A DNA stretch of 64,000 bases, taken from positions 1-64,000 of IMG/VR virus record IMGVR_UViG_3300026473_000011. One strand, 5' to 3'. Position numbers and translations under genes: made by a program. This document shows positions 1 to 64,000 of this stretch, one piece after another. Below the pieces are notes generated by a model. That model saw only the letters and a program-made list of their open reading frames with translations, was not told where the DNA came from and searched no databases. Every line of letters begins with the position of its first letter. Within the stretch, counting starts at the first letter, position 1. Origin of the DNA: a virus.

Positions 1-146
1 CCATCAAGGTCAGGGAGACAGAAATGCTCCCGTCACAGGCCGGATATACGAGTGCAAGTGTTTCAGCCAAACCAGATCAAAAAAATCTCACGCAAAGTGG
101 AGGAGTCCATATACGTTCATACAGACATCGCAGCAAGGAGACCCAA

Positions 147-353
147 ATGGCAGCTACCAACATCACAACGCAGACCGAACAGAATTACGACCGCTTCATC
201 ACCGAACTGACCGCGCTCACCCGCAAATACGGTGTGGCGATCCAGTCGGTCGGTGGGGTTTACCTGGCTGATGAGCGAGGTGAATTTGACAAGCTCACTT
301 ACACAGCCGACATCAGCAGTGGCGACCTGTACCCGAATTTCTCGAACAACTAA
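147..353 (+). CDS. Small phage-type hypothetical protein (68 aa)
   Basis: I do not recognise the family. The ATG at 147 follows AAGGAG eight bases upstream, which favours it over longer in-frame starts from position 24. The product is hydrophilic, starts MAATNITTQTEQ and has no membrane segment or metal motif. It is transcribed opposite to the neighbouring DUF6933 and methylase genes. Being a small ORF at the edge of a prophage early region, it is probably a phage accessory gene; that is inferred from position only. Confidence 0.5.
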   Translation: MAATNITTQTEQNYDRFITELTALTRKYGVAIQSVGGVYLADERGEFDKLTYTADISSGDLYPNFSNN

Positions 354-386
354 GGGCAAGCCGAACAGATTTTCTGCAGGGGAAAT

Positions 387-884
387 TCAGTGAATCGCTC
401 CGCCATGAACCAGCTCACGCACAGCCTTGTCCGGAAAGACTGCACCTTTGTAAAGCGGGCCACAGGGCGTACCTGCCAACCTGAGCGACAACCCAACCGG
501 ATCGATTGATCCATCCTGGTCGCGGTAGCCCTCTGCCAGATACACGAACTCGTTCATCACGCCTAAAACGCTGCGGTTGGCGGTCTTGGCATAGACCACC
601 TCACCCATGCCATTGATTTCTGAATCAATGAATTCGGCTGGCATGTCGAGTGCTCGCAACACTTCTCGCAACGCAATCGGGAATCGCTGCGCAAGCGTTG
701 CAGCCGGCGCCAATGGCAACAACACAGGCAACAGCGTTCTCTCATTGACCACAAGCGCCATTTGGGGCTTCCAAAACAGCGCAGTGGCATACCAGTTACC
801 AAGGCGCGTTGTACCGGCCCGAGGCGCTTCAAGCTCCGGCTTGATGCGATCGAGAAGCTTCTTGGTGCAGTGAAGACTGAACAT
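387..884 (-). CDS. DUF6933 domain protein
   Basis: The N-terminus MFSLHCTKKLLDRIKPE followed by a hydrophobic LGNWYATALFW stretch is the pattern I associate with DUF6933, a family of about 160-170 residues with no known biochemical role. The length of 165 aa is normal for it. There is no signal peptide. It lies downstream of the phage methylase on the same strand, with about 60 bp between them. A convergent small gene lies to the left. The Shine-Dalgarno signal is weak. Confidence 0.6.
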   Translation of the reverse strand: MFSLHCTKKLLDRIKPELEAPRAGTTRLGNWYATALFWKPQMALVVNERTLLPVLLPLAPAATLAQRFPIALREVLRALDMPAEFIDSEINGMGEVVYAKTANRSVLGVMNEFVYLAEGYRDQDGSIDPVGLSLRLAGTPCGPLYKGAVFPDKAVRELVHGGAIH

Positions 885-947
885 GCCGGTCTGAGTTCAT
901 GGTTGGGACTTACCCATGATTTTGACGCAAGCCTATGTTGACCACCA

Positions 948-2207
948 TCATTGGGCTACTGGATCGGGAAGCGCCGCTTCGCTGGCCTCAGAAAACTTCA
1001 TGCCGTCGTCTTCGCGCACTGCCTGCTGACCGGTGTAGTCCTCCCAGCGCTTGATGATCACATCCACGAACTTGGGATCGAGTTCAATGAGACGGGCGTG
1101 ACGCCCAGTCTTCTCACTGGCGATCAGGGTGGTACCGGAGCCACCGAACAGGTCCAGAACAATGTCCCGGCTCTTCGATGAATTCTTGATGGCCCGCTCG
1201 ACCAGCTCGACCGGTTTCATGGTCGGGTGCAAGTCATTGACCCGGGGCTTGTTGTAGTTCCAGATGTCCGACTGGTCGCGGTCTCCACACCAGAAGTGGT
1301 CCGAGCCCTGCTTCCAGCCATACAGGATGGGTTCGTACTGGCGCTGGTAATCCGCGCGTCCGAGTGTGAAGGTGTTCTTGGACCAGATGATGAAAGTTGA
1401 CCACTTGCCGCCTGCCTTGATCCAGGCTTTTTGCAGGGTGTGCAGCTCAGATGAGCTCATGCACACATAGCAGGCGCCCTTGGTGACCACAAGCAGGTTC
1501 AGGCAGGCGTCATAGAGGAACTGAAAGAACCCCTCACCCAGATCGTCGTTCATGATGCGCCGGTCTTTGCCACGCATCTTGTCCTTGACACTGTTGCCGT
1601 AGTCCACGTTGTAGGGTGGATCGGTGAAGGCCATATCAGCCAATTGGCCACCCATGAGGCGCTCCACATCCGACAAGACGGTGGAGTCACCACAAAGGAG
1701 GCGGTGGTTGCCGAGAATCCACAAGTCCCCAGGTCTGGATACCGGGTCTACTGGTGCTTCTGGGATTGCGTCATCCTCAGTCAAACCACCGCCTGATTCG
1801 TCGCCGTTCAGAAGCTCTTCGAGCTCCTTGTCGGTGAAGCCCACCAGGTCAAGATCAAAGTCGGCCGCTTTGAGTTCAGCCAACTCGAGTTTTAGGAGTT
1901 CATCGTCCCAACCTGCGTTCTCGGCCAGACGGTTGTCGGCCAGGATGTAGGCCTTCTTTTGCTCGGGTGTCAGGTGCCCCAGTTCAATGACCGGCACCTC
2001 CTTGATGCCCAGCTTGCGTGCTGCCATCAAGCGGCCGTGCCCCGCGATCAAGCCCTTGGCACCGTCCGTGAGGATCGGGTTGGTCCAGCCGAACTCGGTG
2101 ATCGAGGCCGCGATTTGCGCCACCTGGGCATCGCTGTGGGTGCGGGCATTGCGTGCATAGGGGACGAGCGCGTCCACTGGGACCATGCGGATCTCAGGAT
2201 GATTCAT
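948..2207 (-). CDS. ParB-N domain / beta-class DNA methyltransferase fusion
   Basis: The first 100 residues form a ParB/Srx-type domain: VDALVPYARNAR, then GLIAGHGRLMAARKLG with its GHGR signature. The rest is an N4-cytosine/N6-adenine methylase with TDPPYNVDYG (catalytic motif IV) before LDLFGGSGTTLIA (SAM-binding motif I), the beta-class order. TMKPVELV near the end is the usual conserved segment. Such fusions are common in phages, where they modify phage DNA against host restriction. I chose the ATG at 2207 (MNHPEIRMVPVDAL) over an upstream TTG at 2234. It is the leftmost gene of the leftward early block. The target sequence cannot be read from this. Confidence 0.9.
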   Translation of the reverse strand: MNHPEIRMVPVDALVPYARNARTHSDAQVAQIAASITEFGWTNPILTDGAKGLIAGHGRLMAARKLGIKEVPVIELGHLTPEQKKAYILADNRLAENAGWDDELLKLELAELKAADFDLDLVGFTDKELEELLNGDESGGGLTEDDAIPEAPVDPVSRPGDLWILGNHRLLCGDSTVLSDVERLMGGQLADMAFTDPPYNVDYGNSVKDKMRGKDRRIMNDDLGEGFFQFLYDACLNLLVVTKGACYVCMSSSELHTLQKAWIKAGGKWSTFIIWSKNTFTLGRADYQRQYEPILYGWKQGSDHFWCGDRDQSDIWNYNKPRVNDLHPTMKPVELVERAIKNSSKSRDIVLDLFGGSGTTLIASEKTGRHARLIELDPKFVDVIIKRWEDYTGQQAVREDDGMKFSEASEAALPDPVAQ

Positions 2208-2251
2208 GGGGGTGACCGGTAAAATTGACCGCAAAACGAGAATGTCTTGCA

Positions 2252-2473
2252 GTGCAGATCAAAGTAGTTCGCGGGGTTCTGGCCCGCAAAAGCCCGACTG
2301 AGGCCACAGCATCCGGAGCAGGCTTTACGCCGCTGGTTGCTGGGACCTATGAAGTGGGATCAGAAATTCATGGCCGTCTGGAGGTTCTCCGCGAGGGAAA
2401 ACCGATCGTGTACCTACCGCTTGAGAAGCTGGTGGAGTACGAGGCCGCAGGGGAAATCGAAGTTCATCGATAG
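2252..2473 (+). CDS. Small hypothetical protein (about 73 aa)
   Basis: This is an open frame with a credible protein-like composition, ending KLVEYEAAGEIEVHR. It probably starts at a GTG at 2252 (MQIKVVRGVLARK) with ACGAG upstream. It runs divergently from the methylase and has no recognisable domain. The orientation, against the surrounding leftward early genes, lowers confidence. It could be a phage moron or a chance frame. Confidence 0.4.
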   Translation: MQIKVVRGVLARKSPTEATASGAGFTPLVAGTYEVGSEIHGRLEVLREGKPIVYLPLEKLVEYEAAGEIEVHR

Positions 2474-2500
2474 GATTCAGACATCGTCAGAAGACGTCGA

Positions 2501-2601
2501 TGTCATCGACTGTCTTTGACCCCTTCCCAACTCTATTCCGACTGTTTCGGGGGATTTCCGAGGTGTCATCGACTGTGTGTGACTGTCATCACTGTCTTTG
2601 C
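2501..2601. repeat. Three imperfect copies of TGTCATCGACTGTCTTTG
   Basis: TGTCATCGACTGTCTTTG at 2501-2518, TGTCATCGACTGTGTGTG at 2564-2581 and TGTCATCACTGTCTTTG at 2584-2600 are related direct repeats. They lie in the 280-bp gap between two convergent genes (3' ends at 2473 and 2754). No hairpin or credible ORF explains them. They could be protein-binding sites or remnants of local duplication. Confidence 0.6.
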
Positions 2602-2753
2602 ACTCGTGTGTCCACCGTAGACGAAAATGTAGCTGCAAATCGGCCAAATGTTGCAGCGTGTTTTGGCCCCAAAAACCGCGCATTCCCTTTTCGATTTGAA
2701 TTGCGCCGCTCATGCACGCCAAAACACGCTAATTTCCTCTCTGGTTCAAATCC

Positions 2754-3149
2754 TCACTGTTTCGGTTGCGCGGCCTGCCTGTTAAGCAGATCGGCCACCA
2801 CTTGCATGTCCCGCTTCCAGCGTCTCCACGCAGTGGTGCGGTCACAGGCAAAGCGCTTGCTGATTTCCACCCAGTCAAATCGCTTGGCCCGCATCCACAC
2901 CAGGTGCCGCTCATCGAGTTCAAGCATCTGTACCCAGCGCATGACTTCGAGCATCTGCTCCACATCCTGTGGAGATGGAGGTGCCATGCGGTACACCCTG
3001 TGCGGATCCGGGTACGTGTCGTTTGGCAAGATCACAATGGGCCAGGTGCTGGCGTAGCCCTGCACCGCCACGCGTGGCAGGCGCCTGGCGGTTCTGGCCG
3101 CATCGACAAAGCGCTCGGCCACCGCTTCGACTGTCCAGACTTCAACCAT
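2754..3149 (-). CDS. DUF6362 family helix-turn-helix protein
   Basis: The product is 131 aa, starting MVEVWTVEAVAERFVDAART. The ATG at 3149 is preceded by GGAGG. The C-terminal third, WVEISKRFACDRTTAWRRW, reads as a helix-turn-helix, and the family (DUF6362) is typical of prophage early regions. Such proteins are likely to bind DNA; a specific role (terminase-like or regulatory) is not established. Its start overlaps the end of the next gene upstream by eight bases, so the two are translationally coupled. Confidence 0.7.
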   Translation of the reverse strand: MVEVWTVEAVAERFVDAARTARRLPRVAVQGYASTWPIVILPNDTYPDPHRVYRMAPPSPQDVEQMLEVMRWVQMLELDERHLVWMRAKRFDWVEISKRFACDRTTAWRRWKRDMQVVADLLNRQAAQPKQ

Positions 3150-3366
3150 GGCCACCTCCCTTTTGCTGACCATGGCCTTGGCCGTAGAGCCGCTCGCCAA
3201 TGCTGCGAATGGGTTGGCGCTCCAGGAAGTCCAGGCGCTCGTCATCATGGGAGATGACCAGGATGTGCTGATCGCGCCACCCCTGGCGTTTGGTGGCTTC
3301 GACATCCATGGGAGTGGCCTGCATGCGTCCAAGGGGCGATGGGTAACGTGCTGGAGGGATCTTCAT
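3142..3366 (-). CDS. Small conserved phage protein (74 aa)
   Basis: The product starts MKIPPARYPSPLGRM. The sequence has the look of a conserved small protein of Burkholderiales prophages, but I cannot name a family. A strong GGAGG lies seven bases before the ATG. It has a Gly/His/Gln-rich C-terminus and no membrane segment. It sits between the primase/helicase and the DUF6362 gene in the leftward operon and overlaps the latter. Confidence 0.7.
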   Translation of the reverse strand: MKIPPARYPSPLGRMQATPMDVEATKRQGWRDQHILVISHDDERLDFLERQPIRSIGERLYGQGHGQQKGGGHG

Positions 3367-3575
3367 ACCTGCCCTCCAAACGAAATATTCCGATGCGCCG
3401 CTGGGAAGTCAAAAACGGACTTGTACGGTTTTGACAATGGGTCTGACGCTTTTGACGGTACAAAACACTCCTTCTCTTTATGCGCGTCTACGCGCCCGCG
3501 TAAAGAACCAATGTAATGACTCGTCAGTTGTGTCGAAGAGCCAATATCTGAAACCTTTTTCATTGAAATTTCCTC

Positions 3576-5894
3576 TCAATCATCGTTGTATGGATAGGAC
3601 CGGGCAGGCAAGGAAGTGGGCTGTTTGAGGTCGATCCCCTGATAGCCACGCACGCCCATGGAGTTGCGCCACTTCTCGAACCGTCTGGCCAGCAAGGCGT
3701 CCGAGAACCGGCGTTGCGTGCCTATGTACTCACCACTGAGTTCGGCCCACTGCTTCCAGTCGTTGAAGAGGGTGGCTGTCAATGCCTTGTGGTTGACGCC
3801 CAGGTTGCAGCGCTCACTCATCCACCGCCCCATGGCGTCCTCGGCCTCGAAGTACTCTTCGGTCGCACTCACCACGGACTTGGGCTGGACCAGGCCCTGG
3901 GTTTGCCAAAGCAGGCAGCCCTGCACCGCCCAGGCCATGATTCCGTCGCGCTCGGCAAGCAGCTTCTCGGTCAAGAGCGGATCGCGCTTTTCTGGAGGGA
4001 CCGTGATCGTGAAAGGGATCAGGTGCATGCGGCGGCGCATGGCCTCGTCGATGTTGCGAATCGCAGGCTTGTGATTGCCCGCGATGAGCAGCTTGAACTG
4101 CGGCCGGTAGGTGAAGAAGTCCTGGTGCATCAGGCGCGCAGTGATGTCGTCACCCCCCGTGATCGCCTTGATCTTGGATTCGTTCCAGCGCCTGCCTTGC
4201 TCTGTCTCCGTTGCCGAAACAAAGCGGGCACCACGCAGTCCTGCCAGATCAGTGGGGTGCCGGTCCGAGCGCGATTCCATGAAGGTGTCCATGGGAGCGT
4301 TTGCGGCATAGTCGCCCAGCACCGTGGAGATCACGTTCACAAACACCGACTTGCCATTGGCCCCTGTGCCGTACAGGAAGAAGAGCGCATGGGTGCTGAT
4401 GTCACCCGTCAGGCAATACCCCACCACGCGTTGCAGGTAGTCCTGGAGTTCTTCATCGCCCCCAGTGACGTTCACCAGAAAATTGCGCCAAACCGGGCAA
4501 TCGCCTTGCGGCGTGGCCGTGGTGACCTTGGTCATGCGGCGGTCCCGATCGTGTGGGCCACGTGCACCAGTGCGCAAGTCCACAATGCCACCAGGCGTGT
4601 TCAAGAGCCAGACGCTGGAGTCCCACTCTTCAACCGTGGCGCTGTGACGGGGCTCCGAACGCACAATGCGCTCTATCGCCGAGATCGTTCCAGAGCTGGC
4701 CAAGCGACCTTTGAGCTTGGTGCCATCCGCTTGTACCGAAGCAGCCCTGCAGATCAAGCGACACAGGTGCATCACATACAAGGCTTTGTCGATGTTCCAG
4801 CGCACACCATTCCACACGAGCCACTTGCTCCACGGCGCGCAGTAGCGCCAGTCCTCGGCGAACTGGTGAGAAAAGGCCATGGCCAAGCCATCTTCGTTCG
4901 TGTAGTCGATGCCGTCGACCAACTGCATGGGCGCATGCACATCGATCTGACGCACCACAGGAACTCTCTCGCCAACGGCCAGAAATCCCGTGATGTCAAA
5001 GCCGTCCTGCACAGCATCGGCCACATCCCAGCCTTCGGGCTTCTCTGCCGGGGGCTGCAAGATCACGCACGACTTGGCCCCCGCCTGCATGATGGCTTGT
5101 GAGGCATGGTCGGCGTATTGCCAGCCAGGCTTATCCCGGTCTGGCCAGATCAGTACGTGCTTGCCAGACAAGGGCGACCAGTCGGTTTTTTCGACGGGAG
5201 CGTTGGCTCCATGCATGGCTGTGGTGGCGCACACCCCCAGATCAATCAATGCCTGAGCGCACTTCTCGCCTTCCACCACCACGACCTGCTCAGCCTTGAG
5301 CATGCCCGGCTGGTTGAACAGAGGACGCGGCTCTGGAGGAGCCATCTTGCGACGGCGCACATCCCAGGGCCTGAATTCTTTGCGCCCGGGTTCGGGGTCG
5401 TAGCGGTAAACCACAGCGATGAGTTTTCCGCTGGCGTCCTGGTAATCCCACTTGGCCGTTGAAGGGCCAAGCTCATCCACAGCAGGTGCTTTGGCTTTAC
5501 TGGCTGCCACGCTGCTTACGGGCATGGCTGAGGCACGGCCAAGCCAACTCTTGGCCCGCTCGAGCACCTGGGGAAATTGGACCTGCACATCGAGGCTGTA
5601 GTAACGGGCGATGAGGTCGAGGATGTCACCGCCTTCACCCGTGGCACGGTCGGTCCACAAGCCAGCCTTAGGGCCAGAAAGCAGGAGTTCCAGGCTGTCA
5701 CCGGGACCACCCATCACATCGCCGACCAGGTACTTGTTCTGGCGACGTTTGCCCGAAGGCCAGATATCCAATACCAACAGGCCAAGTTGTTCGTTGAGGG
5801 CTGAGCGGATTTCATCTTTCTCGCGCGCCGTGTCCGTACCGCCCTCAGCAGCCTTACGCGCTTGGCCGCTGGGGACATCGTTGAAATCAAGCAT
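3576..5894 (-). CDS. P4-type phage primase/SF3 helicase
   Basis: This 772-aa protein is the phage replication enzyme. The N-terminal half has a TOPRIM-like segment (VVVVEGEKCAQAL near residue 205, then IWPDRDKPG near 250). The C-terminal half is a D5/SF3 helicase with Walker A LYGTGANGKSVF near 509-516. It also has FVSATETEQGRRW and the sensor-like LLIAGNHKPAIR further on. The family primes and unwinds phage DNA. The ATG at 5894 has GGGAGG upstream and overlaps the stop of the HTH gene before it. A longer start at 5918 is less likely. Confidence 0.92.
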   Translation of the reverse strand: MLDFNDVPSGQARKAAEGGTDTAREKDEIRSALNEQLGLLVLDIWPSGKRRQNKYLVGDVMGGPGDSLELLLSGPKAGLWTDRATGEGGDILDLIARYYSLDVQVQFPQVLERAKSWLGRASAMPVSSVAASKAKAPAVDELGPSTAKWDYQDASGKLIAVVYRYDPEPGRKEFRPWDVRRRKMAPPEPRPLFNQPGMLKAEQVVVVEGEKCAQALIDLGVCATTAMHGANAPVEKTDWSPLSGKHVLIWPDRDKPGWQYADHASQAIMQAGAKSCVILQPPAEKPEGWDVADAVQDGFDITGFLAVGERVPVVRQIDVHAPMQLVDGIDYTNEDGLAMAFSHQFAEDWRYCAPWSKWLVWNGVRWNIDKALYVMHLCRLICRAASVQADGTKLKGRLASSGTISAIERIVRSEPRHSATVEEWDSSVWLLNTPGGIVDLRTGARGPHDRDRRMTKVTTATPQGDCPVWRNFLVNVTGGDEELQDYLQRVVGYCLTGDISTHALFFLYGTGANGKSVFVNVISTVLGDYAANAPMDTFMESRSDRHPTDLAGLRGARFVSATETEQGRRWNESKIKAITGGDDITARLMHQDFFTYRPQFKLLIAGNHKPAIRNIDEAMRRRMHLIPFTITVPPEKRDPLLTEKLLAERDGIMAWAVQGCLLWQTQGLVQPKSVVSATEEYFEAEDAMGRWMSERCNLGVNHKALTATLFNDWKQWAELSGEYIGTQRRFSDALLARRFEKWRNSMGVRGYQGIDLKQPTSLPARSYPYNDD

Positions 5895-6174
5895 GCGCAC
5901 CTCCCGTTTGAGATGCATCTGGGTACTTGACCTGCTCGGCTGCGTACCTCACTTGCCATTTGTGAAGTTCCCGGATCCGATAGCGCACCATGCGATTGAT
6001 GGAGTAGTACGGGATTCCCAACTCAGCGCGCTTGCGGGCATCGATGAAGTAGTACAGCGGTAGGTTCAGTGCAGCAGAAGCCTGCTCGGCCGTGACAAGA
6101 AAGTCCTCCGCGAAGTCAGCCGCCATATGTGCTGGCTGCCTCTTTGGAGAAATCATTGGTTTGGTTTTTTTCAT
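5887..6174 (-). CDS. Phage HTH DNA-binding protein
   Basis: This small basic protein of 95 aa (99 if it starts at 6186) contains VTAEQASAALNLPLYYFIDARKR in its middle, which reads as an excisionase-like winged helix-turn-helix. It overlaps the primase start by eight bases, so it is probably co-translated with it. No strong Shine-Dalgarno decides between the ATGs at 6186 and 6174. The likely role is regulation or recruitment of the replication protein; this is inferred from position. Confidence 0.65.
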   Translation of the reverse strand: MKKTKPMISPKRQPAHMAADFAEDFLVTAEQASAALNLPLYYFIDARKRAELGIPYYSINRMVRYRIRELHKWQVRYAAEQVKYPDASQTGGAHA

Positions 6175-6248
6175 GAAAACAGTCATCCCTGCAGACGGCT
6201 TTCGTCGTCTGCATCAGTTGGTTGGTGAAGGTTGGAAGGACGCTCAGC

Positions 6249-6689
6249 TCAATAAATTGGCTGGGCATCCAGTTGCATACGAACGCTTGGGTACTTGCTG
6301 CGTTCGTGTTCTTGAACCATGGCCTCGACATAGGTCGTGACCACGGCGTTGATCAGCTGCAGAGCTTCTTGCTGGGTGTAGCTCGACAGCGGGCGATCCA
6401 TTCCGATCTCGCTGGCAGCTTCGCCCAAAGGCTTGAGGCACTGCTGCATGGCGGCGAGTTCTGCTTCAGTCGGATCTATCACGCCCACTCCCAAGTCTGC
6501 TGCCGTCGGCAATGCGCCCTCGCGTTCGAGGTAGCGCACACCGGCCGCGTAAAGCCGATGGAAACAATCTTGGCAACGCCTTGAGCAGAAGATCCAGTCG
6601 ATGGGATATCGCTTGGGATGCCCCACCTTGAAGCGCAGATCCACATGGCCAAATCCTCTGGCCTGACGGGAACACACCCAGCACTTCAT
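6249..6689 (-). CDS. DUF6511 zinc-finger-like phage protein
   Basis: The N-terminus MKCWVCSRQARGFGHVD followed by IFCSRRCQDCFHRLY gives two Cys pairs (CWVC and CSRRC) that probably bind zinc. This is the pattern of DUF6511, found in phage replication regions. The product is 146 aa and GAGG lies five bases before the ATG. It lies 12 bp after the end of the 227-aa gene upstream, in the same operon. The function is unknown; nucleic-acid binding is plausible. Confidence 0.7.
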   Translation of the reverse strand: MKCWVCSRQARGFGHVDLRFKVGHPKRYPIDWIFCSRRCQDCFHRLYAAGVRYLEREGALPTAADLGVGVIDPTEAELAAMQQCLKPLGEAASEIGMDRPLSSYTQQEALQLINAVVTTYVEAMVQEHERSKYPSVRMQLDAQPIY

Positions 6690-6701
6690 GCAGCCTCGCC
6701 A

Positions 6702-7385
6702 TCACTGCGCCCATGCAGGTCGGCCCTGCACGTTGCCGGGACGGGGGGTGTAGCTGACCCCCGACTGGGGGGCTTGCGCCGCAGTTGTGGGTACGGCAGT
6801 CGCTGGGGCCCCGCCAGATCCATGGCCACCACCGGTGCCCCCATCACGTTGCAGTTTGGCTTGCATCAGGTCGGCGTACTCTTTGTGATCGGGCTCAATC
6901 ACCAGCCGGATGATGTTGCGGTACTCGCCTTGGCCATCTTTTTCAATACCGATGCGCGCGGCAAATTCAGCACCATCGAGGTCACCAAAGCTGCGAATCT
7001 GGCGAGCGCGCTGTGCTTCGGGTGAGTTGTCATAGGGGTGGATGTTGCGCGAGCTGTTGAGCACCGCCTTGATGAAGCTGCGCCCCATCTGCGCCCAAGT
7101 TGGCCCCTTGTTGGAGTGCAGGCCCACATTGCTCCAGATCTTGCGCTTGGCAAATGGTCCCGTGAGCAGCACGAATTCGCAGGACAGGAACACTGCCCCC
7201 GTTTCATCCGACGCCGTGGCATAGCCACCCGTCCAGCCCTTGCTGGCGTCGTCATGGCCGCCGGGTTTGATGGCCATGCGCACCAGGGCCTGGGTGCCTT
7301 TTGGGATCAGGTTGAACTCGCCTTGCTGGGCATCGGCGTTATTGAAATCAGACCATGCAGCCTGGTGGTGGTTGTCGTGGTTCAT
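6702..7385 (-). CDS. Phage early protein, possibly DUF669/SSB-like
   Basis: This is a 227-aa protein with a strong AAGGAG before the ATG. The first 170 residues are a compact domain (LIPKGTQALVRMAIKPGG; IWSNVGLHSNKGPTWAQMG). A Gly/Ala/Pro-rich tail follows, ending GRPAWAQ. The layout of a beta-rich domain with a disordered acidic or Gly-rich tail, placed next to a primase, resembles phage single-strand-binding-like (DUF669) proteins. The resemblance is to architecture, not to a motif I can align. Confidence 0.5.
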   Translation of the reverse strand: MNHDNHHQAAWSDFNNADAQQGEFNLIPKGTQALVRMAIKPGGHDDASKGWTGGYATASDETGAVFLSCEFVLLTGPFAKRKIWSNVGLHSNKGPTWAQMGRSFIKAVLNSSRNIHPYDNSPEAQRARQIRSFGDLDGAEFAARIGIEKDGQGEYRNIIRLVIEPDHKEYADLMQAKLQRDGGTGGGHGSGGAPATAVPTTAAQAPQSGVSYTPRPGNVQGRPAWAQ

Positions 7386-7439
7386 TGAGAAATCTCCTTT
7401 GATTGGTGGTGTTTGGGTGAAGATGAAGGCTTTGGGCGC

Positions 7440-7925
7440 TCAGAGCTGGACATCACCTACCCAGCGGATCTGGAAGGTGGGCTCGGTGATGAGTTCCTTG
7501 CGGGCGGGCTGAAATGCCGCGCGCAGCAGTGGGTGCCAGCGGGCGTAGTCCTGCTCAGCCACCGTGAACTGAACCTGCATGAAGTCCTGTACGCGGTCAC
7601 CTGCAACGACCATCCGTTCAGCGATTTCAGACAGGTGCTTTTGGTCCCAGACGATTTCTTTGGGCTGAGAGACATCGATCTGCAGGTCACCGTCGTCGAT
7701 CCGGAACCTTGCCGCTTCGTCCTGACCCAGGGTTGCGGCATGACGGATCTGGTCGGCATAGCGAGTTTCCATGCCCCGATTGATCCGGCCACGCATTTGC
7801 AGCGTCCAGTCATGGAGCTGCTGCACAGCGTTGCTGAAATGAACCAGTTGGTCTTTGGGCAGACGGCTGATCTGGCTCTCGGAGAGGTCAGGCAAAGCCG
7901 CCTGCTGCAATTGAAGGTGATTCAT
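7440..7925 (-). CDS. Hypothetical phage early protein (161 aa)
   Basis: The family is not recognised. The start MNHLQLQQAALPDLSESQ at 7925 has AAGGAGT upstream; the frame stays open further upstream to 8237, but that part is the shadow of the HTH gene. The product is helical and hydrophilic, with no metal or nucleotide motif. It sits between the HTH regulator and the SSB-like gene in the early operon, so a replication or recombination role is possible but unproven. Confidence 0.65.
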   Translation of the reverse strand: MNHLQLQQAALPDLSESQISRLPKDQLVHFSNAVQQLHDWTLQMRGRINRGMETRYADQIRHAATLGQDEAARFRIDDGDLQIDVSQPKEIVWDQKHLSEIAERMVVAGDRVQDFMQVQFTVAEQDYARWHPLLRAAFQPARKELITEPTFQIRWVGDVQL

Positions 7926-7936
7926 GGGGTGACTCC

Positions 7937-8206
7937 TTAGGCTGTTGCTCGTTGTGATGTGGAGACGTGCTGGACGCAGTTCTCGAAGGCGATCACGGCA
8001 TTGAGGGGGTAGTTCACCCGCTTGCCCAGCTTCAAGTAGTGGGGACCGCGCCCTTCCATTCGCCAACGTTGAAGGGTCTTGGGGCTCATTCCCCATCGCG
8101 AAGCCAAATCGGCTTCGCTCAGGACTTGCCGTGGGTGCATGTATGGCTCTGAGGCCATGACGCTCAAGGGGTTGAGCGTTGAAAGCGCTGGTGTTGCTAG
8201 CAGCAT
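7937..8206 (-). CDS. MerR/excisionase-like HTH protein
   Basis: This 89-aa protein has EADLASRWGMSPKTLQRWR followed by GPHYLKLGKRVNYPL, the winged helix-turn-helix of the HTH_17 type. AAGGAGTG precedes the ATG at 8206. It is the first gene of the leftward early operon and lies just downstream of the GGAACT repeat cluster, so it may be the regulator that reads it. The same domain recurs in the product of the gene at 22323, which carries SPKTLQRWR and YLKLGK in the same order. Confidence 0.75.
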   Translation of the reverse strand: MLLATPALSTLNPLSVMASEPYMHPRQVLSEADLASRWGMSPKTLQRWRMEGRGPHYLKLGKRVNYPLNAVIAFENCVQHVSTSQRATA

Positions 8207-8260
8207 TGGTCACTCCTTTCAGAGAGTTGAGGGACAACGCTGCTATTTCAGAAAATCAAT

Positions 8261-8313
8261 AGGGAACTGATAAGGAACTGATTAAGGAACTTTGGCGATA
8301 ACTCCAGTTCCTT
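8261..8313. promoter_or_regulatory. Operator-like cluster of GGAACT half-sites
   Basis: GGAACT occurs at 8261, 8272 and 8284, and its complement AGTTCC at 8304. The last two sit inside a perfect 10-bp inverted repeat, TTAAGGAACT (8280-8289) and AGTTCCTTAA (8304-8313). The 11-12 bp spacing puts the sites on one face of the helix. The cluster lies 55-107 bp upstream of the first gene of the leftward early operon, as expected for a repressor or activator site. Confidence 0.65.
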
Positions 8314-8440
8314 AATAACTGCCGACATTCAGCGGACATGACACATGAGATGCGTCACCCACCCGGCTGCGCAAGTCGGAGGGCTGATGTGGCGTGAAAA
8401 GATCCGTCGGAAAGCGCTGGCCGACGGACTGAGGATGAAT

Positions 8441-9181
8441 TTACAAATCGAAAGCGTAAGCAGCAGCAACCCGGTCCATCGCTTGCAACTGGTCGGGGCG
8501 ATTCAATGCGACAACAGCCCGGGCAAAAGTCTGTAAGTCGGCTTGGAGTTTTGCGGGTAACTCAATCACTTGCCCCGGCTGCAGAAGTGCTGACAACTGC
8601 ACAATGTCAGCCAGGTGCTTGTTGATCTTTTTGGAATCGATGACTTCGCCCTGCTTGACGCGGTCGCTCATCTCCATCCACGCCACCGCCTTCAATGGAA
8701 TCAGTCGGTCCTCGCCCACCCAGGACGGCATGCCGTGCTTGTTTTTTCGACCGGTGAGCACGAACTGGTAATACTCATCGTCAAGCAAGATGGCCGACAG
8801 GCTGGAGACCTGCTCGTCCATTGGGATGGGCGTCAGATGCCCTGGAGGCACAAAGCTCAAGCCGTCCGGCACCCGAGAAAACAGCTCCAGCATGAACGGA
8901 AAATCGTCGTCCAGCGGTTTCTGGAAACGGTACAGACAGGGCTTTTTCTCAGGATCGCCTTCTTTTTGCTGGTAACCACCAGCTTGCACGAATTCCCAGA
9001 ATTTCTGTCCAAAAGCAGGTGTCAAGACCTCTACGTGCAAAACGATGTCCAGATCCTTGGTGCCTCGAAACGGCACACCCGCCTCTTCCATGGTGATTGA
9101 GGCGGCCGTCCCGCCGATCAGCACGTACTGGTTCTCGAAGTCTTTGAACCACTCTTGAAAAATTGCCTGCCCTCTCACCAC
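8441..9181 (-). CDS. AbiEii-like nucleotidyltransferase (putative toxin)
   Basis: This 246-aa protein has YVLIGGTAASITMEEAG then TKDLDIVLHV, the GG(S/T)-x-DxD arrangement of nucleotidyltransferases, near residues 20-47. This fits the AbiEii/AbiGii type IV toxin-like family, which modifies tRNA or other targets when unrestrained. It starts with GTG at 9181, overlapping the stop of the winged-helix gene by seven bases, the normal antitoxin-toxin order. A non-toxic nucleotidyltransferase role is possible. Confidence 0.7.
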   Translation of the reverse strand: MVRGQAIFQEWFKDFENQYVLIGGTAASITMEEAGVPFRGTKDLDIVLHVEVLTPAFGQKFWEFVQAGGYQQKEGDPEKKPCLYRFQKPLDDDFPFMLELFSRVPDGLSFVPPGHLTPIPMDEQVSSLSAILLDDEYYQFVLTGRKNKHGMPSWVGEDRLIPLKAVAWMEMSDRVKQGEVIDSKKINKHLADIVQLSALLQPGQVIELPAKLQADLQTFARAVVALNRPDQLQAMDRVAAAYAFDL

Positions 9182-10176
9182 AAGAACTTCTCCTCAATCT
9201 CATCGAGCGCCATCTGGATCCGGTCGTCACGGTTGTCCCTCAAGCTGAGCCACAAAGACAAAGGATCCACGGTCTTTTCCTTCGCTTGCATGCCGGGCTC
9301 ATAACGCCACACCTGCACAGCAATGCCATCGGCAATCTCACGGGGCTCGAAGAATATACCTGCCTGCTTTGCCCGCTGCTCATCCTCGGCCGTCAGGGCC
9401 ACAACTTGCTGGCGCGGTTCATTGAGCATGGTCAGATGAGCCAAGGCGCTCTCCCCAGCCCAACGCGCGTCCGTCACTTGCACAATGCGCTTTTCGTAGG
9501 TCCACAAGGTTCTGAGAACCGGTGTGCGCAAGTGGGGCTTGGCCCTTTCCCAAAGATCACGGCGGGTACTTTGGAGCTTGAGGTATTTGGCCCGGCCTCG
9601 CACTTCCAGTTCAAACAGTTCGAATTGCAACAACTCGCGCACAGCCCGTGTGGCCGTCATCCCGGCATAACCTAGCGCTGCAGCTTCTTCAAACGGATGC
9701 CAGGTTTCCGAGACCGGATGGTGATTCAAAAACCAGATCAACAGCGCCTGAGTGGCAGGGCTAAACAGTTCCTGCTCCCTACGAGGTTCAGCGCCAAAGC
9801 GCTCGGTCAAAATCAGGCCCAGCTGCGGTGCGAAAAGCTGCCTGTCAGGAACCACAAAGGCCACACCGTGCGCAATCAGTTGCTTGCGCTCACCGGGGGC
9901 AATCTCTGGCAATGCGATGATGACTGGCGCATCCAACAACTCACGCAGCAGTTTGGTGTGTTGGCTTATTTGCTGAGCAGCCAGTGGCTGATGCCCTTTG
10001 ACACAGGCCAGTGTGATCGGTTGTCCCAGCAGCTCGCCGGTCAACACGTCATAGGTTTCTTGAAGGAAATACGTCAGCTCAGCGGTTCTTGCGCTGCTAG
10101 CCACGCGCACGGCTTCCCCTCCGATGACCTGGTTCAAGTACCGGACGGTTTGCTGGAGAAGCGCTTTATCTAACAT
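9175..10176 (-). CDS. Winged-helix protein, probable AbiEi-like antitoxin/regulator
   Basis: This product of about 333 aa has an N-terminal segment of about 150 aa (FLQETYDVLTGELLGQP; PVIIALPEI) resembling a nuclease-fold or effector domain. A winged-helix region follows (EEAAALGYAGMTATRAVREL). It precedes and overlaps the nucleotidyltransferase, as AbiEi precedes AbiEii. Two in-frame ATGs exist, 10194 and 10176. I prefer 10176 because the promoter I read has its -10 box over the first ATG, which would make the mRNA nearly leaderless. Confidence 0.6.
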   Translation of the reverse strand: MLDKALLQQTVRYLNQVIGGEAVRVASSARTAELTYFLQETYDVLTGELLGQPITLACVKGHQPLAAQQISQHTKLLRELLDAPVIIALPEIAPGERKQLIAHGVAFVVPDRQLFAPQLGLILTERFGAEPRREQELFSPATQALLIWFLNHHPVSETWHPFEEAAALGYAGMTATRAVRELLQFELFELEVRGRAKYLKLQSTRRDLWERAKPHLRTPVLRTLWTYEKRIVQVTDARWAGESALAHLTMLNEPRQQVVALTAEDEQRAKQAGIFFEPREIADGIAVQVWRYEPGMQAKEKTVDPLSLWLSLRDNRDDRIQMALDEIEEKFLW

Positions 10177-10182
10177 ACGGAC

Positions 10183-10230
10183 AGAATCTAACATTGTTAA
10201 TGTTAAAAGTCAAACTCTATGTTAGATTCT
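10183..10230 (-). promoter_or_regulatory. Promoter and inverted-repeat operator of the AbiE-like pair
   Basis: A perfect 12-bp inverted repeat, AGAATCTAACAT (10183-10194) and ATGTTAGATTCT (10219-10230), flanks a third half-site ATGTTA (10200-10205); a fourth, TAACAT, lies at 10171-10176. On the minus strand TTGACT (10208-10213) and TAGATT (10185-10190) are spaced by 17 bp, a good -35/-10 pair. The arms overlap the -10 box and the start codons, as in autorepressed toxin-antitoxin operons. Confidence 0.65.
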
Positions 10231-10234
10231 GCTC

Positions 10235-11209
10235 TCAAAGGCTTGACGGCTCCGCCCAGACCAGCCGATACAGCCCCAGCCTGCGCTGCCGACTGACCAG
10301 TTGTTCATACGCATGCAATGGCCCCTCGTAGGCGGGATCGCCTCGGTTTGCCGCCTTCAGCTTGAACACGTCCATGGGCTTTTCGCTATCGAGTCCTGCC
10401 GCTCGCATGATGAATTCCGACGATTGAGCCCGATCACGGTGCGCCCACAGGGCTTCAAACACCCGGGTCTGGGCATCGGTCAAACGAATGGGGCCGTGCG
10501 GCCAGTCCTCCAGGTGCACCCAGGCGAAGTCTTCACTGAACGGCCCATGGACAGTCACGCTCGGGATGCCATCTTGCAGGGCATCGGCTTTTTCACCCCG
10601 GTCCGGATCGAGCAATCGCAATGCCAAACCGTGCAAGGCAAACCGGTCCTCGAGCTGCCACCAAGTAGCCATCCCCGCCAGAGGGTCCAATGGTTGTCGC
10701 ACCAACGGCCGTGGCGTGATGACCCAGCTTTGGCTGCGTGGCTCAGGTCCATGAAAAATCCGCAGCCCATGACGCTCGACCAGATCGATGCGGCGAGCCA
10801 GCACCACCGGCCGCTTCTTGTACCGACCAATGTCCCACACACCATCGACGATGTGGGCGGTGCTTGCTTGTGGCGAGATGTCCAGTGCGCCACGCAGCTT
10901 TCGGATCAGCCATTCATCGTCCAGGCGCCAATTGCGCTGACTGGCTGGATCCAGGGCAAACGGACCACAGTCCGGGCACTGCACCATGAGCCCATCGTCC
11001 GTCCTGAAGATCGGTCCACGGTAAAGGCCACAGAAAGCGCAAAGTGCATCCTGGCTGTTGACCACACCGGGTACAACGGCCTTCACCTGTTTGAGAACCT
11101 GTAGAGCCGCAATTTCTTCATCGTGCAGGCTGCTCTCAAAGGATGCACTGCCTCGCACGAACATCAAAGCGGCCAAGCTGATGGCTTGCTGATTGAGGGT
11201 CAACTCCAT
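10235..11209 (-). CDS. Unknown zinc-ribbon protein (324 aa)
   Basis: The family is not recognised. Residues around 55-85 carry ALCAFCGLYRGP and MVQCPDCGPF, two CxxC pairs that look like a zinc ribbon. The C-terminal half contains RLTDAQTRVFEALWAHRDRAQ, which could be a winged helix. It is the second gene of a two-gene leftward unit, seven bases after the 413-aa gene. The downstream AbiE-like promoter starts immediately after its stop, so the units are separate. It is probably a DNA- or RNA-binding phage or defence protein. Confidence 0.55.
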   Translation of the reverse strand: MELTLNQQAISLAALMFVRGSASFESSLHDEEIAALQVLKQVKAVVPGVVNSQDALCAFCGLYRGPIFRTDDGLMVQCPDCGPFALDPASQRNWRLDDEWLIRKLRGALDISPQASTAHIVDGVWDIGRYKKRPVVLARRIDLVERHGLRIFHGPEPRSQSWVITPRPLVRQPLDPLAGMATWWQLEDRFALHGLALRLLDPDRGEKADALQDGIPSVTVHGPFSEDFAWVHLEDWPHGPIRLTDAQTRVFEALWAHRDRAQSSEFIMRAAGLDSEKPMDVFKLKAANRGDPAYEGPLHAYEQLVSRQRRLGLYRLVWAEPSSL

Positions 11210-11216
11210 TCACACC

Positions 11217-12458
11217 TCACTCGAACAAGTTGCCGTCCATGGTCGCAGGCTCCTCCTGCTCTCGTGCTGTCTTGAGGACCTGCTGCGCCTTCAAGATGCC
11301 CAACTGGACCAGATAGCCCTCAAGTTGGGAACGCAGCTTCTCATCGAACTTGTGCAGGTTCAGTCGCCCCTTGCTGGTGATCTCCACACTGACCACCTGG
11401 CAGCGGCTTTTACCCCGCATCGGCGCCAGATAGAAGTTGAGAACAGCAGCTTGGATCGTCCAGCCACGAGCGAGCGGATTCTCAGCAACGAAGTAGTCCT
11501 GCAGCAGCTCCGTCACGCAGCGTTGATCGCTGGACGCACTGGCCGTACATTCCATCTTGAGTCGTCCGCATCCACTGACCACGGTCACGCTTTTGACCTG
11601 CAATCCGACGAATCCGTCATCAATCGCCTGCGGAATGTTCAACCCCAAGCGCAACGTGGACAAGTTCAGGCGCGGCGTCTGGATCCGCTGTGCATCGGCA
11701 TCCACACCAAGCAGGTGCTTGGCGAAGGCCTCACACAACATGGCGTGGTACTTGGCCCCGCCACGGATGATGGTGCGAGCGACTCCGGTGGCCTGTGCGT
11801 ATTCCAGCACCATGTGGATGTTCGGGCTGCCCACCCTACGCTGCAGCTGACTGCCCTCGAATTCCAGTTTGGCCGTGGCCAGGTCCTTGGCGTGGATGGA
11901 GACCAGCTGCGTACCGCGCGCCCGGTCCAACACATTGACCACGCAAACCTCGCCACAACCCAACTCCCGCTGATAAAAGCCTTTGATGGCATCACCGAAT
12001 GAAGCGATCGACTCCTCGTCACGCTTGATGGTTCCCTTGAGCCCCAGGTCATGCTGCTGAGCTTGTTGACCGTGGTGGTCCAGGTATTCGATCTCGGCCG
12101 CCGCCTCAAACAGTGCCGGGTGATGGACGTACAGCCAGAAGGCCCGGTGCAGGTCGTTCTTGCAAGCGATGAGTCCCATCAATTCGGTTGGTCGGTCATG
12201 CGCAGCCTGAAACATGGCCTGCTTGCCCAAGGGATGGGCCAGCAGCGTGCTGGCGTGCAGTCCAGCCACGATGCGGTCGCGCATAGCGGCATTCGGATGC
12301 AGCTGAATCAAGCCAACCAGGCTCTTGGAGGCTTGGATCGAGTCATGCCAGATCCACCCCTCGGGCATAGGCAATGTGTGGCGTTCGATGAAGGTTTTGA
12401 GGGTGTCGTCGACAGGCAGGTTCAGCAAGATGTCGGCGTAGGTCTGAGTGCGGCTCAT
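11217..12458 (-). CDS. Unknown 413-aa protein, first gene of a two-gene unit
   Basis: The family is not recognised. AAGGAG lies eight bases before the ATG at 12458. The protein is soluble and mixed alpha/beta, with no P-loop or nuclease motif that I can see; the stretch FGDAIKGFYQRELGCGEVCVVNVLD is hydrophobic but not membrane-like. It pairs with the zinc-ribbon gene and faces the recombinase operon across a divergent gap of about 290 bp. A regulatory or defence role is only a guess from location. Confidence 0.55.
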   Translation of the reverse strand: MSRTQTYADILLNLPVDDTLKTFIERHTLPMPEGWIWHDSIQASKSLVGLIQLHPNAAMRDRIVAGLHASTLLAHPLGKQAMFQAAHDRPTELMGLIACKNDLHRAFWLYVHHPALFEAAAEIEYLDHHGQQAQQHDLGLKGTIKRDEESIASFGDAIKGFYQRELGCGEVCVVNVLDRARGTQLVSIHAKDLATAKLEFEGSQLQRRVGSPNIHMVLEYAQATGVARTIIRGGAKYHAMLCEAFAKHLLGVDADAQRIQTPRLNLSTLRLGLNIPQAIDDGFVGLQVKSVTVVSGCGRLKMECTASASSDQRCVTELLQDYFVAENPLARGWTIQAAVLNFYLAPMRGKSRCQVVSVEITSKGRLNLHKFDEKLRSQLEGYLVQLGILKAQQVLKTAREQEEPATMDGNLFE

Positions 12459-12750
12459 TCGTTATCTCCTTTGTTGTTGTTTGTTTTGGCAATGAGGCGT
12501 CTCAACCCCCTAATCTGAAGACCTGGGGCTTGGGATGAGTTTTGCCGGATTGCTGGATAAATATACAGCTTTTTACAGCTTTGTCAAAACCGCTTATCCA
12601 AGCCGCTTGGCTGTTGGCCTTGTCTCAAAAAATCCAGGATTTATGCGGATTTCCAGCTCGTGTCCCTCAATGGCCCGCCAAAACACGTTACCTCTGGAGG
12701 GGCTCGCTCATACGATTTATGGACGGTTTTTTCACCAAATTCCCCCCCCC
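12459..12750. other. Divergent intergenic region
   Basis: This 292-bp gap separates the leftward 413-aa gene from the rightward recombinase operon. It holds AAGGAG for the leftward gene, two direct ACAGCTTT copies (around 12568-12582) and a run of nine C at 12742-12750 immediately before the next ATG. No convincing sigma-70 pair stands out. It probably contains both divergent promoters. Confidence 0.4.
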
Positions 12751-12990
12751 ATGACAGATCACCTGAACCCCTCCACAAGCCACCTCGGCAAACGCTCTGA
12801 AAAGAGCGGTTTTCTCTCCCTGTCGCAGATCAGTGAACTGATGGCGCAAGGCGCTGTCAGTCAACACCAGATGCTGAGTGAAGCCCACAGCAGTCAGGTT
12901 TACGCCACTGATCTCGATGAGTTCGTGGACTTCCATGCTTGGCAGAGCGTGAATGTGAACCCGTCTACACAACAAGGAGTTCAAGCATGA
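12751..12990 (+). CDS. Small hypothetical protein upstream of DUF2924
   Basis: The 79-aa product MTDHLNPSTSHLGK... contains GFLSLSQISELMAQGAVSQHQM, a possible small helical DNA-binding unit. The ATG follows nine C and has no Shine-Dalgarno sequence. Its stop overlaps the start of the DUF2924 gene by four bases (ATGA-type arrangement), which supports coupled translation. A longer in-frame start from 12535 is less likely. Confidence 0.45.
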   Translation: MTDHLNPSTSHLGKRSEKSGFLSLSQISELMAQGAVSQHQMLSEAHSSQVYATDLDEFVDFHAWQSVNVNPSTQQGVQA

Positions 12991-13469
12991 AGCAGCGATC
13001 CATCACCCCACGCGAACAGCGCAGCCTCGACCAACTCAATGCCATCCAGCGCAAGGTCGCAGCCCTTGACGACTTGAAGATGCCCGAGCTCTGGAAAGTC
13101 TGGGATGTGCACTTTCCGCGCCGCCCGGTTCACCCCAACCGCAAGTTCTTGACATCTCGTCTGTCTCACCGATTTCAAGAACTGGTCTTTGGCACCCTGC
13201 CACAGTCCACCCGGGAAAGGCTGGCCGACTATGGCCAGCAACTCTCCAAGATCAAAAGTAAAACCCCACTCAAAGCGGTGGCCATGCCCGGCGCAACACT
13301 GGTGCGGGAATTCGACGGCAAGGAATACAGGGTTCAAGTGCTGGCCGACGGTCGCTACGAATACAACCGGCAGATTTACGGCAGCTTGTCGGCGATCGCC
13401 AAGACCATCACCGGCACACAGTGGTCCGGACCTGCCTTTTTCGGCCTCAAAGCCAAGGGGGAAGCATGA
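12987..13469 (+). CDS. DUF2924 protein, recombinase partner
   Basis: This 160-aa protein shows the DUF2924 pattern: LPELW-type helix (DDLKMPELWKVWDVHF), LVREFDGKEYRVQVL, and YGSLSAIAKTITGTQWSGPAFFGL at the C-terminus. AAGGAG lies before the ATG at 12987. DUF2924 genes almost always sit directly upstream of a large serine recombinase, as here, with a four-base overlap. The C-terminal part resembles segments thought to bind DNA; the exact role in recombination is not established. Confidence 0.85.
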   Translation: MKQRSITPREQRSLDQLNAIQRKVAALDDLKMPELWKVWDVHFPRRPVHPNRKFLTSRLSHRFQELVFGTLPQSTRERLADYGQQLSKIKSKTPLKAVAMPGATLVREFDGKEYRVQVLADGRYEYNRQIYGSLSAIAKTITGTQWSGPAFFGLKAKGEA

Positions 13470-14809
13470 GCATGCTGACGCCCAAACGCTGCGCGGTCTA
13501 TTGCCGTGTTTCCTCTGACGAGCGACTGGACCAATCGTTCAACTCCATCGATGCACAACGCGAATCGGGCTTGTCCTATGTCCTCAGTCAGCGAAACGAG
13601 GGCTGGGTCCCTGTGCAAGACACCTACGAGGATCCGGGCTACTCGGGCGGGAACATGGAGCGCCCAGGTCTCAAGCGCTTGATGGCTGACATCAAGGCAG
13701 GCAAGGTGGACATGGTGGTGGTCTACAAAATCGACCGCCTCTCCCGCTCCCTGGCTGACTTCGCCAAGATGGTCGAAGTTTTTGACAAGCACCAGGTCAG
13801 CTTCAGCTCGGTGACCCAGCAGATCAACTCGGCCACATCAACCGGGCGACTGATGCTCAACATGTTGCTGTCATTTGCTCAGTTCGAACGTGAAGTGACC
13901 GGCGAGCGCATCCGCGACAAGATTGCCGCCTCCAAGCGCAAGGGGTTGTGGATGGGTGGCGTAGTGCCGCTGGGCTATCGGGTTGAAGACCGTCAACTGC
14001 TGATTGATCCTCAAGAGTCAGAAACCGTGAACTGGATCTTTGACGCATATGTCAGCACAGGCTCCACCACGCTCATGATCCAACAAATGAAGGAACAAAA
14101 CCGCTTGACGAAATCAGGTCGGCATTTCTGCAAACAATCACTCCACAAGGTCCTGAAAAACCGGGTGTACCTCGGGATGATTTCGCACAAGGGGCAGTTC
14201 TACGCTGGGGCCCACCAGCCCTTGATTGACCAGGCCAAATGGGACTGCGTGCAAGAGATGATGGCACGCACCAGCGAGGCCAAGAACCAGGCCACCTGGG
14301 CAATGAAGGCGCGCACCGAGTTCCTATTGCGTGGTCTGATTTACAGCTCCGGCGGTGACCTGTACTTGCCAATGGCGACACAAAAAAAGTCAGGCAAGGT
14401 CTATCGATACTACGTGCACAACAAGAAGATGCACGAAGGTGCCAGCCAGAGCAGCATCCCGAACCAACCGGCTGAACCCCTCGAGCAAGAGGTGACGAAA
14501 CAGGTGCTTGATTTCCTGCGCTCGGGCACGATGCTCACCCAATACTGGCAACGTATCCAGTCCATCAACCCTGGCATTCCAGAACCGCAGGCGGTCGTGC
14601 TCATCTTGCAGCGCACGGCGAAGATTTGGGATAACTACTTTGATCAGGTGAAAAGCCACATCATCCGAAGTCTGGTGGAGCGGGTCACGCTGCATGAGGA
14701 CGATACGGTTGAGGTCAGTTGGCGCACGGATAACTGGATACCGCTACTGGAGACCATGAAGCCCAGAACAACGGGTGCAGAGATGTTGGAACTGGAGATG
14801 CCCGCATGA
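13466..14809 (+). CDS. Large serine recombinase (phage integrase)
   Basis: This 447-aa protein has a resolvase-type catalytic domain: AVYCRVSSDE with the nucleophilic Ser near residue 15, then VVYKIDRLSRSLADF and FAQFEREVTGERIRDK. A recombinase domain (GVVPLGYRV; KVLKNRVYLGMISHKGQF) follows. The zinc-ribbon region typical of many large serine integrases looks degenerate or absent, since no CxxC is visible. It integrates and excises the prophage at short att sites. The start overlaps DUF2924 (ATGA). Confidence 0.92.
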   Translation: MSMLTPKRCAVYCRVSSDERLDQSFNSIDAQRESGLSYVLSQRNEGWVPVQDTYEDPGYSGGNMERPGLKRLMADIKAGKVDMVVVYKIDRLSRSLADFAKMVEVFDKHQVSFSSVTQQINSATSTGRLMLNMLLSFAQFEREVTGERIRDKIAASKRKGLWMGGVVPLGYRVEDRQLLIDPQESETVNWIFDAYVSTGSTTLMIQQMKEQNRLTKSGRHFCKQSLHKVLKNRVYLGMISHKGQFYAGAHQPLIDQAKWDCVQEMMARTSEAKNQATWAMKARTEFLLRGLIYSSGGDLYLPMATQKKSGKVYRYYVHNKKMHEGASQSSIPNQPAEPLEQEVTKQVLDFLRSGTMLTQYWQRIQSINPGIPEPQAVVLILQRTAKIWDNYFDQVKSHIIRSLVERVTLHEDDTVEVSWRTDNWIPLLETMKPRTTGAEMLELEMPA

Positions 14810-15240
14810 TGGAAACGGCTGCCAGCAAAGTCATGAGCGACGACAACTTTCGAATCACCACGCGCGTCCCATTCAAACTCAAACGCCGACCGGGTATCAA
14901 AAAAGTTGTGATGGCACCTGAAACGGCCGAAGGTCACTTGAATGGCGAGTGCATGGACAAAAGCAACCAAATTGCCTTGCTCCAAGGGCTCGCTCGAGCA
15001 CACTACTGGCAGCGATTATTGGATTCGGGCGAGGTCCGCAGTGGATCAGAAATTGCCAAGCTGGAGGGACTTGACCCGAGCACAGTCAATGAACTGCTGA
15101 GGCTGACACTCTTGGACCCGTCTTTGGTGATGGAAGTCCTCGAAGGGAGGCAGCCTCAAGAGGTCAGCATGATGTGGTTTACACGGAATGCGCTACCCGA
15201 TTTGTGGCATGAACAGTTGAAGCCAAGGCCAACCACCTGA
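14806..15240 (+). CDS. HTH accessory protein of the recombinase operon
   Basis: This 144-aa product has RSGSEIAKLEGLDPSTVNELLRL, a helix-turn-helix like that of ParB/KorB-type proteins, with LLDPSLVMEVLEGRQP after it. Proteins of this kind usually follow DUF2924 and the serine recombinase and may act as a directionality or regulatory factor. ATGATG overlaps the recombinase stop. It is the last rightward gene, so the attachment site is expected close to its 3' end. Confidence 0.7.
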   Translation: MMETAASKVMSDDNFRITTRVPFKLKRRPGIKKVVMAPETAEGHLNGECMDKSNQIALLQGLARAHYWQRLLDSGEVRSGSEIAKLEGLDPSTVNELLRLTLLDPSLVMEVLEGRQPQEVSMMWFTRNALPDLWHEQLKPRPTT

Positions 15241-15406
15241 AAATGTGTCAGCCCTGCGCTGTCTGCCCATCTGACAATTTGGCGATGACTGCCTTCCGGT
15301 CAGTTTGATTGCATCCCTAAGGAACCATTCATGTGTTTGATAAGCATGGAAGAACCATCAATGCGGTTTAAATAGGTCAACTAATCACCACAACTTGGTC
15401 GACCCA

Positions 15407-15730
15407 TCAGATGCCTTCGAGTTTGCGTAAGAGTGACGGATGTTGACTCCTTGCCTCTTCAACCGCTGCAGATATTGCAGTCAGATTCTCGGATTCGCAA
15501 GCCTTCACGAGCATAAGTATCGTTCCGCGCAGATCATGCACCTCCTCCATCGAAGCCTTCTTTGGCTCAGGAAGGTACTCTCGATTCCAAGAGACGCCGC
15601 GCAGTGCCTCTCGCGCTCGTAGTGAAATCCAATCCAGTCTTTTTGTTTGTTGCCGAGCTGCATTTGCAATCCTCGAAATATGGTCTAGCGCATCGCGCAG
15701 GAGAGCAATTTCTTCATCCGAATTCATCAT
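15407..15730 (-). CDS. Small helical hypothetical protein
   Basis: This 107-aa protein is largely helical (LRDALDHISRIANAARQQ; VHDLRGTILMLVKACES). GGAG lies eight bases before the first of two adjacent ATGs at 15730. There is no known domain. It is the last gene on the leftward strand of the sigma-54 module, but separated from the 307-aa gene by about 80 bp, so it may have its own promoter. Confidence 0.55.
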   Translation of the reverse strand: MMNSDEEIALLRDALDHISRIANAARQQTKRLDWISLRAREALRGVSWNREYLPEPKKASMEEVHDLRGTILMLVKACESENLTAISAAVEEARSQHPSLLRKLEGI

Positions 15731-15812
15731 CTGGATCTCCAGGGGCAGTTTAGCTGAGCTTCAGAGTTCGCCTGAAGGATTGGAGCGCAAATCCTCAAAC
15801 CAGCCTGCGACA

Positions 15813-16736
15813 TCATGGAACGTTCAGTACAAACAAGCCCATCCAACCTTGCGGCACTGACTGCACATCTACCGGATTCATTGCCCCCATGAATGCGCCT
15901 GTCCAACCGCTGAAAACTTGCTTGTACATAAACCCGCGACCATCAAATACTTGATTAGTTGTCAGTGTGAGTGTCGTCGAATAGACGTAGGCATCTTCAA
16001 TGGCGTCATTGAAGTACCGCTCGCCATTTCGAGAAGGATCTTCTTTCATTGTTCGCGTGATGAAATTTGCATCGTCGCCAAACTGACCTGGCTTACTCCA
16101 GAAAAATTTCCAATACCCATTTCCATAGCCTACCAAGTAACACCGCGTTGGTTGTGGCAACGGTGCAAACTGAGGAACGACACCAAAATCCGAGATATCA
16201 GAAATCTTTGCTTGCATGTGAATCGCACCCACAAACACCGCACTGATCTCATTTCCATTTTTATGGGTGGCTACTGCTCTGGCTGTGGCTACATCTGCAC
16301 CTTGAACTGTTCTGTTCAGGAACTCAAGAAGATCACTACAGAGCTTCTGATCTGGGTTACCTTTCCCAAGATAGATATCAGGCGTGGGGTACGCCCGCTG
16401 CCCGCGAAAGGAAAGCATCTCGAAAACTTGGATGAATTTATCTTGCTCATCCTCATTTTTAAAGACCAATTCAGACACGCCGCCACCTTGGTCAGACCAC
16501 GTGAAAGCACTTGCATTCTGATATTGGGAAATTTTCTGAAATACTTCACTGATAGCGGATGGAAGCGCAAATCGCAATAAATTTGTATCCCCGGACTTGA
16601 GGCATTGAATTTGCATCAAATCAGCCAGTACTGTGATCAGGAATCCATCATTATTCCTAGAGCTCACTGCCATTTCTTTGGCAGAATTTACTCCAGAGAC
16701 AAATGTTTGCTTTGCTTGCTCTCGTTGTCGTTCCAT
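15813..16736 (-). CDS. Unknown 307-aa protein of the sigma-54 module
   Basis: The family is not recognised. The start at 16736 (MERQREQAKQTFVSGVN) has AAGGAG eight bases upstream; an open frame continues upstream but without a ribosome site. The N-terminus is basic and helical. The centre has AVFVGAIHMQAKISD and the C-terminus has VFSGWTGAFMGAMNPV, a Gly/Ala-rich hydrophobic stretch that could insert in a membrane or form a core. It is probably the effector or sensor end of the operon; that is inference. Confidence 0.6.
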   Translation of the reverse strand: MERQREQAKQTFVSGVNSAKEMAVSSRNNDGFLITVLADLMQIQCLKSGDTNLLRFALPSAISEVFQKISQYQNASAFTWSDQGGGVSELVFKNEDEQDKFIQVFEMLSFRGQRAYPTPDIYLGKGNPDQKLCSDLLEFLNRTVQGADVATARAVATHKNGNEISAVFVGAIHMQAKISDISDFGVVPQFAPLPQPTRCYLVGYGNGYWKFFWSKPGQFGDDANFITRTMKEDPSRNGERYFNDAIEDAYVYSTTLTLTTNQVFDGRGFMYKQVFSGWTGAFMGAMNPVDVQSVPQGWMGLFVLNVP

Positions 16737-16749
16737 AGTCACTTCTCCT

Positions 16750-17010
16750 TCATGCCGGGAAAACATCGTTGAAATATCCAAGGCTAGACCATCGGCCAGG
16801 GGCTGATTTGGGGTTTCTTGCCCTTCTTGCGCGCAGCAGAGATTGTCTGGAGCCGGTTCGCTCGGGGTATGGCCTGCCCGTTTCCCAGTGGAACACACTT
16901 TGAAATGAAAAACCGAGCAGCTTGTTGGCCGACAATTCTTTTGAGACGTCCCGAGCATCACCCGATGGGACATTCCACTGAGTGATGTGTGACTTCAGAC
17001 TTAGGATCAC
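16750..17010 (-). CDS. Possible coupled small ORF (86 aa)
   Basis: A GTG at 17010 overlaps the stop of the 97-aa gene as GTGA, and the frame stays open for 86 codons. The product is basic with no recognised domain, and its second half (RQSLLRARRARNPKS) does not look like a typical fold. It fills the 270-bp gap between two operon genes. It may be real through translational coupling, or a degraded reading frame. Confidence 0.3.
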   Translation of the reverse strand: MILSLKSHITQWNVPSGDARDVSKELSANKLLGFSFQSVFHWETGRPYPERTGSRQSLLRARRARNPKSAPGRWSSLGYFNDVFPA

Positions 17011-17300
17011 CGTCTAGGAGCTGTTTCATCCCGAATTTCAGTGATCTGCACCGATTCGTCGTAATCAAAGTCGTCTGAATTGGCCCCCTCTGTCCAGTAC
17101 TCCCTTGCGTCAAATGGAACCCCGTCGAGATAGACATTCATGATGGTGTGTCGATACATACGAGCCGACATTTTTACCTTTTCCATTTGCGTATAGGCAT
17201 CGTACTCGTCGTCTGCTTCAACTATGAATTTCCAAGCCTCATTTCGTCCAAGTGGAATGTCGTTGTTGGTTTTATTGTGGATGACGTAACTCAGGATCAT
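17007..17300 (-). CDS. Small acidic hypothetical protein (97 aa)
   Basis: The product starts MILSYVIHNKTNNDIPL and has an acidic C-terminal stretch, SDDFDYDESVQ. A weak GAAAG lies upstream. It starts 11 bp after the stop of paralogue A, in the same leftward operon. There is no recognised domain. It may be a partner of the coiled-coil protein encoded just before it. Confidence 0.55.
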   Translation of the reverse strand: MILSYVIHNKTNNDIPLGRNEAWKFIVEADDEYDAYTQMEKVKMSARMYRHTIMNVYLDGVPFDAREYWTEGANSDDFDYDESVQITEIRDETAPRR

Positions 17301-17310
17301 TTTTAATCTT

Positions 17311-18285
17311 TCATTTGGTTTCGTATATATTTCTGAAGTAACCTTGCCTTGACCACTTACCTGGACTTCCCATTGGGTCCCAGCAGGTTGTCCGAACGCG
17401 CGACCCCACAAGCTCTTTGGCTTTTTTGGTCACTGCCCCATCCCTGTCAAAGGTTGCAGTTTTCATGTGGCGACGAGTTCCATCAGCGAGGACCAGAACC
17501 GTGCAAAACGACCCTCGAATCATTACGCGCTCATTCACCTCGATCAATGTATCGGGTGCAGAAAGCGTGGCCACACTGCTGTCTTGTTTGGCAGCGGCTA
17601 CCTCGATTTGGTACCGCGCTTCACCCTCTTTGATCCGGGCTTCGAGTTGATCGATCTTCGTTTGTTGCTTAGATCGCTCGACTTCCAATCCCTCGACTGC
17701 GCTGATGGCTTCTTTGGCTACCTTTTCCATCCGATCAGCTTTATTGCGGGCCAACTCGGCCTCCTCCCTGGCCATTTCCAAGTTCTTAATAAGTCGAACG
17801 GTATCAGCACGAGCTTGGGCGGCAACGCTTTCAAAACGCGCAATGTCCTTGCGAGCAATGCTCGAACTCATGTATTTCAAAAGACCGGCCGAGTCAGCCA
17901 AACGTCCCTGCACATAGAGAGGATGCATTTCCAGGAGGTGCTCAACAGTTAGGAACCCATCCTTCCGGAGTGCTGTCATTGTGTTTGATAGACCCCACTC
18001 AGTATCCCTGTTTCCTCTCCAAACGGTAACAAGAACTGGAGTCATGTCTTGTGGGTTATGAGCCAGGACGAAATGTCCTTGATACTCTTCTGAATTTTCA
18101 TTTCTTGGATCTCGAAACTTAGCATCCACATGAAATCGATCGGGGTACCCAGGGTCGCCCCCCAAATCCTTAATGATCTCCAGTTCCAGCGTCTGATTAG
18201 CATCAAAATGCATGCCAAAGCGAAGCGGCAGTGAATCAAAATTTGCGTGACTACTTCTGATCACGCGGACTGTAATGGTGCGCAT
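17311..18285 (-). CDS. Coiled-coil protein, paralogue A
   Basis: This 324-aa protein has three parts. Residues 1-135 form a beta-rich domain (FDSLPLRFGMHFDAN; PVLVTVWRGNRDTE). About 145-245 is a charged coiled coil (AREEAELARNKADRMEKVAK). The C-terminus is a compact domain (GSFCTVLVLADGTRRHMKT; CWDPMGSPGKWSRQGYFRN) that could be an OB fold. The product of the gene at 20791 has the same N- and C-terminal domains. AGAGG precedes the ATG. It lies in the operon behind the sigma-54 promoter. Its function is unknown. Confidence 0.65.
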   Translation of the reverse strand: MRTITVRVIRSSHANFDSLPLRFGMHFDANQTLELEIIKDLGGDPGYPDRFHVDAKFRDPRNENSEEYQGHFVLAHNPQDMTPVLVTVWRGNRDTEWGLSNTMTALRKDGFLTVEHLLEMHPLYVQGRLADSAGLLKYMSSSIARKDIARFESVAAQARADTVRLIKNLEMAREEAELARNKADRMEKVAKEAISAVEGLEVERSKQQTKIDQLEARIKEGEARYQIEVAAAKQDSSVATLSAPDTLIEVNERVMIRGSFCTVLVLADGTRRHMKTATFDRDGAVTKKAKELVGSRVRTTCWDPMGSPGKWSRQGYFRNIYETK

Positions 18286-18327
18286 GTTTTCCTCTTGCCT
18301 TTCTATTGATTAAGTGCCTCTCACTGC

Positions 18328-18990
18328 TCAATGGGCCTGAGGAGCAGGGACTACGGGTTGCTCGTGATGCCGCCATGCCCTTCCTCTCCAAGCTGGATCT
18401 CGCCAGGCAGCAGGATGCATGCGTTTGATAGTTTGAAGCCCCGGAATCACCTGCTGAATGGCCACTTCAACCAGCGATCGGAGGGGAGGATTGATTTCAA
18501 AATCATTGCCTTTGGTACAGCAATTCATCACCTGGTCACCAGATCTGAACGTGGCTTGGAGCCGATCCTGGAAATTTTCTTTCCCTCCTTGTGCCCAAAC
18601 AGCTCGAAAGATTCGGTCGCGATATACCGCTGTGCTACTGCCCAATGAGCATTGATATTGAATGGCGTTCAGCAGAATCAAGCCATACTCGCCTAACCTT
18701 GTTGGGTCAAATGCATCCGGCAAGTACTTACGAATCATTTCACCCGTAAACCCTTTCGCGGGGCCGGGTGCATCAACAAACTCGTCGTTATGAGGTGACT
18801 CCAGCACAAGGATTAGGCAAGGACCTACTGCCCTTTGTCCGACTGGGCACCTCAATGGAAACAAAGATTGACCAATGATTTCGGCCAAAGTACCTACGTA
18901 CTGATCAGGGCAGGCTCTTTGTTCAAACGGACGGCCTTGCAAAGCCACTGCGCCATCCACGATCCGCTCAAATTCGACAGCTTTTACCAT
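18328..18990 (-). CDS. Unknown protein, possible uracil-DNA-glycosylase fold
   Basis: This 220-aa protein is the first gene of the operon. LILVLESPHNDEFVDAPGPA followed by KGFTGEMIRKYLP, then LILLNAIQYQCS and a late MHPAAW, resembles the motif order of the UDG superfamily (an acidic/Gly loop, a core strand, a late His-Pro). I see no exact family match, so this is a fold guess. AGGAG precedes the ATG at 18990, about 33 bp from the sigma-54 promoter. The C-terminus is Arg/Trp/His-rich. Confidence 0.45.
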   Translation of the reverse strand: MVKAVEFERIVDGAVALQGRPFEQRACPDQYVGTLAEIIGQSLFPLRCPVGQRAVGPCLILVLESPHNDEFVDAPGPAKGFTGEMIRKYLPDAFDPTRLGEYGLILLNAIQYQCSLGSSTAVYRDRIFRAVWAQGGKENFQDRLQATFRSGDQVMNCCTKGNDFEINPPLRSLVEVAIQQVIPGLQTIKRMHPAAWRDPAWRGRAWRHHEQPVVPAPQAH

Positions 18991-19022
18991 TTCGCACTCC
19001 TAAGTCTTGTTGCTCTAGAAGT

Positions 19023-19038
19023 TGCGAGATCCGTGCCA
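19023..19038 (-). promoter_or_regulatory. Sigma-54 (-24/-12) promoter
   Basis: On the minus strand the sequence reads TGGCACG-GATC-TCGCA. The consensus is TGGCACG-N4-TTGC(A/T), so one defined position differs. The invariant GG and GC are present with the right spacing. It points at the gene starting at 18990, about 33 bp away. The adjacent gene encodes a sigma-54 activator, which makes a functional promoter likely. Confidence 0.75.
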
Positions 19039-19102
19039 ACGAGGAATTTAAATTAAACCCTTACGAATCAATAGGTTACGAGAGTTTTTCCAGAATTTGA
19101 AC

Positions 19103-19128
19103 GTAAATTTATTTACTTTAATGTAAAT
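19103..19128. promoter_or_regulatory. Candidate upstream activator sites (GTAAAT repeats)
   Basis: GTAAAT-TT-ATTTAC (19103-19116) is an inverted repeat, and a third GTAAAT lies at 19123-19128, 20 bp (two helical turns) from the first. They are 65-90 bp upstream of the -24 box, a normal distance for enhancer sites of sigma-54 activators. The gap is AT-rich, so part of this could be chance. Confidence 0.5.
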
Positions 19129-19138
19129 TTTTTATGAT

Positions 19139-20668
19139 TTAAACGCTTGGACCATCTTCCATTCCCAGCCGCTTCATCCAGTTTGAAAGTGTCTGGTGAT
19201 TGGTGAATCCGAGTAGCTTCGCCGCCCCTGCTTTGCGCCATCCGGTTTTTTGAAGTGTCTGCTTGATGCAGTCGCGGGCAATTTCATCCAGGTAGTCTTG
19301 CAAAGTAAGCCCATCACTAAGAACTGGCCGATGGAATGAATTGGTTTCATTGGAAACAGGCAGTAATGCCGACTGAATATCCTGCCCCGTCAGTTCAGCT
19401 CCTTGGGACCATATCACCGCGCGCAGCAACGTGTGATAGAGCTCACGCACATTGCCAGGCCATGCATAGCTCTGAATCGCCCTCGCGGCTTCTTTGGTCA
19501 GGTGTTTTTGTTGAGCCTCCGGCTTACCGGCTGCATCTGCATTGATATTGCCCAGGAAGTGCTGAGCAAGTAGCATCACATCGCCTGTCCGGCTGCGAAG
19601 CGGTGGCAGCTGAAGAATGCCAACTGCAAGACGGTGAAATAGATCTTCCCTGAATCGACCCGCCGCCACATCAGCGGCCAAATTCCGGTGAGTTGCGGCC
19701 AAAATGCGCGTATTGATTGGGACAGGCTTTGATTGCCCCATGGGTGTAATCTCTTGAGACTGCAAGGCTCGCAGAAGGCGAACTTGTGTATCCAACGGCA
19801 GATCTCCTACCTCATCAAGGAAGAGCGTTCCACCAGATGCCTCCAGAAAACAACCTTTTCTGTCATTGGTGGCACCTGTGAACGCCCCCTTTTTATGACC
19901 AAACAACTCCGAGTTAGCCATCTCTGGAGATATGGCTCCGCAATTCACAGCGATAAAGGGACGATCTGCTCTTGAGCTTGCTGCATGAATCGCCTCTGCG
20001 AACAACTCTTTGCCCGTACCGGTTTCGCCAAGAATCAAGACTGGAACATCGTATGCAGCAATGCGTCGGGCCAGGCTAATCTGATCCGCGACAACCTGAC
20101 TTCGGTGAATAATTTTTTCGAACTCTGGCGCAAGCAACTGAACGGCGCCTGTGAGTCGGTTAACCCGATCGCCGGTGCGCTGCAGGTACTCGGGTAAGAA
20201 GTCGTTAGCAAGATCGAAGGGGAAATCGACCGTCTCGACACCTCTCTCTCTAGATGTCTGGATCAGCTTGGCTGGAAAGCGAGTTTTGGCCAGAATGATC
20301 CAAATGGCCGCCATGGCTGGCGTGCCAGGACTTAGGTGAAAAGTCAGTGAAACGTCATCATGCGGGAGACCAGCTTGACTGAGATTTGAGCTGACCTGGG
20401 TATAAATATCCGAGTAATCAATTGGGCTGACTAGATCGACGCTATATAGATCAATCGCCGAGGCTTGGTACCCAGTGATTGACTCGAGCCAGACGCAGAA
20501 ATTCCGGCTGCGTTCAAAGTCATAGTTGGACAACAGATAGACCCTGTCATACAGGGGTTGGCCGAGCAAGGCTGTGGCAATCGGCCCTAGATCCGCACCT
20601 CTCCTGCTCTCGGCGCACTCGTGATCAGCTGCACCGATCCACGCAACAAGCCAAGACTTTGAGTTCAT
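19139..20668 (-). CDS. Sigma-54 activator with RtcR/CARF-like sensor domain
   Basis: This 509-aa protein has a sensor domain over residues 1-175. There [20 protein letters not shown] and [11 protein letters not shown] match the place and shape of the RtcR N-domain (CARF superfamily). The AAA+ domain has Walker [10 protein letters not shown], the GAFTGA loop and Walker [14 protein letters not shown]. The C-terminal Fis-type HTH is [23 protein letters not shown] domains bind cyclic or linear nucleotide ligands, so a nucleic-acid-derived signal probably switches on the operon at 18990. The ORF runs divergently from paralogue B. It is not an rtcR orthologue: no rtcA or rtcB is nearby. Confidence 0.85.
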
Positions 20669-20790
20669 TCTTAGAATGATATGCTAACAAGCCACTCCGT
20701 TGCGGCTGGAGCCGACTCTCAAAATTCAGTTGCCAATTGAGATGAGCGATTCAGTATGAGGCTGTTGCCTCACATTAACTAAAGGTCATT

Positions 20791-21840
20791 ATGCAAATGA
20801 AAAAGTCGAATGAGGCGAAGGGAACCAGTTTGAGTGATCTTGGAAAGCTAAGGAATTCTCTGAAAAGTGCTGATTTTCAAGAGCAGATCAAGCTAAAGGT
20901 CAGTCAATCACCTTTGCTGGTGGTTCACGTGCCAAGCCAGGAACATGCCAACTGCGACTCCCTTCCGCTGCGGTATGGTATGCATTTTGAGACAGACTCG
21001 ACGATTACTCTGAGTCGAATCACTATTACAAACAAACCCCAGAAAAACACAGACCGCATTAGCCTTGACGCATATTTTCTGGATTCAAACAACAAAGAGC
21101 AGTTTGGGCACTTCATAGTTGGCGCTCGCAGGGGCTATGACGAACCGGTTCTCGTCACAGTTTGGCGTCACGATGCAGACACGGAGGAGCATCTCTCTGA
21201 TGTCATGCGGAGCCTCCGGGAATGCGACTTGCTCTCACCTCAGGCTCTAATGGAGCTTCACCCCGATTACATCAGCGGAGACATCTCCAAGCACGCAGAC
21301 CTCGTGATGATTCTTGGGAAGAGGATGAGTGACGAGCAAATTAAAAAAATGGGAGAGGCTGTTAGTGCATCAGAACAAAGGACAAACGCGGCGATTGCAG
21401 AGCGGAATCAAGCACTGGAAATTGCCGAGACATTGAAGGGGACGGTTCAGCAGCTGAATGAGGTCAACGCCACTCAAAGCAGCACCATTGCAGAGCAGAG
21501 ATCAACCATCCAAATGCAACAGATGGACATTGATCGACTCAAGCGTGAGCAACAAGCAGCACAGAGATCGGACAGTCAAGTCACCTTGTCTCCACCGGAT
21601 CTACTGGTGGATGTGCTTGAGAGACAAATTTATCGAGGATCGAGCTGCACAATCCTTGTCATGGGCGACAACACCCGACGGCACATGAAGACAACGACAT
21701 TTGACCCAACTGGATCAGTGACCGCGCATGCAATAAGTCTGAAGGGCAAGCGTGTTCGTATTTCTTGCTGGGATCCAATTAGTCAGCCTGGAAAGTGGAG
21801 CAGCCAAGGCTATTTCAGGAATGTGTATGCCGTTGAATAA
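20791..21840 (+). CDS. Coiled-coil protein, paralogue B
   Basis: This 349-aa protein is the homologue of the gene at 17311. Shared blocks include CDSLPLRYGMHF, EPVLVTVWRHDADTE, ELHPDYISGDIS, TRRHMKTTTFD and PGKWSSQGYFRN. It has a 30-residue N-terminal extension and a longer Gln-rich coiled coil (about 190-265). AAAGG lies five bases before the ATG. It is divergent from the activator, across 122 bp in which I find no -24/-12 element, so it may be expressed constitutively. The paralogues could form a hetero-oligomer or a regulated/constitutive pair. Confidence 0.65.
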   Translation: MQMKKSNEAKGTSLSDLGKLRNSLKSADFQEQIKLKVSQSPLLVVHVPSQEHANCDSLPLRYGMHFETDSTITLSRITITNKPQKNTDRISLDAYFLDSNNKEQFGHFIVGARRGYDEPVLVTVWRHDADTEEHLSDVMRSLRECDLLSPQALMELHPDYISGDISKHADLVMILGKRMSDEQIKKMGEAVSASEQRTNAAIAERNQALEIAETLKGTVQQLNEVNATQSSTIAEQRSTIQMQQMDIDRLKREQQAAQRSDSQVTLSPPDLLVDVLERQIYRGSSCTILVMGDNTRRHMKTTTFDPTGSVTAHAISLKGKRVRISCWDPISQPGKWSSQGYFRNVYAVE

Positions 21841-22322
21841 CTCACCTGCCGACTTGTTTATGCAGCGATTACTGACCGTGGAATTCTGAAACTGAATTCA
21901 TGCTAACTGGTGCCAAGCGTTCTTACCGGGTTCAACTCCCCTATGCCTAGCCACTGGCAAGGTCCAACCCAATCGCCGGAACCCGCTTGATTACTTGCTC
22001 ATGCTAACGGACACGTCCACAAGGCGACAGAGAAAAAAGAGAGAAATGTGGTCTCTGAGGACAAAAATCGGGGAAATCTGACCCGTCGCGTCCACAAGAA
22101 AAAACGCGGAGGCCCGCAGAAACAGGGCCTTCCGGGAAAGAAAAAGGGGGACAGAGAAAATCTGTCCCCCGTGTGTGGTGGTGGATGGTTGACCACTAGA
22201 AAATTCTCTCTTCGTACTCAAGCGTGCGTGGTAGCAAATGAGCGGTAGTAGATCATAAGCCACTGGACTTCCGGGAGGAAGTACGCGTGAATGCAGCTCC
22301 GTTATCTTAAGGAGCATGCAAA
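21841..22322. other. Intergenic region with hairpins
   Basis: This 482-bp gap has no credible gene; the 137-aa frame on the minus strand is low-complexity. It contains GGGTTCAACTCCC (21928-21940), which looks like a tRNA T-arm. It also holds an AGGCCC/GGGCCT hairpin (22110-22130), the strong hairpin listed separately, and AAGGAG for the next gene. It may hold remnants of a mobile element. Confidence 0.4.
22146..22170. repeat. Perfect 10-bp hairpin, REP-like or terminator
   Basis: GGGGGACAGA (22146-22155), a GAAAA loop and TCTGTCCCCC (22161-22170) form a perfect 10-bp stem. On the minus strand it is followed by a T-rich stretch (TTTTTCTTT), so it would act as a terminator for leftward transcription. 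The GGGGACAGA/TCTGTCCCC sequence also resembles palindromes next to REP-associated transposases, but no transposase is present. Confidence 0.55.
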
Positions 22323-22730
22323 GTGAGCACAAGCCTAACTGAAATCGAACTTGCAGCTCGATGGGCCATGAGTCCCAAGACCCTCCAGCGCTGGCGTTCG
22401 ACACACCGGGGCCCTGAATACCTCAAGCTTGGCAAGAAGATTCAGTACCCGCTGGCGGCCATCGAGGATTACGAGAACCAAATCAGAACCAACATTGCGT
22501 TCGCAGGTGCCGAAGAAATTTTGCTCTTTCTCCAGCAAGCTGGCCAAGCTGACCTCGATCAGATCCGCGCTGCATGTCTGGGCGGCAAAAAGTCACGCGG
22601 CCAAATCCAGAATCACCTTTATCGGTTGACGCGCTGCACACCACCTCGGATCAAGGCCACCATGCTGGCACTGGAACCGAGCTCTCCGGTCATGACTGTC
22701 GTCTACAGCCTTTGCTCAGACGATGCTTAA
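22323..22730 (+). CDS. HTH protein with extra C-terminal domain
   Basis: This 135-aa protein starts with GTG at 22323, eight bases after AAGGAG. The N-terminus has ELAARWAMSPKTLQRWRSTHR then EYLKLGKKIQYPL, the HTH_17-type winged helix also found in the gene at 7937. The C-terminal 85 residues (EEILLFLQQAGQADLDQIRA) are a second helical domain, possibly another winged helix. It overlaps the next HTH gene. It is probably a regulator of an integrated element. Confidence 0.65.
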   Translation: MSTSLTEIELAARWAMSPKTLQRWRSTHRGPEYLKLGKKIQYPLAAIEDYENQIRTNIAFAGAEEILLFLQQAGQADLDQIRAACLGGKKSRGQIQNHLYRLTRCTPPRIKATMLALEPSSPVMTVVYSLCSDDA

Positions 22731-23361
22731 TCGGCCGCTGTCCTCACAAGATCTTGCCGATCGATGGGGCATTCCCACAGGCACCTTAGCCCTTTGGCGG
22801 CAACACGGAAAAGGCCCCTGCTTCATTCAAGTCGGAAGACTGATCCGCTACCCCGTTGCTGAAGTCGAGGCATTTGAACGTCGGATGAAAAATGAACGCT
22901 CCTGGAGCAAACGCATCTCAGTCACTGCATTAATGGAAATGCCGATCAAAAAGATTGGCCGCTTGCGGCGATCCAAATTTTCTGAGAAGAAATCACAAGC
23001 CATCATCCAGACCTACCTCACCCACTTGTCCGACCGTCAGCCTTCCTGCTGCCAGCGAAAAGCCATTGATGACTTCAGAACCCTAATGACGCTCAGCATC
23101 ACCTCCCGCGATTCCGACGAGATTGAACTAGGAGACCACAGGGAAAATTTGACGCCTGAAGTACTTTTTGTCGACTTGATCAACAACCTCGAGAAAACAA
23201 GCGCTCTGGTCAACGCTGTATTGGATCAGGCATGCAGCAAGTTACGCCACCTCAATCGCCCCGAACTTCTACGGGCGGTCGGCAACTTCGGCGACATGGT
23301 CACACGCCGCAGAGTCAATGCACTTCTCTTTCATAACTTCAAATCCGGCATTAGGAATTGA
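22723..23361 (+). CDS. HTH protein, second of a tandem pair
   Basis: This 212-aa protein opens with SSQDLADRWGIPTGTLALWR and FIQVGRLIRYPVAEVEAFE, again HTH_17-like. It continues with a helical, basic C-terminal region of unknown fold. The ATG overlaps the previous stop by eight bases, so the two are co-translated. The pair may regulate the flanking TA-like genes. The C-terminal part is not recognised. Confidence 0.6.
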   Translation: MLNRPLSSQDLADRWGIPTGTLALWRQHGKGPCFIQVGRLIRYPVAEVEAFERRMKNERSWSKRISVTALMEMPIKKIGRLRRSKFSEKKSQAIIQTYLTHLSDRQPSCCQRKAIDDFRTLMTLSITSRDSDEIELGDHRENLTPEVLFVDLINNLEKTSALVNAVLDQACSKLRHLNRPELLRAVGNFGDMVTRRRVNALLFHNFKSGIRN

Positions 23362-23432
23362 ACCGACGTCCACACATCCGAATCAGATGTCCCCTCGGCC
23401 ATGTGGATGTCGTTTTGCCGATTCGGCCGAAT

Positions 23433-24548
23433 TCAATTTGACAGCTCATAGCTCGTGCTGCGCCCGCCACCAGGCGCTTTCTTGAGCACCCCCAGCTCCA
23501 GCAACTGAGTGATGTCGCGCAATGCGGAGTCGGGCGAGCATTTGGCGATGGCAGCCCACTTGCTGCTGGTGAGTTTGCCTTCGAAGCCATCGAGCAAACG
23601 GTTGATCAGTTTCACCTGCCGCTCGTTCAGTGGCGTGCCTGCCCACCGTTGCCAGAAGCGCGCCTTGACCAGCACCGCATCCAGAGTGGTTTGCGCACTG
23701 TCCAGAGCGCGCGCCAATGTGCCAAGGAACCACGACAGCCAACCGGTGACGTCGAGTGTGCCTTTTTGTGTGCGTTCGAGCACATCGTAGTAGTCCCGAC
23801 GATCCCGTTGGATTTGTGCAGACAGGCTGTAAAAACGTTGTGGACTGCCATCGGCGCGTGCAAGAAAGAGGTCTCCCACCGCTCGGGCGATGCGACCGTT
23901 GCCATCATCAAAGGGGTGCAAGGTCACGAACCACAGATGCGCCAAGCCCGCTTTGATGAGTAGCGGCTCGCCCGTTTCCTCGTTGGCCCAGGAGAGAAAG
24001 CGCTTCATTTCGTCAGGCAGACCCCGCGCGGGTGGTGCCTGAAAGTGGACCTTGCGCCGCCCTGTCGGGCCAGAGACAACTTGCATTGGCCCATCGGCAT
24101 CATCACGCCATTGGCCGACCGCGATTTTGCTCATGCCGGAGTACCCGGTGGGAAACAGTGCCGCATGCCAACCGAACAGTCGATCAGAAGTCAGCGATTC
24201 GCAGCTGCGTGTGGTGGCGTCAAGCACCATCTCAACCACGCCTTCGATGTGCCGATCCACCGGTGCAACCGCGCCAATGTCCACGCCCAGACGGCGTGCG
24301 ATGGACGAACGCACAGATTCGACATTGAGCACCTCGCCTTCGATTTCACTGGTCTTGACCACATCTTCTGTCAACGCAGCAAGACTGGCCTGGTCGCGTA
24401 ATGCCAGCCCTACGTCTGCCAAACGACCCAGCAATACACCTTGAGAACGACTGACATGCGCCAACAGCCCGGCCAGAATTGACAAGTCGTAACGCCAGTT
24501 GGGCCAGCTGTCGGTCTGCCAGATGTAGAGTTTTTCTCCGCTATTCAT
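23433..24548 (-). CDS. Fic family protein with N-terminal DUF4172
   Basis: This 371-aa protein carries the Fic signature HPFDDGNGRIARA, the AMPylation catalytic loop, near residue 205. The N-terminus (WPNWRYDLSILAGLLAHVS) is DUF4172-like. Its TSEIEGE matches the (S/T)xxxE(G/N) inhibitory helix, so this is a self-inhibited class II Fic. A winged helix sits at the C-terminus (KWAAIAKCSPDSALRDITQL), which may allow autoregulation at the nearby inverted repeat. I start at the ATG at 24548; no clear Shine-Dalgarno is visible. Confidence 0.88.
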   Translation of the reverse strand: MNSGEKLYIWQTDSWPNWRYDLSILAGLLAHVSRSQGVLLGRLADVGLALRDQASLAALTEDVVKTSEIEGEVLNVESVRSSIARRLGVDIGAVAPVDRHIEGVVEMVLDATTRSCESLTSDRLFGWHAALFPTGYSGMSKIAVGQWRDDADGPMQVVSGPTGRRKVHFQAPPARGLPDEMKRFLSWANEETGEPLLIKAGLAHLWFVTLHPFDDGNGRIARAVGDLFLARADGSPQRFYSLSAQIQRDRRDYYDVLERTQKGTLDVTGWLSWFLGTLARALDSAQTTLDAVLVKARFWQRWAGTPLNERQVKLINRLLDGFEGKLTSSKWAAIAKCSPDSALRDITQLLELGVLKKAPGGGRSTSYELSN

Positions 24549-24566
24549 GCGGCAATTAAACACCCA

Positions 24567-24611
24567 ATTTCCCGCAAAAACAAGTCATAGACCGCATTTT
24601 TTGCGGGAAAT
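24567..24611. promoter_or_regulatory. Inverted repeat upstream of the Fic gene
   Basis: ATTTCCCGCAAAAA (24567-24580) and TTTTTGCGGGAAAT (24598-24611) are perfect 14-bp inverted arms with a 17-bp spacer. They start 19 bp upstream of the Fic ATG, covering the expected promoter. The C-terminal winged helix of the Fic protein is a natural candidate to bind there. A transcript hairpin is the alternative reading. Confidence 0.65.
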
Positions 24612-24657
24612 AAGTTAAATATTCACCGCAATCAGTCCTCGATGCACGGTCAATGAC

Positions 24658-24673
24658 TGAGTTAATTAACTCA
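24658..24673. promoter_or_regulatory. 16-bp palindrome
   Basis: TGAGTTAATTAACTCA is a perfect palindrome in the gap between the Fic gene and the exonuclease gene. Its position between divergent starts suggests a protein-binding site. Nothing shows which gene it controls. Confidence 0.4.
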
Positions 24674-24875
24674 ACAAAGCACAAATGGGGAAATGGCCGT
24701 CCTCCTCTTTGCCGATCATTGTGGGCAATTCTGTATCACCTAAGCTGCAAATAGTCTTCTGGATTTGAACCCACATCTACAAGTCGTCTGGCTAAGTGCA
24801 TCTTCAACACCCCGCCTAAATCGGACTCTTTCCACACTTAATGGCAATATGGACTAACTATCACCGGAGACCAAA

Positions 24876-25490
24876 ATGAACGATCAAAGTCACAGCGCCA
24901 CCATGGAGGACAAACAGCGTTATGTGGCGCTGGACCTTGAATACAACCAACCCAGCGGGACCATCATCCAAGTTGGCGTCGCCATCGGTAGCGCTTCGCA
25001 AAACCAGCAACAGTACATTGTCCGGCGATGGAATCTGCAAGTGGATGAGCCCATCACCGAGTTCATTACACAACTCACGGGCATCACCAATGAAGACTGC
25101 AGTGCAGGCGTGGGCCTCGCGCAATGTGCGCAAGAGCTTGGAGACCTACTGCGTGAGCAAGACGTATTCGTCAATCCAGTCACTTGGGGTGGAGGGGACT
25201 CGGCCGACCTGCTACGGGCGTTCGCTCAAGCGCAGATCGAGTTTCATCATTTCGGCCGTCGCTGGATTGATGTAAAGACTTGGACCACATTGCTGTCATT
25301 GGCGCGAACGCCCACTGCCACAGTTCAGCATGGCGGCTTGTCCAAGGCCATGGCGCGCTACAAGCTTCAGTTCGTGGGCAAAGCCCACCGCGCTGATGTC
25401 GATGCGTTTAATACGCTGCGACTGTTTTTTGCCATCCTAGATCGTCAGCGCACCCTTGAAGGATGCGCCGCACAGATGAAAAATCTTTAA
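24876..25490 (+). CDS. DEDDh-type 3'-5' exonuclease
   Basis: The 204-aa product has the exonuclease motifs in order: I VALDLEYNQ (D and E), II LTGITNEDC with NPVTWGGGDSADLLR, III HRADVDAFNTLRLF (HxAxxD). This is the DnaQ/RNase T fold acting on single-stranded DNA or RNA ends with two metal ions. GGAG lies seven bases before the ATG. It stands alone between the Fic gene and the antidote gene. It could belong to a defence or repair set; no partner is clear. Confidence 0.82.
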   Translation: MNDQSHSATMEDKQRYVALDLEYNQPSGTIIQVGVAIGSASQNQQQYIVRRWNLQVDEPITEFITQLTGITNEDCSAGVGLAQCAQELGDLLREQDVFVNPVTWGGGDSADLLRAFAQAQIEFHHFGRRWIDVKTWTTLLSLARTPTATVQHGGLSKAMARYKLQFVGKAHRADVDAFNTLRLFFAILDRQRTLEGCAAQMKNL

Positions 25491-25555
25491 ACGAAAAGTG
25501 CGCAGCGACACAACTTCAAACCCGGCCGGGAGAATTGAACCCAAATCCACAGCTA

Positions 25556-33160: not shown

Positions 33161-35138
33161 CGTCAGCAACTCCGTTGTCCCGCGCCTCAGGAAGATCCAG
33201 CCGAAATACGCCACCATCCTCTAGCGTAATTCGATCCAAGTACCACAGCGTAGCATCGACATCACGCTTCTCCGCGGGCGCAAGCTTCCAAGCCCGGTCT
33301 AGTCGGCGCGAAGGCATGTCCACACTTAGCGAGTATCGGTGCTCGAGCAACGCGGCATCATTACCCGGCCACGCCCCCTGATCACCCAAAGTCAGGATTT
33401 CGTAGGGGTCGACCTTGTTCTTCTGAATGATGTCGGCCACAAGAGCAGACTTGCTGACTCCTTTAGCAAGAATATCGACCGAATGCTTGCTCCGAACCAT
33501 GGTGGAGAGATCGAGACCCGCTTGACGCAGAGCGTCGGCGATAACAAACCACATACCATCGGTCGTCAACCCTTCGGAAAACCGGACGCTGACCTGGTAG
33601 GGATGCGTAGTTCGATGTGTCAGGATTGGCACCCCCATCGACTTCAGACGTACCACGATGCGCGTCACATGACTGAGAAACTCGCTGGTCTCAGTCGAAG
33701 GTACTGGTGGCGTATCCGCTGCAGCAATCCAGCCCCCGTTGTATAGACCCAGCTTGATTCTAGGCAGGACGTCGCGCGGCATAACTTCTTCTAGGCAGGT
33801 CTGAATCGACCCTCCTCGACCAGAGGCAATGCCGACCACTACACCTGCACGTGCCAAACGTACCAGATGCTCCACGATACCGAGCGGCGGCGGCAATTCC
33901 TTGGTCTGAGAACTGCAAAGTGTGCCGTCATAGTCGAATACCAAAGCTTTGAAGCGCTGCGCACGAATCGTGTCAGCAAAGGCTCTTGCCGCACGGCGCA
34001 TGGTTCCATGATCTCTCCGAGAAGGCCAATGCGCCCCTAGAACCTCATACTTGGATTGCTCCTCCGCTGGGCCTGCCGGCTGTGGCAACGGGATGACATC
34101 ACGCAGATTCGCATAATGAATCTCTCTACCGTAGGTTGGCACCTTCGGCCGCCCTGGGTCGACACCGAGTTCGCGACCGACTGCTGCAACTAAATGCATC
34201 TGCGCTACAAGGCCAGTTATCAGATGAACCGGATCAGAGCCAGATAGCGGCATCGTCAGTGTCGGAATTTCACTAGGAAACTTGCTGCGCATTTCGTTCC
34301 ACAGCTGGCCCAGAGATGGTTCGACCAGTGCCAAGATGGCGCAATCCTTCGGTCGCTGCGCTAACCACAAGTGTCGACCATGAGCAAACGAACGAAGATC
34401 GGCCAATTGAGTGTGCAGAAGCGCGCCCTCTGACAGCTTAGATTCCAAGTCAGTGGCTACAGCTCTCAGCAGCGGCGAATAGACGACCGTGAGTGCACCA
34501 CGTTTAACCGCCTCGACAACGAATGGCCGGGCTACCCCAAGCCATTCTTGAACAGTCTGTTCACCCAATCGCAATTCTGTGACATTCGACGGCATGAGTT
34601 GAGGACGGCCATTGAGCTCCCCGTATGCTCGCGCCACCAGCACAGCGTCGAGCAACAGACTGTTGGTAGCAAGGTAACCATCCTTCTTCTCCAACTCAAA
34701 AACGTACGGCTTCACGCCCGAAAAATCCTGAACATGCTCCATAAGTGGGCTGTTCTGCCGATTAGTCAGCACATGCACCGTACGCGAACTGAAGCGTCGT
34801 GCGCGCTCAAGCGCCTCCACAATGTCGGGGTTTTTACCTTCAGCCGATATAAGAAAGACTGGGCTAGAGGAAGCCAATGATGGCGAGCAGATGATCTCCA
34901 GCGGTGTCGAGGGCCGAGAGACTCGGCCGGTGTAGGCTTCATGCAAGCTGCACAACAGGGATGCCACAGTGAAGGATCCTCCCGAACCCACACCGATCAT
35001 GCTTGCTTCAGCGGTACTGGCGATTGCTAGTTTTAGCGCTCCGATGTCGGCGGCGCACGCCGCCGAGTAGGTATTACCCAACTGTGCGAGTTCACCCTCA
35101 TAGTGGTTGGGCGACAACGCTGCTCCGTCAGCAATCAT
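33153..35138 (-). CDS. SIS domain - HAD phosphatase fusion
   Basis: The 661-aa protein has a sugar-isomerase (SIS) region: GVGSGGSFTVASLLCSLHE near residue 50, with a second SIS-like half around 200-340. It is followed by a HAD phosphatase: ALVFDYDGTLCSS near residue 400, GIASGRGG, and LTLGDQGAWPGNDAALL near the end, the IIB-type arrangement. This would act on a phosphosugar. SIS and HAD are rarely fused. The start overlaps the NADAR stop. Confidence 0.8.
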   Translation of the reverse strand: MIADGAALSPNHYEGELAQLGNTYSAACAADIGALKLAIASTAEASMIGVGSGGSFTVASLLCSLHEAYTGRVSRPSTPLEIICSPSLASSSPVFLISAEGKNPDIVEALERARRFSSRTVHVLTNRQNSPLMEHVQDFSGVKPYVFELEKKDGYLATNSLLLDAVLVARAYGELNGRPQLMPSNVTELRLGEQTVQEWLGVARPFVVEAVKRGALTVVYSPLLRAVATDLESKLSEGALLHTQLADLRSFAHGRHLWLAQRPKDCAILALVEPSLGQLWNEMRSKFPSEIPTLTMPLSGSDPVHLITGLVAQMHLVAAVGRELGVDPGRPKVPTYGREIHYANLRDVIPLPQPAGPAEEQSKYEVLGAHWPSRRDHGTMRRAARAFADTIRAQRFKALVFDYDGTLCSSQTKELPPPLGIVEHLVRLARAGVVVGIASGRGGSIQTCLEEVMPRDVLPRIKLGLYNGGWIAAADTPPVPSTETSEFLSHVTRIVVRLKSMGVPILTHRTTHPYQVSVRFSEGLTTDGMWFVIADALRQAGLDLSTMVRSKHSVDILAKGVSKSALVADIIQKNKVDPYEILTLGDQGAWPGNDAALLEHRYSLSVDMPSRRLDRAWKLAPAEKRDVDATLWYLDRITLEDGGVFRLDLPEARDNGVADDA

Positions 35139-35743
35139 GCAGTTGCGGCCGCCCGTTTGGAGTCAAGCTTCGTACTCATCTTCGATGTCTTTTTAGCTAC
35201 AACCGAATGCTTGGCGGCACTCTTGCGTGCAGGGCGTTGCATTGCATACACCGCACGAAGCTCCATCAACATCACCCCCAACATGTTCTCCCCCTTTCCT
35301 CCTACCTCACCCCAAAGTCGATTAACGGCGTTGTTGACGGTGCCCGCCTCCACAAGCCTGGCCTCACCGGTGGACAACAGAAGCTCACGCAGGTCTGCGT
35401 GCTGGTCGAACTTAGCACGCAGCACCGCACGCATTCGGTCGAATTTGATCTGAGCCCAATCGGGCACCACATCCCAGACATACAGACCGTGTGCCGCCAT
35501 CGCGGCCAGGGCAGGAGTCGGCGCGTTGAGAATCCACTGGCGTACCGCCGGTTTGATCGCCTTGCCTGCCTGATATGCGTGTTCCGAGGTTGGGTAAACC
35601 GTCCCCTCAAATTCCACAGGACACCTAAACAGATTACTGAAGGCGCCGAACGGCTTCTCGTTTGCGCGGTAAAAACGAATTTCCTGGACGGCAATGCTGT
35701 CGGTGGCTGGGCGTTTGCGCGCTGTCTGCGGCGTCTTAGTCAT
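35135..35743 (-). CDS. NADAR-family protein
   Basis: This 202-aa protein has FYRANEKPFGAFSNLF and YPTSEHAYQAGKA near residues 25-60, the YbiA/NADAR signature. NADAR proteins act on ADP-ribose-type modifications and N-glycosidic bonds. The C-terminal 35 residues are Lys/Arg/Ala-rich and probably disordered. It overlaps the RHH gene before it and the SIS-HAD gene after it. It may be the component that makes or removes the operon's nucleotide product. Confidence 0.82.
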   Translation of the reverse strand: MTKTPQTARKRPATDSIAVQEIRFYRANEKPFGAFSNLFRCPVEFEGTVYPTSEHAYQAGKAIKPAVRQWILNAPTPALAAMAAHGLYVWDVVPDWAQIKFDRMRAVLRAKFDQHADLRELLLSTGEARLVEAGTVNNAVNRLWGEVGGKGENMLGVMLMELRAVYAMQRPARKSAAKHSVVAKKTSKMSTKLDSKRAAATA

Positions 35744-35928
35744 TGGAGGGATTCCTTGGAAGATTGTTCGGGGCTCAGCCCCAACACGCGGCAGTGATTG
35801 ACGATCAAAATTTCCAGCAAGCTGGTTAAGCTGCGGTGGTCATGCTCTGCCGCAGCCTCTGCTGCGGCCTTAATCTTTGGATCAATCCGGACAGTGATCG
35901 TGGCAGTCTTGATCTTGGGACGTCGCAT
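35740..35928 (-). CDS. Ribbon-helix-helix protein, first gene of the operon
   Basis: This 62-aa product from MRRPKIKTATITVRIDP has the beta-strand then AAAEAAAEHDHRSLTSLLE pattern of CopG/Arc proteins. It is the natural regulator of the operon. The ATG at 35928 is preferred over an upstream TTG at 35937; the site has no good Shine-Dalgarno. Its stop overlaps the NADAR start. Confidence 0.65.
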   Translation of the reverse strand: MRRPKIKTATITVRIDPKIKAAAEAAAEHDHRSLTSLLEILIVNHCRVLGLSPEQSSKESLQ

Positions 35929-36147
35929 GATGATCAATTGTCAATGTATGAAAGGGGAATGTGAGCGCTTAAATGTACTGCATTTTGCGGTACATAAAAG
36001 TACACATGTCTTTCGCAACGGCAATGATTCTGAAAGATTTGTATTTTTTGAATATTCACCAACACCTCCAGTTCCCCAAAGATTTATGACAGCTTGATGT
36101 GTTCAAGTTCAGAAGAAATTCTTTAAAAATTGGATGCACTCCTCAAA

Positions 36148-36161
36148 ACAAAGATCTTTGT
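36148..36161. promoter_or_regulatory. 14-bp palindrome ACAAAGATCTTTGT
   Basis: A perfect palindrome lies in the roughly 350-bp divergent gap between the RHH-operon start (35928) and the WYL gene. It is a likely protein-binding site, but which regulator uses it is not visible. Confidence 0.4.
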
Positions 36162-36200
36162 GTCACTCCTTGGTCAAATTTGAGCATTCTGTGCAGTTAA

Positions 36201-36237
36201 AGTACATCATATCATCATAATGATGATATGATGTACT
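36201..36237. promoter_or_regulatory. Perfect 18-bp inverted repeat at the WYL gene
   Basis: The arms AGTACATCATATCATCAT (36201-36218) and ATGATGATATGATGTACT (36220-36237) are perfect complements with one central base. They lie 39 bp upstream of the ATG at 36276. If translation instead began at 36228, the start codon would be inside the second arm. Palindromes of this kind are the binding sites of BrxR/CapW-type WYL repressors, so autorepression is likely. Confidence 0.8.
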
Positions 36238-36275
36238 GGAAATTAGCCTATCTGCAAGCAAAGGTTATTACTGGC

Positions 36276-37166
36276 ATGAAAGCCCAGCGCGTCGAGAACT
36301 TGAGTCACGCCCAGCGCGAGCGACTGGCCTACATCGACTTTCGCCTGTACTTCCTCGGTGAAATCGGTCGTCCCGACCTGATTGAGCGTTTCGGTGTGGC
36401 TCCGGCAGGTGCGACGCGCGACTTGGCGCTTTACCGTGAAATCGCGCCGCAGAACATCACCTTTGACGGTAGAAATAAGATCTATCGCATTGGGCAGGAG
36501 TTCGCCCCAGTGTTCGACCACGCACCTCAGCGCGTGCTGTCAGCGCTGGCTCTTGGCTTTGGCGATGGCGTGAACGGGACAATGCAGTCCTTGCTGCCGT
36601 GTGAATCACCCACTTCCTTGAGCAGCCCAAAAATGGATGCGCTGGCCCCAGTCTGCCGGGCGATCCACGCCAACCGGCCAATCGCCATTCGCTACCAATC
36701 GATGAGTAGTGGAAAGACCGAGCGGATCATTGTGCCATTTGCCCTCGTGGATACCGGTCTACGCTGGCACGTCCGCGCCTTTGACCGCAAGAGCGGAGAG
36801 TTTCGGGACTTTGTCGTCACCCGTATCGAAGCGCCGACGCTGCTCGACGAGGAGCCACGGGCCAACGAACGTCCGGATAACGATATCCAGTGGACGCGCA
36901 TCGTCGAGCTGGACTTCGTGCCGCATCCTCGCCTCGAGCGCCCTGAGATCATCCAGATGGACTACGGGATGACCGACGGCTCGATTCGGATGCGCGTGCG
37001 CGCAGCTGTAGCAGGCTACATGCTGTTACGCTGGAGTGTGGACTGCTCGTCCGACCACCATCTCAAGGAAGAACAGTATCGCCTATGGCTCAGCGATCCG
37101 CTTGCGCTTTACGGCGTAGAAAATGCAAAGCTCGCGCCAGGATATCGATCACCAATCAGTATTTGA
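36276..37166 (+). CDS. WYL-domain regulator (BrxR/CapW-like)
   Basis: The 296-aa product starts MKAQRVENLSHAQRERLA. The winged-helix region LGEIGRPDLIERFGVAPAGA is at the N-terminus. AIRYQSMSSGKTERIIVPF belongs to the WYL domain, and a C-terminal WCX-like extension follows. WYL proteins of this kind repress defence operons until a ligand binds. It precedes hsdM by only 38 bp, so it probably controls the RM operon and itself. A start at 36228 is possible but adds an odd N-terminus. Confidence 0.85.
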   Translation: MKAQRVENLSHAQRERLAYIDFRLYFLGEIGRPDLIERFGVAPAGATRDLALYREIAPQNITFDGRNKIYRIGQEFAPVFDHAPQRVLSALALGFGDGVNGTMQSLLPCESPTSLSSPKMDALAPVCRAIHANRPIAIRYQSMSSGKTERIIVPFALVDTGLRWHVRAFDRKSGEFRDFVVTRIEAPTLLDEEPRANERPDNDIQWTRIVELDFVPHPRLERPEIIQMDYGMTDGSIRMRVRAAVAGYMLLRWSVDCSSDHHLKEEQYRLWLSDPLALYGVENAKLAPGYRSPISI

Positions 37167-37204
37167 AGAAATAACAAAATACGAATCGAAAAGAAAATAA
37201 AACT

Positions 37205-38751
37205 ATGACTAGTATCCAACAACGCGCCGAACTACAACGCCGCATCTGGCAAATCGCCAACGATGTACGTGGGGCAGTCGACGGCTGGGATTTCAAACAA
37301 TATGTACTCGGCGCCTTGTTTTACCGCTTCATCAGTGAAAACTTCGCCAGCTACATCGAAGGCGGTGATGACAGCATCCAATACGCCGAGTTGACAGATA
37401 GCGTGATCACTCCAGATATCAAAGACGATGCGATTAAGACCAAGGGCTATTTCATCTACCCCAGCCAGTTGTTTGCCAACGTGGCTGCTAACGCTAACAC
37501 CAGCGTAAGCCTGAATACCGACCTTGCTACCATCTTTGCCGCCATTGAAGCGTCCGCCAACGGCTACCCCTCCGAACAAGACATCAAAGGCCTGTTTGCT
37601 GACTTTGACACCACCAGCAACCGCCTCGGCAACACTGTCAAAGACAAAAATGCCCGGCTCGCCGCAGTGCTCAAGGGCGTAGCCGAGTTGGACTTCGGCG
37701 ACTTCGACGCCAGCCATATCGACCTGTTCGGCGATGCCTATGAATTCCTCATTTCCAACTACGCTGCCAATGCCGGTAAATCGGGCGGCGAGTTTTTCAC
37801 GCCGCAACATGTGTCCAAGCTAATTGCCCAATTGGCGATGCACAAGCAAACCAGCGTCAACAAGATTTACGACCCCGCCTGCGGCTCCGGCTCGCTGCTA
37901 CTGCAAGCCAAAAAGCACTTTGACGCGCACATCATCGAGGAAGGCTTTTTTGGGCAAGAAATCAACCACACCACTTACAACCTGGCGCGGATGAACATGT
38001 TCTTGCACAACATCAACTACGACAAGTTCAACGTTCAGCTTGGCAACACCCTGATCGACCCGCATTTTGGTGATGACAAACCCTTCGATGCCATCGTCTC
38101 TAACCCGCCCTATTCGGTGAAGTGGATCGGTTCGGACGATCCCACTCTGATCAACGATGAGCGCTTTGCCCCGGCGGGCGTTCTGGCTCCCAAATCCAAA
38201 GCCGACTTTGCCTTTGTGCTGCACGCGCTGAGTTACCTCTCGAGCAAAGGTCGCGCCGCCATCGTCTGCTTTCCCGGTATTTTTTATCGCGGTGGGGCCG
38301 AGCAAAAGATCCGTCAGTATCTAGTGGATAACAACTACGTCGAATCCGTGATTTCGCTAGCGCCTAACCTGTTCTACGGCACAACCATCGCCGTGACCAT
38401 TCTGGTGCTATCCAAACACAAAACCGACACCACCACCCAGTTCATCGACGCCAGCGGCCTGTTCAAGAAAGAAACCAACAACAACGTTCTGCTGGACGCG
38501 CACATCGAACAAATCATGGCCGTGTTCGACAGCAAGGCGAATGTGGATCACGTTGCCCAATCTGTCCCTTTCGAGAAAGTGGCCGCCAACGATTACAACC
38601 TGTCGGTCAGTAGCTACGTCGAAGCCCGCGACAACCGCGAAGTCGTGGACATCAAGTCACTCAACGAGAAGATTGCAAACATCGTAGTGCGACAGACGGA
38701 GTTGCGAACGCAGATTGATGCCATCGTTGCGGAGTTGGAAGGAGAGGAAGC

Positions 38752-38755
<4 letters not shown>
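37205..38755 (+). CDS. hsdM: Type IC methyltransferase subunit HsdM
   Basis: This 516-aa adenine methylase subunit has [14 protein letters not shown] (motif I, 221-234) and SNPPYSV (motif IV, 299-305). The N-terminal HsdM_N region includes [18 protein letters not shown]. The length and layout match the EcoR124I HsdM (520 aa). It modifies the site set by HsdS and, with HsdR, restricts unmodified DNA. The stop overlaps the hsdS start (ATGA). Confidence 0.95.
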
Positions 38756-39454
<699 letters not shown>

Positions 39455-39462
<8 letters not shown>

Positions 39463-39973
39463 GATTACAACCACTATTGCTTCGGGTAGAAACAAGCAGC
39501 GAATGAGTGAGGGTATCTATCCGGTCTATGGTTCGACTGGCCTTATTGGTTACTCAGACAAACCCGCCTACTCAGGAGATGCTCTTCTTGTGGCTCGCGT
39601 AGGTGCGAACGCAGGACTGGTCAATGCCGTGAGTGGCGACTTCGACGTATCCGACAATACGCTCGTCGTCCGCCCAAGTTCAGACTGGGATGTTCGCTTT
39701 GCATTCCATCAGATGACTCATATGAACTTGAACCAATATGCAGTCGGCGGTGGCCAGCCTCTTGTAACGGGAGGGCTTTTGAAGAACTTGAAAGTACTCT
39801 TGCCTCCACTCAAAGAACAAGAGCGCATCGCTTCCATCCTCGACAAATTCGACGCGCTGGTGAACGACCTGTCCTCCGGCCTGCCTGCCGAAATCAAGGC
39901 GCGCCGCCAGCAATACGAACATTACCGCGATCGACTGTTGAACTTCCCAAAGTTGGAAGAGGTAGCTGTCTGA
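39455..39973 (+). CDS. hsdS: HsdS second half (TRD2), out of frame in this sequence
   Basis: The frame carries [22 protein letters not shown], the second TRD, and a C-terminal helix ending [14 protein letters not shown] like the first half's spacer. It lies +1 to the TRD1 frame. A TTG at 39455, with AAGGA nine bases upstream and overlapping the TRD1 stop, could allow separate expression by re-initiation. Otherwise the segment is joined only after tract slippage. I show the portion after the possible TTG. Confidence 0.8.
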
Positions 39974-39974
39974 G

Positions 39975-41183
39975 ATGAGCAAAACGCTAACCGAAATCGC
40001 TCAACAGCTGGGAGCCGCCGACAAAAAGATGCAGCTGATCTATGCCTTCAACGGCATGGGCAAGACGCGCCTGTCGCGGGAATTCAAGCAGCAGATTGCG
40101 ACCGAGGCCGACGGCGATGAAGACGCCGATCCAACCGCGCTGTCGCGCAACAGAATCCTTTATTACAACGCGCTCACGGAAGATTTGTTTTACTGGGATA
40201 ACGATCTGGCGGGCAATGCCGAGCACAAACTGAAAATCCAACCAAACTCGTTTACCGACTGGGTGCTGAAGGATCAGGGGCAAGACCAGAACATCATCAC
40301 AACCTTTCAGCGTTACACCAGCGATAAGCTCACACCGCGATTCAATGAAGAATATAAAGTCATAGGCAATGACGACAAGGAAAGCACCGTCAAAGCCTTC
40401 TCTGAAGTAACTTTCTCTCTTGAGCGTGGCGATGATGAACACTCCGGAAATTTGAAAATTTCCAAGGGCGAAGAAAGCAATTTCATCTGGAGCTTTTTCT
40501 ACACGCTGATTGAGCAGGTAATTGGCGTTCTCAATGTTGCCGAGCCGGAAGAACGCGAAACAGACCAATTCGATCAGCTGAAATATATTTTTGTTGATGA
40601 TCCGGTTAGCTCACTGGATGACAATCATTTGATTCAGTTGGCCGCGGATTTGGCGCAGCTGGTCAAATCAAACGAATCCAGTGTCAAATTCATTATCACG
40701 ACGCACAATCCGCTTTTCTTCAATGTGCTTTGCAATGAGTTTGGTAGCGATGAAAAAACCGAGCGCTACAACTGGAAGGCAAAGTGGTTCAGCAAGTCAC
40801 GGCTGGAGAAAAATGCGGACGGCAGTCTTCAATTGGTAGAGCAGCCAAACGATTCTCCGTTTGCGTATCACCTGCATCTGCTATCGCTGCTTGAAGAGGC
40901 AATAAAAAGCGGTCAGATCGAAAAATATCACTTCAATCTTCTCCGGAACATTCTCGAAAAGACGGCAACATTCCTCGGATACAAAAGGTGGGAACACCTT
41001 CTGCCGGAAACAGACGACGGCTTGCCCAACCCGTACGCAAAGCGAATTGTGAACTTCTCAAGCCATTCGAAACATGCTGCCGAAGAAGTGTCACCACTGA
41101 AACCTGAAGAGAGACAGGTTCTGGAAAAACTGGTCAAGCACGTTGTCGAGCAACATCGATTTTGGCAGGAAAAAACCACATGA
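39975..41183 (+). CDS. prrC: PrrC-type anticodon nuclease
   Basis: This 402-aa protein has an ABC-type ATPase: [15 protein letters not shown] (residues 23-37), the LSxGE-like ISKGEESNF, Walker [14 protein letters not shown] (204-216) and the H-loop IITTHNP. The C-terminal part has R324-x3-E328 and H364/H367, matching the Arg-Glu-His triad of E. coli PrrC (R320, E324, H356) in order and approximate spacing. PrrC lies between hsdS and hsdR, as here, and is held silent by the RM complex until phage anti-restriction releases it to cut tRNA. The stop overlaps hsdR. Confidence 0.85.
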
Positions 41184-44100
41184 TCGAATACAGCACCATC
41201 GCCGAATCGAAACACTTCATCGTCCTGGACAAATACACACAGGAATGGAAAGTCGCAGAAAGTTACCAGAGCGAAAGCGATCTAGAGCGGGAATTTGTTC
41301 AAGATCTGGTCAATCAGGGTTACGAGTATCTACCCGGCCTCAATACGCCTGAGTCCCTGCTTGCAAATGTACGCGTGCAGCTGCAAACGCTCAACAACAT
41401 GCAGTTTGCAGATGGCGAGTGGTTGCGTTTTGTCGAGACCTGGTTGGACAAGCCTAGTGATGGCATCGTTGAGAAAACCCGCAAGATTCACGACGACTAT
41501 ATCCACGACTTCGTCTTTGACGATGGGCGCATCCAGAACATCTACCTGCTGGATAAGAAGAACATCGCCCGCAACAAGGTGCAGGTGATCAAACAGTTCG
41601 AGCAGACTGGCAGTCACGCCAATCGCTATGACGTGACGATTCTGGTGAATGGCCTGCCGCTGGTTCAAGTGGAGCTAAAAAAGCGCGGCGTCGCGATTCG
41701 TGAGGCTTTTAACCAGGTGCACCGGTACAGCAAGGAGAGCTTTAACAGCGAGCATTCTTTGTTCAAGTATCTGCAGCTTTTTGTGATCTCCAACGGTACC
41801 GACAGCCGCTACTTCGCCAACACCACGGCACGCAACAAGAACAGCTTCGACTTCACCATGAACTGGGCGAAGGCGGACAACAGCCTGATCAAGGATCTGA
41901 AAGACTTTACCGCCACCTTCTTCCAGAAGCACACCCTGCTTAATGTGCTGCTGCATTACTCGGTGTTTGATGTCAGCAACACGCTGCTGGTGATGCGCCC
42001 GTACCAGATTGCCGCCACGGAGCGCATTCTGTGGAAAATCAACAGCGCGTATCAAGCCAAGAACTGGAGTCAGCTTGAGGGTGGTGGCTTCATCTGGCAC
42101 ACCACCGGTTCGGGCAAAACCCTGACCAGTTTCAAGGCGGCGCGTTTGACCACGGAGCTGGACTTCATTGACAAGGTGTTTTTCGTGGTGGACCGCAAGG
42201 ATCTGGATTACCAGACCATGAAGGAATACCAGCGCTTTTCACCCGACAGCGTGAATGGCTCGGACAGCACCTCCGGGTTGAAACGCAATCTGGAGAAGGA
42301 CGACAACAAAATCGTCGTCACCACCATCCAGAAGCTCAACAACCTGATGAAGAGCGAAACCGACTTGCCGATCTACGGCAAGCAGGTGGTGTTCATTTTT
42401 GATGAATGTCACCGCAGCCAGTTTGGTGAAGCCCAGAAGAACCTGAAGAAGAAGTTCAAGAAGTTCTATCAGTTTGGCTTTACCGGCACGCCGATCTTCC
42501 CGGAAAACGCCTTGGGCGCAGAAACCACTGCCAGCGTGTTTGGCCGCGAATTGCATTCTTATGTGATTACCGATGCGATCCGTGATGAAAAGGTGCTGAA
42601 GTTCAAGGTGGATTACAACGATGTGCGCCCGCAGTTCAAGGCCATTGAAACCGAGCAGGATGAGAAGAAACTCAGCGCGGCGGAAAACAAGCAGGCTTTG
42701 CTGCACCCGGACCGTATCCGCGAGATCACGCAGTACATCCTGAACAACTTCCGCCAGAAAACCCACCGTCTGCAAGCGGGCAATAAAGGCTTTAATGCCA
42801 TGTTCGCGGTCAGCAGCGTGGACGCAGCCAAGCTGTATTACGAGTCGTTCCGGGATCTGCAGAAAGGTAGCCAAACGACACAGCGGCCATTGCGAGTGGC
42901 CACCATCTTCTCGTTTGCGGCCAACGAGGAACAGGATGCGGTCGGCGACATTCAGGACGAAAGTTTTGATGTCTCGGCCATGAACAGTAGCGCCAAAGAG
43001 TTTTTGAGCGCAGCCATCGCGGACTACAACGCGCTGTTCAAAACCAACTTCAGCGTGGACAGCAACGGTTTCCAGAACTATTACCGCGATCTGGCCAAGC
43101 AGGTCAAAGCCAAGGAAATCGACCTGCTAATTGTGGTAGGCATGTTCCTGACCGGCTTTGACGCCCCCACGCTGAATACCTTGTTCGTGGACAAAAACTT
43201 GCGCTACCACGGGCTTATGCAGGCTTACTCGCGTACCAATCGCATTTTTGACGCCACCAAAACCTTTGGCAATATTGTCACCTTCCGCGATCTGGAGCAG
43301 GCGACAGTCGACGCCATTACCCTGTTCGGTGACACCAATACCAAGAATGTGGTGTTGGAGAAGAGTTACAAGGAGTACATGGAAGGCTTTACCGATGCGG
43401 CCACCGGCGAGGCGCGGCGGGGATTTTTAGAGGTGGTAAAGGAACTTGAGCAGCGTTTTCCTGACCCTGCAGCCATTGAAAAAGAGGCAGACAAAAAAGC
43501 CTTTGCGAAACTGTTTGGCGAATATTTGCGCGTTGAGAATGTGCTGCAAAACTACGATGAATTCGCCAGCCTGAAAGCCTTGCAAAGCATCGATTTGACC
43601 GATCCAGCGGCGGTGGAAGCGTTCAAGGCCAAACACTATTTGAGCGATGACGATCTGACATCACTGCAAGCTATAACGCTCCCTGCTGAGCGGAAAATTC
43701 AGGATTACCGCTCGACTTACAACGATGTGCGCGACTGGCAACGCCGTGAAAAAGCAGGGACTGAGAAGGATAAATCTGCTATCGATTGGGATGATGTGGT
43801 CTTTGAAGTGGACCTGCTTAAGTCACAGGAAATCAATCTGGACTACATCCTTGAACTGATCTTCGAACACAACAAAAAGATCAAGAGCAAGTCGGACCTG
43901 GTGGATGAAGTACGCCGGGTGATTCGTGCAAGCCTGGGTAATCGTGCCAAAGAGAGCTTGCTGGTCGACTTCATCAATCAGACTGATCTGGACCAGATTG
44001 GCGACAAGGCCAGCGTGATCGATGCCTTCTTCACCTTTGCGCAAGCGGAGCAGCAGCGTGAGGCGCAAGAGCTAATCAGTGCGGAGAACTTGAATGATGA

Positions 44101-44287
44101 GGCGGCACGTCGCTATATCGCTACTTCACTCAAGAGAGAGTTTGCCAGCGATAGCGGCACGGAACTGAACGCCGTGTTGCCCAAGATGAGCCCACTGAAC
44201 CCGCAATACCTTACGAAGAAGCAGAGCGTGTTCCAGAAAATCGCCGCTTTTGTGGAAAAGTTTAAAGGCGTGGGTGGGAATGTCTAA
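41180..44287 (+). CDS. hsdR: Type IC restriction subunit HsdR (EcoR124I-like)
   Basis: Starting at 41180 the protein is 1035 aa. D151, E165 and K167 fall exactly where the EcoR124I nuclease residues lie ([19 protein letters not shown]). K313 is in [10 protein letters not shown] (Walker A), and [10 protein letters not shown] is the helicase motif II. It translocates DNA and cuts unmodified targets far from the site. The ATG overlaps the prrC stop (ATGA). The EcoR124I HsdR is 1038 aa, so this is a full-length orthologue. Confidence 0.97.
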
Positions 44288-44308
44288 AAGGCTTCAAGGG
44301 GAATTTTT

Positions 44309-45250
44309 ATGACATTGAATTTAGCGCAAACCGTACTTAGCTACTTGAAGGCTCGGCCGGATGAGAAGTTGACTGCCCGGCAGATTGCCGAGTGGATTTT
44401 TGCCACGTTCCCAGAGGAATGCCAAGCGAAGAAACAGAGCAGCCAGTTCGTGACCACTGACGCTGAGCTGGTGCAACAGCTGGTCGCAGAAATTAGCTCG
44501 CAGCGTCCGCGTTTGCAAAGACGACACCCAGAGTTGAAGACGACCGAGGGTCGACCGCGCAAATACTATTACTCGGAAAAATCTGACATTGCCGAAGTCG
44601 CGGCGGCTGAGAGCGTAATTGCAGCCTCAACGGCTGAGAGTGGTGATGTCAAGCTCGGTGAACATTCCTTGTACCCCTTACTATCGTCATACATGTGGGA
44701 AGAGTTCGGTATCTATTCGAAGCGCATCGACGAAAAGCGATCGTCGAATAAAAGAGGGCCCAATGGCAACCGTTGGCTCTACCCGGACGTGGTCGGAATG
44801 GAAGATTTGGGCGCTGATTGGCATCAAGAGGTCCGAGATTGCGTGAATCAATATTCCGATAAGCGCACCAAGCTGTGGTCGTTCGAGGCCAAGCTGTTGA
44901 TTAACCGATCGAATGTTCGCGAATGCTTCTTTCAGGCTGTTTCCAACTCGTCATGGGCCAATTTCGGCTATCTTGTCGCAGCGGAAATTGAAGGCCAGGA
45001 CACGCTCAAAGAATTGCGAATGCTGTTCGCAGCGCATGGTATCGGCCTGATCAAATTAGATGCTGACAACCCGACTGAAAGTCAGGTGCTGATTCCAGCC
45101 CGTGAAAAGGACGAGATCGATTGGGACATGGCCAACCGCCTGGCAACAGAAAATCGGGATTTTCTGAAATACGTGACGCTGGTAAAACAGTTCTACCAGA
45201 CCGGTGAGGCGCGCCCGGCGGATTGGGACGTTCCGGAAATGAAGGACTGA
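44309..45250 (+). CDS. HrgA-like protein (COG2958)
   Basis: This 313-aa protein starts with a HARE-HTH-like region (LSYLKARPDEKLTARQIAEW; RRHPELKTTEGRPRKYYYS). A C-terminal domain with LWSFEAKLLINRSNVRECFFQ then NFGYLVAAEI follows, probably a nuclease-fold unit. COG2958/HrgA proteins are often found with restriction genes. AAGGGG precedes the ATG, and it lies 22 bp after hsdR in the same operon. The activity is not established. Confidence 0.7.
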   Translation: MTLNLAQTVLSYLKARPDEKLTARQIAEWIFATFPEECQAKKQSSQFVTTDAELVQQLVAEISSQRPRLQRRHPELKTTEGRPRKYYYSEKSDIAEVAAAESVIAASTAESGDVKLGEHSLYPLLSSYMWEEFGIYSKRIDEKRSSNKRGPNGNRWLYPDVVGMEDLGADWHQEVRDCVNQYSDKRTKLWSFEAKLLINRSNVRECFFQAVSNSSWANFGYLVAAEIEGQDTLKELRMLFAAHGIGLIKLDADNPTESQVLIPAREKDEIDWDMANRLATENRDFLKYVTLVKQFYQTGEARPADWDVPEMKD

Positions 45251-45254
45251 CGGA

Positions 45255-45545
45255 CTATTCCAAATGGCCGATTACGTCGAGACGTTGGTCACCGCGCTGA
45301 AATACGCCGAACCATGCATCGCGCGAGTCAGCATGCACGCGACCAAGCAACAACGCGAATCCCTCGCTGTCGCACCCCTTCGAGGTGGCAAAGTCGGTTG
45401 TATCGAATTTAGCTTCGCGCACCTGCGTCGTGGCCACAGACTTCATGGCCGATTCGAATAAGTTGAGCAATTTTTCTTTCAGATCGACATCGATGTTGCG
45501 AGCGATGACGTCGTCGATGATGGCACTCTTGAATCTGTAGCTCAT
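45255..45545 (-). CDS. Small hypothetical protein at the prophage boundary
   Basis: The 96-aa product starts MSYRFKSAIIDDVIARNID with AAGGAGT before the ATG at 45545. The N-terminal half is a helical unit; the C-terminal part (RVHADSRDAWFGVFQRGDQ) is less regular and may be frameshifted. It is convergent with the HrgA-like gene and close to the lysis end of the right-hand prophage. Confidence 0.45.
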   Translation of the reverse strand: MSYRFKSAIIDDVIARNIDVDLKEKLLNLFESAMKSVATTQVREAKFDTTDFATSKGCDSEGFALLLGRVHADSRDAWFGVFQRGDQRLDVIGHLE

Positions 45546-45656
45546 TTCATACTCCTTTAATCGTGCTGACATGAACGCTCTTTTGCACGCCAACACCAAG
45601 TTCTTCAGAAGACTCTAGGATCAGGTGTTGCTTCGTCGCCAATAGTTCTCCGTAAT

Positions 45657-46154
45657 TTATTGAAGAGTTTTTGACTCGCGCTCATACCACCGCTGAATTT
45701 CAATGAGCATCAACGTAGTCTGCGCAGCATCCCTGCTCAGTTGCTCGCAGCTCACTTCTCCCGCATCTCCTGAGGGAGCAGGTAGAGGGTCGGAGCGGGC
45801 TGGAGCAACTCCGGCGGGAGCTTCGGGAACGGCGGACAGATCCCTGCCACCGGATGAGGGGATGTTGCACACCCCGCCAGCGCGACTGTCAGGCTGGCGA
45901 TCAGCCAGCAGCTTTGACCTTTTTGTGTATTCATTTGAGATTTCCTGCGTGATTTGAGATTGGGTCAGCCGCACATCGGCTACGTGCTGCTCTTGCATGG
46001 CCTGGGCCTGCGCGATCTTTTGCTTCTCGGCATCCCAAGCTTTCTGGACACGGGACTCCCCCATCTGCACTCCGCACAACAACGCCATGAGCAGCAGGAG
46101 TGCTTCCAGGATGTGCGACCAGTTGGCCAGCAAGAATCGGGGGAGCCAGTTCAT
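45657..46154 (-). CDS. i-spanin Rz
   Basis: This 165-aa protein has an N-terminal membrane anchor (WSHILEALLLLMALLCGV) and a helical periplasmic part (QKIAQAQAMQEQHVADVRL). It ends in an acidic/Cys segment and lies downstream of the endolysin. Rz with Rz1 joins inner and outer membrane for the last lysis step. Rz1 is encoded inside it in another frame. The start at 46154 overlaps the endolysin stop. Confidence 0.85.
   Translation of the reverse strand: MNWLPRFLLANWSHILEALLLLMALLCGVQMGESRVQKAWDAEKQKIAQAQAMQEQHVADVRLTQSQITQEISNEYTKRSKLLADRQPDSRAGGVCNIPSSGGRDLSAVPEAPAGVAPARSDPLPAPSGDAGEVSCEQLSRDAAQTTLMLIEIQRWYERESKTLQ
45752..45934 (-). CDS. o-spanin Rz1 (embedded in Rz)
   Basis: A 60-aa lipoprotein has a signal LIASLTVALAGC with the lipobox Cys22 and a Pro-rich tail (CPPFPKLPPELLQPAP). 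It lies wholly within the Rz gene in another frame, the classical Rz/Rz1 arrangement. Confidence 0.85.
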   Translation of the reverse strand: MNTQKGQSCWLIASLTVALAGCATSPHPVAGICPPFPKLPPELLQPAPTLYLLPQEMREK

Positions 46155-46615
46155 GCAGTGCCTCCGTCCAAGTCCAGCAGGTTGTGCTGCTTGATCAGGC
46201 CAACGACCTTGTCCGCATATGCGGGGTCGGTCGCATAACCCGCCTGCGCCAGTGCCTTGGCAAAACCCTGGGCCGTGGTGCAAGCAAAGCAGGCCTTGTA
46301 GCGGGGGTTGCGCTTGAGGAACGCGGCGTGGTCATCGATGCTGGCCTGCCAGCTTGGGTACTTGCGCCAGAGAGCTGGCACCACCACCCACTGCCCTTTG
46401 ATGAACTCCTTGGTATTCAGGGTCAGGGTCTGGCCGCGCCAGAGGCTGTCCGCTTTGATCCCAAAGAGGTTGTTGCCATTCTTAGCCAATCCAGACTCCC
46501 CCCAGGCGGACTCAAGGGCGGCCTGTGCGATCGTGATGCTGGCGGGAACACCCGTGGCTTTGGCTGACGCGATGGCGGCCGTGGTGAGCCGCATGATGAA
46601 TTCACTGGGATTCAC
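46151..46615 (-). CDS. Endolysin, glucosaminidase (GH73/FlgJ-like)
   Basis: This 154-aa protein has PASITIAQAALESAWGESGL, NNLFGIKA, and then KYPSWQASIDDHAAFL, the FlgJ/GH73 glucosaminidase pattern with a catalytic Glu. It cuts the peptidoglycan at lysis. There is no signal peptide, so it depends on the holin. It overlaps the holin stop and the Rz start. Confidence 0.9.
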   Translation of the reverse strand: MNPSEFIMRLTTAAIASAKATGVPASITIAQAALESAWGESGLAKNGNNLFGIKADSLWRGQTLTLNTKEFIKGQWVVVPALWRKYPSWQASIDDHAAFLKRNPRYKACFACTTAQGFAKALAQAGYATDPAYADKVVGLIKQHNLLDLDGGTA

Positions 46616-46995
46616 AGCATCTCCTTCACGTCCTTGGCCACCTCGTCAATGGAGTCGTCGCGGCGCTTGTCAATGAAGGCAAAAGTCCAACGCACCATAG
46701 CCCACCCAGGCAGGCCACAGGCAAAGATCAACCCACCCAGGGCGCACAGCCCCATGGTTGAGAAGGCCCAGTGGTGCAGTCCGAAATGCTCGACGGTAAT
46801 GGCGCCGCCACCAATGCTGGACACCACGGTACTGATCAGGCCCACGGCCCACTCCCGTTTGTTGCGTGGCGGGGTCATCAGCATGACCACCACCGCAGCC
46901 AAGGTGGCTCCACTGGCGGCTGCGGCTGCAGTTCCACCCAAGGCCTTATAGGCCACCGCTGCTCCGGCGACCCCGCTGCTTGTCGGTTCTGGCAT
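46612..46995 (-). CDS. Phage holin
   Basis: This 127-aa protein has several hydrophobic segments (ALGGTAAAAASGATLAAVVVM; GLISTVVSSIGGGAITV; GLCALGGLIFACGLP) and a charged C-terminus. The ATG at 46995 has GGAG about seven bases upstream. Position before the endolysin supports a holin, which opens the membrane to release it. Confidence 0.75.
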   Translation of the reverse strand: MPEPTSSGVAGAAVAYKALGGTAAAAASGATLAAVVVMLMTPPRNKREWAVGLISTVVSSIGGGAITVEHFGLHHWAFSTMGLCALGGLIFACGLPGWAMVRWTFAFIDKRRDDSIDEVAKDVKEML

Positions 46996-47006
46996 TCGTT
47001 TCTCCA

Positions 47007-47038
47007 AAAGAAAAGCCGCCAGGGCGAACCATGGCGGC
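47007..47038 (-). terminator. Rho-independent terminator after the radical SAM gene
   Basis: On the minus strand GCCGCCA and TGGCGGC form a 7-bp stem around a 10-base loop, followed by TTTTCTTTT. It lies between the radical SAM gene (stop 47076) and the holin ATG (46995), so it would reduce read-through from the tail-fibre operon into the lysis genes. Confidence 0.75.
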
Positions 47039-47075
47039 AAAGAACAAGAAATTGATATGGATTGGTGAGTCAGGC

Positions 47076-48497
47076 CTATGCGGCAACGACTTCAATCGGA
47101 AACGTTTTTCGTTTGTGCAACGTCGGGACAACTGTCTCCATGTCACCCCCCGTTTCTACGAAATCCAGACTGATGACCTCCAAACCGGGATGCCTGCTTC
47201 CTCGGATGGCATCTGCCTCAATTCGCGTCAGGATCAGGCCCTGGGTCTGGTAATACAGCGCAGCAGCCATGACCGCCAGGTTGTGCGAGAACGAGTTGTC
47301 ACAAGCGTGGCTCCAATAGTCGCCCTCAAGGAACAGACAGGCACCCTTGCACAACTGCACCACAGGGCAGCTTGGACATTCATGGCGCGTGCTGAAGTGG
47401 TAGGCCGTGTTGAGTGCAATGTCGTCAAACAGTTCAACATGCCCGATCCTGTGCTTCGTCGAGGCACTCATGTTCTGGCATGTCATGACATTGCCCTTCA
47501 TGTCCACCGCGATCGAATCATCCCGGTCCATACCGCATTTCTGGCCCAGGGAAGCCAGCGGTCTGGACTGGGCTTGCGCGCGCATGAATTCATCGACCTT
47601 GTCGCGCATCGTCCCCACAGCCATGCCCGAGCCGGTCACCAGCTCCCAGAACATCTGGTGGCGATAACGGTCGTGATCTGCCCCTTCCAGAGACAGCGAC
47701 ATGCCCCCCTGGTCATAAGGCAGCATCACCTCTTCGGTGGCCAGCACAATGGCCTGAACTGGCAGGTCAAGCTTTTCAGCGAAGAAATGCCGAACGGCCT
47801 TGAGGGACTGGTTGTGCCGGTGCAGCACTGTGTTGAAGCTCATCCGGTCCAGTGGCATTCGCCGGGACACCCAGCGCTTGATTTGGGCCAGCTTCTCGGG
47901 GTCTTCCAGCGGATCTGGCCCTCGGAAGGACTGCGCAGGGCCGTCATGTGACAGGCCGATCCCGATGTCCAGCGCCTCCACCCAGGCCAGCTTTTCATCA
48001 TCAAAGAGCGAGCCGTTGGTCACGATGGACAACTGCGCATTGGGGTAACGCACCTTGACGGCTTCACCCAGTGGCTTGAGCAGCTTCCAGTACACAAAGG
48101 GCTCGCCACCCCAGAACTCAATCTTTACATCTGCGCCCTGCCCGTCCGTGCCTCCGGCAAACCAGCCTTCAAGCTGCTGCATGAATGGAGCGACATCTTC
48201 AGGGTGACCGTCGATGTCATGGGGTTGGTGGGCCTGAGAGCAGTACTGACAGGTGTAGTTGCACTTGAGGCCCAGCTGCAGTTTCAGGTGCCGGATGGCT
48301 CTCGATTTCCCTGTAGGATTGCTCGGGTGATGTACATGCCAGAACGGCTGCCATTGCATGTCCTGCTGCTTGGGGAACGCCTGCGGGAGGGGCAAAGCCT
48401 CCCCACTGTTTTTCCACACCAAGCTGGAATAGTTGGGATCGTAGAGAGCTTGCCGTTCAAAGCCATTGCGCCCATTGAGAGTGAGCGTGAATGTCAT
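47076..48497 (-). CDS. Radical SAM/SPASM enzyme (phage-encoded)
   Basis: The 473-aa protein has CNYTCQYC (C79, C83, C86; CxxxCxxC), the radical SAM cluster loop, and FWGGEP. Its SPASM domain is complete: a Cys then GNVMTC, then CPSCPVVQLCKGAC (CX2CX5CX3C) and a final HAC. SPASM enzymes of this class modify ribosomally made peptides, often making thioethers or C-C bonds, or act as sulfatase maturases. It sits last in the tail-fibre operon, where the substrate is probably the Asn-Cys-rich tail. It overlaps the 69-aa gene. Confidence 0.88.
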   Translation of the reverse strand: MTFTLTLNGRNGFERQALYDPNYSSLVWKNSGEALPLPQAFPKQQDMQWQPFWHVHHPSNPTGKSRAIRHLKLQLGLKCNYTCQYCSQAHQPHDIDGHPEDVAPFMQQLEGWFAGGTDGQGADVKIEFWGGEPFVYWKLLKPLGEAVKVRYPNAQLSIVTNGSLFDDEKLAWVEALDIGIGLSHDGPAQSFRGPDPLEDPEKLAQIKRWVSRRMPLDRMSFNTVLHRHNQSLKAVRHFFAEKLDLPVQAIVLATEEVMLPYDQGGMSLSLEGADHDRYRHQMFWELVTGSGMAVGTMRDKVDEFMRAQAQSRPLASLGQKCGMDRDDSIAVDMKGNVMTCQNMSASTKHRIGHVELFDDIALNTAYHFSTRHECPSCPVVQLCKGACLFLEGDYWSHACDNSFSHNLAVMAAALYYQTQGLILTRIEADAIRGSRHPGLEVISLDFVETGGDMETVVPTLHKRKTFPIEVVAA

Positions 48498-48703
48498 GGC
48501 GTGGGCTCCTCAAACGCGATGGGATAGGCCTCACGGCAGACCTGGGACGGGTCAACGCCGGGCATCGTTGCCAGATTGAATGTGTGACGACCTGAGGCTT
48601 TCCCCTCAGAATTAGTGACCAATACGGTCATCACCAGGCTCGACGCATCGACCTGTACGACCTTGACCTCGTAGCCCGGTCGGGTTTGAAGATTGAGATT
48701 CAT
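48494..48703 (-). CDS. Small protein of the tail-maturation operon (69 aa)
   Basis: The product MNLNLQTRPGYEVKVV... has a mixed alpha/beta composition with one Cys (DPSQVCREAYP) and no recognised domain. It overlaps both neighbours by four bases (ATGA), which places it firmly in the operon. It could be a peptide-recognition adaptor for the radical SAM enzyme, but shows no PqqD-like motif. I leave the function open. Confidence 0.6.
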   Translation of the reverse strand: MNLNLQTRPGYEVKVVQVDASSLVMTVLVTNSEGKASGRHTFNLATMPGVDPSQVCREAYPIAFEEPTP

Positions 48704-49413
48704 TGATTTGACTCCATGGGATGGACTTGGGCGTGCGCCCGGATCTGTTCGGCTGACCAGGTTTGGTCACCGCCAGAGTCGTCACGGTGGGTGAAGCGGA
48801 CATTGGTAACGATGGCGACCTTGTCGCTTGCGGGATCGAACAGCGGAAACGTGGAATGCTCCAGATAACCCGGAAAAATGAACAACGCCCCTGGAAGGGG
48901 CGTCTGTGCGAAGAGCTTGTTTTCGTGCCGGAGCATCCAGTTGGCCTGCACTGGTCTGGGGTCGTGAAAACACAGGGCGCCAGGCATTCCGACTTCATTG
49001 CGTCCCTCTGTTGGACCTAGATGAACCCGGGGGTAATAAGTGGCCACCAATTGGTTGCCGACATGTCGGTGCGGGATGGCCCACTTTCCCAAACCGCGCT
49101 GGCGGTTCACGAAGGTGTTGTAGGTCATGGCCAGATCAGAAGGCTCTAGCGAGGGATACGCTTGCCGTACATAGCTGGCGACTCTGTCCTCGATGCAGGC
49201 CAGCAATCGCAGTAGTTCTGCACTGGGCTGCTCGCGCATCATCGACACCGTGTCAGCACGATGTGAAAGCTTCGCAGCGTTCTGGGTGTGGCGCTCGTAA
49301 AAACGCTCGGCTTGCTGCGTCAACGACTCGCGCACATCCTCAAGCTCATCAAGCTGATCGATCAGAACGTGGCTGGGCCACAGGCTCAGCAACCGGGGTG
49401 AAGGGGGTGTCAT
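48700..49413 (-). CDS. 2OG-Fe(II) oxygenase
   Basis: This 237-aa protein has IPHRHVGN (H115 and H117), GALFIFPGYLEHSTFP (H186) and a later KVAIVTNVRF. This is the arrangement of the 2OG-FeII_Oxy_5 group, where two iron ligands, a distal His and a basic residue hold iron and 2-oxoglutarate. Such enzymes hydroxylate residues or nucleic acids. It overlaps both neighbours (ATGA) and lies between the Asp/Asn hydroxylase-like gene and the 69-aa gene, so a post-translational role on the tail protein is plausible. Confidence 0.75.
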   Translation of the reverse strand: MTPPSPRLLSLWPSHVLIDQLDELEDVRESLTQQAERFYERHTQNAAKLSHRADTVSMMREQPSAELLRLLACIEDRVASYVRQAYPSLEPSDLAMTYNTFVNRQRGLGKWAIPHRHVGNQLVATYYPRVHLGPTEGRNEVGMPGALCFHDPRPVQANWMLRHENKLFAQTPLPGALFIFPGYLEHSTFPLFDPASDKVAIVTNVRFTHRDDSGGDQTWSAEQIRAHAQVHPMESNQ

Positions 49414-50204
49414 CGTGTCAGATCTCCATCAAGAATCATCTGTACTGGGTGTTTGCGGCCATAGAACCGGTTCGGTCGGTAGGTTCTGCTGGGGTGGTCA
49501 AACTCGATCCAAGGCCAGACACTGAAATGCATGCTGCAGCGGCTTCCCATCCAGGAGTCCCGATTGACCAGCGTGTGTTCGTAACCCGAGCAGTTCATCC
49601 ACAGGCATTCACCGAGGTTGAATTTCAGATCACCTACGCCATCGATGGACAAGGCCACACCGGACGATACCGCCAGACAGATGTCCAGCCGGATCTCCTC
49701 GAAGACCGAGGTATCCCGGTGTGGATGAACCAGGGCCTCATCGCGTGGGTTGGGCGGGACCAGAACCGTCAGACGCCCGGAGCCAACCGTGAGCGTGAAC
49801 TGATCAAGCATTGCTCCGATCTCCAGGTAACACCCGACAGGCGAGCGATGCACAAATGCCAGATGGTCTGCACCGCTAAAGCGGCCTGGGTTTTTACAAA
49901 GATAGGGGTCCATTGCGGTCACGGGCTGCCCCGTATGCGCCAGAGACAGATTGCGGAAATAACCTGGACTGGCCTCACTGACCTGAGTCTCCCAGACCTG
50001 CGAATCGAAGCGATCGAACGCCATAGCAAAAGCTTGCTCTAGCCGACTGGGAACCTCGACGCCAGGCACAGCTCGGATCGCCACGAGCTGGTCCAGCGCA
50101 GAGTCGGATACCGCCGCTACGGCTGATTCAAAGTCTGTCTCTTGCCGCAAGTACGCGGCCACCGTCATGTGATTGGGGATGCTGTCTGCATGTACCTCCC
50201 ACAT
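49410..50204 (-). CDS. Aspartyl/asparaginyl hydroxylase-like protein
   Basis: This product of about 264 aa has VHPHRDTSVFEE (H162-x-D164), NCSGYEHTLVN (H210) and SRCSMHFSV (R222), in the order of the Asp_Arg_Hydrox family (HxD, distal His, Arg). The family hydroxylates Asp or Asn side chains at the beta carbon. With Asn-rich tails encoded upstream, an Asn substrate is a natural guess. TGATG joins it to the gene before it. I start at the ATG at 50204. Confidence 0.72.
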   Translation of the reverse strand: MWEVHADSIPNHMTVAAYLRQETDFESAVAAVSDSALDQLVAIRAVPGVEVPSRLEQAFAMAFDRFDSQVWETQVSEASPGYFRNLSLAHTGQPVTAMDPYLCKNPGRFSGADHLAFVHRSPVGCYLEIGAMLDQFTLTVGSGRLTVLVPPNPRDEALVHPHRDTSVFEEIRLDICLAVSSGVALSIDGVGDLKFNLGECLWMNCSGYEHTLVNRDSWMGSRCSMHFSVWPWIEFDHPSRTYRPNRFYGRKHPVQMILDGDLTR

Positions 50205-51007
50205 CAGCTCACCTCTACCGAGGCACTGACCTTGTGGCTGAAATACTTGAATCCGACCTTGATCAGCCCACGGTCCTGAGCCGACAGGCCAAGGGCCATC
50301 CAATTGAAGTGCGCCTCGCCATCAACGAGGGCCACCTTGGTCTTGGGCAGAAATCCTGCTTCACATTCAAGGTAAAGGACGCCACTGCGTGTCTCAACCG
50401 CAGGCATGCCATTGGTCTCGTAGACCGGCTGGATCAGACGCACGCTACAGGGAACGGTTGCCCCAGCTGCACAAGTGACAGGCACATCCAGTTCGAGGGA
50501 TGGGAGAACTGCGTTGTAGAGCGAGACCCGCGAGCGCACTTCCACGAACTCGGCAAAGCCCTCTGGCGACATAGATTCGGGTGAATAGACAAGTACCGCC
50601 ACTTCCTCAATTGGGCTGTCCTCAAAGGGCACAAAAAACAGCACCGTACGCGGATGCAGCGGTCGCCCCAACAGGAACGGATTCTTGTGCAGGTTTGTCT
50701 GCGGGAACACCGAGTGCAAATGACCCAGATCGTCCCAGCCAAACCGAGCTTCAAGGGCCCAGTTGGTGTGGATGCCCCAGTGCTTGCCTAGGTCGGTGTG
50801 TGACTTGATGGCTTGCGGATCGAAAACAAAGGGGCGTGAGCCATATTCCTTTTCGTGGGTCTCCGGGTGAATTCGCCACGGTGTCACGGTGATCGTCTGA
50901 GCCTGCACATCGCGCTCGACACGGTAACTCACCGGAAAAGCGCCAAACGATTCGGCCGGCGACGGGATATTGAACAGCCGTCCGCCAACGGTGCTGCTGT
51001 CAGTCAT
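50204..51007 (-). CDS. Unknown 267-aa protein after the tail fibre
   Basis: The start MTDSSTVGGRLFNIPSP at 51007 has AAAGGA upstream; the frame stays open further upstream through the antisense of the repeats. The family is not recognised. It is beta-rich (VLFFVPFEDSPIEEVAVLVY; GVLYLECEAGFLPKTKVALV). It could be a tail-fibre chaperone, a second tip protein or the recognition partner for the maturation enzymes. It begins 12 bp after the tail-fibre stop. Confidence 0.6.
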   Translation of the reverse strand: MTDSSTVGGRLFNIPSPAESFGAFPVSYRVERDVQAQTITVTPWRIHPETHEKEYGSRPFVFDPQAIKSHTDLGKHWGIHTNWALEARFGWDDLGHLHSVFPQTNLHKNPFLLGRPLHPRTVLFFVPFEDSPIEEVAVLVYSPESMSPEGFAEFVEVRSRVSLYNAVLPSLELDVPVTCAAGATVPCSVRLIQPVYETNGMPAVETRSGVLYLECEAGFLPKTKVALVDGEAHFNWMALGLSAQDRGLIKVGFKYFSHKVSASVEVS

Positions 51008-51018
51008 GGTGATTCCTT

Positions 51019-52035
51019 TCAGCAGTCCGTGCTGCAGTTGCAATTGCAGTTGCAGTTGCAATTGGTGCGGCAATTGAAGGCTGTGTTGCCGCAATTGCAG
51101 TTGGTGTAGCTTCCACAGTTGCAGTTGCAATTGCAGGCTCGATACCAACGGTGGTACTCGCCGCCACCGATCTCGTCTTGAGCCAGGTAATAACCGTCGT
51201 AGTTCCACGCAATGGATGGGACGGCGTTGTAGGCGTAGGTCGTCCCTCCGACACCGTCGTACTGACCTGAATTCGCACAGTAGTTGAATCCCAGACCCCA
51301 GGTCCACCAGCTGGTATTGGAGGGCTTGAAATAAGCATTGCCTGCGCAATTTCCCGTGGGCAGGATGCCGTTGCAATTGCCTGTCAGGTCGTCGTAGTAC
51401 TGGTTGCTACGTCCCATCTCGCCAATGTCCTGGCCATCGTTCAGTCGATATCCAGTGTTACGTGCGTTGTCTGCAGCACCGGACTGCGATGAATAGATCA
51501 CAGCACCATTGGCCATGTACAGCGAGCCGGTCATCGTGTCGCCCGCCTTGGCCAGACGACTCGTGAGGTCAATGGGTACGGTGGCATTGCCAGTGGCATC
51601 CGGTGCGTTGCCATTGACTGAGCGCACGAAGGCCGTGGAGTCATAGCCATCGAGCTTGTCGGCGTCTGCCGCCTTGGCGGTGATTCCTAGGTATGCGGCA
51701 TTGTGGTTGTGGCCCAACGAGGCATAAGCCGCATCATGGTTGTGCCCGGCCAATGCAAAGCCGGTCGAGTCGATGCCATCGAGCAAATCTGCATTGGCCA
51801 CCTTGCCCACCGTGGCCGACAGGTCGATGACCATCTTCCAGGAGGCCGGGCTCACCACCGTGAGGATGTAGAGCTTTTGCTCATCGGTCCTGAAGCATGG
51901 CATGCCCAGCTGCAAGTTCACAGTCGGGAATGCCGTTCCACTGCAGAGTGACAAGGCAGTCTTGTCGTTATTCAGGATCTGCGAGAGCGAATCCGAGAGC
52001 GTCGTCGAGGATGGGATTTCGGTGTAGTTCTGCAT
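51019..52035 (-). CDS. Tail fibre protein with (Asn-Cys)-rich C-terminus
   Basis: This 338-aa protein has an N-terminal attachment part. A mid region follows with HNHDAAY-type HxH repeats (GHNHDAAYASLGHNHNAAY) like those of iron-binding long tail fibres, then a Gly/Asn-rich domain. The last 40 residues contain CNCNCNC, TNCNC and TNCNCNCNCNC, 13 Cys in all. Alternating Asn-Cys is unlike any globular domain I know. It begins the operon that ends with the radical SAM enzyme, and is probably the substrate. Metal binding by Cys is another possibility. Confidence 0.85.
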   Translation of the reverse strand: MQNYTEIPSSTTLSDSLSQILNNDKTALSLCSGTAFPTVNLQLGMPCFRTDEQKLYILTVVSPASWKMVIDLSATVGKVANADLLDGIDSTGFALAGHNHDAAYASLGHNHNAAYLGITAKAADADKLDGYDSTAFVRSVNGNAPDATGNATVPIDLTSRLAKAGDTMTGSLYMANGAVIYSSQSGAADNARNTGYRLNDGQDIGEMGRSNQYYDDLTGNCNGILPTGNCAGNAYFKPSNTSWWTWGLGFNYCANSGQYDGVGGTTYAYNAVPSIAWNYDGYYLAQDEIGGGEYHRWYRACNCNCNCGSYTNCNCGNTAFNCRTNCNCNCNCNCSTDC

Positions 52036-52046
52036 TTGGTTTCTCT

Positions 52047-53237
52047 TCAGTAACCCTGTGCGACCCAGGAGATGGCACCCGTCACGCGGGTGCCGGAGGT
52101 GTTTTCAAGAACAGCGGTGAAGCCAGTGATGGAGACCGTCCCCAGGATTCGTGGAACGGCGATGGTGGTGCCACCCTTGAAGGTCAGCGTGACTTCGGGT
52201 GCCACCCGGAACTGCCGGGCAAAGAGCACCACCACGCCACTGGCGGCCGTGACCACCTGCGCCGTACCCCGGTCAAAGACATCGGGCACGTCCACCGTTA
52301 CGCGCAGGCCATCGATGTAGCCCCGGTCTGCATTACTGGAGGTCAGGATTGCCCTGAACAGGGCGCGCTGGTAGGTGTAGTCGCCCTGGATGAAATCCCG
52401 GAAGTTGGTGTACCCGGGCGGATGGCCGGACTCCAGGATGTCCATGAAGTCCTGCTCCGTGATTTCCGTATTGGCCACGATCATGTCGCTGATGACGCCA
52501 TTGGCCCGGCGCCGGTATTGCTCGGCAAGGTTCAGCGCTTCACTGAGCTTCAGAGTCTGGGCCCGCCGCAGTGCCTCGGCGATGGCAAAGCCTTCGCTGA
52601 TGGCCAGGCGGTAGGCAACCGTGCGCCCCAGCGCCTCGGCAAAAGCGAACGACTCCGAGACCCGTTTGACCTGCGAGCGGGCCAACGCATCACTCATGGC
52701 AAAGCTCTCGCCCTGCGGCTTGGTCAAGGCCTTGGCTGGCTTTTCTGCAAAGTTCAGGTTTTCTGCAACCCGCAGGATGTAGGCAATGAGGTCCGTGTAG
52801 GTCTCGGCCAGCGCCAGCGATTCAAACTTGCGGAGCACCAGTTGCCTCGCCAGCTCTTCGGCCACCTGAAACACCTCGAACACAGCCTTGGTGCCAGAGC
52901 GGGCGTACTTCTCGGCGAAGGTCAGCGACTCCACAAAGCGCAGCACGAAGGCGATCAGGTCGGTGTAGGTCTCCACAAAATTCAGCGTCTCGAACTTGCT
53001 GAGGGTCACCGCACGGCTGGCTTTTTCCGAGAAACTCAGGCCCTCGGAGCTGCTCTTGATGCCCAACTTCTGGACCAACTCGACAAAACTCAGGTCCGTG
53101 GCCACGCTCAGGGCGTAGACCGCTGGATAGGCACTTGACCAGTTCTTGCCTGCCGTGGCGCTGCTCCAGGCGAACTTTCCCGAGGTCCAGTTGTAGTTCG
53201 CCCCCGGGGCGCTGGAGACGTTGACAGTCTCGGCCAT
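52047..53237 (-). CDS. Tail protein with 10 or so repeats
   Basis: This 396-aa protein has about ten related 17-35 residue helical units (SEGLSFSEKASR; VESLTFAEKYAR; SESFAFAEALGR; SEGFAIAEALRR). A beta-rich C-terminal domain follows (APEVTLTFKGGTTIAVPRI). The repeats have Glu-x-aromatic/Leu-x-Phe/Leu patterns, probably forming a coiled rod. It lies between the 148-aa tail gene and the tail fibre. It is probably a structural or side tail protein. Confidence 0.7.
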   Translation of the reverse strand: MAETVNVSSAPGANYNWTSGKFAWSSATAGKNWSSAYPAVYALSVATDLSFVELVQKLGIKSSSEGLSFSEKASRAVTLSKFETLNFVETYTDLIAFVLRFVESLTFAEKYARSGTKAVFEVFQVAEELARQLVLRKFESLALAETYTDLIAYILRVAENLNFAEKPAKALTKPQGESFAMSDALARSQVKRVSESFAFAEALGRTVAYRLAISEGFAIAEALRRAQTLKLSEALNLAEQYRRRANGVISDMIVANTEITEQDFMDILESGHPPGYTNFRDFIQGDYTYQRALFRAILTSSNADRGYIDGLRVTVDVPDVFDRGTAQVVTAASGVVVLFARQFRVAPEVTLTFKGGTTIAVPRILGTVSITGFTAVLENTSGTRVTGAISWVAQGY

Positions 53238-53250
53238 CTCACGCGCCCGA

Positions 53251-53697
53251 TCAGCTCATGGTGAAGGTGAAGACGGCCGTGAGGCTGTCATCAACCCCCT
53301 TGTTGACCACCGGAAAAACCACCCTGTCGAACATGATGCCCGCTGCAGCCGCATTGAAGACCCCCGCCTCCGTGAGAGCCCCGGTGGCGTCGCCTGCCGC
53401 ATAGCTGGCCGTGAAGGTGAACACCTTGGTGCCAGCGGTGTGGGCGTAAGTGGCCACGTTGCGCTTGATCTCGGTCACCAGCGCCGTCTGCGTGGCGGCA
53501 GCAGCGGTGGTGCCAGTGCCCACCGCGATCCAGCCCATGACGCCCGGGCGGCTGCCCGCGTTGCCAATGGCGTCGGCCACAAAGTCGAAGCCGCCATTGA
53601 CAATGATGTTGTCCTTGTGGACCACTTCGACCTCGCCCGTGGGCTTGGCCAGCACCAGCGTAATCGAGCCTTTGATGCTCATGCCCTCTTCCATCAT
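53251..53697 (-). CDS. Phage tail-tip protein (148 aa)
   Basis: This product is beta- and Gly/Ala-rich (IIVNGGFDFVADAIGNAG; WIAVGTGTTAAAAT). It is small and sits just after the host-specificity gene J, where phages often carry tail-tip or collar proteins. The first ATG at 53697 and a second at 53682 each have a plausible ribosome site; I use the first. Confidence 0.65.
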   Translation of the reverse strand: MMEEGMSIKGSITLVLAKPTGEVEVVHKDNIIVNGGFDFVADAIGNAGSRPGVMGWIAVGTGTTAAAATQTALVTEIKRNVATYAHTAGTKVFTFTASYAAGDATGALTEAGVFNAAAAGIMFDRVVFPVVNKGVDDSLTAVFTFTMS

Positions 53698-53781
53698 GGG
53701 TCATTCCCTTTCTTTGGGGTTTGCAAATGAAATGGGCGCCACACCTTGCGATGCAGCGCCCGTGTTTGGGGAATTCCCCGT

Positions 53782-56700
53782 TCAATAAAGCTTGAGTGCC
53801 GTGTATCCGGCCGTGGGTGCCAGTGCCTTGCTGGCACTTTGCACATCACCGCCCATCTTTCCGACAAAGAGCCTGCGCTCGGTGGCCGTCTGGCATACGC
53901 CCAGGCAGATCCGGTCGCTGACGTTCACGGGGTATGGCACCACGATTCGGTTAAAGAGCTGGTCCTCCAGGAAGAAGGAACCCGCCACCGCATCGAAGCC
54001 AACCAGCAGGCTCACACCCGTGCCAGTGGCAGTCCAGATGACCGAGGTGGTGATCTGGTTGGGGATGAACCAGAAACTCACATGGAAGATGCCGGGGATG
54101 CTCACGGCCCAGGAAACCCTGGTCGTGTCCTTGACCAGCACCCCGCTGCCGTAGCGCCCGTCGCCATAGCTCACCCCAACGGCTTCCCCGCCACCCGGAC
54201 TACCGTACCCCGACAGCGCCCCGTTGAGGCGCCAGCCGTACAGTTCGTCTGCCTGCAGCGCATCCTCACGCGCCATCTGAAACCGCGCCTCGATGCTCTT
54301 GAGCGCACCGTCGTAGGTCCACTGCCGCTTGGCCGCATTGCTGCTCCAGACGTAGTTGGCCGTCAACCAAGTCTCCCGGTCGTCCAGCGTGGCCCCGATG
54401 CTGGCCAGCAGCGTGTTCTGCGCCCGGTAGCTGGTGGGCAGGTTCACCTCGAAGAGGTACTCCGACTGCGTCACACCGCTGTCCATGCGCAGCACATCCT
54501 CACTGTTGACCGACTCGACCGAGGCAAAGTGCTTCACACCGGGGAACCGGGTAGCCTGCGCATCGATGGTCACCAGCAGGTTGGCGTTTTGCGGCTGGGC
54601 CACCACGGTGGAGACAAAGGTAGCCTCATCCGAGTAGATGCCGGGCGATGCGATCGCCTTGATCCAGAAACTGCGCTCACCGTCAAAGCCCGAGGGCAGC
54701 GTGAAGCTGCTGGACTTGACCTCGGCAATGAAGATCGAGGTGTCCCAGGCTGTGCCTTCGCGCAGCTCATAGGCCACCACCTCCGGCTCGGCATTAGGCA
54801 GCCACCGAAACTCCAGCCGGTTGGCCGACTGCACCACGTCGAACTGTCGCACCGACGCAGGAGCCAGCAGAGTCAACAGAAAGGTGGTGACGTGCTGGCT
54901 GTACTTTCCAGAGGTGTCGAAGGCCCGGATGAAGTAGTTGTACTGGCCCGATTCGCTCTGGTCATGCACGAGTTGGGTGCCAGCGGTCTGCCCAACCAGA
55001 GTACCCGCATCCCAGCCCGTGCCAACGCGAACCTCGTACCCGGCCAGATCGGCATCGGTGTTGGCGCTCCAGCTCAGCAGCAGATCGCTCGTGCGGCGCA
55101 GGACCACAAAGTCCTGCACATCATCGGGCGGCTGCAGCTTGCCCAGGATGGTCTGGCTCAGGGTGGCCGAGGCTCCAAGCTTGCCGGAGACCCCCACCGC
55201 CCTCACCGTGAACACATAGTCCCCGGTGTCGGCGTTGCGGACTTCCAGATAGGTGCCAGAGACCCGAGGCAAGGTGACGGTGTTGCCGCCATTGACCCGA
55301 TAGCTCACCTGGTACTCCAGAGACCCGAATACCTGCTCCCAGCCCACCTGGATGAGCACGAGGGCCTGGTCTTTGACACGGTACAGGCTCTCGGTGACTG
55401 CCAGCCCCGTGGGGGCCAACGGCGTGGTGGAAAGCACCGTGATGTCCCGTGGCTGCAGGGCCAGACCCTGCTCGATCGCGCCGTACTTTTCCGGGTTGTG
55501 AGCCAGTGCCGTCACTTCGTGGATGCCCGGCTCGCTTTCGGCGACCTGCACCACCCTGAACAGTTGGACGTCGACCTGCGTGGAGGCCAGCACCCAGATG
55601 GCCCCCACCTGTGGGGCCGTGGAAAAAACACTGGTCACGCCGACCGTGCGGCCAGACAGGGAGCCGACTTGGCGCTCCTCCACTGACCCCGTGGGCAACA
55701 CCACCGAGATGCGCCAGGAACCTGTCGGCAAATCCTGGTCCAGCGTGACGCTGGTGGTGGCGGCTGCCGCGATACGACCACCCAGCCTCAAGCCACCACG
55801 GCTGACATCTGCCACCTTGATCACATCACCCGGGCGCACCACTGCACCTTCGAGCCCGGTGCGGAAGGTGATGATTTCCGATTCGGACTGCTCCGAATAC
55901 AGCAGCCACTTGCCCACCCGGTTGGCCTGGCCCCGGGAGGTGCAACCCATGGCCACAACATCGGCCTGCACAACGCCGTAGCGGGCAATACCCGCCATGT
56001 CCTCGACGTATTCCACCTTCTGGCGGTAGAAGTCATCCGGGTCGGTCCAGCTGACCAGGGCTACGGTGTGCCGTGCTTTGGCTGAGGACCCCTGGTAGGC
56101 GAATTCGCCATCGATCACATTGGCGGCCGTGAACTGGTAGACCGGATCCTGCGGCGCATCCTGGGTGACGGTGATGGCACCGCCCGACCAGTAAGCCATG
56201 CCCCGGAAGATCGAGGCCATGTCCTGCACCACTTTGTAGGCCTGCTCGCGGCTTTGCAGGTACAGGTTGCAGGTGAAGCGCGGCTCATAGCCGCCCAGGC
56301 CATTGGGAACCAGCTCGTCACAGTAACGAGCCACCCGGTACAGCGCCCACTTGTCCACCTGCGACTCGGGAATGAAGCTGCCCAGTCCGTAGCGGGTACT
56401 GGTCACCAGGTCATAGAAACACCAGGCCGGGTTGTCCGTCCAGGCCACCTTGAAGGTGCCGTCCCAAACCCCGGCATACGACCGGGTCTCGGGGAAGTAG
56501 TTCGAGGGGATCCGAACGCGCAGGAGCTTCAAGTCATAGCTGCGCCTTGGGATCGAGGTGAATTGGGATGCATCCACCCGCAGGGCCATCAGGGCGCTGT
56601 TTGGGTAGCGCAGCTTGCTCTCGATGACCTCGGTGTAGGACTCCAGAAACGTCTTGTTCTGCAGGCTGGTCTGGGTCGAGTCGGCCGTGATGCGGCGCAG

Positions 56701-57291
56701 ACGCACATCCCAGGGGCCCGTGCCAGTCAACGGGATGTAGTAACTGCGCTGGTAGCGGGAAGTGGTTTTTCCCGAGACCGTGTCCGAGAGAACCTGCACA
56801 AAGCCTGCGCCGTGCGCCTGCACATCGATGGCGTAGCTGACCGAGGTGCCGTTCAAGTCTCCGTTTGTCGTGTCCTGCAGCGTCAGGGTCGGGATGCTGA
56901 CCTTGATGCGCACGGCATCCACATCCGGGTCGTTGATGGTTCGCACCACCGGCTGGTTGGCCTTGCATTCGACCCCCACGGCCACCTCGTTTTCGACTGA
57001 AGAAAAGCCAGGGATGTAGCCTTGCTGCTGGGTGCCGGGACGGGTTTCGAGCGTGACGCCCGTGAAGTTGTAGCTGCCATCGGGATTCTGGATCGGGGTG
57101 TCGTCCAGGTAGACCGACTGCAAGTCAGCGGCCAAGCCTTCGATCTCCCCCTCGCAGACGAGGTCCACCACCCGGGCATAGGCCTTGGAGCGCAGGCTGT
57201 CGGGCGCTTCCTGCGCCACACGGGCGCTGCCGCCACCACTCTTGCCACCACCTCCTGCGCCGATGATCAGAGAAGCGCCATGGGTGCTCAT
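53782..57291 (-). CDS. Host specificity protein J (tail tip)
   Basis: This 1169-aa protein is the lambda gpJ equivalent: RSKAYARVVDLVCEGEIEGL at the N-terminus, RYGLGSFIPESQVDKWALY further on, then several fibronectin-III-like units in the second half. It forms the tail tip and binds the host receptor. Length is normal for the family (lambda J is 1132 aa). The start overlaps the gpI stop. Confidence 0.93.
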   Translation of the reverse strand: MSTHGASLIIGAGGGGKSGGGSARVAQEAPDSLRSKAYARVVDLVCEGEIEGLAADLQSVYLDDTPIQNPDGSYNFTGVTLETRPGTQQQGYIPGFSSVENEVAVGVECKANQPVVRTINDPDVDAVRIKVSIPTLTLQDTTNGDLNGTSVSYAIDVQAHGAGFVQVLSDTVSGKTTSRYQRSYYIPLTGTGPWDVRLRRITADSTQTSLQNKTFLESYTEVIESKLRYPNSALMALRVDASQFTSIPRRSYDLKLLRVRIPSNYFPETRSYAGVWDGTFKVAWTDNPAWCFYDLVTSTRYGLGSFIPESQVDKWALYRVARYCDELVPNGLGGYEPRFTCNLYLQSREQAYKVVQDMASIFRGMAYWSGGAITVTQDAPQDPVYQFTAANVIDGEFAYQGSSAKARHTVALVSWTDPDDFYRQKVEYVEDMAGIARYGVVQADVVAMGCTSRGQANRVGKWLLYSEQSESEIITFRTGLEGAVVRPGDVIKVADVSRGGLRLGGRIAAAATTSVTLDQDLPTGSWRISVVLPTGSVEERQVGSLSGRTVGVTSVFSTAPQVGAIWVLASTQVDVQLFRVVQVAESEPGIHEVTALAHNPEKYGAIEQGLALQPRDITVLSTTPLAPTGLAVTESLYRVKDQALVLIQVGWEQVFGSLEYQVSYRVNGGNTVTLPRVSGTYLEVRNADTGDYVFTVRAVGVSGKLGASATLSQTILGKLQPPDDVQDFVVLRRTSDLLLSWSANTDADLAGYEVRVGTGWDAGTLVGQTAGTQLVHDQSESGQYNYFIRAFDTSGKYSQHVTTFLLTLLAPASVRQFDVVQSANRLEFRWLPNAEPEVVAYELREGTAWDTSIFIAEVKSSSFTLPSGFDGERSFWIKAIASPGIYSDEATFVSTVVAQPQNANLLVTIDAQATRFPGVKHFASVESVNSEDVLRMDSGVTQSEYLFEVNLPTSYRAQNTLLASIGATLDDRETWLTANYVWSSNAAKRQWTYDGALKSIEARFQMAREDALQADELYGWRLNGALSGYGSPGGGEAVGVSYGDGRYGSGVLVKDTTRVSWAVSIPGIFHVSFWFIPNQITTSVIWTATGTGVSLLVGFDAVAGSFFLEDQLFNRIVVPYPVNVSDRICLGVCQTATERRLFVGKMGGDVQSASKALAPTAGYTALKLY

Positions 57292-57881
57292 ATCGGGATC
57301 TCATCCACATCAATGCCCGCGCTGATCACGGCCGAACCGACGATGAGGCGGCCGTAGCCCACCGGTACAGGGTGTCCCTGCGCCGTGGTGTTGACCGCCC
57401 CGTTGAAGACATAACTGGGCTGGTTGCCTGGGCGCTCGGACGGGTCCTGCGCCTTGGCCGTTGGAGCAATCATCTGGGCCACACCACCCAAAATCATGGA
57501 AGTGCCCACCGAATACAGCGTGGCCTGAGACAGAAATGAACCTGCTGCGGCCCAGCCCATCGGGTTCCACCATGACACGGCGATCAGCGCAGCACCCAAA
57601 AGAATCTGGCCCAGACCGTTGCCTCCTGCCCCGGATACGACCGGGGCGATGGTGATGCGTTGCTGGCCACTGGGCTCGTGCAACCGGTCCAGGCTCAAAG
57701 CATCACGCCCGGCCAGTACCCGGTAGCCCACCCCGCGCTCACCCGAGGCCACCAGCTCCCGCTCGAAGCCGGAAAAGTTGGCACAGAGGGCTCGCACGGC
57801 CTCGGCGGCTGAAGCCACCGCCATCTTGTGGCGTCGCCCGAAGCGCTTGCCCAGTTCACCGAGAAGAAGGATCGTGACCAT
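57288..57881 (-). CDS. Tail assembly protein I
   Basis: This 197-aa protein shows the gpI pattern: ILLLGELGKRFGRRH at the N-terminus, a Gly-rich region (GAGGNGLGQILLGAALIAVS) and a C-terminal SYVFNGAVNTTAQGHPVPV. It lies between K and J as in lambda. It is a tail-tip assembly factor. Confidence 0.88.
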   Translation of the reverse strand: MVTILLLGELGKRFGRRHKMAVASAAEAVRALCANFSGFERELVASGERGVGYRVLAGRDALSLDRLHEPSGQQRITIAPVVSGAGGNGLGQILLGAALIAVSWWNPMGWAAAGSFLSQATLYSVGTSMILGGVAQMIAPTAKAQDPSERPGNQPSYVFNGAVNTTAQGHPVPVGYGRLIVGSAVISAGIDVDEIPI

Positions 57882-58587
57882 GCAAGAACTCGTGTCTCAG
57901 TGTGTGGGTGGTGATCTTTTGCCAATAGCCGCCATAGACATCGCGACTGGAGAGTCTTCCCTGCAGGTGGTGCAGGATCAGACCATCGCCCAGGTAAATG
58001 GCCGCGTGATTCGGTACAGGCGAAGCCACCTGCATGAGCAGCACGTCCCCGACGTCCATGTCGTCTGAACTCACAGCAGAGAACCCTGCTGTTTCAAAGT
58101 TGTCCAAATAGAGATTCCCGCCGCGCTTCCACCACTCGTCAAACCGGGTGAAGTCCGGCAGATCAATGCCCCGCTCCTGGTCATACCAGTCCCGGATCAG
58201 GGAGTAGCAGTCGAGCACGCCATGGGCCCACTCGCGCCCAACCAAGGGAGCAACGTAGCCCTGAGGCTGCAACTCGATCCACTGACTGGCCGGGAAACTC
58301 ACGATGAACCAGGGCAGTGCCGTGGCCTCGCATGCCACACGGTCAGCCTGACTGGGTTCGGCAGGCAAATTCGGGTGGGAGTGAAACACCCCCACGATCT
58401 CGCCAAGCTGGTCAGCGCGCACATAGTCCTCGGGGTGGATCACGAACTGATCCGTCCCCACGCCGATGTTGCGGCACGGGACATAGGTCTCACGGCCCTT
58501 GCGGATGACCAGCAGGCCACAGGCCTCGCGGGGAAACTCCCGCGCAGCGTGGGCCAGCGCCAGCGTCTGGTTAACTTCAAGCATCAT
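57856..58587 (-). CDS. Tail assembly protein K (JAB/MPN + NlpC/P60)
   Basis: This 243-aa protein has a JAB/MPN domain with VGVFHSHPNLPAEPSQAD (His-x-His metal site) and then an NlpC/P60 part: HGVLDCYSLIRDWY with the Cys nucleophile and PVPNHAAIYLGDGLILHH. This is the phage gpK arrangement, which processes the tail tip and may cut peptidoglycan. Confidence 0.92.
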   Translation of the reverse strand: MMLEVNQTLALAHAAREFPREACGLLVIRKGRETYVPCRNIGVGTDQFVIHPEDYVRADQLGEIVGVFHSHPNLPAEPSQADRVACEATALPWFIVSFPASQWIELQPQGYVAPLVGREWAHGVLDCYSLIRDWYDQERGIDLPDFTRFDEWWKRGGNLYLDNFETAGFSAVSSDDMDVGDVLLMQVASPVPNHAAIYLGDGLILHHLQGRLSSRDVYGGYWQKITTHTLRHEFLHGHDPSSR

Positions 58588-59288
58588 CGGATCAACCCCG
58601 CTGCAGGAAACCCGCCGAAGGGCAGCTCGGCATTTGCCCCAAAGCGTTTCTGGCAGGAGATCAGGCGTTTGCCACAGGCGTCCTGCGCACGCGAGCTCAC
58701 GGTCTCGTCATTGGCATTGAAGTACGCGGTGCCGCTGTAGCCGCACTCCGATCCACGGTACTGCCAAGGGCAGACGTTCTGCACGATCTGACGCCGGGGC
58801 AGCGACACCCCTTCCAGATCAAAGGCAGCGGCCAATTCGAACTCGACCACATCGCGGGTTTCTCGCGACTTTCGGTCAATGAAATACACATCGTCGGCAA
58901 ACTCGGCTGAAGGGTCGGCCGTGGGGTTGGCGCCTGAGGCAAAGTTCACCGCATCCAGGTACTTCAAGAGCGTGCGCTTGCGGGTGACCTTGGCCCCCAC
59001 CAGGTCCTGGTAGGACAGGATGAGCGCGGTGATACTGCCCGTGACGTTGGCCACCTTGAGCTTGGGGCGCGGCACCTGGCCGTTGCCGTTGAACTCGAAG
59101 CCTTCGGCCTGGATGGGGAACGGCTCATAGGTGTTGCCCTGCCAGACCACCTGGCGGCGCAGCTCGTTGGTTCCTGCATGAAACCGCACCACCCCCTCGT
59201 TGAAGAGAGCGAGGTCCAGTACAAAGAGCTCGATGACCGCACTCGGAGCCAGCTTCTGAATTTCTGAGGTGATCGATTGGCTGGTCAT
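58584..59288 (-). CDS. Minor tail protein L
   Basis: This 234-aa protein has the gpL features: NELRRQVVWQGNTYEPFPIQ and a C-terminal CPWQYRGSECGYSG and DACGKRLISCQKRFG, four Cys that hold an iron-sulphur cluster in lambda gpL. It is in the usual place between M and K. Confidence 0.9.
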   Translation of the reverse strand: MTSQSITSEIQKLAPSAVIELFVLDLALFNEGVVRFHAGTNELRRQVVWQGNTYEPFPIQAEGFEFNGNGQVPRPKLKVANVTGSITALILSYQDLVGAKVTRKRTLLKYLDAVNFASGANPTADPSAEFADDVYFIDRKSRETRDVVEFELAAAFDLEGVSLPRRQIVQNVCPWQYRGSECGYSGTAYFNANDETVSSRAQDACGKRLISCQKRFGANAELPFGGFPAAGLIR

Positions 59289-59623
59289 GACAGATCAAAC
59301 ACCTGCCGGAAAGTGGCGTGGATGTTTTCCAGATTGGGTTCTTCGATGCTGCGGCTCCATTCCTCGCAGAGGAACTTGCCCGCAATGCCGCTTGGGGTGG
59401 TCCAGTCAAAGGACTGCACCGCGCCCCGTGCGCGCAGAAAGTTGTCGATCGCAGCCGCGTCTGCCGTGGACTTGCCCCGAAACTCGAGCGACCAGACCTC
59501 GGGCTGGGTGTTGATACCGTAGGCCAGGCGCTGCTCGTACCCGTCCCCAAAGGAAACCTTGCGGACATTGGGTTTGACGGTGAGGGATGCCCCGATCGAG
59601 GCGATCCATGTGAATGTCGCCAT
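59285..59623 (-). CDS. Minor tail protein M
   Basis: This 112-aa protein has KVSFGDGYEQRLAYGIN and FDWTTPSGIAGKFLCEEW, typical of the gpM family. Its stop overlaps the gpL start. Confidence 0.9.
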   Translation of the reverse strand: MATFTWIASIGASLTVKPNVRKVSFGDGYEQRLAYGINTQPEVWSLEFRGKSTADAAAIDNFLRARGAVQSFDWTTPSGIAGKFLCEEWSRSIEEPNLENIHATFRQVFDLS

Positions 59624-59647
59624 ACTGGCCTCTCAGTTCTTTTCCAA

Positions 59648-62095
59648 TCAGCCCATCCTTCGAGGATCCAGCAGCCCTCCTGCTCTCTTCTGGTTGAGCA
59701 ACTCCTGGCGCACCGCGCTGGAAATCGCCCTGCCCAGCTCCTTGCCCTCGCCCGCGTTGGTGGTCACCCCGCCCTCGACCACATTGACCGAGACGTTGAA
59801 GACATCCCCGCCCCCAGACGAGGTCTGGCTCATGGTCACCGGGATGGATCGGCCGTCTGGCAGCGGCACATAGGCCTCGGCCATGGAGCCCTCGCCAAAG
59901 ACTGCGAGCTGCGGCGTGGTGGCCACCCCGCCACTGGCGTACGCCCTCAGCGGCAAAGGGCCCGAAGAGGTCATGACCCCGCCATCTGCAAAGCCGAACA
60001 GGCTGCCGAGTGCTTTGGCCATGGGCAGCGTGACCGCACGCTGGATCTGGATGCGGATCAGGTCCGAGATGATAGAGGTGGCCAGGGACTTGAAGTCCAG
60101 CTTGCCCGTCATCACGAAATTGGTGAGCGCATCGGTCATACCGTTGAACGCCTTGGTGGTCACCGCCTCCATCTGCTTGCCCACCTGCTCGGTTTCTTCA
60201 CCGAGGGTGCGCAGTGCCTTGGCAAAGCCTGCGCCCGGGTCCGAGAGTTCCAAGGCACGCTGGCCCAGTAGCTTCGCGCCATCGGCAGCCTGTCGGGCCG
60301 CCTCTTCAATGCGCCGGAAAGATTCGGCCAACTTGTCGTTGCCCGGGGTGGCTTCCACCATTTCCCGGGCCTTGGCTGCAAAGTCAGCCAGCTCGTCCGC
60401 ACTGGACTTGCGCGCAGCGGACAGGCGCCTCAGGGCATCAATCTCACTGATCGAACCGGTCTCGCGCAGGACCTTGATCTGCTCTTCCGTGGCGCGCAGT
60501 TGGCCCTGGCTCCTGGCCACCTGCTCCTGCAGGTCCTTGAGCGTTTCGCCGGGCAGCTTGATTTCCCGTTCGAGGTTGGACTGCTGGGCTTCGCGCTCAA
60601 GCTTTTCCCGGCGCAGGGTGATCTCCGAGAGCTTGTCCTGGAGCTTCAATTTGTCCTGGGTGGTCTTGGCCACGGTGGCCAGGCCCCGTTTCAGGATCGA
60701 CTCTTCCTGCGCATACAGCTCGGCAAGCCGGTCCGTGAATTCCTGCTGAGCGTTCAGCCGTGCCTCGCTAGCTTCACGATAGCTGATGTAGCCCTGTCCC
60801 TCGTACAGATCGATGATCTTCTGTCGGTCCTTCAAGAGGCCCGTCTCGACATCCGTCAGCCCTTGCAGCTGCTTGATGTCGCTCTCGATCTTGGCCATGG
60901 CCGCAGCAGTGAGTGCGCCCGTGGCCGAGTTGTAGTTCAGTTTGGGCTTGGCCGCCTCACCTGCTGCTTCGGTCTCACCCCGGTTGATGGCATCGAACCG
61001 TTCCTTGACCGCATCCGCCAGCAGCGGCATCTTCCACAGGTCGACATAAGTCTGGTTGGCCTTCTCAACGATCGCATTGCGTTTTTCCAATGCGGTCCTG
61101 AGGGTGGCCTGGTTCTCCTCGGAGAACGGGTTCAGCCCCTTGCCACCGGCGAGGAATGTGCCCAGGAGTTCAATGTCAGCCCACACCGCCTCGAAGCTGC
61201 CCATGACCGCCTTGGCCATCTGGATCACACCGCGCAGCGCATCGATCACGATCGCAATGCCGTAGGCCGTGTCCTGCGCCCAGGTCTTGAGCGTGCCATC
61301 GTCGCGCAGCTTGACCATGGCGTCCGCCGTGTTGTGCGTGCCCAGCATCACGGCTTTGAGTTCACTGACCAGCTCTTCTAGCGCAGGCAGTGCCGCCGTC
61401 ACGATGGTCTGTGCCACAAAATTGTGCTCAGCCCGCATCCGGCCCATGGCCTTGGAGGCTTTCTCGGCCGACTCGATTTCGGCTTCGGTGAGCCGGATGT
61501 TCAGATCCTGATTGGCGGCCAGGTCCTTGAGGAAGGGCAGCAGGCCTGCGCCGGACTTGCCGAACAGTTCGAGCGCAATGGCCGTCTTGCCCGCCCCGTC
61601 CTCAAAGTTCGAGAGCTTCAGAGCAATGTCGTTCATCACCTCCGCCGGATCGCGCAGGTTGCCCCCTGCATCCTTGGCCTTCACGCCCAGAAACTGCAGG
61701 GCCTGCGAGGCGCCTTTGGTCTCATCGTCCACCCCGGCCAGCCCCTTGGAGAGCTTGGTCAGGCCCACCCCGATCTGCTCCATGGCCACCCCTGAGATGG
61801 TGGCCACGGGTGCAAAGCCGGACAGCGCGGTGGCACTCGCCCCAGTCTGCTCAGCCAGGTCCTGCAGGGCGGCCACAGTTTCGAGCGTGTGCATGACCAG
61901 CTCTTTGAGCGCCCCCACCGATTCCACGCCAATGGCGATGGCAAAGGTGGTCTTGGCAACTTCGGCCACCTTCTCCAGGGAACCACGCATGGATTCGGCG
62001 TGGCGCTCCAGAAGCAGCGCACTCTTGCCAAGGTCTTCCCGGAAGTCGGCCGTTTCTGCAGCGAGTTTGACGACCAGGGAGCCGATATCAGCCAT
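59648..62095 (-). CDS. Tape measure protein H
   Basis: This 815-aa protein is helical with a hydrophobic middle (QDTAYGIAIVIDALRGV) and ends with a lambda-type tail domain rich in Gly (LLDPRRMG). It includes KTTFAIAIGVESVGALKEL at the N-terminus. Its length sets tail length. It directly follows the G/GT chaperone genes. Confidence 0.93.
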   Translation of the reverse strand: MADIGSLVVKLAAETADFREDLGKSALLLERHAESMRGSLEKVAEVAKTTFAIAIGVESVGALKELVMHTLETVAALQDLAEQTGASATALSGFAPVATISGVAMEQIGVGLTKLSKGLAGVDDETKGASQALQFLGVKAKDAGGNLRDPAEVMNDIALKLSNFEDGAGKTAIALELFGKSGAGLLPFLKDLAANQDLNIRLTEAEIESAEKASKAMGRMRAEHNFVAQTIVTAALPALEELVSELKAVMLGTHNTADAMVKLRDDGTLKTWAQDTAYGIAIVIDALRGVIQMAKAVMGSFEAVWADIELLGTFLAGGKGLNPFSEENQATLRTALEKRNAIVEKANQTYVDLWKMPLLADAVKERFDAINRGETEAAGEAAKPKLNYNSATGALTAAAMAKIESDIKQLQGLTDVETGLLKDRQKIIDLYEGQGYISYREASEARLNAQQEFTDRLAELYAQEESILKRGLATVAKTTQDKLKLQDKLSEITLRREKLEREAQQSNLEREIKLPGETLKDLQEQVARSQGQLRATEEQIKVLRETGSISEIDALRRLSAARKSSADELADFAAKAREMVEATPGNDKLAESFRRIEEAARQAADGAKLLGQRALELSDPGAGFAKALRTLGEETEQVGKQMEAVTTKAFNGMTDALTNFVMTGKLDFKSLATSIISDLIRIQIQRAVTLPMAKALGSLFGFADGGVMTSSGPLPLRAYASGGVATTPQLAVFGEGSMAEAYVPLPDGRSIPVTMSQTSSGGGDVFNVSVNVVEGGVTTNAGEGKELGRAISSAVRQELLNQKRAGGLLDPRRMG

Positions 62096-62109
62096 GTTGC
62101 TTGCCTACG

Positions 62110-62448
62110 TTATGCGCGAACTTTGTGCGCGAACATGGCCTTGAAACGGGCCACATTGAGCTGGGTTTCATCTTGAGGTTGTTGAGGTTTCGGCTTTTCG
62201 AGGAACGGCATGAAGTCCTCAGGCTTGAATGGCCCTGTATCCTTGGCCCGGTGGGCATTGGCAAAGGTGGAGGCCACCACACCACTCCTGTAATCAGCCC
62301 GATAGTCCCCAAAGGGCTCGAGCTGGTAGTACGCCATCCACTCGGTCAGCTCATCCGAGCCCATCGATGCGAGCATCCCGCGCACCGGCAGGCCTAAAGC
62401 CAGCGCCAGCCGGAACACAAAGCACCGCGAGGGATGGGCGATCAGGCG
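62110..62448 (-). CDS. Tail assembly chaperone GT extension (DUF4035)
   Basis: This is the T portion reached by -1 frameshifting from G. From the slip the frame reads RLIAHPSRCFVF then LALALGLPVRGMLASMGSDE, which is DUF4035, and ends at 62110. The frame has no stop between the slip and its end. The G-T fusion is the minor product that helps the tape measure assemble. Confidence 0.85.
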   Translation of the reverse strand, partial: RLIAHPSRCFVFRLALALGLPVRGMLASMGSDELTEWMAYYQLEPFGDYRADYRSGVVASTFANAHRAKDTGPFKPEDFMPFLEKPKPQQPQDETQLNVARFKAMFAHKVRA

Positions 62449-62780
62449 TTTTTTGCGGCGTCCACCTGATCGGCGCCAATGCCGTTCAGGCGCTGGGACA
62501 CGGCAAAAACCCGGTCCAGCGCCTTTGCGCTCTTGCCGCCCAGGGCGGTGATGTCAGCGTCGCTGAAAAGACGGTTGCCGCTTTCATCACACAGGGTCAA
62601 GGACACCAGGCGGGCGCGGACGTTCTCAAGGCGGCCTTCCTTGCCAATGAGGCTGGCTTCGAAGGCATCGCGGTCGGTACCGGTCATGGTTCTCACCTGC
62701 ACCTCGCCGCCCCACTCGGGCACGGGCACGGTTTCACGGGGCAGATCGTCAGATTGGAGGATTTGTTCACGGGTCAACAT
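62442..62780 (-). CDS. Tail assembly chaperone G
   Basis: This 112-aa protein starts MLTREQILQSDDLPRETV and ends AKNA at the slippery site. It binds the tape measure protein during tail assembly. It lies between the major tail protein and the tape measure, as in lambda. The stop is 62442-62444. Confidence 0.88.
   Translation of the reverse strand: MLTREQILQSDDLPRETVPVPEWGGEVQVRTMTGTDRDAFEASLIGKEGRLENVRARLVSLTLCDESGNRLFSDADITALGGKSAKALDRVFAVSQRLNGIGADQVDAAKNA
62448..62454 (-). promoter_or_regulatory. Programmed -1 frameshift heptamer A AAA AAC
   Basis: The minus strand has GCC-GCA-AAA-AAC-GCC-TGA, the classical slippery heptamer A-AAA-AAC at the end of G. A -1 slip reads into the DUF4035 frame, which is open through the T region. 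The arrangement matches the lambda G/GT system. Confidence 0.88.
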
Positions 62781-62792
62781 GGGTCTGTCTCC

Positions 62793-63203
62793 TTAAGCCT
62801 CGGTGATGTCGCCATCGATCTCGATGGTCACGGAGGCCTGCACCACCGCATCCACACCGCCTTGCACGCTGAAGTGCGTGACATAGCCGTAGAAAGTCCA
62901 GGTGGCGGGGTTGGTGTCGGTGAAAGTGATCTTGAACTGGCGACGCACGCGGTTGGCGCGGTCGGTTCTCAGGCCCTGATGGACCAGATCGTCGGGGTTG
63001 TAGTGCAGGGTCAGAGACAACTGACCCTCGTCACGCAGGCCCACACGCTTTTCCTTGGCGGTGGAGGCCAGATTGGTGACGTCGATCACGGCGGCCTGCC
63101 CACCAGGCCCCTGGAACGAGACCACGTTGGGGATGGTTTCAAAGGCGGTGGCGCCAAACCGGGCAATGGCAATGCCCTGCGCGGTGATTGCGGTGCTGCT
63201 CAT
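62793..63203 (-). CDS. Major tail protein V
   Basis: This 136-aa protein is the tail tube subunit. The pattern VIDVTNLASTAKEKRVGLRD and KITFTDTNPATWTFYGYV is typical of the gpV-like tube fold. It is the most abundant tail protein. It lies between the U-like gene and G. Confidence 0.88.
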   Translation of the reverse strand: MSSTAITAQGIAIARFGATAFETIPNVVSFQGPGGQAAVIDVTNLASTAKEKRVGLRDEGQLSLTLHYNPDDLVHQGLRTDRANRVRRQFKITFTDTNPATWTFYGYVTHFSVQGGVDAVVQASVTIEIDGDITEA

Positions 63204-63219
63204 GCATGCGCTCCTTGTT

Positions 63220-63570
63220 TCACGGTGAACCCACCGTCCGGTGGTAGGTGTAGTCCACGCTCACCCGGTACAGCCGGGCCTGATCTTCAAATTCGGACAG
63301 CCCCATACGCACATCGGCGACGGTGCTCTTGTCGGCCAAAAGCGCAGCCAGGACTTGGTCTTGCAGGTACAAGGCCTCCTGGTACGTTCTGGCATAGGTG
63401 TCGACCTGCACGCGCACGCGCTGCAAGCCATGCGGCCCATCAATGCCGAAGATGTGCTCCTGCACGATGGGCGTGTAGACGATGGCCGGGTACTGGGTGT
63501 TTTCTGCAGCGACGAGCGCGTAGACCTCACCACCGGCCAGATCCTTGATGGCATCAAAGAAGTCCTGCAT
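63220..63570 (-). CDS. Tail completion protein U-like (DUF3168)
   Basis: This 116-aa protein has VYALVAAENTQYPAIVYTP and RVQVDTYARTYQEALYLQD, the DUF3168/gpU features of the tail terminator that joins head and tail. Confidence 0.82.
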   Translation of the reverse strand: MQDFFDAIKDLAGGEVYALVAAENTQYPAIVYTPIVQEHIFGIDGPHGLQRVRVQVDTYARTYQEALYLQDQVLAALLADKSTVADVRMGLSEFEDQARLYRVSVDYTYHRTVGSP

Positions 63571-63572
63571 GG

Positions 63573-64000
63573 TTATTTCCTGTACAGGTTCTTGGCTTCC
63601 TGCTCAATGCGCTCACTCAGCCGGTCCTTCATGGCCTGCGCCGCTTCGCGCCGCTTGGCCTCCAGGGCTGGCCGCAGGAATGGCCGCGCGCGCATCTTGC
63701 GAGTACCAAACTCCACGAAACGCCAGTACCAGGCATCTTGGGAGAGGTTGCCCTTCTTGCCTTGCTTGCGGAACTTCTTGCCGTGACGTACCGTCACGAA
63801 GAAGGTCTGGCGCGTGAGGCTGGAGAGTTCTGGGATCTGTTTCATGATCACCGAGCGCCTGAGCGTTCCGGGTGGCGGCTGATTGGGTCCCAGAACCTCG
63901 GCCGCCTTGGGCGCCCGCAGACGGGCCTCGTCGCGGATGACCTTGGCTCCGGCATAGACCGAGACGCGCAGGCCGTTCTTCGCCACCCGGTCGGGCAATT
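63573..64000 (-). CDS. Tail completion protein Z-like (HK97 gp10), 5' end cut off
   Basis: The visible 141 residues contain RDEARLRAPK and GTRKMRARPFLRPAL, the HK97-gp10 pattern of the tail-completion protein. The frame continues past the right edge; the apparent TTG near 63998 is only the window limit. The true start and the portal, terminase and head genes lie beyond. Confidence 0.82.
   Translation of the reverse strand, partial: LPDRVAKNGLRVSVYAGAKVIRDEARLRAPKAAEVLGPNQPPPGTLRRSVIMKQIPELSSLTRQTFFVTVRHGKKFRKQGKKGNLSQDAWYWRFVEFGTRKMRARPFLRPALEAKRREAAQAMKDRLSERIEQEAKNLYRK

What the first reader, a model, noticed from the sequence alone, without database searches (positions are those of the whole stretch)
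47076..52035. Phage tail fibre with an (Asn-Cys)n tail, followed by a radical SAM enzyme and two oxygenases
The tail fibre at 51019-52035 ends in about 40 residues of CNCNCNC, TNCNC and TNCNCNCNCNC type with 13 Cys. The next five genes overlap or nearly abut: a 267-aa unknown, an Asp/Asn-hydroxylase-like protein (H162-x-D164, H210, R222), a second 2OG-Fe(II) oxygenase (HRH, H186), a 69-aa protein and a radical SAM/SPASM enzyme with canonical CxxxCxxC and CX2CX5CX3C. SPASM enzymes form thioether or other bonds on Cys-rich peptides, and some join Cys to Asn alpha carbon. I infer a phage-borne system that cross-links or hydroxylates the tail tip. I know of no described phage tail system with this set, but cannot search.
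Basis: partly seen in the sequence, partly recalled or inferred. Interest (0 to 1): 0.92.

Follow-up and report, generated by a model that had tools for sequence, protein, structure and literature searches.

The report
Radical-SAM enzyme paired with cysteine-tailed phage fibres
Many phages and prophages carry tail fibres that end in a run of alternating cysteine and asparagine, and next to such a fibre there is almost always a radical SAM enzyme of the type that cross-links cysteine-rich peptides, which suggests that phages chemically remodel the tips of their own tail fibres, something I could not find described.

Summary
It is also general. Three independent searches (by the tail's DNA, by the enzyme, by neighbouring genes) show near-obligate pairing of a C-terminal (X-Cys)n tail (X = Asn 69%, Asp 12%, Ala 10%) with one rSAM family (phrog_1802). 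Of 113 non-redundant enzyme loci that were not truncated, 103 have the tail. No record of chance CNCNCNC matches has the enzyme (0/50). Loci found by their neighbours carry both (55), neither (3), never one alone. The smallest module is tail plus rSAM. A ~270-aa protein and 2OG oxygenases are frequent extras, and oxygenase presence follows a terminal Cys-Cys. In eight loci a self-processing Hint domain directly follows the tail. Best explanation: RiPP-like maturation of a virion protein, with the rSAM forming thioethers in the tail. Enzyme action on the tail is strongly inferred; the chemistry is not shown. Closest structure is CteB; the open AuxI site and absence of an extra Cys argue against sulfatase-type and epimerase chemistry. 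Two cultured Achromobacter phages, JWF and 2-1, carry it.

The parts
51019..52035 (-). tail fibre, 338 aa: trimeric-fibre-like body with HxH repeats (GHNHDAAYASLGHNHNAAYLG) and NC tail
   Evidence: (N-terminus homologous to fibres of Achromobacter phages JWF and 2-1)
51022..51135 (-). C-terminal NC tail, residues C301-C338, proposed substrate of the rSAM
   Evidence: the same kind of tail in 120 distinct sequences
50204..51007 (-). 267-aa protein (unk267 family); AF2 model with beta-rich N-part and Ig-like C-terminal domain; proposed fibre chaperone or substrate-presenting protein
   Evidence: family present between tail and rSAM in 113 of 159 loci; AF2 pLDDT 86; PDB matches only weak (E > 0.001; Ig-fold chains and intimin), viral matches to uncharacterised phage proteins
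49410..50204 (-). 264-aa AspH-like 2OG oxygenase candidate (H162-x-D164, H210, R222)
   Evidence: invariant ligands; no Pfam/PHROG family; in 13 of 159 loci
48700..49413 (-). 237-aa 2OG-Fe(II) oxygenase (phrog_81 / PF13759-like)
   Evidence: family in 93 of 159 loci
48494..48703 (-). 69-aa small protein, unknown
   Evidence: relatives in 17 of 159 loci
47076..48497 (-). 473-aa radical SAM/SPASM enzyme, proposed tail-modifying enzyme

Best explanation
This is a RiPP-like maturation module for a virion structural protein. The body of the tail fibre carries a C-terminal 'core' of alternating X-Cys (X mostly Asn). Before or during virion assembly, a dedicated phage-encoded radical SAM/SPASM enzyme abstracts hydrogen from the X residues and couples each to a cysteine thiol held at an auxiliary Fe-S cluster, giving a row of thioether cross-links that stiffen and protect the fibre tip. 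A ~270-aa partner with an Ig-like domain probably presents or chaperones the tail; 2OG oxygenases, present in many but not all phages, probably hydroxylate it further; in some phages a Hint domain fused after the tail cuts itself off to free the finished tip. Shown by sequence: the tail, the genes, their pairing, order and covariation. Inferred: that the enzyme acts on the tail (likely, about 0.85), that the bond is a thioether (about 0.6), that the oxygenases act on the tail (about 0.5), and the role of the finished tip (open).
For: (1) Search by tail DNA alone: loci with a real ORF ending in (NC)n nearly always hold the rSAM within a few kb downstream on the same strand; 50 records where the same DNA pattern fell in wrong frames, short ORFs or internal sites hold none. 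(2) Search by enzyme: in the pooled set, 103 of 113 non-redundant non-truncated rSAM loci have an NC tail or NC tail + Hint. (3) Search by neighbours: with at least 4.5 kb downstream, 55 loci have both, 3 neither, 0 only one; two of the 'neither' loci keep the same fibre N-terminus but end in an ordinary SHNH...INLAVQYVDVIIATKN C-terminus. (4) Minimal operon tail+rSAM with 4-bp spacing (L033, L041, L055, L199, L233). (5) Enzyme: all 3+7 canonical cysteines invariant, no other invariant Cys; best fold match of its AF2 model is CteB, 'Thioether Bond Formation in the Biosynthesis of Sactipeptides' (E 7e-12); anSME's extra AuxI ligand Cys is missing, as in CteB, which leaves an open AuxI site like the one that binds substrate Cys in CteB (described in PMC8172795). 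Family models with significant partial matches include thioether-forming maturases (PapB, SCIFF maturase, QHNDH maturase). Cys-Asn thioethers are known (thurincin H Cys13-Asn19, RumC2 Cys22-Asn35; PMC8172795). (6) Oxygenase presence tracks a terminal Cys-Cys: 38/41 with CC against 21/73 without, Fisher p 1e-11; on the rSAM tree, 7 branches change both traits, all in the same direction, null mean 2.0, maximum 7 in 500. (7) Hint domain starts right after the NC tail in eight loci.
Against: No mass spectrum or structure exists; bond type, partner atoms and site are unknown. Ala, Val and Gly at some X positions mean Asn is not strictly needed. The AF2 model shows three N-terminal strands but no helices there, so no canonical RRE leader-binding domain. 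Structural similarity to CteB is at superfamily level (TM about 0.5), and anSME and TigE are nearly as close. The oxygenase/CC correlation is partly phylogenetic. Ten non-redundant rSAM relatives lack the tail, mostly divergent members (34-46% identity) in Variovorax, Sulfuritalea, Sulfuricella and similar genomes.
Confidence: 0.6

Rival explanations
1. The rSAM epimerises alternate residues of the tail (for example D-Asn/L-Cys), as PoyD does in polytheonamide, giving an alternating D,L strand or helix; the mass would not change.
For: The strict X-Cys alternation suits an alternating epimerase; polytheonamide-type clusters also pair rSAM with 2OG hydroxylases (from general knowledge); the epimerase EpeE is a distant fold match.
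Against: Epimerases of this kind use a dedicated Cys as hydrogen donor (general knowledge); the only invariant cysteines are the ten cluster ligands. EpeE ranks well below CteB.
Confidence: 0.12
2. The tail is a metal-thiolate needle: in the fibre trimer, CxC layers from three chains coordinate iron or another metal, as HxH layers coordinate iron in T4 gp37, and the rSAM serves a different protein or step.
For: Every second residue on a beta strand faces inward; the same fibre carries HxH motifs; Cys is the invariant element while X varies.
Against: Does not explain why an rSAM of one family is needed wherever the tail occurs, including two-gene operons; metal binding needs no such enzyme.
Confidence: 0.1
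3. The rSAM makes another modification of the tail: C-C or C-N cross-links, Cys-derived carbonyls (formylglycine-like), or an unknown chemistry.
For: anSME and TigE are also close matches; JWF's enzyme is annotated as an anaerobic sulfatase-maturating enzyme; SPASM enzymes have diverse chemistries.
Against: The AuxI ligand specific to anSME is missing, no CxPSR motif or sulfatase gene was seen, and TIGR03942 scores 38 bits against a cut-off of 349.
Confidence: 0.13
4. The link is passive: rSAM and oxygenases are cargo of this tail gene region and act on host metabolites or other virion proteins.
For: 2OG oxygenases, an Asp/Arg-hydroxylase and a desaturase also sit beside related fibres without NC tails (L377).
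Against: The rSAM, unlike the oxygenases, disappears exactly when the NC tail does and is tied to the tail over more than 100 divergent loci.
Confidence: 0.05

Closest known systems
SPASM radical SAM thioether synthases of sactipeptides/ranthipeptides (CteB, PapB, RumMC2, thurincin H ThnB)
   Same: CxxxCxxC core, SPASM domain with 7 Cys and a three-Cys AuxI, fold of CteB, Cys-rich substrate encoded next door; Cys-Asn thioethers are known products
   Different: Substrate is the C-terminus of a full-length phage tail fibre, not a small peptide; no canonical N-terminal RRE; no leader protease or exporter gene seen in the module; own family (phrog_1802)
QHNDH maturase QhpD (TIGR03906)
   Same: rSAM/SPASM enzyme that installs thioethers inside a folded working protein; partial profile match
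   Different: 52 bits against a cut-off of 453; acts on a periplasmic enzyme subunit, not a virion part; Cys-Asp/Glu partners
Polytheonamide-type rSAM epimerase + 2OG hydroxylase systems
   Same: rSAM with 2OG oxygenase acting on an alternating pattern (from general knowledge)
   Different: no extra conserved Cys donor here; virion protein substrate
Phage T4 gp37 tip with HxH iron sites
   Same: alternating metal-ligand motifs in a trimeric tail fibre
   Different: His, no maturation enzyme; not at the extreme C-terminus
Hint (hedgehog/intein) autoprocessing domains, PF05203/PF01079
   Same: CFPAGT start and Hint profile match at the end of eight NC-tailed fibres; JWF and 2-1 above the PF05203 cut-off
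   Different: located as a cap directly after the NC tail of a phage fibre; cleavage not shown

Membership tests
Sactipeptide/ranthipeptide SPASM thioether synthase system | rSAM CxxxCxxC and complete 7-Cys SPASM motif | tested here: met
   invariant in 23 diverse members; TIGR04085 34.1 bits against cut-off 27
Sactipeptide/ranthipeptide SPASM thioether synthase system | AuxI cluster with only three protein Cys (open site), as in CteB | tested here: met
   CGMDxxD... in place of anSME CGMNGTctC; CteB CGSGHE...; cluster assignment from known anSME/CteB ligands
Sactipeptide/ranthipeptide SPASM thioether synthase system | Cys-rich substrate encoded adjacent to the enzyme | tested here: met
Sactipeptide/ranthipeptide SPASM thioether synthase system | N-terminal RRE winged-helix domain binding a leader | tested here: not met
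   AF2 model: three strands at residues 3-28, no following helices before the barrel; a degenerate RRE is not excluded
Sactipeptide/ranthipeptide SPASM thioether synthase system | thioether bonds in the product | not testable with these tools
   needs mass spectrometry or NMR
rSAM peptide epimerase (PoyD/EpeE) | additional conserved Cys as hydrogen donor | tested here: not met
   only the ten cluster Cys are invariant
Anaerobic sulfatase maturase (anSME) | match to TIGR03942 and eighth SPASM Cys | tested here: not met
   37.7 bits against 349.45; ligand missing
2OG-Fe(II) oxygenase (48700-49413) | metal-binding His residues and family profile | tested here: met
   phrog_81 E 3e-12, PF13759 25.2 bits against cut-off 27; H115 and H186 invariant
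Aspartyl/asparaginyl hydroxylase PF05118 (49410-50204) | profile match | tested here: not met
   no Pfam, NCBIfam or PHROG match; only the H-x-D...H...R pattern is conserved
Hint autoprocessing domain (JWF-type fibres) | Hint profile beginning with the nucleophile Cys | tested here: met
   PF05203 47.5 and 46.6 bits against cut-off 32.1 in JWF and 2-1; others below cut-off; start positions

The most novel reading that the evidence does not exclude
A previously undescribed, widespread class of virion post-translational modification: phages of Betaproteobacteria, Alphaproteobacteria and others enzymatically cross-link (and in part hydroxylate) an alternating X-Cys tip of their tail fibres with a dedicated radical SAM enzyme, producing a covalently locked needle or receptor-binding tip with a repeat chemistry not seen in any known RiPP.
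Probability: 0.5. Interest if true: 0.95.

Novelty: new variant of a known kind. Interest (0 to 1): 0.87.

Why it matters
If the enzyme acts on the tail, a phage structural protein is matured by radical chemistry known so far from natural-product peptides and a few enzymes. That would open three testable questions: how a tail-fibre tip gains stability or receptor affinity from cross-linked cysteines, how an rSAM enzyme recognises a folded, probably trimeric fibre rather than a leader peptide, and whether the modular NC tail can be moved to other proteins as a cross-linking tag. It also gives a function to phrog_1802, now annotated only as 'radical SAM domain-containing protein', and links phage 2OG oxygenases, filed as auxiliary metabolic genes (phrog_81), to virion maturation.

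Tried and rejected
Microsatellite artefact: rejected, mixed synonymous codons in the tail and conservation across diverged phages. Unrelated neighbours by chance: rejected by the 0/50 control and the neighbour-based search. RRE at the rSAM N-terminus: no canonical one seen. Fold search of the 267-aa protein: no PDB match below E 0.001, so only 'Ig-like C-terminal domain' and relatives of unknown function. Plasmids: no convincing relative, two partial hits at 24-26% identity. Campylobacter phage rSAMs are distant and stand among unrelated genes. Xylophilus phage Lumi, a relative of JWF, has neither NC tail nor a matching rSAM. A Burkholderia jumbo phage (S13) lists three rSAM and two 2OG proteins, but no relative of it came up. 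Literature: nine of the ten searches bore on this module or its enzyme class (only traced PDB entry 8VPO) and none found a description of the pairing; preprints and most subscription papers are not in that library.
Full report
Observation. Searches confirm the genes and coordinates. The fibre (52035-51019, - strand, 338 aa) ends in a 41-residue stretch with 13 Cys and 12 Asn; the first 297 residues have 5 Cys. Alternation exceeds composition-matched shuffles (8 CxC steps, mean 3.7, 47 of 20,000 as high), and synonymous codons are mixed, so the protein sequence and not the DNA repeat appears to be under selection. The following genes abut or overlap by 1-4 bp and end with the rSAM enzyme (473 aa). 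Profiles: phrog_1802 (E 5e-53) and SPASM TIGR04085 above cut-off for the rSAM; phrog_81 and PF13759 (just below cut-off) for the 237-aa oxygenase; nothing for the 267-aa, 264-aa and 69-aa proteins. The window lies in a virus record of 73,410 bases. Closest bacterial relatives of its tail region are prophage loci of an uncultured Burkholderiales bacterium and of Limnohabitans sp. Jir72, 85-86% identical over 5.9 kb, so the host is probably a Limnohabitans-like Burkholderiales bacterium (inference).

Cultured relatives. Among 50,697 phage records only Achromobacter phages JWF and 2-1 have a full-length relative of the enzyme (37% identity). Their fibre has a homologous N-terminus and ends ...NCNCDCNCNCS|CFPAGTMVLMADGT..., an NC tail run directly into a Hint domain (PF05203 above cut-off). 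Their genes between fibre and enzyme differ: a 240-aa protein and no 2OG gene.

Is the pairing real? Three searches with different starting points. (a) By tail DNA: the pattern for CNCNCNC hit 119 stretches of viral contigs. 54 passed the filter for a real ORF with CNCNCNC near its C-terminus, and two of those (L106, L120) look spurious; most have the rSAM nearby. Searching whole records of the remainder left only contig-end truncations (L053, L063, L091, L101, L105, L115) and L103, a 50-aa ORF fragment at a contig start, without it. Fifty records in which the pattern lay out of frame, in short ORFs or inside unrelated proteins had no rSAM. (b) By enzyme: an alignment of 23 diverse members found 80 viral and 80 genomic loci. 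Pooled with the earlier loci, 204 loci fall into 122 groups at roughly 90% identity; 103 groups have an NC tail or an NC tail + Hint upstream on the same strand, 9 are truncated, 10 lack it. Several of those ten are divergent enzymes (34-46% identity) from Variovorax, Sulfuritalea, Sulfuricella and similar genomes; two loci counted as lacking it (L025, L233) do show NC runs that my filter missed. (c) By neighbours: loci found through the fibre body or the protein upstream of it, with at least 4.5 kb downstream, split 55 with both tail and rSAM, 3 with neither, 0 with one. In L377 and L412 the same fibre N-terminus ends in a conventional C-terminus and the rSAM is absent. Loci within (a)-(c) are partly redundant with each other.

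Anatomy across loci. The usual order is tail, ~270-aa protein, 2OG oxygenase, rSAM (113, 93 and 159 of 159 loci for the last three; AspH-like 13, 69-aa protein 17, a second oxygenase type matching PF13640 in 15). The smallest version is tail and rSAM with 4-bp spacing (L033, L041, L199, L233). In 120 distinct tails the residue between cysteines is Asn 334, Asp 58, Ala 48, others 41. Tails ending with adjacent cysteines go with an oxygenase: 38 of 41, against 21 of 73 without (Fisher p 1e-11). On an rSAM tree of 96 loci the two traits change together on 7 branches, always in the same direction; shuffles averaged 2.0 with a maximum of 7 in 500. Relatedness is thus only partly controlled. In eight loci a Hint domain begins right after the tail.

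Mechanism. The enzyme's only invariant cysteines are the three rSAM and seven SPASM ligands. anSME has a further AuxI ligand that is absent here and in CteB; in CteB the free site binds a substrate Cys (PMC8172795, read). The AF2 model (pLDDT 83) is closest to CteB, then anSME and TigE. Peptide epimerases need an extra Cys donor (general knowledge), which is lacking. Thioether formation in the tail is therefore the best-supported chemistry, with Cys-Asn bonds having precedent in thurincin H and ruminococcin C (PMC8172795). The fibre body would play the part of a leader and the Hint domain, where present, that of a self-removing follower (inference). The 267-aa protein models as beta-rich with an Ig-like C-terminal domain; a chaperone or presenter role is a guess.

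What is shown and what is not. Shown: the sequences, their conservation, pairing, order and covariation. Inferred: that the rSAM modifies the tail, the thioether, hydroxylation by 2OG oxygenases, Hint cleavage, and any benefit to the phage. The library of papers gave no description of this pairing, but preprints and most subscription papers are outside it.

Novelty. The enzyme class and its probable chemistry are known; the substrate (the tip of a virion fibre), the alternating tail, the Hint cap and the oxygenase partners are, as far as I could search, not described. I file it as a new variant of a known kind, with a fair chance that it is a separate class of virion modification.

Noticed in passing
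window 36228-45250, + strand: WYL regulator, HsdM (PF02384), an AAA_13 protein and HsdR: a type I restriction-modification locus lying next to the phage lysis and tail genes.
   Followed up: partly
window 19139-20668, - strand: Sigma-54 activator with a weak RtcR match (RNA-repair regulator, below cut-off); suggests bacterial flanking genes or cargo in the record.
   Followed up: no
L377 and L412, downstream of a fibre with the same N-terminus but no NC tail: In L377 an Asp/Arg beta-hydroxylase (PF05118) and a fatty-acid desaturase family protein (PF00487): fibre-linked oxygenases exist without rSAM.
   Followed up: partly
L011, L017, L084, L094, L026: A second arrangement: short NC-tailed proteins beside two to five more distant rSAM genes in a row.
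   Followed up: partly
L251 (Sulfuritalea MAG), rSAM at 8863-10251: A relative of the rSAM stands after proteins that look like ABC-transporter and HlyD-type secretion genes (by eye), with no NC tail; perhaps a non-phage branch with another substrate.
   Followed up: no
L166:7490-8110: phrog_274 is labelled 'DNA endonuclease V', but this matching protein also matches PF13640, 2OG-Fe(II) oxygenase; the PHROG label looks doubtful.
   Followed up: no
window 52047-53237, - strand: Upstream structural protein with internal repeats of the type LxFxExxxD/LxLAExY and a possible weak H-type lectin end (E 0.047).
   Followed up: no
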